In this document: one piece after another, positions 1 to 64,000 of the stretch | How positions within the stretch are numbered: the first letter of the stretch is position 1 | Layout of the letters: every line of letters begins with the position of its first letter | From: Lutibacter sp. B2 | GTDB taxonomy: Bacteria; Bacillota; Clostridia; Peptostreptococcales; Thermotaleaceae | NCBI GenBank assembly: GCA_015686845.1 | Contig: JADPRS010000010.1 | Span: 1 to 64,000 of the forward strand | Reading direction: 5' to 3' | DNA: 64,000 nt | Notes under the pieces: model-generated | The model's input: the letters and a program-made list of their open reading frames with translations, nothing else | Databases searched by the model: none | Told to the model about the DNA's origin: nothing | Made by a program: the position numbers and the translations under genes

Positions 1-56
1 GGTAGGCATATGTCCTGTGACGGTATACCGTCACAGGACATATGCCTACCTTTTTT
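1..56. terminator. Perfect 50-bp palindrome followed by a T run
   Basis: Bases 1-25 and 26-50 are exact reverse complements with no unpaired centre, and six T residues follow at 51-56. In RNA this gives a hairpin of more than 20 base pairs with a U tail, which fits an intrinsic terminator for a plus-strand gene left of the window. The palindrome starts at base 1, so its true extent is unknown. Confidence 0.6.
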
Positions 57-154
57 CAATATTTTTATCCCTCAATCAAATTTTTAGTTATATGTTTTGT
101 ACATACATAATATCCTTATAAAAACAAGACTATTATGAAGGGGCTGCAATTAAT

Positions 155-937
155 ATGGGGGATACATTTGTTTATGAGCAAATAATTTTCATACTTACTT
201 TGCTAAATGAAAAAGATTATAATATAAGACAACTTTATAACCACTTTACTCAAAATTATAACTATAGCAAAAAAGAAGGCTCTTTTAGAATTGATCTGAA
301 ATCAAATTTTCCTAAAGTATATTGTAAAGAACACGGTAGATATTATTATTATTATCAGAAAGGTGATGCATATAGTAAAAAAGCAAAAGACCATATAGCT
401 ATAGAGTATCCAGAATACATAAAAGTAAATATACAAAAAAAGAATGCTTCAATGATAAAATCTATTGAGGAAAATTTTTCTGCTACTTTTTCTGCTCCTA
501 TAGAAAATAACATTGGAGAAACCATACAAGAAACTAATGATTCACAGCTCCTAGAAGATTCAACATCTATTATTGATTCTCATAGTAAAGATACTGTTGC
601 CGCATCAGATTCCGAAAAAATTTCTCAAGGTAAAGAAAAATGTTTAGAAACTTTAAAACAAAATATTTCCACTACAACAAAAGAACTTTTAAACAAACAA
701 ACGAATACTTCACCAACAGATCTTTTATATAAAATAGACGACAATGTTAATGGACTTCTATATAAGATAAATGGACTGGAAGATAGAATGAATAAACACA
801 TAAAAAAGAATACTTCGAATGTCAAAAAGTTGTATGCGTATATTGATGAGGTTAATAAAGATAATACCGTCAATATTCAAATATTAGATACTATTATTAA
901 TGCCCTTACCCAGCTTAAAAAATCTATGGAAGGTTAA
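155..937 (+). CDS. Hypothetical protein with possible N-terminal winged-helix and C-terminal coiled coil
   Basis: I do not recognise this 260-aa protein. Residues about 8-85 are compact and rich in aromatic residues, including a run of five Tyr near residue 63, and could be a small winged-helix-like fold. Residues about 95-180 are low-complexity, polar and rich in Ser, Thr, Glu and Lys. Residues about 185-258 have the heptad-like spacing of a coiled coil. There is no signal peptide or membrane segment. The start is preceded by a purine-rich AGGGG about 11 bases upstream. It is one of only two sizeable plus-strand genes in the element. DNA binding followed by oligomerisation is a guess from layout only. 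Confidence 0.6.
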   Translation: MGDTFVYEQIIFILTLLNEKDYNIRQLYNHFTQNYNYSKKEGSFRIDLKSNFPKVYCKEHGRYYYYYQKGDAYSKKAKDHIAIEYPEYIKVNIQKKNASMIKSIEENFSATFSAPIENNIGETIQETNDSQLLEDSTSIIDSHSKDTVAASDSEKISQGKEKCLETLKQNISTTTKELLNKQTNTSPTDLLYKIDDNVNGLLYKINGLEDRMNKHIKKNTSNVKKLYAYIDEVNKDNTVNIQILDTIINALTQLKKSMEG

Positions 938-1204
938 TTCTACGCTCATCTTAAAAATAGTATTTTATGATTCCACAGCAAACCACGCTAAACATCATCA
1001 GACTAAATCTGTCAAAGCAACAAAAATATTCTCCAGTCTTCCCATCCTAAATTATACCGCGTAATACTGTTGACCCTCTATTCATTTTAAATATTTTTTA
1101 TTACAATCATATTCCCTTTTAGAATAAAAAACAGCTCTAATATATTCAAAATATCCTCCTAATTTTCATACCACTATATAGTATGTAACTATTTTATTTA
1201 AAGA
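938..1204. other. Non-coding gap
   Basis: I see no gene, RNA or strong hairpin between the stop of the 260-aa gene and the truncated edge of the IS3 remnant. Confidence 0.5.
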
Positions 1205-1566
1205 TTCTTAAATGCTAATTTTAAAGTTCTAATGGCTAAATTTGATGTAATTTCTTTGCCATTGAGTGTTGCTATTACAGACCTGTCATAGATGTCTAAA
1301 ATAGTGCAATTATAGCGTTTACTCCCATTACTCAAATTCATATATGTGAAATCAGTGCACCAAACTGAATTTGGTGCTTGAACTGTAAATTTACGATTAA
1401 GCAGATTAGGAAATACCTTATGTTCAGTTCCTTTTAAATATGCTGATTTTTTCTTCATTACTATAGATTTCAACCTTAACTCGCCGTTCATGTATTTATG
1501 GACGGTAGCTTTGCTGTAGAAGGAACCTTTTCTAGCAAGGAAAATTTTCATATTACGATGTCCCAA
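1198..1566 (-). pseudogene. IS3-family transposase OrfB fragment (copy A)
   Basis: The 122 residues match the first part of the OrfB of copy B, starting at MGHRN and running through the first catalytic Asp region (WCTDFTYM). They stop at the truncated edge of the element, so the second Asp and the Glu of the DDE rve integrase core are absent. It is therefore a catalytically dead fragment. The last few codons may already be flanking DNA. Confidence 0.85.
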
Positions 1567-1881
1567 AGTACCATTACTTTTATGATAAATAGATTTTATG
1601 TTATCTAGTACCTTTTATTTTTGGGTATGATAAAAAGGCTTTCTATCTCTTAAAAAGTTGTAGTAGGCATTGGGGCTGATATTGAATTTTCTTAAGAGCC
1701 ATCGGACTCCATATTCCTGTGCAAGACTGACAAGAGTACGTCCTTCTTCAAGATGAAGGCGCATAATCTTATTTTAAAATTCTGGTTCGTATCTACGTTT
1801 TTTCATTGTTGTAACCTCTTTTCTGAAATAAATTATATCATTTATTCGACTGAGGTGTTACAACTTTAGTATACCATTACA
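1205..1881 (-). mobile_element. Remnant of an IS3-family element (copy A)
   Basis: This stretch matches the second copy at 8095-9359 in the same orientation. The shared right end runs through GTGTTACAAC and on to an ATTACA at 1876-1881. The left end of the element, with the last third of orfB, is missing: similarity stops near 1205. A further block of about 230 bp covering the end of orfA and the start of orfB is also gone. The junction of that deletion sits in ACTCCATATTC near 1707, and copy B carries that sequence twice at the matching places. The copy cannot encode an active transposase. Confidence 0.85.
1774..1806 (-). pseudogene. IS3-family OrfA remnant (copy A), stop at codon 11
   Basis: The ATG of orfA at 1806 matches copy B at 9284 (MKKRRYEPEF), but codon 11 is TAA where copy B has AAA. 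Downstream the helix-turn-helix region is still recognisable in the other codons before the 230-bp deletion. The gene is dead by both a nonsense change and a deletion. Confidence 0.75.
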
Positions 1882-2094
1882 TCTGTATTTATTTTGTTAT
1901 ATACTAATATTGACTCTTTGTTTTATACCCATCTTTACATTTTCTAATATAAAACACTCTCAGAATTAAGATTACCTATATATATGCATGGGCAATAAAT
2001 CAGTATTAGGTCTTTACAACTAAGATGTAACTAGTCTGTCTCTTACTCCTAAAACATCATCTATACTCTATTGCTTAAACACTAAACTCAACTA

Positions 2095-5043
2095 TTAATT
2101 TTCAAATACTTTAATATTATGCTCTTCTACTTCTCTTCTAGATAAACAAACTTTGCCTATAAAACATTTTTCACACTTTTCTTTACTGCATACCCTATCT
2201 ATATTATTATCTATAATATTATTTGTAGCAATCTCTATTTCTCCTTTCAAATTATCTAAATCTTCTTTTGTAACGATTTCTCTATCCTTATTCCCATCAT
2301 CTAAATTGTATATTTCTATATAGTCTGCTTTTTTACCAGTTAAATTTTCATATCCTAGACAATACGTATGTAATTGCATCCTACTATTTTTCCCTAATAA
2401 CGAAGTATCTCCTTTAATACTTTCTGTTTTAAAATCCGTAATATAAACCTTAACTTCATTAGTTTTCTTCTCTACTTTTTTTACTAAATCTATCCTTCCA
2501 TTTAAAGTAATATTTTTTGATATAGGTACTTCAATTGGCTGTTCTACATATTCAATCCTAGCATCTTCATCATCTCTAATATTTTCAAAATAACCATTAG
2601 TGCTTTTCTTACATTTTTCAAATAAATTTTCATATAATCTATTATCATCTGTCAAATAAGGTAAGTAAAAATTCTGCTTAATTATGCTACTTAAATCAAT
2701 ATTATCCATATCATATCCACTTAAAATAGTTTTATTTATATCATTTGCAATACCATGCATTATTTTCCCATATCCAGCCATCGCTTTTATAGGTTGTTTA
2801 AAACCATATAAATGTGACATTTTAAATCTATATTGACATTGAAAATAGTCCGTTAATATAGAAAAAGATATACTCAAAATATTATCTTCTTCTCTTACAA
2901 CTATTGGCTTCATATTCTCATATAAATCATTTCCTTTTCTATATTGAACAATATAATATGAATTCTTTATCTCTTTAAGAAATTGAGATATTTTCCCTGT
3001 ATTTCTTCCGTATTTAGCTCTCGAAAGCATTAACAATTTTTTGCTTCTTGTTACTGCAACATAAAATAATCTTCTTTCCGCTTCTATATCTTTTTCTATA
3101 TACCTCTCCGATTTATAAACACACTCCCTCGGTAAAAAATGCCACTCATTTAACCCACCTATTTTTTGATGTGGTAACATATTATTACTCAAACCTGGTA
3201 CAAATACAGCCGAAAATTCCAAGCCTTTAGCTTGATGAATAGTCATAATTCTGACACCTTTTATTTTGGTGTAACTATTTTCTAAGTATCCTTCTGGATA
3301 TTTATTTTCTGCTCCTTTTTCTATAAAGTAAATGAAATTTTTGAATCTTTTTTCTGGTTTTGTTTTATAATTTATAGATTCATAATCATTAATTACTTGA
3401 CTAAATTTACCTAAGTTGTACAGTATTTTTTCTATACCTTTATTTTCTTTTTCTAGCTCAAATAACTCAAGTTTACTAATAAACTCTAAATAAATATTTT
3501 GAATTATCGCTGAACTAAATAACTTACTTTCTCCTATATTTATTTTTTCTATATGCTTAATTGCATTTTTAATATTTTCAAGTCTTATTTTATTATGAAC
3601 ACCAATCCACGCTTCCTGTAATTCGCCAACTTCAATCTGATTACATAAAAACTTTATAATTTTAATACAAGCTTTTACTTCCTCTGTATTGAATAATTTA
3701 TTTACCCCTTCAACATTGTAAGGAATATTTCTTCGTTCCAATTCATTTATTATTGGTTCTATTAGTTTATTTGCTCTTACTAATATGGCTATTTGATTTA
3801 ACGGTACATTTATCTTTTCATAAATATCTTTAATTCTATCTGCTATAAACTCTGATTCTAAATCACTATCTTCAAACTCATTATATATACAATCTCCAAC
3901 TTCATAATTTGATTTACTAGCTGTAATTTTCAACATGCTATCTCGTTTCAAATTATTTTTAATACATTTATTTGCTATATCAACAACGCCTTCGCTAGAC
4001 CTAAAATTTATATCCAAATAATATGTTTCTACATTTTTATATCTCTTACTAAATTCTATAAAGTTCCCTATATCACTACCTCTCCAAGTATATATATTTT
4101 GATCCATATCACCAACAACACAAATCTTTGTATTCATTTCGTAAATTAATTTAATTATTTCTTCTTGAATATAATTAACATCTTGATATTCATCTACCAT
4201 TAAGTATTCTACGTTTTCTTTTATATAATTTCTTAATTCTTCATCTTCTAATAATTTTTGATACACCCGACGTAATATAGCTGTAAAATCAAAGTACCTA
4301 TATTCATCAAGCTTTTCATTATATTTTTTTAATGATTCATTTATTTCTTGGGGTACAAGTCCATTTTCAACCTTATTTTCACCTAAAATATTAACCATAT
4401 TTAAAAATAACTGTATATCATATCTTTTCATTATTTCATTTTTATTTAATTTTTTTATTTTATTTATACCCAACTCATAATAATATCGTTGCGCAAAAAG
4501 TGTACTTCTTATAGGAGATAAAACTTCATAGTCATTATACATATTTAATGCTTGCTGTAGTAAAAACAAGCAAAAACCATGGATTGTTCCTATATACATT
4601 TTAGAAATTCCTTCTATTTTTAATCCATTCTCATGTATTTTCAACTTAACTCTATGATTTAACTCAAGTGCTGCCTTTTCTGTAAATGTAAACAACACTA
4701 TACTAGCTGGGTTAACTCCTTTCTTTAGAAGGGTAATAATTCGCTCTACAAGCGTTCTAGTTTTTCCCGATCCTGGTCCTGCTATTACTTGTATTACTGA
4801 AGCTTCACTATTTATTATTTTAAGCTGTTGTTCTGTAAATACTTGATTTATGACTAATTCATTTATATCTATTTCAAGCTTTTTTGCCATAATCTCAATT
4901 AACTCATACTTAATATTGTCTCCATTCTCTGCTCTCTGAATTGTTTTCTCTCCTATATCACATAATTCTGCAAAAACCTTTCGACTATACCCGTTCTCTT
5001 CTCTAATTTGTTTTAATTTCGGTAAAACTTTCATTGTTGACAC
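2095..5043 (-). CDS. XRE-HTH / UvrD-like SF1 helicase / Cas4-like nuclease fusion
   Basis: The 982-aa protein starts with an XRE-type helix-turn-helix (residues about 5-60). A UvrD/PcrA-type SF1A helicase follows, with Walker A AGPGSGKT at 88-95, Walker B VDEYQD near 285 and motif VI VAVTRSKK near 670. The last 250 residues look like a PD-(D/E)XK nuclease: a GRID motif, then ITDFKT with the active-site D-x-K. Four Cys placed as in AddB and Cas4 (C736, then C957, C960 and C966) probably bind a 4Fe-4S cluster. The start is GTG with GAGGTG six bases upstream. An XRE repressor domain on a RecB-like helicase-nuclease is unusual and suggests autoregulation or DNA targeting. The position inside a mobile element hints at defence or element maintenance, which is inference. 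Confidence 0.85.
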   Translation of the reverse strand: MSTMKVLPKLKQIREENGYSRKVFAELCDIGEKTIQRAENGDNIKYELIEIMAKKLEIDINELVINQVFTEQQLKIINSEASVIQVIAGPGSGKTRTLVERIITLLKKGVNPASIVLFTFTEKAALELNHRVKLKIHENGLKIEGISKMYIGTIHGFCLFLLQQALNMYNDYEVLSPIRSTLFAQRYYYELGINKIKKLNKNEIMKRYDIQLFLNMVNILGENKVENGLVPQEINESLKKYNEKLDEYRYFDFTAILRRVYQKLLEDEELRNYIKENVEYLMVDEYQDVNYIQEEIIKLIYEMNTKICVVGDMDQNIYTWRGSDIGNFIEFSKRYKNVETYYLDINFRSSEGVVDIANKCIKNNLKRDSMLKITASKSNYEVGDCIYNEFEDSDLESEFIADRIKDIYEKINVPLNQIAILVRANKLIEPIINELERRNIPYNVEGVNKLFNTEEVKACIKIIKFLCNQIEVGELQEAWIGVHNKIRLENIKNAIKHIEKINIGESKLFSSAIIQNIYLEFISKLELFELEKENKGIEKILYNLGKFSQVINDYESINYKTKPEKRFKNFIYFIEKGAENKYPEGYLENSYTKIKGVRIMTIHQAKGLEFSAVFVPGLSNNMLPHQKIGGLNEWHFLPRECVYKSERYIEKDIEAERRLFYVAVTRSKKLLMLSRAKYGRNTGKISQFLKEIKNSYYIVQYRKGNDLYENMKPIVVREEDNILSISFSILTDYFQCQYRFKMSHLYGFKQPIKAMAGYGKIMHGIANDINKTILSGYDMDNIDLSSIIKQNFYLPYLTDDNRLYENLFEKCKKSTNGYFENIRDDEDARIEYVEQPIEVPISKNITLNGRIDLVKKVEKKTNEVKVYITDFKTESIKGDTSLLGKNSRMQLHTYCLGYENLTGKKADYIEIYNLDDGNKDREIVTKEDLDNLKGEIEIATNNIIDNNIDRVCSKEKCEKCFIGKVCLSRREVEEHNIKVFEN

Positions 5044-5063
5044 TCATATCACCTCTAAAAAAA

Positions 5064-5072
5064 AGTATATCA
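5064..5072 (-). promoter_or_regulatory. Extended -10 promoter candidate for the XRE-helicase gene
   Basis: On the minus strand TATACT (5069-5064) is preceded by TG one base upstream, as in an extended -10 element. It lies 20 bases before the GTG start. No good -35 is visible at 17 bases. The repeat array at 5113-5161 is just upstream. Confidence 0.4.
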
Positions 5073-5112
5073 TATGTTACTATTTACTGATTAAGTCACT
5101 TTCTATTTACAA

Positions 5113-5161
5113 TTGGTCAGTTGGTCAGTTAATTTGGTCAGTTGGTCAGTTAATTTGGTCA
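5113..5161. repeat. Five TTGGTCA direct repeats with 21-bp period
   Basis: TTGGTCA occurs at 5113, 5121, 5134, 5142 and 5155, so spacing alternates 8 and 13 bp and the larger unit is 21 bp, two helical turns. The array lies 70-118 bp upstream of the start of the XRE-domain helicase and is a good candidate for an operator of that protein. Confidence 0.7.
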
Positions 5162-5359
5162 CCTAATTCTTATCATTAGAAAATCAAGCATATATTATAC
5201 TATTTTTAATTAAAACATCTTAGTTTTCTTATTATATAAGTATCTAATCCTCTCATTTTACTGGATTACCAGTTACCAATTCAAACTATAACAAAGTACT
5301 TGTATACCCCAATTACAAATAATGCTGCCATAACATTATCCTCACTTCCAAATAAAAAT

Positions 5360-5391
5360 AACCTTTAACAGACTTATAACTGTTAAAGGTT
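5360..5391. terminator. 12-bp perfect hairpin, terminator-like
   Basis: AACCTTTAACAG (5360-5371) and its exact complement (5380-5391) enclose an 8-base loop. On the minus strand a T-rich stretch follows, so it may end transcripts coming from the J-domain gene. Confidence 0.45.
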
Positions 5392-5718
5392 GTACTATCC
5401 ATATTATTATATATTCTTATTCTTTTAGTTATTTAATTTTTTATTTACCATAAATACCTTTCTAAATGTTCCTTACAGTTTTAGTTTATTACTGCGACTT
5501 ATATTTTCTATTTAATTAATATACACTCGTCAATAATCCAATCTATGTTACATATTTTAGGAAATAATTTGTCAAAAAAACCGCCGTTGTTTATGGTACG
5601 GTCTAGCCCCTCATTTCTACTGGTAAACACTACAGGGTATTTGTTGAGATATAAATCAATTTAAATATATCTTAAAATCATGCTACTTCAACGTTATCTT
5701 CAGCTTACATATTTTTAT

Positions 5719-5766
5719 TGGAATGAAGGACTCGAAGCCACGACAAACTGATTAGAAGTTCGTCAA
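5719..5766 (-). pseudogene. Degenerate 3' half of tRNA-Arg(UCU)
   Basis: Read on the minus strand, the stretch contains ACTTCTAATCAG, then GTCGTGG and TTCGAGTCCT. These are the anticodon loop (TCT), variable region and T-loop of bacterial tRNA-Arg(UCU). The T stem has mismatches, and I see no D arm or matching 5' acceptor strand upstream, so it is not a working tRNA. The retained part, from the anticodon loop to the 3' end, is what integrating elements that use tRNA genes usually carry or duplicate. Confidence 0.55.
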
Positions 5767-5839
5767 GGTATAGATTATATAAATTCACTACTACTCATTA
5801 TATCTGTGTCTATTAGATTACCAAAATGGTTAAAATCAC

Positions 5840-7876
5840 TTATTTGATTTTCAAATTCCCAAAACTGTTACTCCAAGAACTTACTTTATCATTTCTATCA
5901 AAATTAATACTATCGCCATCATAACTCCAACTATTTAATGATTCATATATTGTATCTGGTGTACCCATTATTTCTAATACTTCTTCTTTGGTTGTTCCTA
6001 TGGTGATCTTTTTATTTGTGTCAATTTTTTTGCCTAATTCAACTTTTAAATTTCCACAACTGTTGCTCCAAGAACTCACTTTATTACTTCTATCAAAATC
6101 AATACTATCTCCAGCATAGCTCCAACTATTTAATGATTCATATATTGTATCTGGTGTACCCATTATTTCTGATACTTCTTTTTTAGTTGTTCCTATGGTG
6201 ATCTTTTTATTTGTCTCAATTTTTTTGCCTAATTCAACTTTTAAATTTCCACAACTGTTGCTCCAAGAACTCACTTTATTACTTCTATCAAAATCAATAC
6301 TATCTCCAGCATAGCTCCAACTATTTAATGATTCATATATTGTATCTGGTGTACCCATTATTTCTGATACTTCTTCTTTAGTTGTTCCTATGGTGATTTT
6401 TTTATCTACAGTATCCCATTCTTTTTTTTCTATCATATTTTGTTTTTCAGTAGTAGTATTTTTAGTTGTATTTTCAATTGTATTATTAGTTTTTATATAA
6501 GACTTATTAGTAATATGATGAGTATTTTTTTCTGTATTGCTATTATACCAATATGTATCTAGATATTTACCATATACCCAGCCATATCCTTCATAATTAT
6601 TGCTAATTATATATACATCATACCAATCATTTATCTTACCAAGAACTATCGCTGTATCTTTTTTAGTCAGTATAGCTACTTTACTATAATTTGTTTTAGG
6701 CCCTTTACGTACATTCAATTTATCTATAGTAATAACCCCAAATAACACAACCTCATTTGAGAACTTATCAGTATAGTCTGTATACCCATTTGTGTGGGCT
6801 AAATAGTTTTGTGAAGCGTAGTTTGGAGCAGCTGTTTTATCGTTACTACTACTAATTGCAGTTTCTTGGTTATCTAAAATATTTGCATCATTAATATCCT
6901 CGTTATTTCCATAGTTGCCTATTATGATAAAAATAAAAACAACTATTATTAGAGATATAACAATAAACATCCTTTTAAAAGCATCATTATCCATGATAAA
7001 GGCTTTATTATCTATATTATTGTTTTGGTGTTTTTCATATTCATTGACATTTGAATACTGATCATTTACATCCTTTTCTGATTCCCTATCTACTTTATTG
7101 CTAGTTTGAGTATAATGATTTTTATTTAAATTAGAAAATATCATATCATCATAAATCTTATTATAACTCTCTCTTTTGCTTATATTACTTAATACATCAT
7201 AAGCTTCATTGATTTCACTCATCTTTGTATTGGCATACTCAACATTAGTAGGATTAAGATCAGGATGATATTTCTTAGCTAAAGTTTTATATGCTCTGTT
7301 AATAACTTCTGTAGATGCCTTTCTATGAACTTCGAGTATTTCATAATAATCTTTTACTGACTCTTCTTTATTGTAATCAAAGTCATTAGTATAGGAATTA
7401 GATTTTTTACTTAGATTTTCAATAATTTCTTTTATTTCATCTTTATAATCATCGGGGTTAAAAACTATATTGAACGTTTTATTATATATCCATCCTAATA
7501 TTCTTACCTTAGTAGAAATCAAGGTCTCCATCATCTTCAAGTTAAAAAATTCGTTATAATCTGCCTTAGGTATGCTTTCAAAACAATGATTGTCCCATTT
7601 TACTTTATGCTTTCTATACAGTTCACCATAACTAATTAATGTTAAATCTAAAAAAGCAGTAACTTCTAATAAATATTGTAAAAAATCTCGTTGTGTATTA
7701 ATCTCTTTAATAGACATATATATATCTTTAGCCAAGTTTTCTATTTTATCTACACTGTAAACTTTTAAAAAATCCGATGCTATATTATCATTATATACAA
7801 ACCATTTTGAAACTTGTCTTATATCTCTAATACTTTTATAATCTATATTTCTATTTAGTCCATTCCCAAAATTCAT
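5840..7876 (-). CDS. Membrane J-domain protein with SH3b domain and three C-terminal repeats
   Basis: The 678-aa protein has an unrecognised N-terminal region (1-170). A DnaJ J-domain follows (about 176-240) with the HPD motif at 204-206 that stimulates Hsp70 ATPase. A single membrane segment lies at about 302-320, then a bacterial SH3 domain (about 383-440, LNVRKGP motif), a Thr/Asn-rich linker, and three copies of a 65-residue unit from 492 to the end. Each unit has the pattern [17 protein letters not shown], which resembles the small modules found in many clostridial surface proteins. The J-domain should be cytoplasmic and the SH3b and repeats outside. Start is ATG with an AGGTGG-type ribosome site. 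DnaK recruitment at the membrane is inferred; the real role is unknown. Confidence 0.8.
5843..6403 (-). repeat. Three tandem near-identical 195-bp coding repeats
   Basis: Units run 6403-6209, 6208-6014 and 6013-5843 (the last is shorter). The first two differ at only a handful of bases. The high DNA identity points to recent duplication or gene conversion, and the array could expand or shrink by slippage in frame because 195 is a multiple of three. Confidence 0.85.
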
Positions 7877-8136
7877 ATCTCCACCTCATATTCTTCCTAT
7901 AAATAGTCTATTATTTATATTTTACCATATCATGAGAATTAAACATTGAAAAGTATAATCCTTTTAAATAAATTTACATAATGCTAGCAGTACCCCCAGT
8001 TAAGGTTATCCATATTATTATCAAAATTCAACTAACTTATTTTAGGTAAAAAAACAAAACTTTTATTATGCCCTTTATCTGTTATCACACAATATGTTCT
8101 GATCAAGTAAAATTGTAACACTTTTGTCTAATATTT

Positions 8137-9030
8137 TTATGAGCTGTACCGAGCTTCAAAAGGGGTTCTTCCTTGGTTGAAGGAATAAGGCTTAAGATGA
8201 TTGTACCAGCTATAGGCATACTCATATACAGCTCTGTTTAGCAGATTATCATTTTAAAAATTGAAAAGATATATCAGCTCATTTTTAAATGTGTTAACAT
8301 ATCTTTCCATAGGAGCATTATCGTAAGGACATTCAGCCTTACTCATACTTTGAGTGATTTGGTTATTGTAGCAAAATTGAGTAAATTCTTTAGATGTACA
8401 CTGGCTTTCTTGGTCGCTGTGTAAAATTAAACTAGTATTGGCTGGCTTATGATTTTTTAATACTAGTTTTAAGGTTTTAATGGTTAAATCAGATGTAATT
8501 TCTTTGCCATAGAGTGTTGCTATTACAGATCTGTCATAGATGTCTAAAATAGTGTAATTATAACGTTTGCTGCCATTACTTAAATGCATATAGGTAAAGT
8601 CCGTGCACCAAATTAAGTTAGGTTCCTGCACTTTAAATTCACGATTTAGTAGATTAGGAAATACCTTGTGTACAGTCCCTTTTAAATATGCTGGTTTTTT
8701 CTTCATTACTACAGATTGTAAATCTAACTCGCCATTCATGTATTTATGGACGGTAGTCTTGCTGTAGAAGAAACCTTTTCTATCAAGGAAATTTTTCACA
8801 TTACGATGTCCCAAAGTTCCGTTACTTTCATGATAAATAGATTTTATGCTATCTAGTACCTTTTGTTTTTGGGTATGATAAGAAGCCTTTCTATATCTTA
8901 GAAAGTTGTAGTAGGCATTGGGGCTGATATTGAATTTTATTAAGAGCCATCGAACTCCAAATTCTTCATGATTATTCTTGATAAATTGGTAAATCTTTAA
9001 TCTATTTCCTTTGCGAAGAATGCCGCCGCT
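8137..9030 (-). pseudogene. IS3-family transposase OrfB with one premature stop
   Basis: The frame is open from the -1 frameshift site through the rve integrase core: WCTDFTYM with the first Asp, LHSDQESQ with the second, and the region DNAPMERYVNTFKNE with the catalytic Glu. A TAA at 8256-8254 ends it after YLFNF. The same frame then continues for about 38 more codons of typical OrfB C-terminus (NHLKPYSFNQGRTP) to the natural stop at 8139-8137. All three DDE residues lie before the premature stop, but the conserved C-terminus is lost, so the transposase is probably inactive. Confidence 0.85.
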
Positions 9031-9284
9031 TTTTTTAGGAATCCATTTTCCTTTTCAAGTTCTTCTAATTGCTTACGAAGCTTTAGATTTTCCTTAAAAT
9101 AGTCGTGTTCTTCTTTCCTGGTAGGATTAGTTTTGCATTCTTCACGGTAAGATTTTACCCAGTTTGATATACTTGCTTTGTTTACTCCATATTCTTTTGC
9201 AAGGCTAGTAAGCGTTCGTCCTTCTTCCAGATGAAGACGTAGGATCTTATTTTTAAATTCTGGTTCGTATCTTCGTTTTTTCAT
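8997..9284 (-). CDS. IS3-family transposase OrfA
   Basis: The 95-aa protein has the HTH_Tnp_1 helix-turn-helix (residues 1-50, LAKEYGVNKASISNWV) and a leucine zipper (about 60-88), the usual OrfA layout for binding the element ends. Near its 3' end the gene has seven A residues followed by G (9036-9029), the heptamer used by IS3 elements for programmed -1 frameshifting into orfB. Reading in the -1 frame from there stays open into orfB, so an OrfAB fusion would be made if orfB had no stop. Confidence 0.9.
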   Translation of the reverse strand: MKKRRYEPEFKNKILRLHLEEGRTLTSLAKEYGVNKASISNWVKSYREECKTNPTRKEEHDYFKENLKLRKQLEELEKENGFLKKAAAFFAKEID

Positions 9285-9359
9285 TATTGTAACCTCTTTT
9301 CTGCAATAAATTATATTATTTATTCGACTGAGGTGTTACAACCTTAGTATACAATTACA

Positions 9360-9863
9360 GAATAACTTTATCTTTTAATGAGTTTAATTTGTATTCTCTT
9401 AGGAGTACAACTACACCAAGTAAACAATTAAGATTAAAAGTGACATCTTAATACTCTTTTCCTAAATAATTTTCTTCGTTCTTATAATAAACTCTTTGTC
9501 AGTCCTGGGACTGTTGTATTCGCTCATATTTAAATAATACTCCTTCTGTTGAACATGCCTTGAAGTATGACTTTAGTGAAATTACACCTTAATGCAGATA
9601 TAAGATAATCATATAGTATAACAAAATGGAATATTTTTTAAACCAACTAACCTCTATTGTAAGAATAGAGGAAAGACAATTATATATTTCATTCACATAT
9701 CTTAAAATAGCATGTAGTTTAGAAAGGTATTTGAATACACAGGAGATGTAATTGGTTAAAAATTTATTAAGTATTGAGAAAGATTAGGAAAGGAGTAAAA
9801 GAAAAAATTTAAAGGAGATGTTTATCATCTCCTCTTCTTACATAAATATTATGTATATAATTA
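9360..9863. other. Non-coding gap
   Basis: I find no gene. There is a small hairpin (CCTCTATT at 9651-9658 with its complement at 9664-9671) and the terminator of the next gene at 9814-9832. Confidence 0.45.
9814..9832 (-). terminator. Terminator of the 244-aa protein gene
   Basis: GGAGATG and its complement enclose a 5-base loop. On the minus strand the stem is followed by CTTTAAATTTTTT. It lies about 32 bases past the stop codon at 9864. Confidence 0.65.
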
Positions 9864-10598
9864 TTACAGCACCCATTGCTTTAATAAAGCTAACACATTC
9901 TTATACAACTTATTACAATCCATTAAGCTTGATAAGTTATATTCTTCATTAGTATTAATTGTTTTGAATTTGGCTAGTATGTGGAAATCAATCCAGATAC
10001 ACCCTAGTTCATCACGATCCATTGTTGACAAAATTTTTGGAATATCACTTAAGCTTTTAGCATCTAGTAAATTAGATATTACTCTACTTGGTAATTTAAC
10101 TTCTGTTATTTCTAACTTATCGTTATCAAACTCAAACCAAATTTCATCAGATTTAGGCGCATGTGGATCAAAATCTGATGGGTCAACAACTAGTCCACCT
10201 CTAACTAAGAGATTTGGCTTTTCATTATTATATTTCTGTAATTGTTGGATAGTTTGACTGATTTTATTATTTGAAATATCATCAATAAATTTATGCCACA
10301 TCCAGTCATTTTTCATTATCCAACCTTTTTTTATAGTATTAGGGTAATATAGAGCTACATTTTCTCCTAATCCTTTTTCAACATGTAGTCCGCAGAAAGT
10401 GTAACCTCTGTCATTAAAGAGCACATATTTTCCATAACGATATGCTGGCCACTCATTACTTGGAACTACCCACCACAATGTATCTTCAGGTATATTTTTA
10501 TTCCATGGTCTTGGAGAGAATCTTTTTTGCCCATAGTTTAAATGAGTTGCTAAAGAACGAGCAGCATTCATAGTATTTTCATACTTTAAGATTTTCAT
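9864..10598 (-). CDS. Hypothetical protein, 244 aa
   Basis: I do not recognise this protein. It has no membrane segment or signal peptide and looks like a soluble globular protein. The N-terminal half is rich in Trp and Tyr (PRPWNKNIPEDTLWWVVPSN, then WPAYRYGKYVLF), the kind of composition seen in ligand-binding or catalytic pockets. The middle holds an RGGLVVDPSDFDPHAPKSDE stretch rich in Asp and Pro. The ATG is preceded by GAGGT. It stands alone, between the IS3 copy and the TPR/PIN gene, with its own terminator. The setting suggests an accessory, perhaps defence-related gene, but nothing in the sequence proves it. Confidence 0.75.
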   Translation of the reverse strand: MKILKYENTMNAARSLATHLNYGQKRFSPRPWNKNIPEDTLWWVVPSNEWPAYRYGKYVLFNDRGYTFCGLHVEKGLGENVALYYPNTIKKGWIMKNDWMWHKFIDDISNNKISQTIQQLQKYNNEKPNLLVRGGLVVDPSDFDPHAPKSDEIWFEFDNDKLEITEVKLPSRVISNLLDAKSLSDIPKILSTMDRDELGCIWIDFHILAKFKTINTNEEYNLSSLMDCNKLYKNVLALLKQWVL

Positions 10599-11221
10599 TT
10601 ACATACCTCATTTCTAAGTTTCATAAATTATGCCTAGCCTTTGGTATCATATAACTTTATAGATTTCTAACATTAATGTAAGAAATTTTTGTTATGCATG
10701 ATATCAATATATTAATATGAAACATTTGAAAAATTATTCAATATTTTTAATAAATAGGAAATACACGTTAATTAAATATATAAAGAATGAAATTAATTAA
10801 AAGATCTTTAAAATATTGAAAATGGAAAGTAGAGAAAAAAAGAAGGAGATGATAAAAATCTCCTTTTATGGGTGTCTAATATTTAAATTTAAATTGTATT
10901 ATAGTTTTATTATAATTTTACTGTTATATGGATAATTGGAAGTTATATTATGCTCAAATTTTTATTTATGATACGGTTTATCGTATCATTTTAGAACTAA
11001 ACGATTTTTCTGGCGAAACTGCTGTACTAAGAATAAAGACATTCGTTGGTTTTCTTAGAAGAAAAAGACCTTCTACTGAAGAACCGTTTATTCTCTTTTT
11101 TTACTGTTGATGAAATAAACGAAACAAAACCAAGGAGTTATAAGTAATGACTAAAATCTCCTCATAAAATGAAAATGATGGCTTTAATAAACTCATATAT
11201 TAGAATTAGGAAATAGACAGC
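10599..11221. other. Non-coding interval with a terminator-like hairpin
   Basis: Apart from the hairpin at 10844-10864 I see only weak structure, such as GATACG/CGTATC at about 10968-10985. A 60-codon plus-strand frame at 10928-11110 has no ribosome site and is not called. Confidence 0.45.
10844..10864 (-). terminator. Terminator-like hairpin downstream of the TPR/PIN gene
   Basis: AGGAGAT and its complement enclose a 7-base loop, and the minus-strand copy is followed by TCTTTTTTTCTC. It closely resembles the terminator at 9814-9832. It lies about 360 bases past the TPR/PIN stop codon. Confidence 0.5.
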
Positions 11222-14200
11222 CTATGATTGGATGTCTATTCTTTCTTCTTGGATTCTTCTAATGAAAGCAACGATATAACTAATATCCTCTACACCGTTA
11301 ATTGCTAGCTGTTCTTCAAGAAAGCTAATAGAACTATTAAACTCCGTTTCATCATTGCCGAATAAAGCTAAATATTGCATAACAAAACTTACAAATGCTA
11401 TTGCAATACTTAATATCTTATTAAATTCATAGGTACTCAATACTTCAGCATATGATAAAGCTGTTTTCCTATTTATATGATAAGCTCCATGAACTCTCAA
11501 AATCCTCTTAATCGTACAATTTCTTATTAGCTTTTCAAAATCAGACGAAACATCAGGATACTTTAATGCAATTATATGTAGATAGTATCTTGTTTTTCCA
11601 ACATACTTATCCAAAAACTTTATGATTTCTATCGATACAATCCTAAAATCGTCAATGGATACTTCATCTTTTATTCTTTTCAATGCACCTATATAAGCTG
11701 GAATGAAAGTCTTATAGTTAGCATTCCTTCCCATTCTTAAAAATGGCTTAACTCCTTCAAAACCATTAGTTTGATAGCTTATAAATATATCATCAGCATC
11801 AAAACTAATAAATTCAACTTTGAATTTTCTTAAATTTGCTATTGCTAAAGCAACAAGTTTCCTTGTTGATGGTTTGTTATTTTTCAAGAAATGGAATAAT
11901 GTATTAATATCAATCAAGTAGCTTGTATCAAATTGCTTTGAAGAATGAACTTCAGTATTCAAAAAAGGTACTTTTAAGTTCTCTGATAAAGCTATGCAAT
12001 CAAGTGTATCTTCTGGAAATAAGTCTAATTCTGATTTTAGTTTTACTCGTACATCGACTGGCACTTCTTTAACATTGAGAGATTTATTGATGTAATCGAG
12101 TATGGCAATTGAAGAATTTCTAGTTATACCTGATTGTCTTTGTTTAACAATTGTTATTACATTATATGGTATAAGCACTTCGTTAAATGAATCGAGTAAA
12201 GGCAATGCCCCTGCTTCCGATAATATTGCTAATGTGTTAGCATCTATTAAAATCTTATCGTTTATTTTTTCAGCCTGTTCAAATGCTTCATATACATTTC
12301 CATTAGAAATATGAACGTGAGTAAATGGATAATGATTATACATCAGCATTTCTTCTATTCCAGTTCCAACAAGCTTATTGTATACTGCCACTCCAATGAT
12401 TCCTTGATTAAAGAACCAATTTATTTGACTGATATCTCTATCACCAGTTACAGCTTTTATTTTTTTTATTAGTTCTTCTCCAGACTCATTTTCTGAGTGC
12501 TTAATAACCTTAAACCATTTAGGATTTGGGTTCTTTGCATAATATTCGCCCATATATGAAAAAGCTTCATCAGTTTTACCATTATCCATACAAAATGCAG
12601 CATAGAATTGATGAAATGGTGACTCCAAATCATCTCTAACGAAATCCTTAATATCATTTAGCTTTTCGAATGCATCAGGTAGTTTGCCTTTTTCTTTTAG
12701 GATAAATGCATAATATATGTAGTATAATTCAGGCCGTTCCAATTGCATTGGAACAGCATGTTCAAGATAAAGTTCAGCATCAAATACCGAATTACTATTC
12801 AGTTTTAATTCAACAGCCTTTATTAAATCATTATGATTATCATTTACCTTAAATAGTTCAAAATATGCTTTTGCAGTTTTGTCTAAATCTCCTTTAAAGG
12901 TATAATAGTTTACTTCTAAAATAGCTTTGTTTATTGGCGATAATGTATTTAAATCAGTTGATTCATATTGACTGAAGAATTTCTCATATTGTTCTGTCTT
13001 TAGGTAATACATTAATTTGTTGTAAATTACAAATGGCATTTGTAATTCGATTATTTCATACTTCCTTGAATCAACATTATCGAAAAACTCGTTGAGTTCA
13101 TCAAACAAGTCGTTCTCTAGGAGTAGTTGAAGCAAATCGTACAAAACTAGTGAATTTTCGGCTACCTGTTTGAATTTACTTATTTCTTCAATTAGTTTTT
13201 CTTTCTCACCTTGCTTATCAATGTACTGAATGTAATTCATCCATAACACTTCATCTTTGTTATTTCTAGTGTACTTCTTGTAATAATGGATGTATCTATC
13301 AAATTGATTATCTTCCTTTAAAGCATTGAGTAACGAAAGTTGTAATACTTTGTCTTCTGGATAGTTGTTCTCTATCTCTACAATCAGCAGTTCAATTTCT
13401 GATTCATAATCTTTCTTTATCTCGAAATAGAAAGACTTATATTTGACTTTCTCATAATCATTCAAATGAGAAAATGTTTCTTCGTTATAAATCCCATTAA
13501 GAACTTCAGCTTCAACAACAGGCCTTAAAATATCTAGTTTGGTCAAATTAACATAATCTTTTGACTCATCCCTAATCTCAAGTATTCTTTTATGCTTATT
13601 TGTAACTGCAAGTATATTGAATAAGAATGGAAATACCATTATCGCTATTGTAGGTAAAGTATCTTTATTGCTATCAGTATATACTGCTTCAAGCTTTTCT
13701 CGCGCCCTATCAAGCTGGCTAAAGTCAATATTATCAAGAGTAGTTGTACCATCCTCTTTCATTGACTTCATTGATTCAAAATATTCACATGCAGCAATAC
13801 CAATCTCTTTAGTAAGATTTTTACTAAACCTATTAGATTCGATGTAGTTCTCTTTGGCTAAACTAAAATCTTGATAATTAAAAGCAACATCACCTAAGTT
13901 AGTATAGATAATTGCTTTTTCTTTAATTCCAAGTCCTTCTCGTTTTAACAACTCATTTAACTGTATTTTTGCTTCTTCATATGCAATTACTTTGTGAGTA
14001 GCCTTCAATAAAACACTACCAGCCAAAGCATTTATATAATCTGTTTTTTTACTAATTGCTTTATCGCTAAGAATTATGGCTTTTTCAAGTTCTCTTCTCT
14101 TATAGAACCAGATAGATAATAAAAAATAATAACGGTGAATTTCTTTAACATCATCACCTAAAGCATCAATCTTTGTTAACCATCTATTTATAGTTTCTTC

Positions 14201-14581
14201 TTCAGCATCAATATTTATAAAGCAATTAAGTAGTCCATTGTAAATAAGGAATTTTTCATCCTTTAAATACTTAGAAAAATCATCCGACTTTATTAAGTTC
14301 TCATATTCACTGATAGCAACATAAGGCTTACCATCAGCAATTAGCTTTTCAATCGGAAGTATTTTTTCTTTGAAAGATACAGATGAATCTTTATCTAACA
14401 AAGTCTCGTAAAGTTTTTTAAAATGCTTAGAATCATCAATGTGGAAATGGTACTCATCAATCTCCATATGATTAGCAATTTTGTTGTCTCTAGCATCAAC
14501 ATTGCCATATTTACTGCTTGGATTGAATAAAACTTTACTATTTTGTATTAATCCTTGTAGTAAGTCACCAAATTTACTCAC
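11222..14581 (-). CDS. Large TPR-repeat protein with a C-terminal PIN-like nuclease domain
   Basis: The 1119-aa protein starts at a GTG behind a strong GGGGAGGT site. Residues about 1-50 hold a short variable leader with GNVDARDN. Residues about 55-760 are helical and match tetratricopeptide spacing in several places (for example near 150-270). From about 775 a PIN-like domain can be read: KILIDANT with Asp780, then FPEDTLDCIALSENL with acidic residues at 857, 858 and 861, and VPFLNTE, the order of a PIN metal site. About 200 helical residues follow. The design recalls the TPR-PIN proteins of predicted bacterial conflict systems (the TPR-GreAB-C-PIN type), where the repeats sense a partner and the PIN cleaves RNA. 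It follows a small membrane protein gene by 19 bases, so the two probably work together. Confidence 0.7.
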   Translation of the reverse strand: MSKFGDLLQGLIQNSKVLFNPSSKYGNVDARDNKIANHMEIDEYHFHIDDSKHFKKLYETLLDKDSSVSFKEKILPIEKLIADGKPYVAISEYENLIKSDDFSKYLKDEKFLIYNGLLNCFINIDAEEETINRWLTKIDALGDDVKEIHRYYFLLSIWFYKRRELEKAIILSDKAISKKTDYINALAGSVLLKATHKVIAYEEAKIQLNELLKREGLGIKEKAIIYTNLGDVAFNYQDFSLAKENYIESNRFSKNLTKEIGIAACEYFESMKSMKEDGTTTLDNIDFSQLDRAREKLEAVYTDSNKDTLPTIAIMVFPFLFNILAVTNKHKRILEIRDESKDYVNLTKLDILRPVVEAEVLNGIYNEETFSHLNDYEKVKYKSFYFEIKKDYESEIELLIVEIENNYPEDKVLQLSLLNALKEDNQFDRYIHYYKKYTRNNKDEVLWMNYIQYIDKQGEKEKLIEEISKFKQVAENSLVLYDLLQLLLENDLFDELNEFFDNVDSRKYEIIELQMPFVIYNKLMYYLKTEQYEKFFSQYESTDLNTLSPINKAILEVNYYTFKGDLDKTAKAYFELFKVNDNHNDLIKAVELKLNSNSVFDAELYLEHAVPMQLERPELYYIYYAFILKEKGKLPDAFEKLNDIKDFVRDDLESPFHQFYAAFCMDNGKTDEAFSYMGEYYAKNPNPKWFKVIKHSENESGEELIKKIKAVTGDRDISQINWFFNQGIIGVAVYNKLVGTGIEEMLMYNHYPFTHVHISNGNVYEAFEQAEKINDKILIDANTLAILSEAGALPLLDSFNEVLIPYNVITIVKQRQSGITRNSSIAILDYINKSLNVKEVPVDVRVKLKSELDLFPEDTLDCIALSENLKVPFLNTEVHSSKQFDTSYLIDINTLFHFLKNNKPSTRKLVALAIANLRKFKVEFISFDADDIFISYQTNGFEGVKPFLRMGRNANYKTFIPAYIGALKRIKDEVSIDDFRIVSIEIIKFLDKYVGKTRYYLHIIALKYPDVSSDFEKLIRNCTIKRILRVHGAYHINRKTALSYAEVLSTYEFNKILSIAIAFVSFVMQYLALFGNDETEFNSSISFLEEQLAINGVEDISYIVAFIRRIQEERIDIQS

Positions 14582-14600
14582 TTTTCTACCTCCCCACTAA

Positions 14601-14774
14601 TTATTTATTATTTTTTTTATTGATTTCATTTCCTATAGTAGTGTTATTGATATCAATATTACCATTCTTTGTTCTAGGTTTGAAAATAAGTCTATATTTT
14701 TTGGTAGTCAATAGAAAAGCACCTACTCCAAAAATTACAGTTATCAATATTCCAATTAAAGCTTCATTACTCAT
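14601..14774 (-). CDS. Small single-span membrane protein, partner of the TPR/PIN protein
   Basis: The 57-aa protein has one membrane segment (about residues 5-24, ALIGILITVIFGVGAFLL) and a basic, Asn-rich tail containing NGNIDINNTTIGN. I chose the ATG at 14774 because GGAGG lies eight bases before it; an in-frame ATG 15 bases upstream overlaps that ribosome site. The tail resembles GNVDARDNKIAN at the start of the following TPR/PIN protein. Such short beta-strand-like repeats occur in small proteins linked to conflict systems. It could tether or sense at the membrane. Function is unknown. Confidence 0.65.
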   Translation of the reverse strand: MSNEALIGILITVIFGVGAFLLTTKKYRLIFKPRTKNGNIDINNTTIGNEINKKNNK

Positions 14775-15428
14775 TATCTCTTCCTCCATATATTTTCAAA
14801 TTAGTCTAATTCATTACCAAAAATTAACATTATTATATCTTATAATCCTTTTCAGTTCTATAATTCTGAAACCTTTGGTTTAAGGCAAGAACGATGTTAT
14901 TGACCGTATTATAAACCATACGAATTCATCACCTTGAACCATTGATTTTTCAAGACTTTTGAATAGCAAAAGAACACTGTTTGTGCTACGATTCATCGTA
15001 CTACATTTTAAATTTACTCAGGATTAATTGCTAATTATATGTATTCAACTTCTCATTATAAACATTAGCATCACTATAAATACTAAATCATAATACCTCG
15101 TAACTAATTGTTCGTCCCATATATAAGATAGTCTTTCATTACAATAATATATATGTTTCAAATATATCCATATTATAACACTTTCGTAGGTATATTTACA
15201 TAATTTTCAAGCTTTATATATATATCAATTTATTTTCATTAACTAAAGTTTCAGTAGAAACACTAAAAATCCCAAACATGAAATATACCTACTAAATCTA
15301 GCAGTACTTCACAAGAAAGTTTTTTAGCTTCAAATTATTTACATGCAATTTAAAACCGCCCTACTTCAGAGCGGTTTCACAACAACCTCCGTGGATTACA
15401 AACTCCACATTGAAATTATGTATTTATC
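14775..15428. other. Non-coding interval
   Basis: No gene is supported. A possible -10 (TATAAT on the minus strand near 14840) may serve the small membrane protein gene. A hairpin with arms AAACCGC and GCGGTTT lies at about 15353-15377, downstream of the 57-aa gene, and could terminate it. Confidence 0.4.
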
Positions 15429-15602
15429 TTAAAGTACTTCTCCTTTATTATCTTTTTCAAGTTTTTCTATTAGTCTATCCATATTTTTAGCTGACACATT
15501 CTTAAATAGTATTTTGGCCAAAGCTTTCGCTGCACGTATATTATATTCCTCCATCTTTTCTTGAGTAGGTTCATGCACAATTACTTTTGAGATCTTACTC
15601 AT
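15429..15602 (-). CDS. Small 57-aa protein divergent from the recombinase
   Basis: This short frame starts at ATG 15602 behind a strong GAGGAGG site and ends at TAA 15429. The protein (beginning MSKISKVIVHEP) has a short strand followed by an amphipathic helix with several Lys and Glu, and no membrane segment. It faces the serine recombinase gene across a 152-bp spacer that must carry both promoters. Small basic proteins next to large serine recombinases are sometimes recombination directionality factors or repressors, and this is a candidate for either. I do not recognise the family. Confidence 0.65.
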   Translation of the reverse strand: MSKISKVIVHEPTQEKMEEYNIRAAKALAKILFKNVSAKNMDRLIEKLEKDNKGEVL

Positions 15603-15754
15603 ATGAGAACCTCCTCATTAATATATATATATGGCAAGCTAAATAAATTAGTCCATTATATGGTTAACATACATTTTTTTACATACTATTTTAATGCTAT
15701 AAAAATGCATAATAAAAACATAGGCATGATAACAAGACAGAAAGGAGTGACAAT

Positions 15755-17359
15755 ATGAAAGCTGCAATCTACAGCAGAAAAAGTAAGTTTACGGGCAAAG
15801 GTGATTCTGTTGAAAACCAAGTACAGATGTGTAAAGAATATGGTAAAATGCATGGTATTACATGCGACTATATAGTATATGAAGATGAAGGCTTTTCAGG
15901 TAGCACTACGAATAGACCTAAGTTTCAAGAAATGATTCATGATGCTATGTCAAAAAAATTTGACGTACTCATATGCTATAGATTAGATCGTATAAGTAGG
16001 AACATTGCAGACTTTGCTCGTTTGATTGAGGAACTTCAAGAATATAGCATTGATTTTATAAGTATTCGCGAACAATTTGATACTTCTACTCCTATGGGAA
16101 GAGCCATGATGAATATTGCCGCCGTATTCGCCCAGTTAGAGAGGGAGACCATCGCCGAAAGGATACGAGATAATATGTTAGAACTTGCAAAGTCTGGTCA
16201 TTGGCTTGGCGGACAAGTACCTCTAGGATATAATAGTAAAAAAATCACTTATTTAGATGCAGAATACAAACAAAGAAGTATGTATCAATTATCCCCTATA
16301 AAAGAAGAGCTAGAGACTACAAAATTGATTTTTGATAAATACCTAGAAACCAAATCTTTATCACAAGTAAGCAAATATCTATTATCCAATAATATTAAAG
16401 GTAAAAATGGAGGAGACTTTGGTAAAAAAAGCATTAATAGTATTTTAACTAATCCTGTATATGTAAAAGCTAACCATGAAGTTTTCTCTTATCTTCAAGA
16501 TTTAGGAATAAGTACAGCTGGTAAGCCAAATGTCAAGCATGGAATCCTTACCTATAATAAAAGTCAAAAAGGAAAAAAGACCGATTACACTCAGTGGATC
16601 GCAGCAATAGGGAAACATGAAGGAATAATTAATCCCAATGATTGGCTTTTCGTACAAGAAACACTCAAAACAAATAAAGCAAAAGCTCCTCGCATGGGAA
16701 CCTCCCACACTGCCCTTCTCACGGGTATATTAAAATGTGCAAAGTGTGGAAGTGGTATGCGTGTTACATATGGTAATAAAAATAAAGAAACTGGAAATAG
16801 AGCCTATTATTATACCTGTAGTTTAAAAAATAATTCTGGGCAAACAAGATGTGCTAATAAAAATATCCGTGGAGATCAATTAGAACTGATGGTCATTAAA
16901 AAATTAAAAGCTTTTAATAGAGATACATTGCTTAAGGAATTAAAAGACCTTCAAAAGAAAAATAATCAATTTAACACGACTGCACATGAAATAGAATCTA
17001 TAAAAAATCAAATGGACGCCAAAAAGGTAGCCATTCAGAGTTTAGTAACTCAAGTATCCCAAAACAAAGAAAGTATTGCATCAAACTATTTTATTCAAGA
17101 AATTGAAAGATTAGATAAGGAATGCAAACAATTACAACAGAAACTTGAAGTAAAGAAAAATACGAAAGACGTAAAGGATGAAGAAAATATAAATATTGAT
17201 TTAATCATTCGTTCATTGGAAGATTTTAATGCCTTATTTGATACTTTAGAAAATATTAATGATAAAAGGTATCTCATTAGTTGTTTAGTTGATAAAATCA
17301 CATGGGATGGATCTAATGGTGATGTGGACGTATATTTGTGGGGGTGTAAAAAAAAATGA
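15755..17359 (+). CDS. Large serine recombinase
   Basis: The 534-aa protein has the resolvase/invertase catalytic domain (1-150) with the nucleophile Ser in YSRKS, the conserved YRLDRISRN and an LERETIAERI helix. It is followed by a recombinase domain (about 170-290), a zinc ribbon (CAKCGSGM near 325 with a second Cys pair, YTCSL and TRCANK, about 30 residues on), and a coiled coil (about 400-475). This is the full layout of enzymes that integrate and excise elements at att sites, including the skin recombinase SpoIVCA. It begins behind AAGGAGTG and stops about 55 bases before the junction with the chromosome. It is the likely enzyme for this element, acting at the interrupted flavoprotein gene. 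Confidence 0.95.
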   Translation: MKAAIYSRKSKFTGKGDSVENQVQMCKEYGKMHGITCDYIVYEDEGFSGSTTNRPKFQEMIHDAMSKKFDVLICYRLDRISRNIADFARLIEELQEYSIDFISIREQFDTSTPMGRAMMNIAAVFAQLERETIAERIRDNMLELAKSGHWLGGQVPLGYNSKKITYLDAEYKQRSMYQLSPIKEELETTKLIFDKYLETKSLSQVSKYLLSNNIKGKNGGDFGKKSINSILTNPVYVKANHEVFSYLQDLGISTAGKPNVKHGILTYNKSQKGKKTDYTQWIAAIGKHEGIINPNDWLFVQETLKTNKAKAPRMGTSHTALLTGILKCAKCGSGMRVTYGNKNKETGNRAYYYTCSLKNNSGQTRCANKNIRGDQLELMVIKKLKAFNRDTLLKELKDLQKKNNQFNTTAHEIESIKNQMDAKKVAIQSLVTQVSQNKESIASNYFIQEIERLDKECKQLQQKLEVKKNTKDVKDEENINIDLIIRSLEDFNALFDTLENINDKRYLISCLVDKITWDGSNGDVDVYLWGCKKK

Positions 17360-17380
17360 AGCCATATTTTCCACAAAACC

Positions 17381-17422
17381 CCAAATTGTCGCAATTTGGT
17401 GGTACGTACATCTGTATGCCCT
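17381..17422. other. Putative attachment junction (attR-like)
   Basis: Between the recombinase stop and the flavoprotein sequence lies an inverted repeat, CCAAATTG (17381-17388) and CAATTTGG (17392-17399), then GTACGTAC (17402-17409). The flavoprotein reading loses sense after Gly-His-Thr at 17421-17413. The crossover core should be within about 17407-17422. The partner site is outside the window, so the exact core cannot be set. Confidence 0.5.
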
Positions 17423-18408
17423 ACAAATAGTCCTGACTTCTCTCCTGCACATAAAAGATTATCTACCCCTTCAACCTTCATAGTATTGTCTCTAGGCGCA
17501 ATAGATAGATATCTAATAGAATTTCCTATTCCGCCTGAATATGGATCTTCATATCTAGCATTTTCTAACCCTTTAAATTTTCTCAACTTTTCTAACGGAT
17601 AAAAAGGTGCCATTAATTTAGCATGCCCTGTATCTAGTAATATTAAATTCTCCGCATACTCTTTTAGCGCATATTGTTGACAAACCTTCATATCAAGCTT
17701 CTTTAAATTAACTTGATCTTTTGGAACGGGTAGTATGACTACACCTTTTGTATTTAATTCATCAACAATTTCTTTACTTAATGAGTCTTTATTAAGTTTA
17801 CAAGACCCACTAAAAGCTCCATGAGATCCATCTTTTCTCTTTCCTACTATATCTTCTACACCAGCTTTTTTGCTAATGCTTATTCTTGGACCAAATGAAG
17901 GACATCTTAGTATACACATAGAGCATCCATTTCCATATTTCAAACAATTCCCCATAGGTCCCGTTGATCCTGTAGTTTCAATAAATACATCTCCTGAAAT
18001 TACATTTCCATCTTGTAAAACTATTTCTTTTATCGTTTTTCCCTCTTTTATAACATCTACTGCTCTAGATCTAAACAATACGTTTATATTCATCTCTTCT
18101 AATAATCTTCTTGTCATTGGTTCCACTTTACATACATCATATAAGCTTGCATGCGTATGCCCTGGAAAATCAATATTGACATGCCTTGATGCTTTATCAG
18201 TTATATTAAATAATTCTTTTGCTCCTAATAATATACTTTCCTCTGTAGCAGTATACCTTCCATTATTTCTCATAATACCGCCAACGTTACCAAGTCCTAC
18301 TAATATATCCATTCTTTCAATAATGGTTACATTCGCACCTGCTTTTTTAGCAGTTATTGCAGCTGCAACGCCTGCCCATCCTCCTCCGATTACTATTACT
18401 TTAGTCAT
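17413..18408 (-). pseudogene. FAD-dependent oxidoreductase, 5' part (gene interrupted by the element)
   Basis: Codons 1-332 encode a flavoprotein: a GGGWAG dinucleotide-binding motif at the N-terminus (FAD_oxidored type), a glycine-rich NVGGIMRNNGR segment, a Cys cluster (NGCSMCILRCPSFGPR) and a late FAD motif (LLCAGEKSGLFVGHT). Such proteins normally continue with a C-terminal helix bundle that closes the FAD site. Here the frame runs instead into element DNA and continues for about 105 meaningless residues over the recombinase 3' end. The gene overlaps the upstream electron-transfer gene by ATGA, so the two are coupled. The missing part should lie left of the element. Excision would restore the gene. 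Its substrate is unknown. Confidence 0.85.
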
Positions 18409-19373
18409 TTAACATCCTCCTTCCCTAATATTTGACCTGATTGTATTTGTGTTTTACACATTTTCACTTCATCTCCATTTGCAGTCTTACAGATACAAGA
18501 ACCACAAATTCCTTCTCCGCAACATATGGTATTATTATTAGTAATAACAAACTTTGTTTTCATATTATTTTTTTTAACCTCTTTGTATACAACTCTATGA
18601 AAATTATCTGAGCCCGCACTATATGCCAAACTAAAATTCTTATTTTTTATGATATTCCTAAATTTTTCCATGTCGTTTTCCTGCTTTAAGTTTAATATAT
18701 TTATGTCTACATCATATTCTTTGATATAGTCTTTAATAAAAACAATATCTACTTTCCCTGGATCAATTATAAATGTAACTTTATTATTATTTTTCAACAA
18801 ATATTTTAGTGTTAAAGCTGCAGGTGCCATTCCTAGACCTCTCGCAACAACCATTACTTCTTCATTGCTAGTATTTTTTAACTGTTTCAATCCAATTAGA
18901 CCATTCCAATAGGGTCCTCTTAGTAAAATATCTTCACTTACTTCAATCAATGACTTAGTTTTCGATCCAACAACACGTAAAGCTATATCGATTTCACTTT
19001 TATCTTCATCCACATTCATAATTGACATAGGTGCATCGAAAAAAGTTGGTTTGTCTACTTCTCTAACAAAAACATACGAACCTGGATGTTTTAACTGTCT
19101 AGCTAATGTTCTGTTTACTTTTATTTTTAAAATAGCTAGATCTTCTTTGATCATCTTTTTTTGTACAATCTTTGCATTACATTCTTCTCTTGTATTTCTT
19201 TTCTTATTTCCACACCAAAAAAATTCTTGATATATACATACACCACTCCAATCACACTCGCATGCACTTTTACCTTGAAGATGGCTACATATAATACATT
19301 CATTACATTCTGCCAAATAACAAGGACAGTATTCACTTCCAGCATCTATACATTGCAATCTCTTATCTACCAA
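18405..19373 (-). CDS. Ferredoxin-reductase-like electron transfer protein with Cys-rich N-terminus
   Basis: The 322-aa protein starts at a TTG behind a G-rich ribosome site. Residues 1-65 contain eleven Cys and do not match a domain I know. Residues about 70-320 resemble the PyrK/ferredoxin-NADP reductase fold: a flavin-binding part, an NAD-binding part (MVVARGLGMAPAALTLK) and a Cys-rich end (NNTICCGEGICGSCIC, then MCKT) that fits a 2Fe-2S site. It probably passes electrons between NAD(P)H and the flavoprotein encoded by the next gene, with which it overlaps by four bases. The pair follows sporulation genes, so a role in spore formation is possible but unproven. Confidence 0.75.
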   Translation of the reverse strand: MVDKRLQCIDAGSEYCPCYLAECNECIICSHLQGKSACECDWSGVCIYQEFFWCGNKKRNTREECNAKIVQKKMIKEDLAILKIKVNRTLARQLKHPGSYVFVREVDKPTFFDAPMSIMNVDEDKSEIDIALRVVGSKTKSLIEVSEDILLRGPYWNGLIGLKQLKNTSNEEVMVVARGLGMAPAALTLKYLLKNNNKVTFIIDPGKVDIVFIKDYIKEYDVDINILNLKQENDMEKFRNIIKNKNFSLAYSAGSDNFHRVVYKEVKKNNMKTKFVITNNNTICCGEGICGSCICKTANGDEVKMCKTQIQSGQILGKEDVK

Positions 19374-19400
19374 TATTCTTCCCCCCTACATTTCTAAAAT

Positions 19401-19436
19401 AAAAAAATACCCTATAAATATAGGATATTTTTTTAT
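19401..19436. terminator. Terminator after the dacB-like gene
   Basis: A-rich and T-rich arms around CCTATA and TATAGG (core about 19411-19424) form a hairpin with a T run on the minus strand. It separates the carboxypeptidase gene from the redox pair. Confidence 0.7.
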
Positions 19437-19467
19437 TTTAAAATGTGTTACTCAAATTGCTTATTTT

Positions 19468-20592
19468 CTACTTCTTAAATATTTTATTTTTAATAAAGTC
19501 CCATACTTTATCTTCAAAATCTTTTTCATAAATATCTTCTCGTGCATTCAGCTCTCCTTTATACATTAGATCGTCATCTATATATACCTTGAAATAGCCT
19601 AGTTTTGTTCCTCTAGCTATAGGTGCGTCTAAAACTTTATCCATATCTACTATTACTTTGAGTTTGTTTTTTTCACTAGGTTTCATAGGAATAATTATAT
19701 CTTCGGGACTCACTACTTTAGTATAAGTTTTTTTACCATTTTGTATTTTAACCGTTTTTATTACAGTACCTTTCTTAACAATACAATGAGCTTCATACTC
19801 TGAAAATGCATAATCTAACAAAGAATATGAGTCATTAAACCAATTAGGATCATTTAATACGACACATATTAGCTGCATTCCATCTCTTGTTGCTGATGTT
19901 ACTAAACATCTGCCTGCAGCCCTAGTATATCCTGTTTTAACTCCATCTCCACCTTCATATTGTGTTAATGTTTTATTTTTATTATAAAAATATTTATATC
20001 CCTCTCTATTTGCAATCCATAATTTAGTTTTTACAATTTCACTAAATTTCTTATTTAATAATGCTTCTCTAGTTATTAATGCTAAATCATATGCTGTCGT
20101 ATAATGGTTTTTATGATGTAAACCATTAGGATTCATAAAATGTGTATTTACTGCTCCAATTTCCTTAGCCTTTTTATTCATTAAATCAATAAATTTCTCT
20201 ACTGAACCTCCTACATGAGATGCAATAGCTACTGCTGAATCATTACCCGATCTTAACATAAGCCCATAAATCAAGTCTTTCATTAAAACCTTCTCATTAT
20301 GTTGGAGATATATAGATGATCCTTCAACACCGACTGCCTTGTTATCAATTTTTATATATTTATTTATATCACCATTTTCTAAAGCTAATAAAGCAGTCAT
20401 TATCTTTGTAGTACTTGCCATAGCCATACTCTGTTTTATATTTTTTTCATATAATATCTTTCCAGTTTTTACTTCCATCACAATTGCACTACTAGCAGAA
20501 TTATTATAACTATTTCCATACGATAAATTTGTATTGCACAAGAAAAAAAACACTAGTACCAGTGTATATATTTTTATATTTTTGCCTCTCAA
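19468..20592 (-). CDS. dacB: D-alanyl-D-alanine carboxypeptidase (DacB-like)
   Basis: This is a peptidase S11 penicillin-binding protein that trims the terminal D-Ala from peptidoglycan stem peptides outside the membrane. It has a signal peptide (hydrophobic LVLVFFFLC), the serine motif STTK, SGN in LRSGNDS and KTG in GVKTGYT. A C-terminal beta domain follows. I chose the TTG at 20592 because GGAG lies eight bases upstream; an earlier in-frame GTG overlaps that site. The scpA-scpB-gerW-dacB order matches the Bacillus region where DacB acts on the spore cortex, so the symbol rests on position as well as family. Confidence 0.85.
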   Translation of the reverse strand: MRGKNIKIYTLVLVFFFLCNTNLSYGNSYNNSASSAIVMEVKTGKILYEKNIKQSMAMASTTKIMTALLALENGDINKYIKIDNKAVGVEGSSIYLQHNEKVLMKDLIYGLMLRSGNDSAVAIASHVGGSVEKFIDLMNKKAKEIGAVNTHFMNPNGLHHKNHYTTAYDLALITREALLNKKFSEIVKTKLWIANREGYKYFYNKNKTLTQYEGGDGVKTGYTRAAGRCLVTSATRDGMQLICVVLNDPNWFNDSYSLLDYAFSEYEAHCIVKKGTVIKTVKIQNGKKTYTKVVSPEDIIIPMKPSEKNKLKVIVDMDKVLDAPIARGTKLGYFKVYIDDDLMYKGELNAREDIYEKDFEDKVWDFIKNKIFKK

Positions 20593-20693
20593 TGTAATCA
20601 CTCCATTTGTTATAGTAGTAATATTATGACCTAATGAAAGGAAAAAAATACAATTCTTTTATTCATTTTTTAGTTTTTTATATCCTGCATAAT

Positions 20694-20734
20694 AGAAGAG
20701 TAAGGAGATACTACTATAATCTCCTTACTCTTCT
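20694..20734 (-). terminator. Terminator of gerW
   Basis: A perfect 16-bp stem (20694-20709 with 20719-20734) with a 9-base loop overlaps the gerW stop codon and closes the scpA-gerW unit. Confidence 0.75.
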
Positions 20735-21138
20735 ATATTTTTATCTTCTTTAGGTGATTTTTTATCACTCATGTTCTTAATTTTGTCTAATAATTTTGGC
20801 ATAAAATCGATAACACTGTCTAACATACTTGCATTTTGGTCAACTGGTAATAATTTCATTCCCTCTTTTCCTACAACCATAAAAGCTACAGGTTGTACTG
20901 ATACTCCTGCTCCGGTACCTCCTCCAAAGGGCAACTTTGTGCTTTCATCATTGGGGTTCCTTTTTGCACAATATTCCCCTCCTCCAGAAGCAAAACCAAA
21001 AGACACTTTTGATATAGGAATAATGATCGTCCCATCAGATGTTTCTACCGGATCTCCTACGATTGTATTTACGTCTATCATATCTTTTAAACTTTGCATG
21101 GTTGTTTTCATCAAAGCTTCTATAGGGTGTTCAGACAT
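20725..21138 (-). CDS. ytfJ: Sporulation protein YtfJ (GerW family)
   Basis: The 137-aa protein has the family's typical start MSEHPIEALM, the core GDPVETSDGTIIIPISKVSF, a glycine-rich GGGTGAGVSVQP and a C-terminal tail of charged residues. YtfJ/GerW is made in the forespore in Bacillus and is needed for proper germination through GerA-type receptors. I chose ATG 21138 because AGGTGG lies just upstream and the family starts there; an in-frame upstream ATG would add a tail that overlaps the preceding gene. It lies 5 bases from the DUF2953 gene and is its usual partner. Confidence 0.92.
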   Translation of the reverse strand: MSEHPIEALMKTTMQSLKDMIDVNTIVGDPVETSDGTIIIPISKVSFGFASGGGEYCAKRNPNDESTKLPFGGGTGAGVSVQPVAFMVVGKEGMKLLPVDQNASMLDSVIDFMPKLLDKIKNMSDKKSPKEDKNIEE

Positions 21139-21143
21139 AACAT

Positions 21144-21746
21144 TCACCACCTTTTTCTTAGGAATATATATCCAAATTTTATTGCTGTAATAATAATATA
21201 TCCTATTTTTATACTTATTATACAATTCAACTCACTTTTAAATTCTTTCTTTCTATAATTGGGCATTACATTTATAATAATATCTTTACTTTTAATATTA
21301 TTTCTAATAAAAATATCAACATTAGACTTAAGCATCCATATAAATCCTGTAACTATGGCAGTTTCTGATGCCATTTCTGTTCCAATTTCTGTTTGCCACT
21401 TACAGTACTTTAAAAACATTTTATTTTTTATATATTCAATAATATTGTAATATTTATAGAACTTTTCTTTTAAATCTATTAATTCTTCTATTGTAATCCA
21501 TTTTTTATCGTATCCTCCTTTTTCTTCTTTCGTTTTCAATTTCAAATATGGCATTTTGCTATCTTCCACTTTTAAATCGATCCTAGGAATATCTATTTTG
21601 TATTCATATATTTTAAATATTATTAGAATTTCAAAATCAACTTTAGCTGTTTTTTCATCTTTAAAAATATTTATTTTTAAGATCATGGGAACAAAAAATA
21701 TGCTACACATCATAATACCTATTAACCAGAATATTAGTTCTCTCAA
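21144..21746 (-). CDS. DUF2953 membrane protein (YtfI-like)
   Basis: The roughly 200-aa protein has one N-terminal membrane segment (LIFWLIGIMMCSIFF) and a soluble part with charged strands, as in the DUF2953 family encoded next to ytfJ. The TTG at 21746 (frame LRELIFW) follows a good AGAGGTG site, so I prefer it to the ATG 42 bases upstream. The gene is placed directly before gerW and likely forms one unit with it. The family is linked to spores only by this neighbourhood; its role is not known. Confidence 0.75.
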   Translation of the reverse strand: MRELIFWLIGIMMCSIFFVPMILKINIFKDEKTAKVDFEILIIFKIYEYKIDIPRIDLKVEDSKMPYLKLKTKEEKGGYDKKWITIEELIDLKEKFYKYYNIIEYIKNKMFLKYCKWQTEIGTEMASETAIVTGFIWMLKSNVDIFIRNNIKSKDIIINVMPNYRKKEFKSELNCIISIKIGYIIITAIKFGYIFLRKRW

Positions 21747-21827
21747 AAAATCACCTCTTAATAAATGTATGTAGTATATTTTTTCCAAATTTTAAAATAA
21801 ATACACATTTTTTTAGTGGAAATAAAA

Positions 21828-21851
21828 AAAACCTATGTTATCATAGGTTTT
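21828..21851 (-). terminator. Terminator of scpB
   Basis: AAAACCTATG (21828-21837) pairs with CATAGGTTTT (21842-21851) ten bases past the scpB stop codon, with a T-rich minus-strand flank. Confidence 0.75.
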
Positions 21852-21861
21852 AATTTCATCT

Positions 21862-22395
21862 TTATAGTTCAACTATATCATCAAAAAATTCATTAATTTC
21901 AGGTAAACTATTTAAGTTGTTTAATCCAAAAGATTTCAAAAAAATATCTGTAGTACCATATAATATAGGTCTCCCAATTCTCTCTAAACGTCCTGTCTCT
22001 TCTATTAATTCTTTTTCTATTAGTGTGGTAATTGCTTTATCACACTTTACGCCTCGAATCGATTCAATTTCTGGCCTAGTAATAGGTTGCTTATAAGCTA
22101 TAATTACTAAAACCTCTAATGCTGCTTGTGTTAATCCCTTATTTTGTGGTGGCGTACATAATTTTTGTAAATATTCAAAGTGATTCTGATTTGTACTAAA
22201 TTGAAAACTATTATTTATTTCTATGATTTGCATACCTCTATCTTCTTTTTCATATTCTGTTTTTAAATCTAATAAGCATTTTCTTACAAATTCAGATGAA
22301 AGATTTAATGCATTTGCAATATTCTTTACATTCAAAGGTTCTCCCCATATGAATAAAAACGATTCAATAATTGATTTCACTTCTTTTTCTTTCAT
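21862..22395 (-). CDS. scpB: Segregation and condensation protein B
   Basis: ScpB dimerises through winged-helix domains and joins ScpA and SMC in the bacterial condensin that organises and segregates the chromosome. The 177-aa protein shows the family features ESFLFIWGEPL at the start and TQAALEVLVIIAYKQPITRPEIESIRGV in the middle. I chose the ATG at 22395, five codons into the longest frame, because the GAGGTG site fits it. It follows scpA by under 20 bases, the usual operon pair. Confidence 0.95.
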   Translation of the reverse strand: MKEKEVKSIIESFLFIWGEPLNVKNIANALNLSSEFVRKCLLDLKTEYEKEDRGMQIIEINNSFQFSTNQNHFEYLQKLCTPPQNKGLTQAALEVLVIIAYKQPITRPEIESIRGVKCDKAITTLIEKELIEETGRLERIGRPILYGTTDIFLKSFGLNNLNSLPEINEFFDDIVEL

Positions 22396-22413
22396 TTTCC
22401 TACACCTCATTAA

Positions 22414-23148
22414 TTATACTAACCTATTCAAGAAAATACGTCCAAACACATTCGTTTGTTGAACTTTTATAAATTTTAATTTCATTAATTCTAATATTGC
22501 AAGGAAAGTTACTACAATTTCACTTTTTGAAAAAGATTGACTAAATAATTCTTCAAATTCTAATGAACTCTCTTCATATAAACGTTTTTTAATATGCTCA
22601 ATTCTATTTTCTATAGTAATTTCCTCTCTTTTTATTTCATTAACATAAACTGGAGATTCATTTACTTTTTTTCTTTTTTTTAATAATTTTTTAAAAGCAT
22701 TTAGTAAAATTCCCATATCTATATCTATAATATTATTTTTATCATATTTTACAAATTGATCTAATTGTGCTTGTTGTTTATAAAAGATTTTTTTGTTGCT
22801 ATTTTCCCTTTCTTTAAATTCTAGTGCAACTTGTTTATATTTTTTATATTCTAAAAGTTTAGATACTAACTCTTGCCTTGGATCTTCCTCTAAATCAATT
22901 GCCAATTGTTTTTCTTGTTTATCAGGCAGCAACATTTTTGATTTTATTTCCATCAAAGTTGCCGCCATTATTATAAATTCACTTGTAACTTCTAAATCGA
23001 ATTTTTTCATATTTTTTATATAATCAATATATTGTTGTGCAATATTTGCAATAGGAATATCATAAATATCTACTTTAGATTTTTCAATCAAATGAAATAA
23101 TAAATCAAAAGGGCCTTCAAAGGTTTCAAGTTTTACATTATATAACAT
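22414..23148 (-). CDS. scpA: Segregation and condensation protein A
   Basis: ScpA is the kleisin that bridges the SMC heads. The protein begins with VKLETFEGPFDLLFHLIEKS, the family signature, and ends with a winged-helix region (IVVTFLAILELMKLKFIKVQQ) that contacts the other head. I chose ATG 23148, with AGGTG six bases upstream, over a GTG nine bases earlier. It opens the scpA-scpB unit after the dacF terminator. Confidence 0.95.
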   Translation of the reverse strand: MLYNVKLETFEGPFDLLFHLIEKSKVDIYDIPIANIAQQYIDYIKNMKKFDLEVTSEFIIMAATLMEIKSKMLLPDKQEKQLAIDLEEDPRQELVSKLLEYKKYKQVALEFKERENSNKKIFYKQQAQLDQFVKYDKNNIIDIDMGILLNAFKKLLKKRKKVNESPVYVNEIKREEITIENRIEHIKKRLYEESSLEFEELFSQSFSKSEIVVTFLAILELMKLKFIKVQQTNVFGRIFLNRLV

Positions 23149-23277
23149 ATAATTCACCTACCAACATTGACATGTTCAAAAAATACTTCCTTCCTTCAAT
23201 AACTAATTTTTTTTTTATATTTAAGAGATTTTATAATTATATCATAATAATATTACTTGTTGTTATTTAACAAATAT

Positions 23278-23315
23278 AAAAGTAGTACATATATCTACTT
23301 ATATGTACTACTTTT
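23278..23315 (-). terminator. Terminator of dacF
   Basis: A long stem, AAAAGTAGTACATAT with its complement, around a short loop lies just past the dacF stop codon at 23323. Confidence 0.75.
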
Positions 23316-23322
23316 ATATTTA

Positions 23323-24492
23323 CTATAGTATATTTGTAATAATTTTATTAAATATATTTAAAACAGAAGCTGCCTTTATTTCTTTTTCTGTAACAATATC
23401 TATCTTTCCTACCTCTTTACCATCTTTAGTTATTGCAATATATCCTACTTTCTTTCCTGCTATAAAAGGAGCTTTTATATTTTTTTGTAGAACAATTTCT
23501 TTATGAACTGTATTTTCTTCTCCTTTTTTTACGATTGTACTTAAATCATTTTTCGCTATTACATTTATTTTTGCTTCTTTTCCTTTTTCTACAAATAATT
23601 CATCAATAATTTGATTTTTCTTTGCAATAGAAACTATACTATAATTAGAAAATCCATAATTTAATAGTTTCTTCGCCTCAGCAAATCTTATTTTAGAAGT
23701 AGGACTTCCTAAAATAACCGCAATTAATGTAAATCCATTCTTTTTAGCAGAAGCAGACAAACAATACTTTGCATCACAGGTAAATCCCGTCTTGATTCCA
23801 TTTGCACCTGGATATGTTTTTATTAGTTTATTTGTATTTGTCATTCCAAGTGTTGTTTGTTTTTTATTCGGTAATCCTACGCTCATAGTAGACATCCAAA
23901 TGGTTAGCCATTTGTGTATTTTAGGATGTTTCAGTAATTCTCTCGACATCAGTGCAATATCATATGCACTTGTATAATGTCCTTCTGCTGGTAATCCATT
24001 TGTATTCATAAATTGAGTATCTTTCATTCCTAATTGCTGCGCTCTTTCATTCATACGTTTTACAAATAATTCTTCTGTTCCACTTAGATGTTCTGATATA
24101 GCAACACAAGCATCATTTGCAGATGATACTGCAATTCCTTTTAATAATTGTTCTATTGTTTTTTCTTCACCAGGTTCTAAATAAAGTTGACTTCCACCCA
24201 TGCTTGAAGCTCTATCACTAATAAGTACTTTATCCTCTAATGCAACAGTTCCATTGTCTATAGCTTCTATTACTAAAAGCATAGTCATTATTTTAGTCAC
24301 ACTTGCTGGTGGGAGTTTATCATGTATATTTTTTTCATATATAATTTTCCCACTAGTACCATCTACCAAAATAGCTGTTCTAGCATCTACATCAAATTCT
24401 TCTGAATTAGAATAAGATATTGTTATACTATTTACAAATATCATAGTAAGACACAAACAAAACGCCATAATTTTACTACATTTTAATTTCAC
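23323..24492 (-). CDS. dacF: D-alanyl-D-alanine carboxypeptidase DacF
   Basis: The 389-aa peptidase S11 enzyme has a signal peptide, SVTK at 64-67, SAN in VSSANDA, KTG in GIKTGFT, and the C-terminal beta domain. In Bacillus DacF is made in the forespore and lowers cortex cross-linking. The deoB-punA-dacF order is the Bacillus order, although the spoIIA operon that follows there is replaced here by scpAB. Translation starts at GTG 24492 behind a strong AAGGAGG site that can be masked by its own leader. It shares its family but not close identity with the dacB-like gene at 19468. Confidence 0.92.
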   Translation of the reverse strand: MKLKCSKIMAFCLCLTMIFVNSITISYSNSEEFDVDARTAILVDGTSGKIIYEKNIHDKLPPASVTKIMTMLLVIEAIDNGTVALEDKVLISDRASSMGGSQLYLEPGEEKTIEQLLKGIAVSSANDACVAISEHLSGTEELFVKRMNERAQQLGMKDTQFMNTNGLPAEGHYTSAYDIALMSRELLKHPKIHKWLTIWMSTMSVGLPNKKQTTLGMTNTNKLIKTYPGANGIKTGFTCDAKYCLSASAKKNGFTLIAVILGSPTSKIRFAEAKKLLNYGFSNYSIVSIAKKNQIIDELFVEKGKEAKINVIAKNDLSTIVKKGEENTVHKEIVLQKNIKAPFIAGKKVGYIAITKDGKEVGKIDIVTEKEIKAASVLNIFNKIITNIL

Positions 24493-24494
24493 TT

Positions 24495-24567
24495 AAAGTC
24501 CTCCTTGCTTGATTATTTTAATGTTATCTTTTCCAGCTAACATTATTGTTATGCACAGGAGGACTTT
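24495..24567 (-). promoter_or_regulatory. dacF leader hairpin that pairs with the ribosome binding site
   Basis: The ribosome site region 24495-24505 is the exact complement of 24557-24567, eleven pairs including all of AGGAGG. A second stem of seven pairs (24520-24526 with 24538-24544) sits inside the loop. With no T run after it, this is not a terminator for punA. It can hide the dacF ribosome site and so control translation. Confidence 0.6.
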
Positions 24568-24601
24568 TCTAAAATTATATTTTAATATTTCTTTTATTTT
24601 T

Positions 24602-25438
24602 TTATCTAGCTTTTTCCCCAATTCTCTTTAAACTTTTCTTAACTAAGTTTATAAATAATGATTTTACTCGATTCGCTGTTTCTATTACTTCTTGGTGATG
24701 TAATGGTTGATCTAAAATACCTGCAGCCATATTTGTTATACATGATATTCCAACGACTTTTATGCCTGCATGATTTGCTACAATTACTTCAGGTACTGTT
24801 GACATGCCTACTGCATCTGCTCCTAAGAGTCTCGCCATTTTCACTTCTGCAGGTGTTTCATAAGTAGGACCTGTAAACATCATATACGTTCCTTCTTTTA
24901 CTTCTATACCTTCTTCTGATGCAACTTGCTTTATTATTTCTCTATATTCTTTATTATAAGCTTCTGACATATCTGGGAATCTTGGTCCTAAGTCTTCATC
25001 ATTAGATCCTATTAACGGATTATCAAATGACCAATTTATCTGATCTTTAATAATCATTAGATCTCCAGGCGTATATTTTTCATTGGCTCCTCCAGCAGCA
25101 TTTGTAACCATTAATAACTCAATTCCTATTTCTTTTAAAACTCTCACCGGAAAAGTTACTTGTTGCATAGAATAGCCTTCATAATAATGAAATCTTCCTT
25201 GCATTGCCACAACTTTAATTCCTTCTAATTCTCCAATAACCAATCTTCCTTTATGTCCTGCAACCGTAGACGTTGGAAAATTAGGTATTTCGTTATAATT
25301 AATATATACAGGATTTTGAATCTCATCTGCTAAAATTCCCAGTCCAGATCCTAGTATTAATCCAACAGAAGGACATGTATCAATTTTCACCTTAATATAA
25401 TCTGATGCTTGTCTTATTTTTTCTTTGTATGTATTCAT
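24602..25438 (-). CDS. punA: Purine nucleoside phosphorylase
   Basis: This 278-aa enzyme splits purine (deoxy)nucleosides with phosphate into base and (deoxy)ribose-1-phosphate. It belongs to the trimeric PNP/MTAP class, with GLILGSGLG near the start, the phosphate site GHKGRLVIG, NAAGG and the TGPTYETPAE loop. It lies 12 bases after deoB, whose product converts the sugar phosphate made here. The ATG follows AGGGAG. It corresponds to Bacillus pupG by order. Confidence 0.95.
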   Translation of the reverse strand: MNTYKEKIRQASDYIKVKIDTCPSVGLILGSGLGILADEIQNPVYINYNEIPNFPTSTVAGHKGRLVIGELEGIKVVAMQGRFHYYEGYSMQQVTFPVRVLKEIGIELLMVTNAAGGANEKYTPGDLMIIKDQINWSFDNPLIGSNDEDLGPRFPDMSEAYNKEYREIIKQVASEEGIEVKEGTYMMFTGPTYETPAEVKMARLLGADAVGMSTVPEVIVANHAGIKVVGISCITNMAAGILDQPLHHQEVIETANRVKSLFINLVKKSLKRIGEKAR

Positions 25439-25450
25439 AACTACACTCCC

Positions 25451-26620
25451 TTATACTATTTGATGTTTAAAACTTTGTCCAATTTTAGGCATTTCAATTT
25501 TTAATATGTCTGCTATAGTAGCTCCAATATCAGCAAAAGACTCTCTTACTCCAATATTTACTCCAGCTTTTATATTTTTTCCATAAACAATAATTGGAAT
25601 ATATTCTCTTGTATGATCTGTTCCTTTATATGTAGGGTCATTTCCATGATCAGCAGTAAAAATAATAATATCATCTTCATTCATACTACTTAATATTTCA
25701 GGTACTCTTTTATCAAATTCCTCCAAAGCATCCTTGTATCCTTTAGGATTTCTTCTATGACCATATTTTGCATCAAAATCAACAAGATTTGTAAAAATAA
25801 TTCCTTTATTTTCTTGTTTTAAATATTTTATAGTTTGATCTACGCCATCCATATTATCTTTGGTATGAACAGCCTCTGTAATTCCTTTGCCATTGAAAAT
25901 ATCTTCAATTTTTCCTACTGCTATCACATCTAATCCCTTTTCTTTTGCGGCATCTAGTATTGTTTTTCCACAAGGATTTACAGAATAATCTCTTCTATTT
26001 GAAGTCCTTGCAAAACTACCTATTTCTCCTATAAAAGGTCTTGCTATAATTCGAGCCACTTGATCTTCTCCCATTAACATTTCTCTTGCAATTTTACATA
26101 TTTTATACAATTCTTCTAATGGAATTATTTCTTCATGGGCAGCAACTTGAAATACACTATCTGCAGAAGTATATATAATAGGATATCCTGTTTTCATATG
26201 TTCTTGTCCTAATTCCTCTATAATTTCAGTTCCCGAAGCTACTTTATTTCCTATTATTTTTCTACCGATTTTTTGTTCAAATTCCTCAATAATATGCTTT
26301 GGAAATCCATTTGGATAAGTCTTAAAAGGTTCTTTTATATGTAGTCCTGTAATTTCCCAATGTCCAGTTGTTGTATCTTTTCCGGTTGATATTTCTTTTG
26401 CTTTTCCATAACATCCTATTGGATTTTTAATGTCTTCAATTTCATTGACCCCTTCTATATTTCCAAGTCCTAATTTTTGAAGATTATTTAAACATATCCC
26501 ATCACAATATTTAACAATATTTCCCAGAGTATTTACATCTACATCTCCATACATAGCAGCATCTGGTAATTCACCTATTCCTACACTATCTAATAGCATA
26601 ATCGTCACTCTGTTAATCAT
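25451..26620 (-). CDS. deoB: Phosphopentomutase
   Basis: DeoB interconverts ribose-1-phosphate and ribose-5-phosphate (and the deoxy forms), linking nucleoside salvage to central metabolism. The 389-aa protein is of the alkaline phosphatase superfamily with the N-terminal metal site LLDSVGIGELPDA, the phosphothreonine region GKDTTTGHWE, and the C-terminal metal site TADHGNDPTYKGTDHTREY. It is coupled with punA in a salvage pair downstream of xerD, as in Bacillus (drm-pupG). Confidence 0.96.
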   Translation of the reverse strand: MINRVTIMLLDSVGIGELPDAAMYGDVDVNTLGNIVKYCDGICLNNLQKLGLGNIEGVNEIEDIKNPIGCYGKAKEISTGKDTTTGHWEITGLHIKEPFKTYPNGFPKHIIEEFEQKIGRKIIGNKVASGTEIIEELGQEHMKTGYPIIYTSADSVFQVAAHEEIIPLEELYKICKIAREMLMGEDQVARIIARPFIGEIGSFARTSNRRDYSVNPCGKTILDAAKEKGLDVIAVGKIEDIFNGKGITEAVHTKDNMDGVDQTIKYLKQENKGIIFTNLVDFDAKYGHRRNPKGYKDALEEFDKRVPEILSSMNEDDIIIFTADHGNDPTYKGTDHTREYIPIIVYGKNIKAGVNIGVRESFADIGATIADILKIEMPKIGQSFKHQIV

Positions 26621-26702
26621 ATGTATCCCTCCCTCTAAATTATCTTAACTCAATTATTATACCCAAAACCTAAGTATGCTAAAATTAAACTTACTATATT
26701 TT

Positions 26703-27590
26703 TTAAGCTCTAGGATGTGACGTATTATAAACTTCTTTAATATTATTTTTAGTCAACAATGTATAAATCTGAGTAGTAGACATATCCGAATGTCCTAGCA
26801 TTTCTTGAATAGATTTTAAATCTGCTCCATTTTGTAATAAATGAGTAGCAAATGAATGTCTTAATGTTTGGGGTGTAATTTTTTTATTTATTTTTGCTTT
26901 TTCAGTATATGTTTTAATAATTTTCCAAAAGCCTTGTCTAGTTAACCTTTTTCCATGATAGTTTACAAACAATGCTTGTTCCTCATCATTGCAGATAATA
27001 TTTTCTCTGCAATGATCCATATATTTTTTTATTGCTTTTTTAGCCATTGATCCTATTGGAATAATTCTTTCTTTTAATTTATTTCCACAACATTTAACAT
27101 ATGCCATTTCTAAATTTACATGAGAATAATCTAATGTTATCAGTTCTGATACTCTTATACCCGTAGCATATAAAAGTTCTAACATAGCTTTATCTCTTAT
27201 TCCCTTGTGCGTAGTATCCTCCGCTTGAGAAAGTAGTAATTCAACTTCATCTTGCGTAAGAATACAAGGTAACTTTTTTTCAGCTTTTGGAGACTCTAAG
27301 TTAATTGTTGGATCTTTATCTATGTGATTTTCGCTCAATAAAAACTGACATAATGACCGTATAGAAGCAAGATTTCTTGAAATGGTAGATGTAGCTCTTC
27401 CATTCTTTTGTAAATACAATAAATAAGTAATAATTGTAGTCTTATTAACATTTTTAAAGTCTTTTATGCTTCTCTCTGTCATAAATTGTACGAATTTACA
27501 AATATCCCTTTTATAAGATTCTAATGTGTTTTTTGATAATTCCTTATCATAAGCTAGATAATATATATAACGATCCAAATAATCCTTCAT
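26703..27590 (-). CDS. xerD: Site-specific tyrosine recombinase XerD
   Basis: XerD resolves chromosome dimers at dif together with its partner and FtsK. The 295-aa protein has the N-terminal SAM-like DNA-binding domain (FVQFMTERSI region), then the catalytic domain with Arg in YATGIRVSEL, HSFATH with the His-x-x-Arg-type box (LRHSFATH), and the nucleophile Tyr in STTQIYTLL. ATG 27590 has AGGAGA seven bases upstream and gives the usual family length; the longer frame adds ten residues. It belongs to the chromosomal spoIIM-yqzK-xerD-deoB cluster and is not a mobile integrase. Confidence 0.95.
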   Translation of the reverse strand: MKDYLDRYIYYLAYDKELSKNTLESYKRDICKFVQFMTERSIKDFKNVNKTTIITYLLYLQKNGRATSTISRNLASIRSLCQFLLSENHIDKDPTINLESPKAEKKLPCILTQDEVELLLSQAEDTTHKGIRDKAMLELLYATGIRVSELITLDYSHVNLEMAYVKCCGNKLKERIIPIGSMAKKAIKKYMDHCRENIICNDEEQALFVNYHGKRLTRQGFWKIIKTYTEKAKINKKITPQTLRHSFATHLLQNGADLKSIQEMLGHSDMSTTQIYTLLTKNNIKEVYNTSHPRA

Positions 27591-27644
27591 CACAATTGTC
27601 TCCTTCGTTTTTAAATACATTTTGGCACTATTTATGGGCTATAT

Positions 27645-27878
27645 TTATTGAAATGGATATTTTATAAAGCTTTTCATACCATAAAAAAAATTTTCAGTAA
27701 AACTGTTTTTTTTCTCTATATAAGGACTTGATACAAACGTACTATTGCCCTTTGGTTTATGATACTTTTCTTGTATTATATAGGTTTTGAATAACATATC
27801 AATACATTGTGGCAATAAAAAAGTCAATATAACTAAAATAAATAAGATCCTCACAAATAAACATAGATACTTTCTCAT
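27645..27878 (-). CDS. yqzK: Small membrane protein, YqzK-like (DUF4227)
   Basis: The 77-aa protein has a single N-terminal membrane segment (about residues 6-27) and a short basic outer tail. It sits between spoIIM and xerD, the same place as yqzK in Bacillus, which is the main reason for the name. No enzymatic motif is seen. The function of the family is unknown. Confidence 0.65.
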   Translation of the reverse strand: MRKYLCLFVRILFILVILTFLLPQCIDMLFKTYIIQEKYHKPKGNSTFVSSPYIEKKNSFTENFFYGMKSFIKYPFQ

Positions 27879-27901
27879 TGCGCCATATCCCCCTTAAACA
27901 A

Positions 27902-28543
27902 TTACATCATATTCTTTGAAAAAAATCCCATAAGAACTGGCGTAACGTATGCTTCTATAATGCATCCTAATACAATCACAGTAAATATGGATATAATAAT
28001 GCTACTATATAATATGAATTGTTTAAATATACTGGTATGAACATGGCTGTTATTAAAAATTTTATTCCTTAATAACATTTTTGAAAAAGAAATTCCTAAA
28101 ACTGCAGTTATAATAATACATGGTAAAATCAAAAGATTTTGTGGTAATATGGAAATACTTGCAAAAACAACACCTTTTACGCCCAATTGTTCTACTAGAA
28201 ATCCTACTGTAAACCCTACAATTAATCCTCTTATTGATACCAATATCAAAATTAAAGGCATACCAATAACGGTAATCCCTAATATCCATATTAAAACAAT
28301 TGTTTGAAGATTATTTATAAAAGATTGCTTAAATACAGCAAAAGAATCAATAGAAGTATCATTTAATATATGAAAAAAAACTCTCATATAACTAATAAGC
28401 TCTTGTTTTTGATAATCTCCTAATGCCTTTACGGTAAATACACCTGCTGAAATTCCTATAATAAAAAACATACTTACTAAAAAATAAATTCCTGAATTTC
28501 CTTCCATATGACTGTACATAAGTACTCGAAATCTTTTTAGCAA
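27902..28543 (-). CDS. spoIIM: Stage II sporulation protein M
   Basis: SpoIIM is an integral membrane protein that joins SpoIID and SpoIIP in the complex that thins septal peptidoglycan during engulfment. The 213-aa protein has the expected set of about five membrane segments, with the family stretch GIPLILILVSIRGLIVGFTVGF-type region near residues 90-115. It begins at TTG 28543 behind AAGGGGG. Its neighbours yqzK, xerD, deoB and punA are the Bacillus neighbours too. Expression in the mother cell would be expected from the family; I did not find a clear sigma-E promoter. Confidence 0.92.
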   Translation of the reverse strand: MLKRFRVLMYSHMEGNSGIYFLVSMFFIIGISAGVFTVKALGDYQKQELISYMRVFFHILNDTSIDSFAVFKQSFINNLQTIVLIWILGITVIGMPLILILVSIRGLIVGFTVGFLVEQLGVKGVVFASISILPQNLLILPCIIITAVLGISFSKMLLRNKIFNNSHVHTSIFKQFILYSSIIISIFTVIVLGCIIEAYVTPVLMGFFSKNMM

Positions 28544-28690
28544 AGCAAGTCCCCCTTTCCTGCATAAGAGATACTCTAAAAATTATTTAGTATCCCTTTG
28601 TCTTATAAAAGATTATGCAGAATAAGGACAATTTAGACCTTGTTTGTGGAATATTTATAGGCAAGCTTACATATGATATAACAATAGTCC

Positions 28691-28731
28691 AACTTGATTC
28701 AGTATTGTCTTTATTGATACTAAATCAAGTT
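28691..28731. other. Hairpin of 15 pairs with one mismatch
   Basis: AACTTGATTCAGTAT (28691-28705) pairs with 28717-28731 around an 11-base loop. It lies between divergent spoIIM and a short plus-strand frame. No T run follows on either strand, so a leader structure is as likely as a terminator. Confidence 0.45.
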
Positions 28732-28758
28732 AATATGTAATTATAAGGATGTGATTAT

Positions 28759-28890
28759 ATGTGTAAAATTATCACTCAAAATCAACTTTGTTTTGTTGGA
28801 AAATTTTCAGATCTTTTAACTACACTACAAGAACTTTCACAAAAATACAATACAATAAAATCTCTTATTGATGATCAGACAAAATTTTAG
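28759..28890 (+). CDS. Possible small protein, 43 aa
   Basis: An ATG at 28759 preceded by AAGGATGTG opens a frame of 43 codons ending at TAG 28890. The product (MCKIITQNQLCFVGKF at the start) has two Cys and an amphipathic helix. Its last 26 bases overlap the end of the convergent DUF3866 gene. It is short and on the opposite strand to its neighbours, so it may be spurious, but the start signal and amino-acid composition look real. Confidence 0.4.
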   Translation: MCKIITQNQLCFVGKFSDLLTTLQELSQKYNTIKSLIDDQTKF

Positions 28891-29956
28891 CACCTAACTG
28901 ACCAGCAATTCCTGCAGTAATAAAATATTCTTTATCTTTATCAAACTTTCTTCCCATTGTACTCATATTTAATTCAGTATTTTCAAGTATATTGATTACT
29001 TTTACATAGTCAAGATACATAATATTATGTTTTTTTCCAATATTGGTATTTTCTATTTGACTCTTAATATAATCATATTTTTCATTTTCAAATTTAGGAA
29101 TAGGGATAAAAGCACTCGTTTTACTTATTTGATTCAATACAGTTAAACTATGATGACTCATTCCTTTATGCCTATTACGAGAATCTGCAAAGCTTATTCT
29201 TGGGACAGCAATAGCTGTTCCGCCTAAATCATTAACTGCATCTATCATATATCCTTGTTCAATTCCACTGAATCCATATTTTGTTCCTGTCCCTACAATA
29301 CCAGGTCCCATAGTTATAACAGCTATATCTGCTTTTAGCACTTCTTTTGCCGCTATTAATCCATTATATATATTGACACACTCCAAATCCCCACCAAAAG
29401 AATTACCAATCGTAATCGTATTACTTATAATTTTTTTGTTTTTTAAGTTATATACAACATTACTAAGGTCAATAGGTAATGCTGCTCCATCCGTCATAAT
29501 ATATGCTATTTTAACCTCTTCTAAACATGTTTTTAAAACAGCAGTAATAGGAACTAACATGCTATGTAAACTTCCAATAATAACAGGCATTTTATCAAGG
29601 GACTTAAAGTCATTAAAAACTTCATGATATTTACTAGTTTGTTCTTCTGCTGCGAAGGTCTTGATTTGATAAGGAGAATATCTTAATTTCATGATATGAC
29701 CATTATTTGTTATGTCTTTCTCTGGTATATTTAAATTAGATATGACAAAATGATATCCACCTGTTCCAAGATTTAAATCTACCGCTGTGGTATTTAATAA
29801 TACCTGGTCTTCAATTTGTATACTTCCAGTTAGTTTATTGTAATTTATAGCTTTATATTTTTTTTCTTTAATTTCAACCATGATCTCAGTTATATTTTCC
29901 CTCTTTTTTAAAATCTCTATTACTTTTCCAATTTTTATTCCTATCAATTTATTCAC
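28865..29956 (-). CDS. DUF3866 family protein
   Basis: The 363-aa soluble protein matches the DUF3866 family in layout: a beta-rich start (GKVIEILKKRENITEIMVEI), then GTGGYHFVISNL, a middle with NTITIGNSFGGDLE and ITMGPGIVGTGTKYGFSG, and the end ISFADSRNRHKGMSHHSL. The many Gly and the RHKGMSHH motif suggest ligand or nucleotide binding, but no activity is known to me. It begins at GTG 29956 with a weak ribosome site. It follows the glycosyltransferase gene by 26 bases and belongs to the same steA-led unit. Confidence 0.8.
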   Translation of the reverse strand: MNKLIGIKIGKVIEILKKRENITEIMVEIKEKKYKAINYNKLTGSIQIEDQVLLNTTAVDLNLGTGGYHFVISNLNIPEKDITNNGHIMKLRYSPYQIKTFAAEEQTSKYHEVFNDFKSLDKMPVIIGSLHSMLVPITAVLKTCLEEVKIAYIMTDGAALPIDLSNVVYNLKNKKIISNTITIGNSFGGDLECVNIYNGLIAAKEVLKADIAVITMGPGIVGTGTKYGFSGIEQGYMIDAVNDLGGTAIAVPRISFADSRNRHKGMSHHSLTVLNQISKTSAFIPIPKFENEKYDYIKSQIENTNIGKKHNIMYLDYVKVINILENTELNMSTMGRKFDKDKEYFITAGIAGQLGAKILSDHQ

Positions 29957-29982
29957 TCTTTTCTTTTTAGGTTCTATACTAT

Positions 29983-30801
29983 CTATTTTCTTCCTATTTC
30001 ATCTACATATCGTAAAATTCTTGATTTTTGTATTGTCTCTGTTATTGAATACTTCTCTGCATAAATATGTATTGATACTAAAAACAAAAGAGCTCCTGCA
30101 CGAACAGATAAAGGCATTTCATATGTCCATAAAAGCCCTAATGTAATGCCCAACATATTTGACCCTATATCTCCTAGCATAGATTTAGCTTTTAAATCAT
30201 ATGGCAAATACGCTAATACAGAACCCATAAGTCCACAAGTTAATATTTCTACAGCTTTATAAATAGGCTGAAAAAACAAAATACAACTGCCTAACAAAAA
30301 ACCTTTAATCGCTCTACCAGGACGCAAATCTAATAAGTTTATAAAATTTGTGAATAGCGCAATCACACCCGTATTTATAATAATATCTATCCAACTATTA
30401 GATATTATTATACTAATAATAAGACTAATACAACCTCCTAACAAAGCTTTTAATCCCCCTGTAGAAAGTTGTCCTTTAAAAATCATCATAAGATGTCCTT
30501 TTAACCCCGTTACATCTCTATTTCCCAACAAATCATCTAATAATCCTAGTAATGCCATAGTCAAATTTGCAATCAAAAAAATTAAAACTGTAGTTGTTTT
30601 AACTTCAATTTTAAACAATAGTAAAACAACTATATTAATCATAATAACGGGTATAAATATAACCCCCATTCCTACAGGGATATTTTCTCCTTTAAAATTC
30701 TTTTTGATGGATCCTCCATTATATAATAAATCAAAAAACATTTTTAGTAACAATTTACATATCATAAAACTTCCTATTAAATATATAACTGAAATTAACA
30801 T
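29983..30801 (-). CDS. Polyprenyl-phosphate sugar-phosphate transferase-like membrane protein
   Basis: The 272-aa protein has about eight membrane segments and motifs of the MraY/WecA (GT4) family: the Asp pair in GLLDDLLGNRDVTGLKGH, the NFINLLDLRPGRA loop with Asn and Asp, and a late DIGSNMLG. Family members move a sugar phosphate from a UDP-sugar to undecaprenyl phosphate on the inner face of the membrane. It is shorter than MraY and the cognate sugar is unknown. It sits next to a family 2 glycosyltransferase and the steA-steB genes. Confidence 0.75.
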   Translation of the reverse strand: MLISVIYLIGSFMICKLLLKMFFDLLYNGGSIKKNFKGENIPVGMGVIFIPVIMINIVVLLLFKIEVKTTTVLIFLIANLTMALLGLLDDLLGNRDVTGLKGHLMMIFKGQLSTGGLKALLGGCISLIISIIISNSWIDIIINTGVIALFTNFINLLDLRPGRAIKGFLLGSCILFFQPIYKAVEILTCGLMGSVLAYLPYDLKAKSMLGDIGSNMLGITLGLLWTYEMPLSVRAGALLFLVSIHIYAEKYSITETIQKSRILRYVDEIGRK

Positions 30802-30816
30802 TTATCTTCTACTCCT

Positions 30817-31488
30817 CTATATTTTTTTAATGAGTGTGAGCAATATATGATAAAATTGTTTTCCCCTATGCAAGAAACTTTGTAAGTCTCTTCCCGTTTC
30901 TCTATGCGTCATGCCTACTTCTACTTCTTTTACTCTATATCCCATATTTAAAATATCTATTGTCATGCCTACTTCTACCCCATATCCGGATGGAAGGTTC
31001 CCTACTCTTTTTAATATTTCTGTTTTAAAAGCCCTCTGACCTGAAAGAGTCGTGTCTATGCTTTGGCCCGTGTAAAATTTCACGCCAGATTTAGCAAGAT
31101 TTTTAACCAATCCAAATCCACCCTTTTTCTTCGCTCTAGGAAATTTTGCAATGGTAAAATCTGCTTCATCTTCTAAAATCGGATAAATCAATTTATCAAC
31201 TTCTGATGCAGTTTCTTGTAAATCTCCATCTAAAAAAATAATTATTTTACTATTACTTATAACTTTGTCTAAACCATAGTTCATGGCATAACCTTTTCCA
31301 CGATTTCTATCTAAACGATACACTTCTGCATTTTCTTTTTTAGCAGTTTCAAATGTAGTATCTACAGACCCATCATCTATAACTACAATCCGATCAACAT
31401 AAATTGATTTTTTTATAGCTTGTATCGTATTTTTTATTCTAGTTCCCTCATTATATGCAGGTATTAATACTGTAATAAATTCACACAT
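30817..31488 (-). CDS. Family 2 glycosyltransferase
   Basis: The 223-aa protein is a GT-A fold transferase with VLIPAYNEGTRI, the nucleotide motif VIDDGSVD and a DGDLQET metal motif. These are the marks of dolichyl-phosphate-mannose synthase-like enzymes that load a sugar from a nucleotide donor. No membrane segment is present. The partner lipid-linked sugar transferase gene follows by 15 bases, and both probably act on a cell-envelope glycan made near the division site, given the steA and steB genes upstream. The sugar cannot be told from sequence. Confidence 0.85.
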   Translation of the reverse strand: MCEFITVLIPAYNEGTRIKNTIQAIKKSIYVDRIVVIDDGSVDTTFETAKKENAEVYRLDRNRGKGYAMNYGLDKVISNSKIIIFLDGDLQETASEVDKLIYPILEDEADFTIAKFPRAKKKGGFGLVKNLAKSGVKFYTGQSIDTTLSGQRAFKTEILKRVGNLPSGYGVEVGMTIDILNMGYRVKEVEVGMTHRETGRDLQSFLHRGKQFYHILLTLIKKI

Positions 31489-31513
31489 AAAATCACCTTC
31501 TACTCACAATTTA

Positions 31514-32398
31514 TTACTCCTGAACAAATCCTTTTGGTAGCAACCTCTCAGCAGTTTCTTTTTCTCCAAAATCGCCTTGTCTTCCACTTACAACCATGAG
31601 CATAGAGACTTTTCCAATAATAGTATCTACATTATCAACCGTAGGTACTCTTAATTTTTTATATTCCTCTATATTTGATATGTCAGATTTCAACTGTTCT
31701 ACTGCAACAATTGGAGTTTTATTATTTTTTATATACTGAATTAATGGAACCTCTATTTGATTAAATACAACTTTATTTTTATCTACATTTCCACCTGCAA
31801 TAACAATATAATCAATTGGCTGTTTACTTATTTCTTCATAGTCTATCATTCCATGTTCTTTTAATTTTTCTAAGAATGTTGCATTTTCTTCTGTTAATAT
31901 TGCAGAACTAAACGCTTGTATTATCTTTTCCCCTAATTCTTCTTTAGTGCTTCCTTCTAAATTCAATTCTTTAGCAATCTTTAGCATTAATTCATTATCA
32001 TTTAATAACATTTCTTTTTTCACAAACACTTTCGTTACATTTTCACATCCGGCCTTTTCAAATGCATCCTTAAGTCCTGAATATGGATATTGTTCGTTTG
32101 TTTCTACAATCATTACATTTAAACCCTTTAACTTGTTTTTCAGTAAATCTGGATATATCGTTTCAAAAAATTTAATATTTTTTTCTTTTTCTAAATTTAC
32201 TATATCCATTTTTGATTGTAATTCATCTTGTTTTGTTTTGAATTCATCAAATTTACTTTCAAGCTGTTTAACTAATTGTTCTTGTTGTTGTACGATAAGA
32301 TCTTGTCCATCTAACATAATTCCGATAAATATACCTATACCAATTGCTAAAAAAATAGCTACAATAGTACTTACATAATATTTTAAATTAATCACCAA
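31514..32398 (-). CDS. steB: SteB-like membrane protein (copper transporter family, MctB-like)
   Basis: The 294-aa protein has a single N-terminal membrane segment (TIVAIFLAIGIGIFIGIML) and then a coiled coil (about residues 35-75) and a globular outer domain ending QGDFGEKETAERLLPKG. This is the DUF3186/MctB family. In Corynebacterium SteB forms a complex with SteA and affects daughter-cell separation. It starts at TTG 32398 behind AGGAGG. It lies directly after steA, the family's fixed partner. A role in copper handling for this member is doubtful. Confidence 0.78.
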   Translation of the reverse strand: MVINLKYYVSTIVAIFLAIGIGIFIGIMLDGQDLIVQQQEQLVKQLESKFDEFKTKQDELQSKMDIVNLEKEKNIKFFETIYPDLLKNKLKGLNVMIVETNEQYPYSGLKDAFEKAGCENVTKVFVKKEMLLNDNELMLKIAKELNLEGSTKEELGEKIIQAFSSAILTEENATFLEKLKEHGMIDYEEISKQPIDYIVIAGGNVDKNKVVFNQIEVPLIQYIKNNKTPIVAVEQLKSDISNIEEYKKLRVPTVDNVDTIIGKVSMLMVVSGRQGDFGEKETAERLLPKGFVQE

Positions 32399-32418
32399 TA
32401 CTTCGACCTCCTTAGTTG

Positions 32419-33540
32419 CTACATAGGAAAAGCAAATTTTAATTTAATAAGCAGTAGTTTTAACAATTGTTGTCCTGATGGCGAAAAAACGCCTACAACA
32501 AATATAGGTATAATCGCACCCATAATTAACCCAACTAGATGTTTCATCTTTACACTTTCTCTATATAACTTATTTACTCCTTTTGCATCAATAAGCTTAG
32601 AACCTACTTTCAAACGAACTAAAAAAGTACTAGACATTCCTTTTCTACCTTTTTCTAAAAAGTCAACCATATTAGAATGTGTCCCTACAGCAACAATTAG
32701 CTCTGTTTCATTTTCAAAAGCCAGTAACATTGCAATATCCTCACTTGTTCCTGGTGCTGGAAATACAACGCTCTCTAATCCTAACTCTTCTATTCTTTCT
32801 AATCCCGGAGCCGTGCCATTAGGATATGCATGTACAACAATTTCATTACATGCTTTTAAACATTCATCAGAAACACTATCCATATCTCCAACAATCATAT
32901 CTGGATTATACCCAAATTCCATAAGGGCATCTCCACCACCATCAACACCTATAAGTATAGGATTAAATTCTTTTATATAAGATCTTATAGCCTTTAAATC
33001 TTCCTTGTAATTTTGTCCTCTAACTACAACTAATGTATGTCTGTTTTTAAACTTGGTCTTTACTGTAGGAATTTTCAAACTACCTAGCATCAAATCTTTT
33101 TCTTTTCGTGCATATTCTAAAGTATTTTCTATGAATTTATCAAGCTCGTTTTGAAAATTTTTATTCGTCTCTTTTAGTTTTATTTTTATTAATTCACTCG
33201 TTAATATTTTACCACTTCCAATGCATTGTCCATCTTTGTAAATAAGATTTTCATTAATTTCTATAAGTTGTCCATCTTCAATGGATTGAAATACATCTTG
33301 TCCAACATTATCCAGAATTGGTATACCTGCTTTTTCTAAAATTTCTGGTCCTAAATTAGAATATCTTCCACTAATACTTTCATCTGCATTAATAACTATA
33401 CTGGGTTTACATTGCACAAGAGACTTGGCAGATACTTCATCTAAATCCCTGTGATTAATAATAGCTGCCTCGCCTTGTTTTAATCTTTTTACTAAATCTT
33501 TCGTTTTTTTATCCACTCTCACAATTGTATTAATTATCAT
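32419..33540 (-). CDS. steA: Putative cytokinetic ring protein SteA
   Basis: The 373-aa protein resembles thiamine pyrophosphokinase in its core (LIGVDGGGDALMEFGYNPDM, then VGDMDSVSD), but has an extra N-terminal domain (AIINHRDLDEVSAKSL) and a C-terminal membrane segment. That is the SteA layout, known from actinobacteria as a septum protein. It starts at ATG 33540 behind GGAGG. The gene begins the steA-steB-GT2-GT4-DUF3866 unit. It should bind a nucleotide, but its reaction is unproven. Confidence 0.8.
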   Translation of the reverse strand: MIINTIVRVDKKTKDLVKRLKQGEAAIINHRDLDEVSAKSLVQCKPSIVINADESISGRYSNLGPEILEKAGIPILDNVGQDVFQSIEDGQLIEINENLIYKDGQCIGSGKILTSELIKIKLKETNKNFQNELDKFIENTLEYARKEKDLMLGSLKIPTVKTKFKNRHTLVVVRGQNYKEDLKAIRSYIKEFNPILIGVDGGGDALMEFGYNPDMIVGDMDSVSDECLKACNEIVVHAYPNGTAPGLERIEELGLESVVFPAPGTSEDIAMLLAFENETELIVAVGTHSNMVDFLEKGRKGMSSTFLVRLKVGSKLIDAKGVNKLYRESVKMKHLVGLIMGAIIPIFVVGVFSPSGQQLLKLLLIKLKFAFPM

Positions 33541-33718
33541 AAATTTCCTCCAAGTGCTTTTATTTTAGTATTACTCTATTAGATAAAATAATACAACTCA
33601 CACTCAATTCCATATTATATCATAATTATTGTGGATAATATATAACTATATAATTTTCATATCTTTATGAATAATTTCGACATTTATTTCGAAATATGGT
33701 TTTATACATAAAAAATAA

Positions 33719-34513
33719 CTATTTCTTCGAAAAAAATATTGTAGCCGTTTCTTCACCACTTAATAATTTCAATAAAATATTTTCCTTCTTTCCATTGGTT
33801 AAAATCATAGGTATTCCATAATTATTTACTGTTCTTGCTGCTTCAATCTTAGTAATAATTCCGCCTGTTCCAAAAGAATTTACCTTTCCTATTTCGATAG
33901 AACTAATTAATTTATCTATATCTGTAACTTCCTTAACTAAAACCGCATCCTTACTCTCTTTAGGATTTTTATCAAATACACCATCTATATCACTAAACAT
34001 AATAAGCAAATCAGCATTCCAAAGATTCGCTGTCAAAGCTGCTAATGTATCATTTTCGCCAATCTTTATTTCTTCGACACTAACAGTATCATTTTCATTT
34101 ACAATAGGAATAACACCCTCATCTTCTAATGTGAACAATGTATTTCTAATATTTAATGTTCTATTTGAATCAAATAAATCTTCTCTAGTAAGCAGGATCT
34201 GCCCTACATGAATATCATATTTTGAAAATGCTTCTCTATAAGCATTCATAAGTTCAACTTGACCAATAGCACATAATGCTTGTTTATAGTGTATATCTTC
34301 TTTTCTCATCCATTTTCCGATAGTCACAACACCAGCAATTCTCGCACCTGAGGATACAATCAAAATTTGTTTATCTTGATCCATTAAGCATTTTACTTGG
34401 TCACTTAATTTTTGTAAAAATACTTGATTTATAGTTCCATTTTCATTTGCTAAAGTATTACTTCCTATTTTAATTACAATTTTTTTACTTTCATTAATCA
34501 ATTTTGAAATCAT
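33719..34513 (-). CDS. proB: Glutamate 5-kinase
   Basis: ProB phosphorylates glutamate to gamma-glutamyl phosphate, the first step to proline. The 264-aa protein has the amino acid kinase fold: VIKIGSNTLAN at the start, the SSGARIAGV loop, NENDTVS and FGTGGIITKIEAA. It stops before the PUA domain found in longer ProB proteins, the short form common in Clostridia. It lies downstream of proA by about 10 bases, so the two enzymes of the pathway are co-transcribed. Confidence 0.96.
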   Translation of the reverse strand: MISKLINESKKIVIKIGSNTLANENGTINQVFLQKLSDQVKCLMDQDKQILIVSSGARIAGVVTIGKWMRKEDIHYKQALCAIGQVELMNAYREAFSKYDIHVGQILLTREDLFDSNRTLNIRNTLFTLEDEGVIPIVNENDTVSVEEIKIGENDTLAALTANLWNADLLIMFSDIDGVFDKNPKESKDAVLVKEVTDIDKLISSIEIGKVNSFGTGGIITKIEAARTVNNYGIPMILTNGKKENILLKLLSGEETATIFFSKK

Positions 34514-34522
34514 ATTATCCCT

Positions 34523-35764
34523 CTATTCTCTTATTTGTCCATTTCCAATAATTTTATATTTCATACTAACTAATTCGTCTAATCCAATGGGTCCACGTGC
34601 ATGAATCTTTTGCGTACTTATGCCCATTTCTGCTCCAAATCCAAATTGGCTTCCATCTGTAAATCGTGTCGAAGCATTTACATATACTGCTGCTGCATCT
34701 ACTTTTCTTGTAAATAAATTTGCATTATGTAGGCTTTCTGTAAGTATTGCCTCCGAATGCTTTGTACCATATTTGTAAATATGGCTAATTGCTTCATCCA
34801 TATTCTCTACAATTTTTATAGCTACTATATAATCCAAATATTCTTCAGCCCAATCAGCATTGGTAGCTTCTTTTATAGGTATTATACTTTGTGTTTTTTC
34901 ACATCCTCTCATCTCAACACGATTATGTAGACAATCGTATAACTTAGGTAATACATTTTTCGCTATATTTTTATGTATCAATACTGTTTCACAAGCATTG
35001 CAAACGCCTGGCCGTTGTGCTTTTGCATTCTCTATAATATCTATAGATTTTTGTACATCTGCACTATCATCCACAAATATATGACAATTTCCCACACCTG
35101 TTTCTATGGTAGGAACAGTTGCATTCTTAACAACAAATTGAATAAGTTCAGCCCCTCCCCTTGGTATGATTAAATCTATGTACTCATTCATTGTTAGCAT
35201 TTCATGTATAACTGACCTATCAGTAGTATCTACAAAAGCAATAACATCTTCAGAAATATCACTTTCTTTTAATCCTTCCTTAATGACATTAACTAAAGCT
35301 CTATTTGAATTTATAGCAGACGACCCGCCTCTTAGTAAAATTCCATTTCCACTTTTTAATGCAAGTGAGAAAGCATCTACCGTTACATTCGGTCTTGATT
35401 CATAGATAATCCCTATAACCCCTAGCGGTACACTCATTTTGCTTATAGTTAAACCATTTTCTAATGTCCATACATTATTACTTTTCCATATGGGATCTTT
35501 TAGTTTAATAATTGTTTCGATTCCTTTTACCATATCATCAATTCTTTCTTCATTTAAACGCAATCTATCTATCAAACTCTCTTTCATATTATTTCTCTTA
35601 GCTTCTTCTATATCCTTTTTATTTGCATTTAATATCATTTTTTTATTTATGTTTAAACTATTAGCCACTTTTTTCAAAGCATCATTTTTACATTTTGTCT
35701 CTACAATAGCTAATGTATTAGCGGCTTCACTTAACTTTTTACACATTTCTTTCATAGTTATCAT
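34523..35764 (-). CDS. proA: Gamma-glutamyl phosphate reductase
   Basis: ProA reduces gamma-glutamyl phosphate with NADPH to glutamate semialdehyde. The protein belongs to the aldehyde dehydrogenase superfamily, with VIYESRPNVT, the catalytic Cys in RPGVCNACETVL, and the family end GPIGLDELVSMKY. I chose ATG 35764 because AAGGAG lies eight bases upstream; a GTG nine bases earlier starts within that site. It is the first gene of the proAB unit; no T-box or other riboswitch is apparent in its short leader. Confidence 0.96.
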   Translation of the reverse strand: MITMKEMCKKLSEAANTLAIVETKCKNDALKKVANSLNINKKMILNANKKDIEEAKRNNMKESLIDRLRLNEERIDDMVKGIETIIKLKDPIWKSNNVWTLENGLTISKMSVPLGVIGIIYESRPNVTVDAFSLALKSGNGILLRGGSSAINSNRALVNVIKEGLKESDISEDVIAFVDTTDRSVIHEMLTMNEYIDLIIPRGGAELIQFVVKNATVPTIETGVGNCHIFVDDSADVQKSIDIIENAKAQRPGVCNACETVLIHKNIAKNVLPKLYDCLHNRVEMRGCEKTQSIIPIKEATNADWAEEYLDYIVAIKIVENMDEAISHIYKYGTKHSEAILTESLHNANLFTRKVDAAAVYVNASTRFTDGSQFGFGAEMGISTQKIHARGPIGLDELVSMKYKIIGNGQIRE

Positions 35765-35857
35765 TATATTCACTCCTTTTATAATTTTTACTTTCGTATT
35801 AATTTAATATTATAGCACAATCACTTGCATTTTATTTTATTTTTAAGTTATTATTTA

Positions 35858-35889
35858 AAATAAAATCACTCATTTGAGTGATTTTATTT
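35858..35889 (-). terminator. Terminator of recA
   Basis: A perfect 15-bp stem (35858-35872 with 35875-35889), A-rich on one side and T-rich on the other, begins in the recA stop codon. Confidence 0.8.
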
Positions 35890-36907
35890 ATTCATTGCTA
35901 GATGTAATTATTTCTTCTGCCATAGGCAAATTATGCTTTTCTCTAACTAGATTTTCAATTTCTACACAGATTTCCGGATTATCTATTAAAAATTTCTTAG
36001 AATTTTCTCTTCCTTGCCCTAATTTTTGTTCTTTATAACTATACCAAGAACCTGCTTTGTTAACAATATCCTCTTGAACACCACAATCTAAGATTCCACC
36101 TTCACGTGAAATACCCAGTCCGTACATAATATCAAATTCAGCTTTCTTAAAAGGAGGTGCTACTTTATTTTTTACTACTCTTACTCTGGTTCTATTACCA
36201 ACTATATTTTCACCTTGCTTAAGACTTTCAATTCTACGAACATCTAATCTTACTGATGCATAAAATTTAAGTGCTCTCCCTCCAGTGGTTGTTTCTGGAT
36301 TTCCAAACATAACCCCTACCTTTTCTCTTAATTGATTAATGAAAATAGTAGATGTGTTTGACTTACTTATTACGCCAGCTAATTTTCTTAAAGCTTGGGA
36401 CATAAGCCTAGCTTGCAAACCCATATGACTATCTCCCATATCTCCTTGTATCTCAGCTTTAGGCACAAGTGCAGCCACTGAATCTATTACAACTACATCA
36501 ATAGCTCCACTTCTAACAAGTGCTTCACATATTTCTAATCCTTGTTCTCCTGTATCTGGTTGCGATATCACTAACTCATCTATATTTACGCCTAAAGCTT
36601 TTGCATATACTGGATCTAATGCATGCTCTGCATCAATAAAAGCTGCTGTTCCTCCATTTTTTTGTGCCTCTGCTACTATATGTAATGCTACAGTAGTTTT
36701 CCCTGAAGATTCTGGTCCAAAGATTTCTATAATTCTTCCTTTTGGTACACCACCTATTCCAATTGCAATATCTAATTCTAAAGAACCAGTAGAAATAGCC
36801 TCAAGATTCAAAGAAGCATTTTCCCCAAGTTTCATAATAGAACCTTTTCCAAATTGTTTTTCAATTTGACTCATAGCCATTTCTAATGCTTTTTTCTTTT
36901 CATCCAT
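35888..36907 (-). CDS. recA: Recombinase A
   Basis: RecA forms filaments on single-stranded DNA, drives strand exchange and triggers LexA self-cleavage. The 339-aa protein has Walker A GPESSGKT at 64-71, the [14 protein letters not shown] region, the DNA-binding loop [13 protein letters not shown] and the usual C-terminal acidic tail. It follows cinA as in many Firmicutes, but has its own strong promoter with a LexA box. A small hairpin (CCAGGA with TCCTGG) covers its ribosome site region. Confidence 0.98.
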
Positions 36908-36913
36908 ATTTCA

Positions 36914-36929
36914 CCAGGATCACTCCTGG
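36914..36929 (-). promoter_or_regulatory. Small hairpin at the recA ribosome binding site
   Basis: CCAGGA (36914-36919) and TCCTGG (36924-36929) enclose a 4-base loop. On the mRNA the second arm ends in CCTGG, and the GGTG that would serve as ribosome site overlaps it, five bases before the ATG. Confidence 0.4.
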
Positions 36930-36951
36930 TTTCACCACCTTTTTTCGTTTT

Positions 36952-37000
36952 CGAACTTATGTTCTGTATTTATTATAATTTATTTCTGTGGTTTGGTCAA
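36952..37000 (-). promoter_or_regulatory. recA SOS promoter with LexA box
   Basis: On the minus strand TTGACC (37000-36995), 17 bases, then TATAAT (36977-36972) form a near-consensus sigma-A promoter. Seven bases downstream lies CGAAC-N4-GTTCT on the plus strand (36952-36965), which fits the Firmicutes LexA/DinR box CGAAC-N4-GTTCG with one change. LexA bound there would cover the transcription start. Confidence 0.85.
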
Positions 37001-37009
37001 TACAATTCA

Positions 37010-38239
37010 TTATTTTAAAATATTTCTAATCATGTTTAAAGCTAATAACATGGTATACCTTCTAACTCTATTTCTATCTCCAAAAATATGATATTCATTG
37101 CATACTATTTCATTATTATAAGCCATTGAAATATAGACTAACCCAATAGGCTTCTCTTCACTGCCTCCACCAGGTCCCGCAATGCCTGTCACTGCTAAAC
37201 ATATATCACTACCCGTTTTATTTTTAAGACCTAAAGCCATTTCTTTTGCCGTTTGTTCACTAACTGCACCATATTTCTTTAATGTTTCATCTTTTACGCC
37301 TAACTCATCCATCTTTGCAGCATTACTATAAGTAACAATTCCTCTGTCTAAACACTGTGATATTCCTGGTATTTCTGTAAATGTAGATGCAATAAGTCCG
37401 CCTGTGCATGACTCTGCAAAAGAAATCGTTTTATTATTTTGTAATAACTTATTTGCAACTACTTCAACTAATTCTTCATCGTCTTTACTATATATAAATT
37501 CTTTAAGTCTATCTTCAATCTTAGCTATCATTGAATCTACTAATTGATCTGCTTCCTCTAAACTTGATGCTTTAGCCGTTACTCTTATACTTACTTCACC
37601 TTCTTTTGCATAAGTAGCAATTGTAGGATTTGTTTGCGATGATATTAAATCAAGTAAATCCGTCTCTACTCTAGATTCTCCTATTCCAAAGAGCCTTATA
37701 ACTTTAGAATGTATACTATGTTTCGATTTTTTGTGTAAATATTCTTTTACATAATGATCAAACATCATCTTCATTTCTTTAGGTGGTCCTGGAAAAGATA
37801 TAACGATTTTTTCATTTTCTTCAATAATAAATCCTGGAGCGGTTCCACAATCATTTGGTACTACCTTACTACCCTCTGGTAAATATACTTGTTTTAAATT
37901 ATTTTCACACATTTTTGTATGTACTTTATCGAAAAAATCTGATAGCTTTCTATAAGAATCCTCATGACGAACTAATTTCTTGTCCATTGCTTTTGCAATG
38001 GTTTCTTTTGTTAAGTCATCCTGCGTTGGCCCAAGTCCCCCTGTCGTAATAATTAAATCGGTCTTAGATAATGCTACATCTAATATTTCTTTTAGCCTAT
38101 TTTCATTATCTCCTACTGTGTAATGATAATATACATTTAATCCTAATTCATTTAATTTTTTAGACAAATATACAGTATTTGTATTTATAATCTGTCCAAA
38201 CAAAAGTTCTGTCCCAATACTTATAATAGAACAATTCAT
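37010..38239 (-). CDS. cinA: Competence/damage-inducible protein CinA
   Basis: The 409-aa protein joins a MoCF-biosynthesis-like N-terminal domain (TTGGLGPTQDDLTKE) and a C-terminal CinA domain (TISFAESCTGGLIA, then VTGIAGPGGGS). CinA proteins have ADP-ribose pyrophosphatase and NMN deamidase activity and serve in NAD recycling. The gene lies before recA and after pgsA, a common Firmicutes order. The ATG follows AAGGGGG. Confidence 0.95.
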   Translation of the reverse strand: MNCSIISIGTELLFGQIINTNTVYLSKKLNELGLNVYYHYTVGDNENRLKEILDVALSKTDLIITTGGLGPTQDDLTKETIAKAMDKKLVRHEDSYRKLSDFFDKVHTKMCENNLKQVYLPEGSKVVPNDCGTAPGFIIEENEKIVISFPGPPKEMKMMFDHYVKEYLHKKSKHSIHSKVIRLFGIGESRVETDLLDLISSQTNPTIATYAKEGEVSIRVTAKASSLEEADQLVDSMIAKIEDRLKEFIYSKDDEELVEVVANKLLQNNKTISFAESCTGGLIASTFTEIPGISQCLDRGIVTYSNAAKMDELGVKDETLKKYGAVSEQTAKEMALGLKNKTGSDICLAVTGIAGPGGGSEEKPIGLVYISMAYNNEIVCNEYHIFGDRNRVRRYTMLLALNMIRNILK

Positions 38240-38298
38240 AATCTTTCCCCCTTATATTAAAATATGAATTTGTGCTAATCCCTTAAGTATAGCAAAAC

Positions 38299-38325
38299 AA
38301 TAAAAGCAGCTATGCTGCTTTTATT
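38299..38325 (-). terminator. Terminator of pgsA
   Basis: AATAAAAGCAGC (38299-38310) pairs perfectly with 38314-38325 around a 3-base loop and overlaps the pgsA stop codon. Confidence 0.75.
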
Positions 38326-38860
38326 GTTGTTTGAAAACATGTCTATTTAAATATAAATAATCCACACCTGATACAATGGTAAGAATTACTGCCACCCACA
38401 AAGCAATTGTACTAAAAGGAAAATTAATTAAACTAAATGGATAATTGTTAAGTAATATAGCGATGATTGCAACTATTTGTGCAATGGTTTTTAATTTTCC
38501 ATATAAGCTTGCTGCAATTACGATTCCTTCTGACGCTGCAACTGCTCTTAAAATAGTAATGGTATATTCTCTAGATATAATTAAAACGACGATCCATGCT
38601 GGTAATTTATGCATTTGTACAAGGCAAACTAAAGCAGCCGTTACTAGCAGTTTATCCGCAAGGGGATCCATGAATTTTCCAAATTTTGTAACTTGATTTC
38701 TACTTCTAGCAATATATCCATCAAGGGTATCAGTTATAGCAGCTGCAGTAAAAATAGCAGCTGCTATATACATCCCATAGGGTATTTTATTTAATAACGC
38801 AATCATAAAAATAGGTACTAAAAAAATTCTACCGATTGTCAATTTATTAGCAAGATTCAC
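38321..38860 (-). CDS. pgsA: CDP-diacylglycerol-glycerol-3-phosphate 3-phosphatidyltransferase
   Basis: PgsA makes phosphatidylglycerol phosphate, the first step to phosphatidylglycerol and cardiolipin, in the membrane. The 179-aa protein has the CDP-alcohol transferase motif read here as DTLDGYIARSRNQVTKFGKF followed by MDPLADK, and about five membrane segments. It starts at GTG 38860 behind AGGAG and overlaps the end of rimO by 14 bases. Confidence 0.95.
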   Translation of the reverse strand: MNLANKLTIGRIFLVPIFMIALLNKIPYGMYIAAAIFTAAAITDTLDGYIARSRNQVTKFGKFMDPLADKLLVTAALVCLVQMHKLPAWIVVLIISREYTITILRAVAASEGIVIAASLYGKLKTIAQIVAIIAILLNNYPFSLINFPFSTIALWVAVILTIVSGVDYLYLNRHVFKQQ

Positions 38861-40184
38861 CTAGCATCTCTCCTATTAAATCATATTCTAAAATATCCGT
38901 TATCTTTACTTTTACAAATTCTCCAATCCCTATTTTCTTTGATGTATGTACATAAACAACACCATCAATCTCTGGAGAATCATAAGTAGTTCTACCAATA
39001 TAAACAAAATCTTCTAATTCTTCCTCTATAAGTATATCATAAATTTTTCCTGTTTTCTGCTTGTTTTTTTCAAAAGAAATATCTTTTTGCATAATCATAA
39101 TTTCATCTTGTCTCTTGATCTTAACTTCTTCATCAATTTGATTAGGAAGTTTTTCTGCTGGCGTATCTTCTTCTTTTGAATAAGCAAACACCCCTAGCCT
39201 ATCAAATTTAATATCTTTAACAAAATCTTTTAACTCCTCAAATTGTTCCTCTGTTTCTCCTGGAAAACCTACAATTAAAGAAGTTCTCAAATGAATTTCA
39301 GGCATCTTGTTTCTCATTTTCTCTATTACAGAAATGATATGTTCCTTCGTAGTTTTTCTATTCATACGTTTTAAAATTCCATTATTACAATGTTGAATTG
39401 GCATATCTAAATACTTACAAATCTTTTCTTCACTTGCCATAGTATCAATAAGCTCATCTGTAATTTTATCTGGATAACAATATAATAATCTAATCCACTT
39501 TATTCCCTCAATTTTACAAAGTTCTTTTAATAATTCTGGTAATTTATATTCATTATATAGATCAATCCCATATCTTGTTGTATCTTGTGCAATGATAATA
39601 ATTTCTTTTATTCCTTTGTTTGCCATGTCTTTTGCTTCATTAATGATCTTTTCCATCTTTCTACTGCGGTATTTTCCCCTTAACTTAGGTATAATACAAT
39701 ACGTACAATGATTATCACAGCCTTCTGCAATTTTAAGATATGACATATAGGATGGTGTACTTAATATTCTAGGCAAATCTTCTTCAATTTCTGCATCGAT
39801 ATCTCCAAACTTACTCACTTTTTTCCCCTCTAAATTATCTTTAACGATAGAGATAATTTCGGGGAAATTACCTGTGCCTACAATTGTATCTACTTCAGGT
39901 AATGCCTCTAACAACTCTTCATTATACCTTTCTGCTAAACAACCTGTAACTACTAACAATTTACACTCACCATCAATTTTATATTTCCCTAATTCTATAA
40001 TCGTATCAATGGACTCTTGTTTAGCAGATTCAATAAATCCACATGTATTTACAATAATAATTTCTGCATCTTCTTTTTCTAATGTTAACTGAAATTTATT
40101 TTTTTCTAATAATCCCCTCATAATTTCAGCATCAACTAAATTTTTTGAACATCCTAATGATTCTATAAATACTTTTAATTCCAT
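38847..40184 (-). CDS. rimO: Ribosomal protein S12 methylthiotransferase
   Basis: RimO adds a methylthio group to an Asp of ribosomal protein S12. It has the UPF0004 N-terminal domain with Cys in SLGCSKN and VNTCGF, a radical SAM core with CDNHCTYC, and a TRAM domain at the end. I chose ATG 40184; the in-frame ATG 21 bases upstream would place the AGGGAG site inside the gene. It follows mnmH and precedes pgsA by overlap, so the three are one unit. Confidence 0.95.
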   Translation of the reverse strand: MELKVFIESLGCSKNLVDAEIMRGLLEKNKFQLTLEKEDAEIIIVNTCGFIESAKQESIDTIIELGKYKIDGECKLLVVTGCLAERYNEELLEALPEVDTIVGTGNFPEIISIVKDNLEGKKVSKFGDIDAEIEEDLPRILSTPSYMSYLKIAEGCDNHCTYCIIPKLRGKYRSRKMEKIINEAKDMANKGIKEIIIIAQDTTRYGIDLYNEYKLPELLKELCKIEGIKWIRLLYCYPDKITDELIDTMASEEKICKYLDMPIQHCNNGILKRMNRKTTKEHIISVIEKMRNKMPEIHLRTSLIVGFPGETEEQFEELKDFVKDIKFDRLGVFAYSKEEDTPAEKLPNQIDEEVKIKRQDEIMIMQKDISFEKNKQKTGKIYDILIEEELEDFVYIGRTTYDSPEIDGVVYVHTSKKIGIGEFVKVKITDILEYDLIGEMLGESC

Positions 40185-40205
40185 TAACAATCTTTCTCCC
40201 TTCAA

Positions 40206-41252
40206 TTATTGCTGTATATTATCTAAAAATACAACCATATTCATTACAGCTTCATCCATACATTCATAATTAACGATTAAATCATATGGTTCATATTTAC
40301 TAATAGAATGTTTATATAATGGATCATAATACTTATTAATTAAATACTCTACTACATATCTATACTCTTTATGATCTATCTTTTCCAATAATAAATCCAC
40401 TTCTTTATGTCCTAACCTTTTTCTTAAATGGTTAATGGATTCTTTTATTTTTGAAATTTGATTTAGTTCTTCTTTTATATAATCTTTCAAAATAATGTCT
40501 ACTCTCTTTTGTATTGTAGTATTTGTTAAAATATGATATCCACTCAAGATTTTTTCATAAACTTCATTTGGAATTTGAACATGTCCTACCCTTTTACTTT
40601 CACTTTCTACAAAAATATACTTTTCTTTACTATCATATAAAGAATGAAATATATATGTCTCAAACATTTTCTGTGAAGGTGTTATTCCATTAAATACAAT
40701 GTTTCCAAATACAGAGCCACTATTATTTGCAATCTCCTCAAGATTTAATATAGATTTTCCAGCATCCTTTAATTTTTCAAGAATATGCGTTTTGCCTACA
40801 CCTGTCAATCCATGAATCATAATAAATTTATAATCATCCATACAGTTTTTAAAGAAATTCATTGTATAGCTTCTATATGATTTATATCCATCTTCTAATT
40901 TATAAACATTTTCAACTTTTAACATGTTTATAATAGTACATAAAGAACTACTTCTCATACCACCTCTCCAGCAAAAAATCACTATTTCATCATATATGCT
41001 AGCATATTCTTTAATCTTTTCATATATTTTTGCTAATTTACTAGAAGCATATTTTAATCCTTCTGTAGTAGCTTTATCAACACTTTCTTTTTTATAGATG
41101 GTTCCTACTAAGGCTCTTTCCTCATCATCTAATATAGGAATATTAATTGCTCCTTTAATGGTTCCATCCTCAAATTCAGATTGTGATCTTACATCTATAA
41201 AAAGTACCTTTTCTTTATTTAATGCCTGCTCAATTGTCATTACTTTCATCAT
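40206..41252 (-). CDS. mnmH: tRNA 2-selenouridine synthase
   Basis: MnmH (SelU/YbbB) converts 2-thiouridine to 2-selenouridine at the tRNA wobble position using selenophosphate and a geranylated intermediate. The 348-aa protein has a rhodanese domain (VLFIDVRSQSEF, catalytic Cys in VIFCWRGGMRS) and a P-loop domain (IHGLTGVGKTHIL). Its presence implies that the host makes selenophosphate with SelD, which is not in the window. It lies between ftsK and rimO, each within a few bases, so it is probably co-transcribed with them. Confidence 0.93.
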   Translation of the reverse strand: MMKVMTIEQALNKEKVLFIDVRSQSEFEDGTIKGAINIPILDDEERALVGTIYKKESVDKATTEGLKYASSKLAKIYEKIKEYASIYDEIVIFCWRGGMRSSSLCTIINMLKVENVYKLEDGYKSYRSYTMNFFKNCMDDYKFIMIHGLTGVGKTHILEKLKDAGKSILNLEEIANNSGSVFGNIVFNGITPSQKMFETYIFHSLYDSKEKYIFVESESKRVGHVQIPNEVYEKILSGYHILTNTTIQKRVDIILKDYIKEELNQISKIKESINHLRKRLGHKEVDLLLEKIDHKEYRYVVEYLINKYYDPLYKHSISKYEPYDLIVNYECMDEAVMNMVVFLDNIQQ

Positions 41253-43535
41253 TTATATCCCTTCTTTTACACTATTTTTCATTTCTTCAAATTCATCTTT
41301 AGAAATAATCACCCTTCTTGGTTTGCTTCCTTCATGTTCTCCTACAATTCCTCTTACTTCCATCTCATCTATCAATCTTGCAGATCTATTATAGCCTATT
41401 CTAAATCTTCTTTGTAACATGGATATGGAAGCTTGTTGTATATCAACAACAAGCTCTATTGCATCTTTTAACAATTCATCTACAGGATTATTTATATCTA
41501 CTAAATTTTTTTCTACTGTATCCATAATTTCTTCTTCATATGTATCTTCCTTGGCTTGTTGTTTTACAAAATTGATCACTTTTTCAACCTCTGAATCAGA
41601 AATATAAGCACCTTGAACACGTATTGGTTTAGATGCTCCCATAGGATAAAATAACATATCTCCCTTTCCAAGTAATTTTTCTGCTCCGCCCATATCCAAA
41701 ATTGTTCTTGAATCTACTTGTGACGATACAGAAAAAGCAATTCTTGATGGAATGTTTGCTTTGATTACACCTGTAATAATATCTACTGATGGTCTTTGTG
41801 TTGCCACTATTAGGTGTATGCCTGCTGCTCTTGCCATTTGAGCAAGCCTACAAATACTATCTTCAACTTGTCCAGGAGATACCATCATCAAATCAGCAAG
41901 TTCATCAATAATAACTACGATTTTAGGTAAATGATCTTTAGATTCTGTAATCATTTTATTATTATATCCAACAATATCCCTTACGTTATTTTGAGCAAAA
42001 GCTTTATATCTACGTGTCATTTCCTGAACTGCCCAATTAAGTGCACTAGAAGCTTTTTGTGGATCTGTCACTACTGGCAAAAGCAAATGTGGTATTCCAT
42101 TATAATTATTTAGTTCAACTACTTTCGGGTCAATTAGAATAAGTTTTACTTCTTGTGGGGTGCTTTTATATAAAATACTTGTAATTAATGTATTTATACA
42201 TACACTTTTTCCAGAACCTGTAGCACCAGCAATAAGCATATGAGGCATTTTAGATAAATCTGTTGCGATTGGATTTCCTGCAATGTCTTTTCCTAAAACA
42301 AACGTTAATTTTGACTTACTTTTAGTAAATATATCACTTTCTAATACTTCTCTTATTGTAACCATTGAAATACTTTCATTTGGAATTTCTATACCCACCG
42401 CAGCTTTACCTGGAATAGGTGCTTCTATTCTTATATTTGATGCTGCTAAATTTAGTGCAATATCATCTGCTAAATTAACAATCTTACTTACCTTTACCCC
42501 TGGACTAGGTTGAATTTCATATCTAGTAATGGTCGGTCCTTTACTTACTTGTACTACTTTTGCATCAACACCAAAATTGCCAAGCGTTTCTTCTAATATC
42601 TTAGCTTTATGTAAAATTTCCTTTTTATCATCTTTAACGCTTCCATGGACGTTTTTATCTAACAATTCAAAAGAAGGTATTTTATATACTAGATCCGTAT
42701 TTTGATGATCATCAATATGTATATCAATTTCACTATGCTCTATTGTTGAAACACTTTCTTTTTCGGCATTTATATTTTTCATTTTTTTTACTATATTAGA
42801 TTCTTGATCTGCATCTTTTGTAAAATCCAAAATTTTAATCTTTTCATCAATAACATCACTGGATATATTTGTATGATTATTTTGTTTTTTCACAATATTT
42901 TTCTTTTCTTTCTTGCATTCACTTTCAGAAGTTTTTTCCATTGGTACTTGTACAAATTCTACAAGTGCCTCTTTTACGAAACGAACTCCTTTTACAACAA
43001 ATCTTTTGCAGTTTTTAATTATTTTAATAAATGAAATTTTAGTAATCAACATAAAAGAAATCATGAGCATTGTAATAATAACTAAATAACTTCCTTTTAT
43101 ACCCAAAAGTTTAATACTTATATATCCTAATAATCCACCAATCAATCCCCCACCTAAACCATTATTCCCATTGTTGTAAAGTGTTCTTATTACTTTAAAA
43201 TCCAAAATGTTGTCAGGTATATATTCCATATAATGTAGGGTATATAACATAATACATCCTATATATATAATAACACTAGCATACTTTACTCTTTTGCTGA
43301 TAACAACATTGTTCCTAATGATAGAATACACACCCACTAAAATAATTAAATATGGTAGTAAATATACAGGTGTAGACAATAATCCCATCAAATTCAATTT
43401 GATTATTCTGCCTATTTCACCTGCCGACTGGGTCTGTATACTAATCCATATTAGTATACCCATGGCTATAATGAATAAAGAAATTATTTCGTTGTTTAAA
43501 GAATTGCTTTTTTGACTTTTCTTTTTTCTAGACAT
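41253..43535 (-). CDS. ftsK: DNA translocase FtsK/SpoIIIE
   Basis: The protein pumps chromosomal DNA through a closing septum and in spore formers moves the chromosome into the forespore. It has four N-terminal membrane segments (to about residue 175), a variable linker, the alpha/beta RecA-like motor with Walker A AGATGSGKSVC and Walker B VVIIDELADL, and a C-terminal gamma winged helix (RFRIGYNRSARLIDEM) that reads polar DNA motifs. I chose ATG 43535 because GGGGGAG fits it. I cannot tell from sequence alone whether this is the vegetative or sporulation form. Confidence 0.95.
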   Translation of the reverse strand: MSRKKKSQKSNSLNNEIISLFIIAMGILIWISIQTQSAGEIGRIIKLNLMGLLSTPVYLLPYLIILVGVYSIIRNNVVISKRVKYASVIIYIGCIMLYTLHYMEYIPDNILDFKVIRTLYNNGNNGLGGGLIGGLLGYISIKLLGIKGSYLVIITMLMISFMLITKISFIKIIKNCKRFVVKGVRFVKEALVEFVQVPMEKTSESECKKEKKNIVKKQNNHTNISSDVIDEKIKILDFTKDADQESNIVKKMKNINAEKESVSTIEHSEIDIHIDDHQNTDLVYKIPSFELLDKNVHGSVKDDKKEILHKAKILEETLGNFGVDAKVVQVSKGPTITRYEIQPSPGVKVSKIVNLADDIALNLAASNIRIEAPIPGKAAVGIEIPNESISMVTIREVLESDIFTKSKSKLTFVLGKDIAGNPIATDLSKMPHMLIAGATGSGKSVCINTLITSILYKSTPQEVKLILIDPKVVELNNYNGIPHLLLPVVTDPQKASSALNWAVQEMTRRYKAFAQNNVRDIVGYNNKMITESKDHLPKIVVIIDELADLMMVSPGQVEDSICRLAQMARAAGIHLIVATQRPSVDIITGVIKANIPSRIAFSVSSQVDSRTILDMGGAEKLLGKGDMLFYPMGASKPIRVQGAYISDSEVEKVINFVKQQAKEDTYEEEIMDTVEKNLVDINNPVDELLKDAIELVVDIQQASISMLQRRFRIGYNRSARLIDEMEVRGIVGEHEGSKPRRVIISKDEFEEMKNSVKEGI

Positions 43536-43576
43536 AGTGTTCTCCCCCATTTATCTAACCTGATAAATTATTAGAA

Positions 43577-43598
43577 AAAGCACAGATTAACTGTGCTA
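43577..43598 (-). terminator. Hairpin between tepA and ftsK
   Basis: AGCACAG and CTGTGCT enclose a 6-base loop, and the minus-strand copy is followed by TTTTTC. It can end tepA transcripts before ftsK. Confidence 0.6.
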
Positions 43599-43661
43599 TA
43601 AGAACAATTATAATTTATAAAATAATAACATTACTAAATAAATACCCTAATTATTATAAAA

Positions 43662-43697
43662 GACAAAGTATTAATAATACATATTAACACTTTGTCA
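43662..43697 (-). terminator. Second hairpin downstream of tepA
   Basis: GACAAAGTATTAAT and ATTAACACTTTGTC pair with one mismatch around a short A/T-rich loop, about 50 bases past the tepA stop codon. The minus-strand tail is only weakly T-rich. Confidence 0.4.
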
Positions 43698-43745
43698 TTG
43701 ATATTATAACATAAGGATATAAATTATTCTATTATAAATTCTTTA

Positions 43746-44432
43746 TTATACTTCTTTGTTCTTTTTCATTAATTCATTTAATTTATTCATCGCATCCCTT
43801 AATCCTCCTACTTCATCAATTAATCCTATTTCTACTGCTTCTTTACCAATCAAAATAGTTCCTACATCATTTGCTATTTCATCGGTTTCATTCATTAACT
43901 CTAATATGGTTTCCCTAGACACATTGGAAGTTCTAATAATAAAGCTAATAATCCTTTCTTGCATTTTAGCAAAATATTTAAAAGTCTGTGGTACGCCTAT
44001 TACTAGTCCATTCATCCTAATAGGGTGTACAGTCATAGTTGCAGTTGGCACAATAAATGAATAGTTACTTGATGTTGCCAAAGGTACTCCAATGCTATGC
44101 CCACCTCCAAGAACAATAGATACAATTGGCTTAGACATACTTGCGATCATCTCCGCAATAGCTAATCCCGCTTCAACATCTCCTCCAACTGTATTTAAAA
44201 TTATAATCATACCTTCAATTTTAGGATTTTCTTCTACCGCAATTAATTGAGGAATTATATGTTCATACTTAGTAGATTTGTTTTGTGGCGGAGATACGGT
44301 ATGTCCTTCAACATGACCAATAATTGTTAAATAGTGTATATTATCAGGCATGGTTGGAATATTAGGATTCCCAATTTCCTTTAAATTCTCAAGTTCAGGA
44401 TTTAAGTTATTATTATTTTTATTTTCGTCCAA
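43746..44432 (-). CDS. tepA: ClpP-like serine protease TepA
   Basis: This 228-aa protein is of the Clp protease (S14) superfamily, with [17 protein letters not shown] and the serine-bearing [15 protein letters not shown]. In Bacillus TepA helps protein export by degrading peptides near the translocase, and the family is typical of spore formers. It starts at TTG 44432 behind a strong GGAGG. It stands alone between terminators, just before ftsK, as in Bacillus (ymfB-spoIIIE). Confidence 0.88.
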
Positions 44433-44510
44433 TTTGTGATCCTCCTCATCCTTACGGATATTTGTTTCGTATACCTAACTTTTACATTCCTTAATTATTT
44501 TTTCCAATAA

Positions 44511-44544
44511 AAAAACTACTATACTGTTAATCATAGTAGTTTTT
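44511..44544 (-). terminator. Terminator of the aspartokinase gene
   Basis: AAAAACTACTAT (44511-44522) pairs with 44533-44544 around a 10-base loop; T residues follow on the minus strand. Confidence 0.75.
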
Positions 44545-44555
44545 ACGTAAATTTA

Positions 44556-45779
44556 TTATCTATACAATTTAAATTCTTTGTGAAGCACATTTACAGCCTC
44601 TTTTGTTTTTTCTTCTTTAACAAGACAAGAAATTGTAGTATGGGAATCTGAAGTTTGTAAAATTTGTATATTCTGAGAAGATAAAGCTTTTACAATTTTC
44701 GCCATCACCCCAGGCACACCTCTCATTTTTTGTCCTATAACAGTAATCTTGCTACACTTTTCAATCATGTTGTATTTAAATTGGTATTCTTCTAATACTT
44801 TTTTTAACTTTGATACGTTTGTATTCTCTATGGTAAATACTTTTTTATCCGTAAAAAAATTAATCAAATCTATACTAATTTTTAGGTTTGTTAACTCATT
44901 CATTAATCGCTCATTTCGTTCAATACAATCTTCAAAATACACATTTACTTGAACTATATTATTTTTATGTGCTATACCAGTTATAACTTTATCCTGTGAT
45001 TGATCATATCGATAACTTTTTAAATGATTATTTTTATCATTAATAATGGTCCCTGGTGCATTAGATAATGTGTTTTTAATCTTTAGGGTAACATTCCCTC
45101 TTTTAGCTACTTCAATCGCCCTAGGGTGTACTACTTTGGCACCATCTTCTGCCATTTGATAAATTTCATCATATCCTATCGTATCAATTACTTTTGCTTC
45201 TGTTACTAATCTGGGATCTGCAGTCATTACACCATCAACATCCGTATAAATTTCTACCGTTTCTGATTTAAACGCTTCTCCTAAAATTGCTGCTGTAGTG
45301 TCACTTCCACCTCTTCCTAAAGTAGTAATCTCTCCATATTCTGTTACTCCTTGAAATCCAGTTACTACAGGAATAATACCTTTTTCTAATATATTATATA
45401 AATATGTTGTATCTACTCTTATTACTTCTGCATCACCATGTTTCTCATCTGTAATAATGCCTGCTTGAAATCCTGTAACTGCTATAGCAGAATGCCCCAT
45501 AGATTTTATAGTATTAGCTAAAACAACAGCAGAAATAATTTCTCCACATGACATAACCATATCTAATTCTCTACTATTAAATTCTTTATGATTAGAATTT
45601 GCTAAATTCACCAGTGTATCCGTTGCATATGGATCTCCATTTCTGCCTAATGCTGATACAACTACAATAGGGGTCATACCGTCTTTCTTAGTCTGTATTA
45701 TTTTACTAGCCACTTTTTTTCTCAACTCATCTGTATCTACAGACGTTCCTCCAAATTTTTGAACAATTATATGCATCAT
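44556..45779 (-). CDS. lysC: Aspartate kinase
   Basis: Aspartokinase makes aspartyl phosphate, the entry to lysine, threonine, methionine and diaminopimelate. The protein has VQKFGGTSV near the start, the TTLGRGGSDTTAA loop, VHPRAIEVAK, and two ACT domains at the end that sense end products. I chose ATG 45779; two ATG codons are adjacent and GGAGGG is just upstream. Its leader is under 130 bases, and I see no lysine riboswitch in it. In spore formers the enzyme near dapG and spoV genes supplies dipicolinate, but those partners are not here. Confidence 0.92.
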   Translation of the reverse strand: MMHIIVQKFGGTSVDTDELRKKVASKIIQTKKDGMTPIVVVSALGRNGDPYATDTLVNLANSNHKEFNSRELDMVMSCGEIISAVVLANTIKSMGHSAIAVTGFQAGIITDEKHGDAEVIRVDTTYLYNILEKGIIPVVTGFQGVTEYGEITTLGRGGSDTTAAILGEAFKSETVEIYTDVDGVMTADPRLVTEAKVIDTIGYDEIYQMAEDGAKVVHPRAIEVAKRGNVTLKIKNTLSNAPGTIINDKNNHLKSYRYDQSQDKVITGIAHKNNIVQVNVYFEDCIERNERLMNELTNLKISIDLINFFTDKKVFTIENTNVSKLKKVLEEYQFKYNMIEKCSKITVIGQKMRGVPGVMAKIVKALSSQNIQILQTSDSHTTISCLVKEEKTKEAVNVLHKEFKLYR

Positions 45780-45908
45780 CTTCCCTCCAACCGTATACAT
45801 ATCTATATATTAGCATGAATCTACAATATCATCTAGATATTTTTAACTACCAATCTTTATATAATTATAATATGTAATTAAAAAGTTTTTGGGATATTAT
45901 AAATCAAA

Positions 45909-46151
45909 TTATTCATGATCTAGTTCTATAATAATCATATCACTTCCTATTTTCCGAACACATTCCCACGGAATTTCAATCATGCTTTTATCTTGAAAAA
46001 GTGAAAATTGATTTTTGAAATCAGGTACTAATGCGGATTTTATCTTTCCACTTCTTTCATCAATTAACAAATCTGATTCAGCTAAAATTCCTAATCTTCC
46101 TCCATCACTTAAATTAACAATTTCTTTTCCCCCTAATTCACTTAATCTCAT
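45909..46151 (-). CDS. ylmC: PRC-barrel protein YlmC/YmxH
   Basis: The 80-aa protein MRLSELGGKEIVNLSDGGRL is a member of the small PRC-barrel family annotated as YlmC/YmxH sporulation proteins. It has no membrane segment. ATG 46151 follows AAGGGG, and the 24-base longer frame has no better site. In Bacillus ymxH lies between the mlpA protease gene and the spoVFA gene, near pnp and the deacetylase, which matches this setting. Its exact role is not known. Confidence 0.88.
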   Translation of the reverse strand: MRLSELGGKEIVNLSDGGRLGILAESDLLIDERSGKIKSALVPDFKNQFSLFQDKSMIEIPWECVRKIGSDMIIIELDHE

Positions 46152-46226
46152 ATTAATCCCCTTTCTAAAATTCATATTTAATTAAAAAATGAACCTCTTA
46201 GCACACACTCATATTTCCTCAAACTA

Positions 46227-46664
46227 CTATATTCCTGTATGGCCAAATCCTCCACTACCTCTATTTGTTATCTCTAGATTATGCACTTTTTCCCATATTA
46301 CTTTTTCATATTTACAAATTACCATCTGCGCAATTCGATCTCCAGTATGGATCATAAAATCTTCTTCTCCCCAATTTATTAATGGTACTTTAATTTCTCC
46401 TCTATAATCACTATCTATAGTCCCTACTCCATTTACTAACCCTATTCCGTATTTAACAGCTAATCCACTTCTTGCTCTGATTTGAGCCTCTAAACCTACT
46501 GGTAATTGTATATATATACCTGTATTCACTAACACTCTTTTTCCAGGTTTTAATACGATATTTTCTTCAATATTTGCCTTTATATCCATCCCTGCTGATC
46601 CAATAGTTTCATATTCAGGTAATGTGATATTTTGTTCTGTTTTTATCTTAATTTTATTATTCAT
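46227..46664 (-). CDS. dut: Deoxyuridine 5'-triphosphate nucleotidohydrolase
   Basis: Dut splits dUTP to dUMP and pyrophosphate and keeps uracil out of DNA. The 145-aa trimeric-type enzyme shows its five motifs: SAGMDI, RARSGLA, GVGTIDSDYRGE, GDRIAQMVI, and the C-terminal RGSGGFGHTG. The start ATG follows AAGGAGG. It is placed between the deacetylase and ylmC genes. Confidence 0.97.
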   Translation of the reverse strand: MNNKIKIKTEQNITLPEYETIGSAGMDIKANIEENIVLKPGKRVLVNTGIYIQLPVGLEAQIRARSGLAVKYGIGLVNGVGTIDSDYRGEIKVPLINWGEEDFMIHTGDRIAQMVICKYEKVIWEKVHNLEITNRGSGGFGHTGI

Positions 46665-46765
46665 CTTTTCCTCCTTAATAAAAAATCTTTTCTATTACTC
46701 CACATAAGAGCGAATATCAATTTTTTTCAATATGTTTTATAATCAAGAAAAGCAAATTCAAACTG

Positions 46766-47482
46766 CTAATCTTCAATTAGTTCTGATACTGTACATATTT
46801 TAATTCCTTCTCCTTGTATTTTAGCAACTATTTCAGGTAATGCTTCTATTGTCGCTGGCTTTGGATGCATAAGAAGAATAGCTCCCTTATGTTCCTTTTT
46901 CATAACTCTATTAATAATAACTTCTTTTGTTGAACCTTTTTTCCAATCAACTGTATCCACACTCCATAAAATCACTTTATATCCCAATTCACTAGCAACT
47001 TGAATCGTCATTTTATTGTGATCACCAGAGGGGGGAGCAAAATATATAGGTTTTTTATTAATAACCTTTACAATTTCATCTTCTGTTTTTTTGATTTCAC
47101 TATGATTTTCATTTCTACTAATTTTACTATGCATTTTATGACTATATCCATGGTTACCAATCTCATGACCTTTCATATCCATTAATTTTAACATATCCGG
47201 ATTTTTTTTAGCCCATTTTCCTGTTACAAAAAAAGTTATATGTATATGCTCTTTTTCAAGGATATCTAAAATTCCAGGAATTTCTTCTGTTCCCCAATCA
47301 ACATTGCAGGTAAAAGCCATCTTTTTTACATTAGAATCAACATTCCTAATAGGCTCATTTGTTTCTTCTTTCCATACATTTGTAGTATCATAATTACAAT
47401 AAATGATTGTACCTATAATTACTAATAATATAGCTATGCAAAATACTAGAGATTTTTTTTTAGAAATGACATATATTTTCAT
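46766..47482 (-). CDS. Polysaccharide deacetylase, YlxY/PdaB-like
   Basis: The roughly 238-aa protein has an N-terminal membrane anchor (LVFCIAILLVIIGTIIY) and a NodB domain. Its first motif reads MAFTCNVDWG, where typical enzymes have TFDDG, but sporulation deacetylases of the PdaB/YlxY type also end in Asp-x-Trp-Gly there. The metal motif HGYSHKMH, the APPSGDHN segment and LLMHPK follow. It probably removes acetyl groups from peptidoglycan at the cell surface or spore cortex. I chose ATG 47482, since the earlier ATG is too close to the ribosome site. Position after pnp matches ylxY in Bacillus. Confidence 0.85.
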   Translation of the reverse strand: MKIYVISKKKSLVFCIAILLVIIGTIIYCNYDTTNVWKEETNEPIRNVDSNVKKMAFTCNVDWGTEEIPGILDILEKEHIHITFFVTGKWAKKNPDMLKLMDMKGHEIGNHGYSHKMHSKISRNENHSEIKKTEDEIVKVINKKPIYFAPPSGDHNKMTIQVASELGYKVILWSVDTVDWKKGSTKEVIINRVMKKEHKGAILLMHPKPATIEALPEIVAKIQGEGIKICTVSELIED

Positions 47483-47566
47483 CTCAAACATCCCTCCCTT
47501 ACATAGTTAATCTATATTCATAGACTATTATTTTATTCTATATTCTATAGATATATTTGTACAAAA

Positions 47567-47597
47567 AAAACATAAACCTAATTGGTTTATGCCTTTT
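47567..47597 (-). terminator. Terminator of pnp
   Basis: CATAAACC (47571-47578) pairs with GGTTTATG (47584-47591), with A-rich and T-rich flanks, just past the pnp stop codon. Confidence 0.75.
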
Positions 47598-49700
47598 TTA
47601 TTCTGTCTTAGCTGATTTTTCGGCTTCTTCTAAAACAGCTTTTCTAGATAGATTTATTCTTCCTTGCTTATCAATTTCTATTACTTTTACTAAAATTTGA
47701 TCTCCAATTTTTAATACATCTTCTACTTTTGGAATTTTTTCTTTAGCAATTTGTGATATGTGAACGAGTCCTTCTTTTCCTGGAAGTATTTCTAAAAATG
47801 CTCCAAAATTCAACATTTTCACAACTTTCCCCATATATAGTTCTCCAACTTTTACTTCTTTTAAAAGTGCTTCAATTATTTTCACTGCCTTATTTCCATC
47901 TTCAACATTTTGTGCAGTAATAAAAACTCTCCCATCATCTTCTATATCAATTTTTACGTTTGCTTCATCGATGATTTTATTAATCGTTTTTCCGCCTGGA
48001 CCAATTAACGTTCTTATCTTATCTGGATTAATATTCATACTAATAATTCTAGGTGCATATGAAGATATATCAGCCCTAGGTTTTGAAATAGCACTCTCCA
48101 TTTTATCAAGGATATGTAATCTTCCTTTTCTAGCTTGTTCTAAAGCCCTTGATAAGACATCTTTACCGATTCCATGAATTTTCATATCCATTTGAATTGC
48201 TGTAATTCCATCTTTCGTTCCTGCCACTTTAAAATCCATATCTCCTAAGAAGTCTTCCATACCTTGAATGTCACTAAGTACTACAACATCATCATCTTCT
48301 TTAATTAATCCCATAGCAATTCCTGCAACTGGAGCTGTAATAGGAACACCTGCATCCAATAAAGCTAATGTACTTCCACATACTGATGCCTGAGAGCTAC
48401 TTCCATTTGAACTTAAAACTTCAGATACAAGACGAATCGTATAAGGAAAATCCACTTCTGATGGAAGTACTGGTTCAAGTGCTCTTTCCGCCAAAGCTCC
48501 ATGTCCAATTTCTCTTCTTCCTGGACCTCTTAAAAATCTCGCTTCTCCAACACAATATGGTGGGAAATTATAATGATGCATATAACGTTTTGATTCTTCT
48601 TCACCAAGTCCATCGATCACTTGCGCATCGCCAATAGCTCCTAATGTGGCAATTGTAAGAACCTGAGTTTGTCCTCTAGTAAATAATCCTGTTCCATGAG
48701 TTCGTGGTAATAGAGATACTTCTGATGAAATTTTTCTAATTTCTTCAGCACTTCTATTATCTGGACGAATGCCTTCTTTTGTAATCATTTTTCTTACTTG
48801 TTCCTTAGTAATTTGATAAAGAGTAGCATCTACATCTTTTAAATTATCAGGATATTTCTCTGCAAAGTATGTACGGGTTTCTTCTTTTACATTTCCCATA
48901 TTTTCATTTCGCTCTAATTTATCAACCGTCTTAATGGCTTGTACCATTTTGTCAGTTGCAAATTCGATTACTTCCGCTCCAATCGTTTCATCAACCTTAT
49001 ATAATGGAACTTCTTGCTTAGGCTTTCCTACTTCTTCAACGATTTTTTCTATAAACGATATGATTTTTTTAATTTCCTCGTGAGCAAACATAATGGCATT
49101 TAACATAACTTCTTCTGGTACAATATTTGCACCTGCTTCTACCATCATAATAGCATCTTTAGTTCCTGATACTACCAAATGCAACTGGCTTTTCTCACGC
49201 TGTTCTAAAGTCGGATTAATAACAAATTCTTCATCAACCAATCCAACCACTACAGAACCTGTTGGTCCATCAAATGGTATATCTGAAATAGATAATGCAA
49301 CAGAAGAACCTATCATTGCAACAACATCTGGCGTACAATCTTGATCTACTGACATTACTGTGGCAATAACTTGTACATCATTTCTAAATCCTTTAGGAAA
49401 TAATGGTCTAATCGGTCGATCAATTAACCTAGATGTTAATACAGCTTTTTCTGTCGGTCTTCCTTCTCTCTTAATAAAACCACCTGGTATTTTACCTACT
49501 GCGTAAAGTTTTTCTTGATAATCAACACTTAGTGGGAAAAAATCTATACCAGTTTTAGGTTCTGAAGAACTAACGGCTGTAACCAATACTACAGTATCTC
49601 CATACTTTACAAATACTGAACCATTTGCTAATTGTGCAACTTTCCCTACCTGAACTTCAAAATTTCTACCTCCAAAGATGGTAGTAAATGTCTTTTCCAT
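47598..49700 (-). CDS. pnp: Polyribonucleotide nucleotidyltransferase
   Basis: PNPase degrades RNA from the 3' end with phosphate in the mRNA decay machinery. The roughly 700-aa protein has two RNase PH domains ([20 protein letters not shown] in the first, [18 protein letters not shown] in the second), a KH domain ([14 protein letters not shown]) and an S1 domain near the end. ATG 49700 follows TAGGAGGGG; the longer frame begins inside that site. It follows rpsO, the common pairing, with an intrinsic terminator between the two. Confidence 0.97.
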
Positions 49701-49824
49701 TGTAACCCCTCCTAACATAAATATATTTAAACCTTCATTATGTAAATTTCTAGATCATTTATATTATTTCCTACATTGTTTGTAAAATTCCTTATTATAA
49801 ATATTTATAGATTATAAAATAATA

Positions 49825-49843
49825 GAGCGGGAATATCCCGCTC
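49825..49843 (-). terminator. Terminator of rpsO
   Basis: GAGCGGGA and TCCCGCTC enclose a 3-base loop nine bases past the rpsO stop codon. This is the most GC-rich stem in the region. Confidence 0.75.
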
Positions 49844-49851
49844 AATTATCT

Positions 49852-50115
49852 CTACTTTCTTAAACCTAATTTTGCAATAACAGTTCTATATCTTTCGATA
49901 TCCTTATTTTTTAAGTAACTTAATAAGTTTCTTCTCTGACCTACCATTTTTAAAAGTCCACGACGTGAATGGTGATCTTTTTTGTGAATTTTTAAGTGTT
50001 CATTTAACTCATTAATTCTAGTAGTTAAAACAGCAACTTGTACCTCAGGAGATCCAGTATCTGTTGCATGTACTCTGTATCCTTCGATTACTCCTTGTTT
50101 TGTTTCTTTATTCAT
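49852..50115 (-). CDS. rpsO: Ribosomal protein S15
   Basis: S15 binds 16S rRNA in the central domain of the small subunit. The 87-aa protein has the family's THTRI-type features [38 protein letters not shown] chose ATG 50115, eight bases after AGGAGG, which gives the family length; a GTG nine bases upstream overlaps that site. It has its own promoter at 50204-50232 and a leader that may bind S15. Confidence 0.97.
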
Positions 50116-50203
50116 TGCTTTCACCTCCTTTTATCTATCCCCATAAGCCAAGTAAAACGTCGGTGATTCGAATTACATAGCCAATGGTTCCTTACAACAA
50201 TTA
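50116..50203 (-). promoter_or_regulatory. rpsO leader, possible S15 autoregulation site
   Basis: About 85 bases of 5' leader separate the promoter from the start codon. S15 often represses its own translation by binding such leaders, but I cannot assign one of the known folds by eye. Confidence 0.3.
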
Positions 50204-50232
50204 ATTTTATCATAGTATATAATCATTGTAAA
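50204..50232 (-). promoter_or_regulatory. rpsO promoter
   Basis: On the minus strand TTTACA (50232-50227), 17 bases, then TAAAAT (50209-50204) form a good sigma-A promoter just past the end of ribF. Confidence 0.7.
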
Positions 50233-50239
50233 CAAAAAA

Positions 50240-51163
50240 TTATATACTGAAGAAATTTTTAGCACTTTCAATATCTTTATGAAGTTGTGCAATCAAATCG
50301 TTAGTAGAAGAATATTTCATTTCATCTCTTACTTTTTCTATAAAGAAAACTTCTATTTCTTTTCCATATATATCTTGATCAAAATCTAGAATATGTGTCT
50401 CTACATTAATGGACTCTGATCCTATAGTTGGATTGAATCCAACATTTGTAATACTGTTATATATTTTATTACAGAGAATACTCTTTGTAAAATAAACGCC
50501 TTCTGACGGTAATATTAAAGTAGAATCTAACTTAATATTTGCCGTAGGAAATCCAAATTTTCTTCCATTGCTTTTTCCATGAACTATTTTTCCAACAATA
50601 GAATATTTTCTACCTAAAAACAAATTAGCCTTTCGAATATTCCCACTTCTTATAAATTCTCTTATTTTTGTACTGCTAATTACTTGTTCTTGTATATTTA
50701 ATGCTTTAATAACCATTAAATCATATGAATATTCATTTTTAAACTTCTCTAAAAGTTCTACATTTCCTTGTGCTTTATATCCAAATTTATAATTGAATCC
50801 TACAATACAATACGCCATGTTTAGTATTCCTTTTAATACATCTCTTACAAAAACTGTAGGATCTAATTTCATTTGATATTCATCAAATTCAATAAAGACT
50901 ACATAATCTACACCTAAACTTGATAAGAGTTCAATCTTTTGCTTGTGTGTTATAATTCTTTTTGGTTCATTCCCTTTACCTGTAAGCCCTTTAGGATGAT
51001 TAGAAAAAGTATAAACTACACTTTTCAAGTTATTCTTTTTACAAGTTTCTACTAAATTCACAATCAAGGCTTGATGACCAATATGCAACCCATCAAAATT
51101 TCCTAATGCTATACCCGTATTAGCATTCATTTTAATATGATCAAGCGATGTTATTACTTTCAT
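50240..51163 (-). CDS. ribF: Bifunctional riboflavin kinase/FAD synthetase
   Basis: RibF turns riboflavin into FMN and then FAD with two ATP. The 307-aa protein has the nucleotidyltransferase domain at the start (ALGNFDGLHIGHQALI, later ISSTKIREFIRSG) and the kinase domain at the end (HGKSNGRKFGFPTANI). It lies after truB in the translation-factor unit, as in Bacillus. No FMN riboswitch lies in front of it. Confidence 0.97.
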   Translation of the reverse strand: MKVITSLDHIKMNANTGIALGNFDGLHIGHQALIVNLVETCKKNNLKSVVYTFSNHPKGLTGKGNEPKRIITHKQKIELLSSLGVDYVVFIEFDEYQMKLDPTVFVRDVLKGILNMAYCIVGFNYKFGYKAQGNVELLEKFKNEYSYDLMVIKALNIQEQVISSTKIREFIRSGNIRKANLFLGRKYSIVGKIVHGKSNGRKFGFPTANIKLDSTLILPSEGVYFTKSILCNKIYNSITNVGFNPTIGSESINVETHILDFDQDIYGKEIEVFFIEKVRDEMKYSSTNDLIAQLHKDIESAKNFFSI

Positions 51164-51180
51164 TTTGTTTCAATGCCCCT

Positions 51181-52074
51181 TTAGTTAAAAACTCTATCTA
51201 TATCAATATACCAATCTTTATCCATTTTCACTTTTCCTAAAGCAATAAACTCATCTTTTAAATATACTCTTACTACAGTGTCTGTTATTAAATTTTTTTC
51301 ATCTATTATGTTTTTAGGATAGAGATTATTCCCATTTCTTAAATATTTTTCTGAAGCTTCTTTTACATCTATTCTTAACAGCTCTCCAAGTGGATAGTCT
51401 ATGGGAAACAAATAATTTTCTTTAATTTTTTCATGAGATTCCTTTTGTAATTCTTCAATGGTTACTGTTTCTTCTAATTCAAATCTTCCACTTTTTATTC
51501 TTAATAGAAAAGACATATATGCTCCACAACCTAATTTATTCCCTATGTCTTCACATAAGGTTCTAACATATGTACCTTTTGAGCATAAAACATCAAAGAG
51601 TATTTGATTATCATTTATAGTTAAAATATCAATATGATGAATATATACTTTTCTAGATTTTCGCTCAACGACTTCACCTGCTCGAGCTAATTCATATAAT
51701 TTTTTACCCTTATGCCTAACTGCCGAATACATAGGAGGCGTTTGATTTATTTCTCCTACAAAGGATTGTATCGCGTCTATAATTTCTTCCTTTGTAACAT
51801 TTATTTTACGCTCATTTATGACTTTTCCCCATTTATCTTGTGTGTCTGTATTCTTACCTAAAGTCATTTCACATCTATATTTCTTTTTATCATTTAACAG
51901 ATATTGACTAACTTTTGTTGCTTCTCCAATACAAATAGGTAAAACGCCTGAAGCCATAGGATCTAGCGTTCCTGTATGTCCAACTTTTTTCATATTCAAA
52001 CATTTTCGAATAAAGCCTACAACATCATGAGAAGTCATATGGGGAGGTTTTAAAACATTAATAATTCCATTCAA
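51181..52074 (-). CDS. truB: tRNA pseudouridine(55) synthase
   Basis: TruB makes the pseudouridine in the T-loop of tRNAs and also acts as a tRNA chaperone. The 297-aa protein has the catalytic Asp in GHTGTLDPMASGVLP, the TPPMYSAVRHKGKKLYELAR stretch, the RTLCEDIG motif and a C-terminal PUA-like end. It starts at TTG 52074 behind AGGTG. It is followed at once by ribF. Confidence 0.97.
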   Translation of the reverse strand: MNGIINVLKPPHMTSHDVVGFIRKCLNMKKVGHTGTLDPMASGVLPICIGEATKVSQYLLNDKKKYRCEMTLGKNTDTQDKWGKVINERKINVTKEEIIDAIQSFVGEINQTPPMYSAVRHKGKKLYELARAGEVVERKSRKVYIHHIDILTINDNQILFDVLCSKGTYVRTLCEDIGNKLGCGAYMSFLLRIKSGRFELEETVTIEELQKESHEKIKENYLFPIDYPLGELLRIDVKEASEKYLRNGNNLYPKNIIDEKNLITDTVVRVYLKDEFIALGKVKMDKDWYIDIDRVFN

Positions 52075-52082
52075 TTTATCAC

Positions 52083-53048
52083 CTACATATATTCTTGTAT
52101 TTTTCCGATAATCGTTTGTTTTGCAGTTTCAATATCTTGGAAAATTGTGCATCCAGAGGCTTTTTTATGTCCTCCACCACCCAACTTTTCTGCAATTTTA
52201 CTTACATCAATATCATATTTAGACCTTAATCCAACTTTAATTTCATGATCACTTACTTGTTTCAATAGTACGCCTACTTCTATACCTTCTATATCTCGTG
52301 CAAATTCAGTCAATCCATCTGCATCTTCTAATTTTGATTCAGTTAACGCTATCATATCTTTAGTAACATACATAATAGCAAGCTTATCATTTATATGAAA
52401 AGTTAATGTATTCAAAACCTCTTTTAATAATTTCACTTTTGATACTGACTTATTTTGATAAACTTGCGTACTTACAAAATTAATATCCACCTCTTTTTCA
52501 AGAAGTTCTGCAGCAATCCTGTGTGTATGTGAAGATGTATTATCATATTTAAAGTTCCCTGTATCTGTTGATAAAGATGTATATATGCAGGTAGCTATTT
52601 TTTTGTCAAACTCCACATTTAAGCCCTTGATGATATTATAAATTAATTCTCCAGTTGCCGCTGCTTGAGAAAAAACAAAATTAATATCAGCAAAATGAGT
52701 ATTTGTAATATGATGATCTATATTTATAGTTATGACATTTGTTGTTATATATGATTGTCTTTCTTTCAGCCTACCTAAATCGCTACAATCTATTGCTACA
52801 ACTACATCTGGTATAAAATTTTCATCCATAGCACTATGTATATGTTCATACTCAAGAAACTTAATGTTAGAAGGTAATGAATCCTTCAATAAAATATATG
52901 GTACTTTATTCATTTTTTTTAATGCCAGATATAATGCCATTGATGAACCAATCGTATCACCATCTGGCATTATATGAGGAAGAATAAGTATATTCTTAGC
53001 ATTTTGTAAAGTTCTTACAATCTCATTTATATGATTATTTTTGTTCAT
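52083..53048 (-). CDS. nrnA: DHH-family nanoRNase / oligoribonuclease
   Basis: NrnA degrades very short RNAs and pAp and related phosphates. The 321-aa protein has the DHH domain (LPHIMPDGDTIGSSMAL, then VAIDCSD, INIDHHITN) and the DHHA1 domain ending in GGGGHKKASG. It lies between rbfA, which it overlaps by 14 bases, and truB, the usual Firmicutes position of this gene. Confidence 0.95.
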   Translation of the reverse strand: MNKNNHINEIVRTLQNAKNILILPHIMPDGDTIGSSMALYLALKKMNKVPYILLKDSLPSNIKFLEYEHIHSAMDENFIPDVVVAIDCSDLGRLKERQSYITTNVITINIDHHITNTHFADINFVFSQAAATGELIYNIIKGLNVEFDKKIATCIYTSLSTDTGNFKYDNTSSHTHRIAAELLEKEVDINFVSTQVYQNKSVSKVKLLKEVLNTLTFHINDKLAIMYVTKDMIALTESKLEDADGLTEFARDIEGIEVGVLLKQVSDHEIKVGLRSKYDIDVSKIAEKLGGGGHKKASGCTIFQDIETAKQTIIGKIQEYM

Positions 53049-53403
53049 TTTCAGTACCTGGTTTATTAACCTTGTGAATCAAATCTGAGATATACATAGC
53101 ATTTTCAATAGAATTATCTAATTTAAAAACAGGTTCAGGCGTACATCTTAGTTTTATTTTCTTTCCAATTTCTTTTCTCACAAAGCCAGTAGAATTGGCA
53201 AGTGCTTTAAGCGTCTGATCCTTGTCTTTTTGACTCCCGTACACACTGATAAAAATATTTGCAAAGCTTAAATCTCTTGTTACCTCCACTTCTACAACAC
53301 TTGTGAGTGGCGATATTCTAGGATCCTTAAGTTCATTCATTATCATACTACTAACTATTTTTTTTATTTCTGTACCTATTCTATTCGTTCTTGGATACGC
53401 CAT
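53035..53403 (-). CDS. rbfA: Ribosome-binding factor A
   Basis: RbfA helps mature the 5' end of 16S rRNA and binds the small subunit, notably in the cold. The roughly 122-aa protein starts with RTNRIGTEIKKIVSS and shows the KH-like core KDPRISPLTSVVEVEVTRD. I chose ATG 53403, with AAGGTG nearby, giving the family start MAYPR. It follows infB by about 25 bases. Confidence 0.96.
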   Translation of the reverse strand: MAYPRTNRIGTEIKKIVSSMIMNELKDPRISPLTSVVEVEVTRDLSFANIFISVYGSQKDKDQTLKALANSTGFVRKEIGKKIKLRCTPEPVFKLDNSIENAMYISDLIHKVNKPGTENEQK

Positions 53404-53427
53404 TCTAAAAATCACCTTTCTTCATAT

Positions 53428-55440
53428 CTAAACTCTTTTAATTTCTTCAATTATATATGCCTCTATAATATCGCCTTCTTTTATATCATTGTACTTTTCA
53501 AGGCCTATACCACACTCATAACCAGCAGCAACCTCTTTTGCATCATCTTTAAATCTTTTTAATGATGATATTGCTCCTTCAAATATTACAATTCCCTCTC
53601 TTACTAATCTAACATTAGCACTTCTTGTAACTTTTCCTTCTAATACATATGCTCCTCCAATAGTTCCTATCACTGGAACTTTAAAAGTTGCACGAATTTC
53701 AACTTTTCCTAATATAACTTCTTTATATTCTGGATCTAGCATTCCTATCATAGCAGCTTGAACATCCGCAATTGCTTCATAAATAATTCTATATGTTCTC
53801 ATATCTACATTTTCTCGTTCTGCTAAACTCGTTAACATTGATGATGGTCTTACATTAAATCCTATTATGATTGCATTTGATGCAGATGCAAGCATTATAT
53901 CTGATTCTGCAATCGTTCCTACTCCACCATGTAATACATTTACTTTTACTTCATCATTACTTAATTTTAATAATGATTGCTTAACAGCTTCTACTGATCC
54001 TTGAACATCTGCTTTAATAATAATATTCAGTTCTTTAACCTGACCTTCTTGTATATGTTTAAATAAATCCTCTAAAGATACTTTTACTGTTGCATTTAAA
54101 TTTTTCTCTCTATTTCTAACACGTCTTTTTTCAACGATTTGTCGTGCTATTTTATCTTCTTTTACTGCATTAAATGTATCTCCAGCATTCGGAACATCTG
54201 AAAGTCCTAAAATTTCAACAGCAGTAGAAGGACCAGCTTTTTTAATGGTTTTTCCCTTATCATTCATCATAGCTCGTACTCTACCATGAGATGCGCCTGC
54301 TACTATTGTGCCCCCAACCTTTAAAGATCCATTTTGTATAAGAACAGTAGCAACTGGTCCTCTATTTTTATCTAACTTAGATTCTATAACAGTTCCTACC
54401 GCTAATCTATTTGGATTCGCCTTCAATTCTTGTATTTCTGCAGTAAGTAGAATCATTTCTAAAAGATTATCAATACCTTCACCTGTTAATGCCGAAACTG
54501 GCACACAAATAGTATCTCCACCCCATTCTTCTATTACTACTCCATGCTCTGTTAATTCTTGTTTTACACGATCTGGATTGCAATCTGGTTTATCTATTTT
54601 ATTAATAGCTACAATCATAGGTACATTAGCAGCTTGTGCATGGTTAATGGCTTCTATGGTTTGAGGCATTACTCCATCATCAGCTGCAACAACTAATATG
54701 GTGATATCTGTAATACTTGCCCCTCTCGCTCTCATAGAAGTAAATGCTTCATGCCCTGGCGTATCTAAAAATACAATTTTCTTTCCATCAACATATACCT
54801 CAGAAGCTCCAATGTGTTGCGTAATTCCTCCTGCTTCTTTTCCAGTTATATTTGTTTTTCTGATTGCATCTAATAATGATGTTTTACCATGATCAACATG
54901 CCCCATCACTGTAATTACTGGTGGTCTTTCTTTCAAGTCTTCAGGTCTATCAGGTACTTGTTCAATTTCAAGTTCAATTTCTTCTTCATCTTCATTATTA
55001 TCTTCTTTCTTTATTTCTATACCAAATTCAAGTGCAATTGAACTAGCTGTATCAAACTCAATCTCTTGATTAATATTTGCAAATATACCCAATGAAATTA
55101 ATTTACCCAGTACTTCTGATGCACTTTTGTCTATTTTTTCGCACAAGTCTTTTACTGCTATTTTTTCACCAATCTTTACTGCATCATCGTTAGCATCCAT
55201 TTGTAATGCTTCATTATTCACTTCGTTTTTTATAGTTTTATCGTTCAAGTTTTTTTCTTTAATTTCAATCGCTCCTTTATCATCTTCCTTATATAACCCT
55301 TTTAATATGTCTACTGTATCTTGTTCTAATGTACTCATATGATTTGAGACAACAACATCAAGTTCTATCAATTTATTAATAAGCTCCTTACTAGACAGGC
55401 CTATTTCCTTTGCCAACTGATAAACTCTTAGCTTTGACAT
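53428..55440 (-). CDS. infB: Translation initiation factor IF-2
   Basis: IF-2 is the GTPase that brings initiator tRNA to the small subunit and joins the subunits. The 670-aa protein has two IF2_N modules (residues about 1-55 and 85-140), a linker rich in Glu, the G domain ([33 protein letters not shown]), and the C-terminal domains. Its linker is short, so it is one of the smaller IF-2 proteins. It lies downstream of nusA, rnpM and the L7Ae-like gene. Confidence 0.98.
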
Positions 55441-55443
55441 TGT

Positions 55444-55779
55444 TTATTCACCCCCTAAATTATTTGAAACATTATCCTCCTGCTTAATAAATGAAATAAT
55501 ATGATCCGCTAATCCTTTGTCTTTTACCCCATATACTGTTCTATTGTGTTTTCCAATGGCCTGTGATAAATCTTCTTTATTTCCATACACCACATATGGC
55601 ATATCTCTATATTTACACATGTTAATAAATTTTTTTTTTGTATTATCAGATGCATTTTCTGCAATAATAGCTAACCTTATATCATTTTTCTTAATAGAAC
55701 GTTCAGTTGTATCTTCACCTGTTACTAAATTGCCTGAACGTTGAGCTAATCCTAAAAACGAATTAATTTTACTTTTCAT
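55444..55779 (-). CDS. rplGA: L7Ae-family RNA-binding protein YlxQ
   Basis: The 111-aa protein is of the L7Ae/L30e/Gadd45 family, which bind kink-turns in RNA. It has SFLGLAQRSGNLVTGEDTTE and VYGNKEDLSQAIGKHNR-type segments typical of YlxQ. It overlaps rnpM by 11 bases and is followed four bases later by infB. The cellular target is not known with certainty. Confidence 0.93.
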   Translation of the reverse strand: MKSKINSFLGLAQRSGNLVTGEDTTERSIKKNDIRLAIIAENASDNTKKKFINMCKYRDMPYVVYGNKEDLSQAIGKHNRTVYGVKDKGLADHIISFIKQEDNVSNNLGGE

Positions 55780-56041
55780 CTTTCGTTAACTCCTTACGTA
55801 AATTGTCATAAATTTCTTCATTCACTTCTTGTTGAAAAGTTTTATTTAAACCTCTTTTTTTCTTCAACTTATTAAAACATTCAACATTATCACATATATA
55901 AGCTCCTCTACCAGCAGCTTTAGATGTTTTATCAATTTTAATTTCTCCATCTTTTGTTTTTACAATCCGTATCAACTCTTTTTTAGACTTTTGATTCATA
56001 CAGCCAATACATTGTCTGAGAGGTATTTTCCTAACTTTCAT
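55769..56041 (-). CDS. rnpM: RNase P modulator RnpM (YlxR)
   Basis: YlxR-family proteins bind the RNA of RNase P and lower its activity. The 90-aa protein has the family's opening RQCIGCMNQKSKKELIRIV with two Cys and the GRGAYICDN motif. It begins at ATG 56041 behind AGGAGG, follows nusA by 22 bases and overlaps the L7Ae-like gene, so all are co-transcribed. Confidence 0.95.
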   Translation of the reverse strand: MKVRKIPLRQCIGCMNQKSKKELIRIVKTKDGEIKIDKTSKAAGRGAYICDNVECFNKLKKKRGLNKTFQQEVNEEIYDNLRKELTKDEK

Positions 56042-56063
56042 AAATTCACTACCTCCTATTCAC

Positions 56064-57116
56064 TTACTCTTTAACAAGTGTTTCATTATATTGTGATTCA
56101 CTTTTAATATCAATTTTCCAGTTCGTTAATTTTGCTGCTAATCTTGCATTTTGCCCCTCTTTTCCAATAGCCAAAGACAATTGATAATCTGGAACAACTA
56201 CGGATGCTGTTTTTTCATTTTCATTTACTTTAACTTTTAAAACTTTAGATGGACTTAATGAACTAGCAATTAATTCTTCAGGCGCATCACTCCATTTTAT
56301 AATATCAATTTTCTCGCCCTTCAATTCATCAACTATAGATTGTACTCTGATGCCTTTATGGCCTACACAAGCTCCAACCGGGTCAACATTTTCATCTTTA
56401 GAATATACTGCGATCTTACTTCTAGAACCTGCTTCTCTAGAAATACTCTTAATTTCAACTACGCCATCGTGTATTTCGGGAACTTCTAATTCGAATAATC
56501 TCTTTACTAATCCAGGATGTGTTCTAGAAACCAATATTTGTGGTCCCTTCGTTGTCTTCTTAACCTCAAGGATATATGTTTTAATTCTATCATTATGATT
56601 ATAAATTTCTCCTGGAATTTGTTCTGCTGGAATTAAAACAGCTTCTGTTTTCCCTAAATTGATAAAAATATTTCCTTTACTCATTCTCTGCACAATACCT
56701 GTAACAATTTCACTTTCCCTATTTATAAATTCATCATAAATAATGCCTCTTTCGGCTTCTCTAATTCTTTGAACAACAACTTGTTTAGCAGTTTGTGCAG
56801 CAATTCTACCAAAGTTTTTAGGCGTAACCTCTTTTTCAACTACATCTGCTATTTCATACTTTCTATCCATCTCTTTAGCATCATCAAGACTGATTTCTAA
56901 TAAATCATCTTCTACTACTTCAACAATCTCTTTTAGAGAAAACACTCTAATGTCACCAGTTTCTCTATTTATATAAACTTTTACATTTTGTGCTGACCCA
57001 TAATTTCTCTTATAGGCAGAAATTAAAGCTGCCTCAATAGCATCTATCAATATTTCTTTTGAAACACCTTTTTCTTTTTCTATTTGGTATAGCGCTTCAA
57101 TAAACTCTACGTTCAT
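56064..57116 (-). CDS. nusA: Transcription termination/antitermination factor NusA
   Basis: NusA binds RNA polymerase and nascent RNA and influences pausing, termination and antitermination. The 350-aa protein has an N-terminal polymerase-binding domain (to about 130), an S1 domain (GIVQRMSKGNIFINLG) and two KH domains (DPVGACVGHKGIRVQ and LSLAIGKEGQNARLAA). It lacks the C-terminal acidic repeats of E. coli NusA, as is normal here. It follows rimP by 18 bases. Confidence 0.97.
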   Translation of the reverse strand: MNVEFIEALYQIEKEKGVSKEILIDAIEAALISAYKRNYGSAQNVKVYINRETGDIRVFSLKEIVEVVEDDLLEISLDDAKEMDRKYEIADVVEKEVTPKNFGRIAAQTAKQVVVQRIREAERGIIYDEFINRESEIVTGIVQRMSKGNIFINLGKTEAVLIPAEQIPGEIYNHNDRIKTYILEVKKTTKGPQILVSRTHPGLVKRLFELEVPEIHDGVVEIKSISREAGSRSKIAVYSKDENVDPVGACVGHKGIRVQSIVDELKGEKIDIIKWSDAPEELIASSLSPSKVLKVKVNENEKTASVVVPDYQLSLAIGKEGQNARLAAKLTNWKIDIKSESQYNETLVKE

Positions 57117-57134
57117 AACAATACACCCCCTAAC

Positions 57135-57599
57135 CTAAAATTTCACTGCTAACTTCACTTTAGAAATCTGCTCTCTATGTATTTCAACTTCTTCATTTTT
57201 CATACTCTTTATTGCTACACAGCCTTCTTTCAACCCTATCAATTCTCCTTCTAACATTTTATTACCCTCTATAGCTTTATATAAATAAATTTCAATTTGT
57301 CTTCCTCTATATTTCTCAAAATCACGTTCTGTCTTTAAAGTTCTATCTAATCCTGGAGATGAAACTTCTAAATAATATTGTTGTTGAATAGGCTCTAATT
57401 CATCTAATTTTTCACTTAAGAAGTCGCTTACTATTTTACAATCATCTAAAGTTATACCACCTTCTTTATCAACATATACCCTTAGATACCAATCTTGACC
57501 TTCTTTTAAAAATTCAACATCTACCAACTCAAATTTCTGCTCTTCAATTTTAGGCATAACAATTTTTTCTACTATATCCGCTATTCTCTCTTTCGCCAA
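57135..57599 (-). CDS. rimP: Ribosome maturation factor RimP
   Basis: RimP helps assemble the small ribosomal subunit. The 154-aa protein has the N-terminal domain with EFLKEGQDWYLRVYVDKEGG-type strands and LEVSSPGLDRTLK, and a small C-terminal barrel. It starts at TTG 57599 after GAGGAGG. It opens the rimP-nusA-rnpM-rplGA-infB operon; a terminator behind polC lies some 120 bases upstream. Confidence 0.96.
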   Translation of the reverse strand: MAKERIADIVEKIVMPKIEEQKFELVDVEFLKEGQDWYLRVYVDKEGGITLDDCKIVSDFLSEKLDELEPIQQQYYLEVSSPGLDRTLKTERDFEKYRGRQIEIYLYKAIEGNKMLEGELIGLKEGCVAIKSMKNEEVEIHREQISKVKLAVKF

Positions 57600-57717
57600 T
57601 TTTATACCTCCTCTTTGATTAATATTGTAATTGTGAACAAATATTAAATAATCATTCTACCTTTATTTTTATAAAAATATTTACATATTATTCTTTTTAA
57701 AATTATAGCATAATAGC

Positions 57718-57744
57718 AAAGAGTGGGTCTTTTCCCCACTCTTT
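57718..57744 (-). terminator. Terminator of polC
   Basis: AAAGAGTGGG (57718-57727) pairs with CCCACTCTTT (57735-57744) around a 7-base loop, about 60 bases past the polC stop codon. Confidence 0.75.
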
Positions 57745-57804
57745 CCATTAGATCATATATGTCTATCCTCAAAAGTATATCATATAAAAAAAACTTGTGC
57801 AAGT

Positions 57805-60800
57805 CTAAAATAAGGACAATTGATTTGTATCTGGTAACCCATCTAAACATCCATGGTTTTTTAGATTCTCTATTACAGTCTTAGTTACTTTGGCTCTTTC
57901 TCTCAAATCTTCAATAGACATAAATTTTCTATCTTTTCTACATTCTGATATACTTTTAGCAGCATTTTCTCCTACACCCTGTAATCCTCTCAGGGGAGGA
58001 AGCAATGCATTTTGAGATATGATAAATTGATCAGAATCAGATTCATAAATATCTACTTTTTCAAATCCAAATTCTCTACAATACATTTCGTATGCTACTT
58101 CTAACACTGTCAATGAATCTTTTTCTTTTTGAGATGCTACATTTCCTAATAATTCTAATTCTTTCATTCTTTCTTTAATTGCTTTTTTCCCTTTTACAAC
58201 AAGTTCTGCATCAAAGTCAGAAACCTTTATCGTAAAATAAGTAGCATAAAATGCTAGGGGATAATGAACCTTAAAGTATGCTAAGCGAAAGGACATCATA
58301 ACATAAGCAACCGCATGTGCTTTTGGAAACATATATTTAATCTTATTACAAGAATCAATATACCACTCGGGAACATGATTCTCTCTCATCATTTTTTCAT
58401 CTTCTTCTGTTAAACCTTTTCCTTTTCTAACTTTTTCCATTATCTTAAATGAGGACTTCGGTGGCAAGCCCTTTAATATAAGATAATTCATAATATCATC
58501 TCTTGTAGATATTACATCTTTTAATTCTGCAATATTTTGTCTAACTAAGTCTTGCGCATTATTTAACCATACATCTGTACCATGAGATAGTCCACTAATA
58601 CGGACTAATTCGGCAAATGTTGTAGGCTTCGTATCCATTAACATCTGTCTTACAAATTTCGTTCCAAATTCTGGAACACCCAAACTTCCAACTTCACAAT
58701 CAAATTCATTATCTTGTATTTTCAAAGCCTTTGGACTCGTAAATATACTAATTGTATCCTTATCTCCGAGCGGTATTTTAGTAGGGTCTAATCCAGTAAT
58801 ATCTTGAAGCATCCTTATAATTGTAGGTACATCATGACCAAGAATATCAAGCTTTAGTAATCTACCACTTATTGAATGATAATCAAAGTGCGTTGTAATA
58901 ACCCCTGAAGAACTATCATTTGCAGGATATTGTATTGGACAAAATTCAAAAATATCTTTATAGTGTGGAACTACCATTACACCGCCTGGATGCTGACCTG
59001 TTGTTCTCTTTACTCCAGTACACCCCTGCAAAAGCCTTTCTATTTCTCTGTTATTAACCACCATCTCTTTTTCATCAAAATATTTTTTAACAAATCCATA
59101 AGCAGTTTTTGATGCTACCGTACCAATGGTTCCAGCTCTAAACACATGTCCTTCACCAAATAATTCTTCTGTATATTTATGCGCATTCGCCTGATATTCT
59201 CCTGCGAAGTTAAGATCTATATCAGGTTCTTTATCTCCTTCAAATCCTAAAAAAACTTCAAATGGTATATCATGCCCATCTTTTACATAAACTTCATCGC
59301 ACACTGTACATTTTTTATCAGGTAAATCAGCGCCACTACCAATAGAACCATCTGTTATAAATTCAGAATGCTTACAATTTGGACATACATAATGTGGGGG
59401 AAGAGGATTTACCTCTGTGATATCACTCATAGTAGCAACAAATGAAGATCCTACAGACCCTCTTGAACCAACTAAGTATCCATCTTGCATCGATTTTGTA
59501 ACGAGCTTTTGGGAAATTATATATAATACTGCATATCCATTACTTATAATTGAATTTAATTCTTTATCTAATCTATCTTTTACTATTTCAGGAATTGGAT
59601 CTCCATAAATTCTTGTGGCTTTTTCATAACACATATTTCTTAAATCTTCATCGGAACCTTCTATTACTGGTGTAAATGTTTCTTCTGGAATTGGTATAAT
59701 CTTTTCTATTTGCTCTTCTATAAATTTAGGATCTTCTATTACTACTTTTTTAGCATTTTCTTTTCCTAAATAATCAAATTCCTTTAACATTTCATCTGTC
59801 GTCTTAAAATACAAAGGAGGCTGATTATCTGCATCTTTAAAACCTTGTCCTCCCATTAAAACTCTTCTATGCGCTTCATCTTTTGGATCTAAAAAGTGTA
59901 CATCTCCAGTTGCTACCACTGGCTTACTAAATTTTTCACCTAAGTTAAATATTTGCCTATTTATTTCTCTAAGTTCTTCTTCATCTTTAACGAATCCCTT
60001 TTGAATCAAAAAATTATTATTCATTATAGGCTGTATTTCTAAATAATCATAGTATTTAATGATATCTTCTATTTCTCTTTCAGATTTATTATTTAAAATC
60101 GCTTTATAAAGTTCTCCCGCTTCACATGCAGTTCCAATAATCAAGCCTTCCCGCATCTGACTCAAAAGTGATTTTGGAATTCTCGGTCTCTTATAGAAAT
60201 ATTCCATATGTGATTTTGAAATAATTTTATATAAATTTTTCAATCCAGTATAATTTTTCACTAATATTATTGTATGAAATGTATCTAATTTTTTCACATC
60301 TACATTGTTACTATATAGATTATTTAAATCACTTAATTTAGTCACATTTTTTTCAGCTATCATTTCTAAAAATTTTAGAAATATTTTAGCTGTAGCCTCT
60401 GCATCATCTATAGCTCTGTGATGATTCTTTAATTCAATGCCTAATTCTTTAGCAATTATATTTAATTTATATCTTTTTAGTTTTGTAAGTAATATCTTGG
60501 ATAACTTTAAAGTATCTAATACTGGATTATTAAAATCTTTTTTTAAATCTTTACAGTTTTCTTTAATAAAAGATACATCAAAATTAGCATTATGTGCTAC
60601 AACAACACATTCTCCTACAAAAGATAAAAATCGAGGCAATACTTCTTGAATTGTAGGTTGGTCTTTAACCATCTCATCCGTTATTTTAGTCAACTCAATT
60701 ATTTTGAGTGGGATTGCTCTTTCTGGGTTTACTAAAACATTAAATCTATCTACAATTTCACCATGTTGAATTTTTACTGCACCAATCTCTGTAATTTTAT

Positions 60801-62067
60801 CATTTTTACTTGAAAGGCCTGTTGTTTCTAAATCAAACACAACATATGGTTGTTCTATATCTTGATCATTACAATTTTGTACGATAGCCTCTCCATCATT
60901 CACACAATATCCTTCTACACCATATATAATCTTTATACCATGTTTTTTTGCAGCTTCCATCGCCTCTGGAAAAGCCTGTACCACTCCATGGTCTGTAATT
61001 GCTATTGCAGCATGTCCCCATTTTGCAGCTCTATTAACTAAACTAGCTGCAGTATTAACAGCATCCATAGCACTCATTTGTGTATGTGCATGTAATTCAA
61101 TTCTTTTATCTTTCGCATGATCTTCACGTACTTGGGGTAGCGCCTTCACTATATCTCTCCCCATTATAATAAGTTCTTTTGAAAAAGTATCATATCTAGC
61201 TTCTCCTCTACATCTAAAAAACCGTCCTGTTTTTAGGGCTTCAGATAAGTCTACTTCCTGCTCTTTTTTGGCAAATACCTTTACCCCTATTGAACCATTG
61301 TAATCGGTTAAACTCAAATTAAATAATACTTTTCCATTTTTTAATTCTCTCGTATCTATATCAAATAATTCTCCTTGTATAGTTACAATCCCAGCTTCTT
61401 CATTAACACTTGATATAGGAATTGGTACATCTTGATTTTTTTTACCAAGTATCACATCACTTTTAATTTCACTTTTATTTGAAGTATTTTTGATGATTTT
61501 ATTTTCATTCTTTATTATATCTTTAACAATACTTTGCATCTCTATTTTTTTTTCTTTCAAGTAGGTATCTTTTGTAATTATATCACGATCATCATATACC
61601 TTAACCATGATTTGTATTTGTATGTTAAATTCCAAATTAATTTTTCTAGAAATAAACTTATCTATATTTTTTCTTTTTATTGCTTCGATTGCCATTTCAT
61701 TTTCTAATGCAATTTCTAAGGTGTCTTTATTAAATTGCACCTTCGCATCATTTAACCATGCCAATGAAGCTGGATATATTTCTTTTAATTCGTAGATAAT
61801 ATTTTCCCAATATCTATCAAATTTTTCATGTAAGTCAACACCAACATAGGAAACTTTAAATTTCACTTCTTTAATAAAAGGTATATCTTTTTTAATATGA
61901 TTGTTTAATTTATTAAGTTCTAACTTACTAATAATTTCATTCGCTATTAATTCAAATTGCAATACCCTATCTTTTTTATAATATTCGATTTCCGTAACGG
62001 TTACATCTGCAGACAAATTCATTTTTGCTCTAAATTTTCCAAATATCTCACTTAATAAAGTTGGCAA
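57805..62067 (-). CDS. polC: DNA polymerase III alpha subunit, PolC type
   Basis: PolC is the replicative polymerase of Gram-positive bacteria of low GC. The 1420-aa protein has an OB domain (about 225-310), a PHP domain split by the proofreading exonuclease (VVFDLETTGLSSKNDKITEIG with the DEDD-type residues), a zinc-binding CPNCKHSEF with a later CTVCDE, the polymerase catalytic core with EPDIDLNF, and a helix-hairpin-helix end (LPPLRGLQGVGENAAKSI). It starts at TTG 62067 behind AAAGGGG. Its place between ispG and rimP is the standard Firmicutes order. Confidence 0.98.
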   Translation of the reverse strand: MPTLLSEIFGKFRAKMNLSADVTVTEIEYYKKDRVLQFELIANEIISKLELNKLNNHIKKDIPFIKEVKFKVSYVGVDLHEKFDRYWENIIYELKEIYPASLAWLNDAKVQFNKDTLEIALENEMAIEAIKRKNIDKFISRKINLEFNIQIQIMVKVYDDRDIITKDTYLKEKKIEMQSIVKDIIKNENKIIKNTSNKSEIKSDVILGKKNQDVPIPISSVNEEAGIVTIQGELFDIDTRELKNGKVLFNLSLTDYNGSIGVKVFAKKEQEVDLSEALKTGRFFRCRGEARYDTFSKELIIMGRDIVKALPQVREDHAKDKRIELHAHTQMSAMDAVNTAASLVNRAAKWGHAAIAITDHGVVQAFPEAMEAAKKHGIKIIYGVEGYCVNDGEAIVQNCNDQDIEQPYVVFDLETTGLSSKNDKITEIGAVKIQHGEIVDRFNVLVNPERAIPLKIIELTKITDEMVKDQPTIQEVLPRFLSFVGECVVVAHNANFDVSFIKENCKDLKKDFNNPVLDTLKLSKILLTKLKRYKLNIIAKELGIELKNHHRAIDDAEATAKIFLKFLEMIAEKNVTKLSDLNNLYSNNVDVKKLDTFHTIILVKNYTGLKNLYKIISKSHMEYFYKRPRIPKSLLSQMREGLIIGTACEAGELYKAILNNKSEREIEDIIKYYDYLEIQPIMNNNFLIQKGFVKDEEELREINRQIFNLGEKFSKPVVATGDVHFLDPKDEAHRRVLMGGQGFKDADNQPPLYFKTTDEMLKEFDYLGKENAKKVVIEDPKFIEEQIEKIIPIPEETFTPVIEGSDEDLRNMCYEKATRIYGDPIPEIVKDRLDKELNSIISNGYAVLYIISQKLVTKSMQDGYLVGSRGSVGSSFVATMSDITEVNPLPPHYVCPNCKHSEFITDGSIGSGADLPDKKCTVCDEVYVKDGHDIPFEVFLGFEGDKEPDIDLNFAGEYQANAHKYTEELFGEGHVFRAGTIGTVASKTAYGFVKKYFDEKEMVVNNREIERLLQGCTGVKRTTGQHPGGVMVVPHYKDIFEFCPIQYPANDSSSGVITTHFDYHSISGRLLKLDILGHDVPTIIRMLQDITGLDPTKIPLGDKDTISIFTSPKALKIQDNEFDCEVGSLGVPEFGTKFVRQMLMDTKPTTFAELVRISGLSHGTDVWLNNAQDLVRQNIAELKDVISTRDDIMNYLILKGLPPKSSFKIMEKVRKGKGLTEEDEKMMRENHVPEWYIDSCNKIKYMFPKAHAVAYVMMSFRLAYFKVHYPLAFYATYFTIKVSDFDAELVVKGKKAIKERMKELELLGNVASQKEKDSLTVLEVAYEMYCREFGFEKVDIYESDSDQFIISQNALLPPLRGLQGVGENAAKSISECRKDRKFMSIEDLRERAKVTKTVIENLKNHGCLDGLPDTNQLSLF

Positions 62068-62113
62068 TTTTTTCCCCTTTCATAACATTTCGTCAAAGAA
62101 AATATGATCACAA

Positions 62114-63169
62114 TTATAATTTTTCAATTTCTTCTAACAGTACTTCCTCGATTTCTTGTTCTTCCACTCTTTTTATAATTTTTCCTTTTTTAAATAATAG
62201 TGCAGAAGACTTTCCTCCTGCAATACCAATATCTGCATCCTTTGCTTCTCCCGGACCATTTACTGCACAACCCATAATCGCTACAGATATAGGTTTGTCT
62301 ATTTTCTTTAATTTCTTTTCAATTCTATTCGCTAAACCAATAAGATCAATCTGACATCTTCCACAAGTTGGGCAAGAGATCATCTTAATTCCAAAACTTC
62401 TAACTCCACTCGTATTTAAAATTTCTTTTCCTACTTTTATTTCTTCTACAGGATCTCCAGTTAGTGAAATTCTTATGGTATCACCTATACCATCTACTAA
62501 TAAAGTTCCTACTCCTACAGAAGATTTTATCGTTCCACTATATATAGTTCCTGCTTCGGTAACTCCTACATGAAGGGGATAATCTACCTTTTGAGAAATC
62601 AACCTATATGATTCAACCGTTAATTTCACATCAGAAGCTTTTAGGGAAATTACAATATCTCTAAAATCTAATGATTCGAGAATTCTCACATGCTCTAACG
62701 CACTATCTACCATAGCCTCCGGCGTAATTGTTCCATATTTTTGAATAATTTTTTTATCTATGGAGCCCGCATTTACGCCTATCCTTATTGGTATCCCTCT
62801 CTCTTTTGCACTTGTTACAACTTTTTTTACTCTATCAACATCTCCAATATTTCCAGGATTAAGTCTTAATTTATCTACACCATTTTCTATACAACGCAAA
62901 GCCAATCTATAATCAAAATGGATATCTGCTACAAGTGGAATATTTATTCTTTGCTTAATTTCTTTAATAGCATCTGCTGCTTCCATATCAGGAACTGCCA
63001 CTCTTACAATTTCACATCCAGCTTCTTCAAGCATCCTAATTTGCTGGACCGTTTTTTCTATATCTCTCGTATCAGTATTCGTCATAGATTGTACTAATAC
63101 AGGAAATTCTCCACCTATATTAACCCCACCAAAAGATACAACTCTACTTTTTTTTCTTTTAATTTCCAT
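62114..63169 (-). CDS. ispG: 4-hydroxy-3-methylbut-2-en-1-yl diphosphate synthase
   Basis: IspG carries out the penultimate step of the MEP isoprenoid pathway, using a 4Fe-4S cluster. The 351-aa protein has the TIM-barrel domain ([21 protein letters not shown]) and the reductase-like domain with the cluster ligands in SCPTCGRCQ and the [10 protein letters not shown] motif. It lies between rseP and polC, in the usual order, 17 bases after rseP. The ATG follows AAGGTGG. Confidence 0.98.
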
Positions 63170-63186
63170 TTACTCTCACCACCTTA

Positions 63187-64000
63187 CTATAAGATAAATC
63201 TCATAACATCTTTATAAACCATGAAAACCATTAATCCCATCAATAATACAAATCCTGTAAAATGTATAATTCCTTCTTTTTCAGGATCGAGAGGTCTCCC
63301 AATTATGCCTTCTATGATCAAGAAGATCAATCTTCCTCCATCTAACGCTGGAATTGGTAACATATTTACCACGCCCAAGTTAATACTGATCATTGCTGCA
63401 AAGCCTAATACATTATATATATTCGTTTTAGCAACTTTACCTACTAAATGAATAATCCCAATGGGACCAACAACATCGTTAGCTGACGCTTTTCCACCAA
63501 AAAGTTTTTTGAAAAATCCACACATTTCTTTAATCATAACATACACATTATCAAAACTTGCTGAAATGGATTTTATAAAAGATTTTTCAAATTTAGGTGA
63601 AATACCGATCATTATTCGTTTCGTTGTCTCATCATAAATGGGTTTAACAACCATTTCTTTTTCTTTTCCATCTCTTACAACTTTCACTTTAAGATTATTT
63701 TCTTTTCTTTCTCCAATATAGTTTACAATATCATTCCATCTATGAACAGATGTATCATTAATTGATACAATTTGATCACCTGACTTTATACCAGCTAATT
63801 CTGCGGGGAAATTTGGGGTCACCTTATTCATTGTAGTAGTTGGAAATCCCATTGCATAAAAACTAATACTAAATAGCAAAATAGCCAATATAAAATTCAT
63901 GACTGGACCTGCAATAATCACTAATATTCTTGCCCATAATGGCTTATTATTAAAACTATTTTCATCTGAAGAAGCCTCATCCTCACCTTCCATCTTTACA
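63187..64000 (-). CDS. rseP: Site-2 protease RseP, C-terminal part
   Basis: This is the C-terminal part of a membrane-embedded zinc protease that cleaves anti-sigma factors and signal peptide remnants. A PDZ domain (about GIKSGDQIVSINDTSVHRW), the second metal region LPIPALDGGRLIF with the conserved Leu-Asp-Gly, and membrane segments are visible. The frame is open through the right edge of the window, where the residues just before KMEGEDEASSDENSFNNK continue, so the HExxH active site lies outside. The first ATG seen is internal. Confidence 0.93.
   Translation of the reverse strand, partial: VKMEGEDEASSDENSFNNKPLWARILVIIAGPVMNFILAILLFSISFYAMGFPTTTMNKVTPNFPAELAGIKSGDQIVSINDTSVHRWNDIVNYIGERKENNLKVKVVRDGKEKEMVVKPIYDETTKRIMIGISPKFEKSFIKSISASFDNVYVMIKEMCGFFKKLFGGKASANDVVGPIGIIHLVGKVAKTNIYNVLGFAAMISINLGVVNMLPIPALDGGRLIFLIIEGIIGRPLDPEKEGIIHFTGFVLLMGLMVFMVYKDVMRFIL

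Follow-up and report, generated by a model that had tools for sequence, protein, structure and literature searches.

A flavoprotein gene that is conserved in spore-forming anaerobes and has sporulation genes for neighbours is divided, in Lutibacter sp. B2, by an element that carries a large serine recombinase, and this element is probably a skin-type intervening element, whose programmed excision in the mother cell would act on a new target, the flavoprotein gene. The locus lies in the 64,000-nucleotide stretch of DNA that we analysed (the window), which is the start of contig C48. Since joining the pieces restores the gene here and in 13 relatives, it is probably reassembled by DNA excision in spore formation. 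An earlier note on the window had proposed a skin-type element and had named three outcomes that would speak against it, namely a C-terminal half absent from the genome, a broken joined frame, or relatives with a truncated gene and no element; as described below, the half was found, the joined frame was open and the relatives had either the whole gene or the element. These results support the skin-type reading, and we infer that excision is specific to the mother cell.

The divided gene encodes a GidA/MnmG-like flavoprotein, and its 5' half (codons 1-332) occupies positions 17413-18408 on the minus strand. The open frame that contains it (17095-18408) begins as an FAD-binding oxidoreductase, follows the flavoprotein through codon 332 (GLFVGHT) and changes character there, continuing in element DNA, just as the earlier note had described; intact relatives are about 94 residues longer than this truncation. 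Overlapping the flavoprotein start is a partner gene with a TTG start (18405-19373, minus strand) for an FAD/NAD-binding protein that resembles sulfide or dihydroorotate dehydrogenases and scores above the cut-off of NF004470 / PRK05802 (381 vs 313 bits); a relative was found at 50 of the loci scanned. Upstream of the partner come a carboxypeptidase-like gene, gerW (spore_ytfJ; 20725-21225, minus strand), scpB, scpA and a second carboxypeptidase-like gene. The sporulation-linked neighbourhood previously read from these genes held for gerW (TIGR02874) and scpB, both above cut-off, and for scpA the best model was below its cut-off; the neighbours called dacB- and dacF-like are two D-Ala-D-Ala carboxypeptidase-like genes that fall below the cut-offs of the models so named.

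We sought the C-terminal half in the same genome, with the C-terminal 101 residues from an intact relative as the query, and found such halves in five places on contig C73 and in one at the start of contig C9. The first 50 bp of the window (1-50) form a perfect palindrome that a genome-wide check located at the starts of C48 and C73 only. Because a single-copy perfect palindrome gives exactly such an assembly break, the two contigs presumably adjoin head to head through it, an arrangement that brings the gene halves into correct order and orientation. The intervening element would then comprise about 17.4 kb on C48 (1-17412 in the window) and a further 17.9 kb on C73, up to where the first C half begins. 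There, behind a right attachment site matching attL, C73 holds the final 94 codons, the remainder that had been predicted to lie beyond the element.

The attL crossover core is GA (17411-17412, minus strand), in the context ...CATACA-GA-TGTACGTACCACCAAATTGC, with the adjoining element arm (CCACCAAATTGC...) at about 17380-17400; attR reads GCAATTTGGTGGGGGGGCCT-GA-AGCTATAG, and its arm, GCAATTTGGTGG, is the inverted repeat of the attL arm. Joining the halves at the common GA core yields a 426-residue frame free of stops and of internal gaps, and the joined protein is identical to the intact protein of the relative G010 at 366 of 426 residues. The join chosen was the top-scoring one among all joins sharing at least two bases near the two ends, the next-best being only 3 points lower in G008, G009, G131 and G480 and 3 to 6 lower in several genomes. 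Two tandem elements of G007 have between them an undivided site, GCAATTTGGTGGGGGGGCCT-GA-TGCACATGCTACCAAAGTG, which we read as a natural attP since it matches the site predicted from attL and attR. Common cores with inverted element arms are present at the attachment sites, the arms being imperfect by eye in G131, G182 and G480; at the insertion site called C below, inverted arms were not evident by eye.

The five C halves on C73, at 17888, 23855, 36033, 51655 and 57622 (the contig end cuts the last of them), each stand behind the same attR-like sequence and are all in the same frame. They belong to right-end modules in tandem, faced by the single 5' half and made up of an XRE regulator, attR, the C-terminal half and a shared trailer, between which lies metabolic or helicase cargo: a helicase, a fatty acid transporter, an octopine-dehydrogenase-like enzyme, an enolase-superfamily enzyme and an M20 peptidase. 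The second C-half copy is followed by remnants of a recombinase and of a small ORF. Region 51559-57852 duplicates 17792-24085 to 99.95%, perhaps as an artefact of assembly; the end of C73 falls inside a repeat, and its adjacency to C9 is putative. G007 has a simpler tandem form, with the attP between its elements. That the recombinase joins the 5' half to any of the attR sites on C73, with alternative 3' ends and stepwise cassette loss in an integron-like use of a sporulation element, is a speculative extension that we hold doubtful.

The interruption recurs in other genomes. Matches to the N half were found in 15 of the 16 genomes of the window's family, and a strong match to the gene (about 1e-80 or better) in 119 of 297 genomes of an order sample, some of the 119 being fragments at contig ends. 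Thirteen of the 119 have a split gene for which we located both halves and saw element DNA at the break point; in every one of the 13 the best join gives 426-430 residues that are free of internal gaps. One more genome, G480, came from a class sample of 341 genomes, of which 35 have the gene; its copy is split over about 80 kb, and the join works. All 14 genomes in which more than a contig break separates the halves thus regain an ungapped full-length frame on joining, which makes chance an unlikely explanation. By the labels of the genome sample these 14 represent 8 genera and 4 families, and they are interrupted at one of three sites: codon 332-333 (site A: the window's genome, G000, with G006, G007, G008, G009, G131, G182, G127, G194 and G480), codon 85-86 (site B: G134 and G235) or codon 290-294 (site C: G102, an uncultured Alkaliphilus, and G017, A. 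transvaalensis ATCC 700919); G008 and G009 are Marinisporobacter MAGs. The intact copies that had been suggested as a check are present in relatives (e.g. G010), and in relatives the gene is either intact or split with an element present, a comparison in which contig-end truncations were set aside and copies with in-frame stops (G033, G124 and G249) stood outside.

Several candidate carriers were rejected. G227 and G217, in each of which both pieces run to contig ends, with overlaps of about 13 and 30 bases, were set aside as assembly breaks, as was G292; by its coordinates G014 is another and G045 probably so, their pieces beginning at contig starts. The second fragment of G119, where an IS256-like frame is visible by eye, was dropped from the split set. 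G585 has an insertion near codon about 265 with a recombinase and a small ORF nearby, and it was left out of the counts, its 3' half not being found among the five candidates scored per genome; the breaks of G227 and G217 lie near the codon of this insertion, a coincidence to which we attach no meaning.

As a control we examined mnmG, a gene of related fold for which we know of no sporulation role, across 80 of the 119 genomes, among them all 13 with a split flavoprotein gene: it was full length in 77, absent from 2 and cut by a contig end in 1, and none of the 80 gene-bearing genomes checked had an interrupted copy. Among the 13 split genomes and G010, sigK, the classical target, was in two pieces in 9 of 14 (G006, G007, G009, G010, G127, G134, G194, G235 and G102; pieces about 2 to 44 kb apart), indicating that the approach recovers the known phenomenon. 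In the window's own genome, sigK (C24:10615-11247) stops at ...GISRSY and is followed by what is by eye a ParA-like frame, and it may be interrupted. Separately, the spoIVA gene of G077 appears to be in pieces about 109 kb apart (residues 1-404 at C28:132942-134153 and 400-492 at C28:23887-24165), and that of G010 (C1:1291918-1293394) appears split, with several stops in its 3' part; spoIVA is possibly a further interrupted sporulation gene in these two genomes.

A large serine recombinase had been reported next to the break, and the ORF at 15755-17359 (plus strand, 534 aa, convergent with the split gene) indeed has Resolvase, Recombinase and zinc-ribbon domains; it is below the cut-off of the SCC cassette recombinase CcrB model (171 vs 900 bits). 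The recombinase adjoins attL in 12 of the 13 split genomes and is internal in G009; G480 has it on the attR side. Divergent from the window's recombinase is a 57-aa ORF (15429-15602, minus strand), a candidate recombination directionality factor. Relatives of this ORF sit beside the recombinase in all five carriers of family f1 (the window's, G006, G007 with two, G008 and G009), and weaker relatives lie 2.5-3 kb from it in G134 and G127 and about 2 kb from it in G480; in 6 of 13 genomes (G131, G182, G194, G235, G102 and G017) the fetched stretches contained none. The element of G006, 1,988 bp long, consists of the recombinase and one 60-aa ORF only, and the XRE gene near attR, absent from it, was dropped as a directionality factor. 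A PHROGs search with the small ORF gave weak matches only (best E 0.03), and no promoter class could be assigned upstream of it. The ORF is our proposed directionality factor for the f1 elements.

The remaining contents vary. In the window the cargo includes a UvrD-like helicase with PD-(D/E)XK nuclease and HTH domains (2095-5043), a protein with DnaJ and SH3 domains (5840-7876) and a 1,119-aa protein with a weak TPR match (11222-14581), all on the minus strand. Within the DnaJ-domain gene, units of about 195 bp are directly repeated (5849-6405), and two similar stretches of the element with transposase genes lie at 8254-9284 and 1198-1881, the second shortened. Where one stretch spans both ends, elements measure 12.2 kb (G009), 21.2 kb (G102), 25.0 kb (G182), 30.5 kb (G131), 35.3 kb (G127), 38.7 kb (G007) and 51.2 kb (G134), besides the 2-kb form of G006. 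Cargo scans covered chosen ORFs, four each of G131, G127 and G134, six of G007 and ten of C73. Three of the four in G127 encode terminase, portal and head proteins; those of G131 matched two helicases, one helicase loader and one methyltransferase; and those of G134 and G007 comprised helicases, regulators, an ABC ATPase, a dynamin-like protein and others, with no phage structural domains in the four and six ORFs scanned. A recU-like ORF, recognised by eye, is inside the element near attR in G008 and G009, and in G006 and G007 it is found downstream of the C half.

The recombinase tree groups its members by target site and not by genome, with full support for sites B and C and 61/82 for site A, whose rows include a C. 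difficile plasmid recombinase. The sigK-element recombinases of the same genomes form separate clades from those at the flavoprotein gene, in a comparison that had the published SpoIVCA and CD1231 outside it. Eight of the nine two-piece sigK loci were fetched (all but G102), and seven contain relatives of the window's recombinase, in two unlike clades; G134 contains none. We also noted a C. difficile circular record of 23,987 bp (NZ_CP149734.1) with pdu/eut microcompartment genes and a recombinase 48.6% identical to the window's, next to a small ORF that matches the G006 ORF weakly (E 0.23); the record resembles an excised circle built along similar lines.

Synonymous divergence in genus g5 was about equal for recombinase and host gene (dS 0.66 vs 0.70 for G006-G008, 0.78 vs 0.75 for G006-G009 and 0.45 vs 0.34 for G008-G009; 0.46 vs 0.57, 0.69 vs 0.48 and 0.64 vs 0.52 for the inner G007 recombinase), and as we read it the recombinases branch in the order that host dS suggests. 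The recombinases of G000 and the outer G007 element are much closer (dS 0.53) than their hosts (1.19), which points to horizontal transfer. It seems, then, that one insertion is old and has been retained, and that others are mobile. The pN/pS of the N half was 0.06-0.17 in the ten pairs of the five f1 carriers, 0.08-0.20 in three further split-gene pairs and 0.05-0.19 in six intact pairs, against C-half values of 0.16-0.33, 0.19-0.26 and 0.06-0.28. C halves are thus under weaker constraint than N halves, and those of carriers tend to lie above most intact pairs and far below 1, several of the dS values being high; by these ratios, both halves of the gene are under purifying selection in carriers.

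These patterns weigh on a parasitic account, in which the gene is merely a good attB that elements reach frequently and carriers tolerate a dead gene. Such an account would suit the several recombinase lineages that target the gene, including that of G127, whose element carries phage head genes, the different sites used by members of genera g73 and g103, the presence in g103 of long-open-frame members as well (G202 and G241), and the one clear horizontal transfer (G000/G007). It fits poorly with the g5 divergence and the selection on both halves, with the count of broken joined frames (0 of 14) and with the 2-kb element of G006, which retains just the recombinase and the small ORF; we consider it unlikely.

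The skin-type reading also ties excision to sporulation. The gene and spoIVA were both present in 115 of the 297 genomes, the gene alone in 4, spoIVA alone in 20 and neither in 158, an agreement of 273/297 (phi 0.84, Fisher p 3e-55, with no correction for phylogeny; the 135 genomes counted as having spoIVA include the partial G278 and exclude G187, at 7.6e-4). Given the 20 genomes with spoIVA and without the gene, and the 4 with the reverse, the gene is not required for all sporulation. The region upstream of the gene pair (19374-19460, minus strand) contains a sigmaK-like motif, AACA-N16-NATANNNTA. Its general form, [AC]AC[AC]-N14-16-NATANNNTA, occurs upstream of the partner gene at 32 of 39 distinct loci vs 1.9% of Markov resamples, loci that are related to one another and do not amount to 39 independent tests. 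The sigmaK consensus is AC...CATANNNTA, and the first -10 base of the motif is mostly A where the consensus has C. In the window's family an inverted repeat with T after it overlaps the -10-like part and resembles the terminator of the upstream gene, so that the motif is weak evidence and may not be a promoter.

Excision might instead be real and independent of sporulation, driven by phage induction, stress or random switching that would leave mixed populations. The phage head and packaging genes on the G127 element, the weakness of the promoter evidence and the report, in the portion of PMC10747680 available to us, that yin circles are present at all time points would agree with this; the tracking of spoIVA by the gene, the sporulation genes beside it and the sigmaK-like motif upstream run against it, and we regard it as improbable.

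For an intact relative, the modelled structure (mean pLDDT 83.6) has MnmG/GidA as its closest PDB fold (best E 4.5e-17). The protein scores far below the cut-offs of the MnmG and TrmFO NCBIfam models (34.8 vs 524.85 and 33.6 vs 428.65 bits), and we rejected either tRNA-modifying enzyme as its identity, only the fold being common. The model places codon 333 close to where a predicted helix (331-349) begins, within a conserved stretch, and a product cut there would lack that helix and the last 94 residues. That the halves are made separately and function as a two-piece protein without DNA joining would agree with open frames under selection in both, but the cut passes through this conserved stretch near the helix start and the exact core match would be pointless, and we give that idea almost no weight.

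Excision itself, when and in which cell type it takes place, the function of the small ORF and the cooperation of the two enzymes are our inferences. On the skin-type reading, a large serine recombinase would have integrated the element at codon 333 of a conserved sporulation flavoprotein gene. In the mother cell, the recombinase would act with a small directionality factor, for which the 57-aa ORF is the likeliest candidate, to join attL to attR, releasing the element as a circle and restoring the 426-residue FAD enzyme, which would work with the reductase encoded upstream; the forespore would retain the element, which would thus be inherited.

This design has parallels. As in the sigK skin elements (SpoIVCA/Skr in B. 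subtilis; CD1231/CD1234 in C. difficile), the serine recombinase lies beside the 5' half, and inverted-repeat att sites go with a small directionality factor, here a candidate (PMC5025042, in part). Skr is given as 64 aa (PMC6957869, in part) and CD1234 as 53 aa (PMC10747680, in part). Unlike in those elements, the target here is a flavoprotein gene and not a sigma factor. The gin element in gerE of B. cereus is described, in the part of PMC5595907 consulted, as a non-prophage element with three serine recombinases that is excised in sporulation by GirC and GirX; the element here likewise has two further serine recombinases, on C73, but differs in target gene and cargo. Element loss also restores a sporulation gene for yin in yabG (C. 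botulinum), vfbin in spoVFB, SPbeta in spsM and phi3T in kamA (extracts of PMC10747680, PMC6957869 and PMC4191935). The yin element has been called unique to one strain, whereas the flavoprotein gene is hit in 14 genomes at three sites. The open-access literature that we searched, with subscription papers outside its scope, did not yield the flavoprotein gene as an excision target, nor do the portions covered of PMC5595907, PMC6957869, PMC7438776, PMC10747680 and PMC5025042 name it as one.

Programmed excision in sporulation is known, from the partial texts cited here, for a handful of target genes. A gene split at three sites by several recombinase lineages offers a natural comparative system for the domestication of mobile elements, with elements that range from a 2-kb form of a recombinase plus one ORF to a form with phage head genes, and G006 provides a minimal pair of recombinase and candidate directionality factor. 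If true, the skin-type reading would also highlight an unstudied pair of FAD enzymes as a component of sporulation in many Clostridia.
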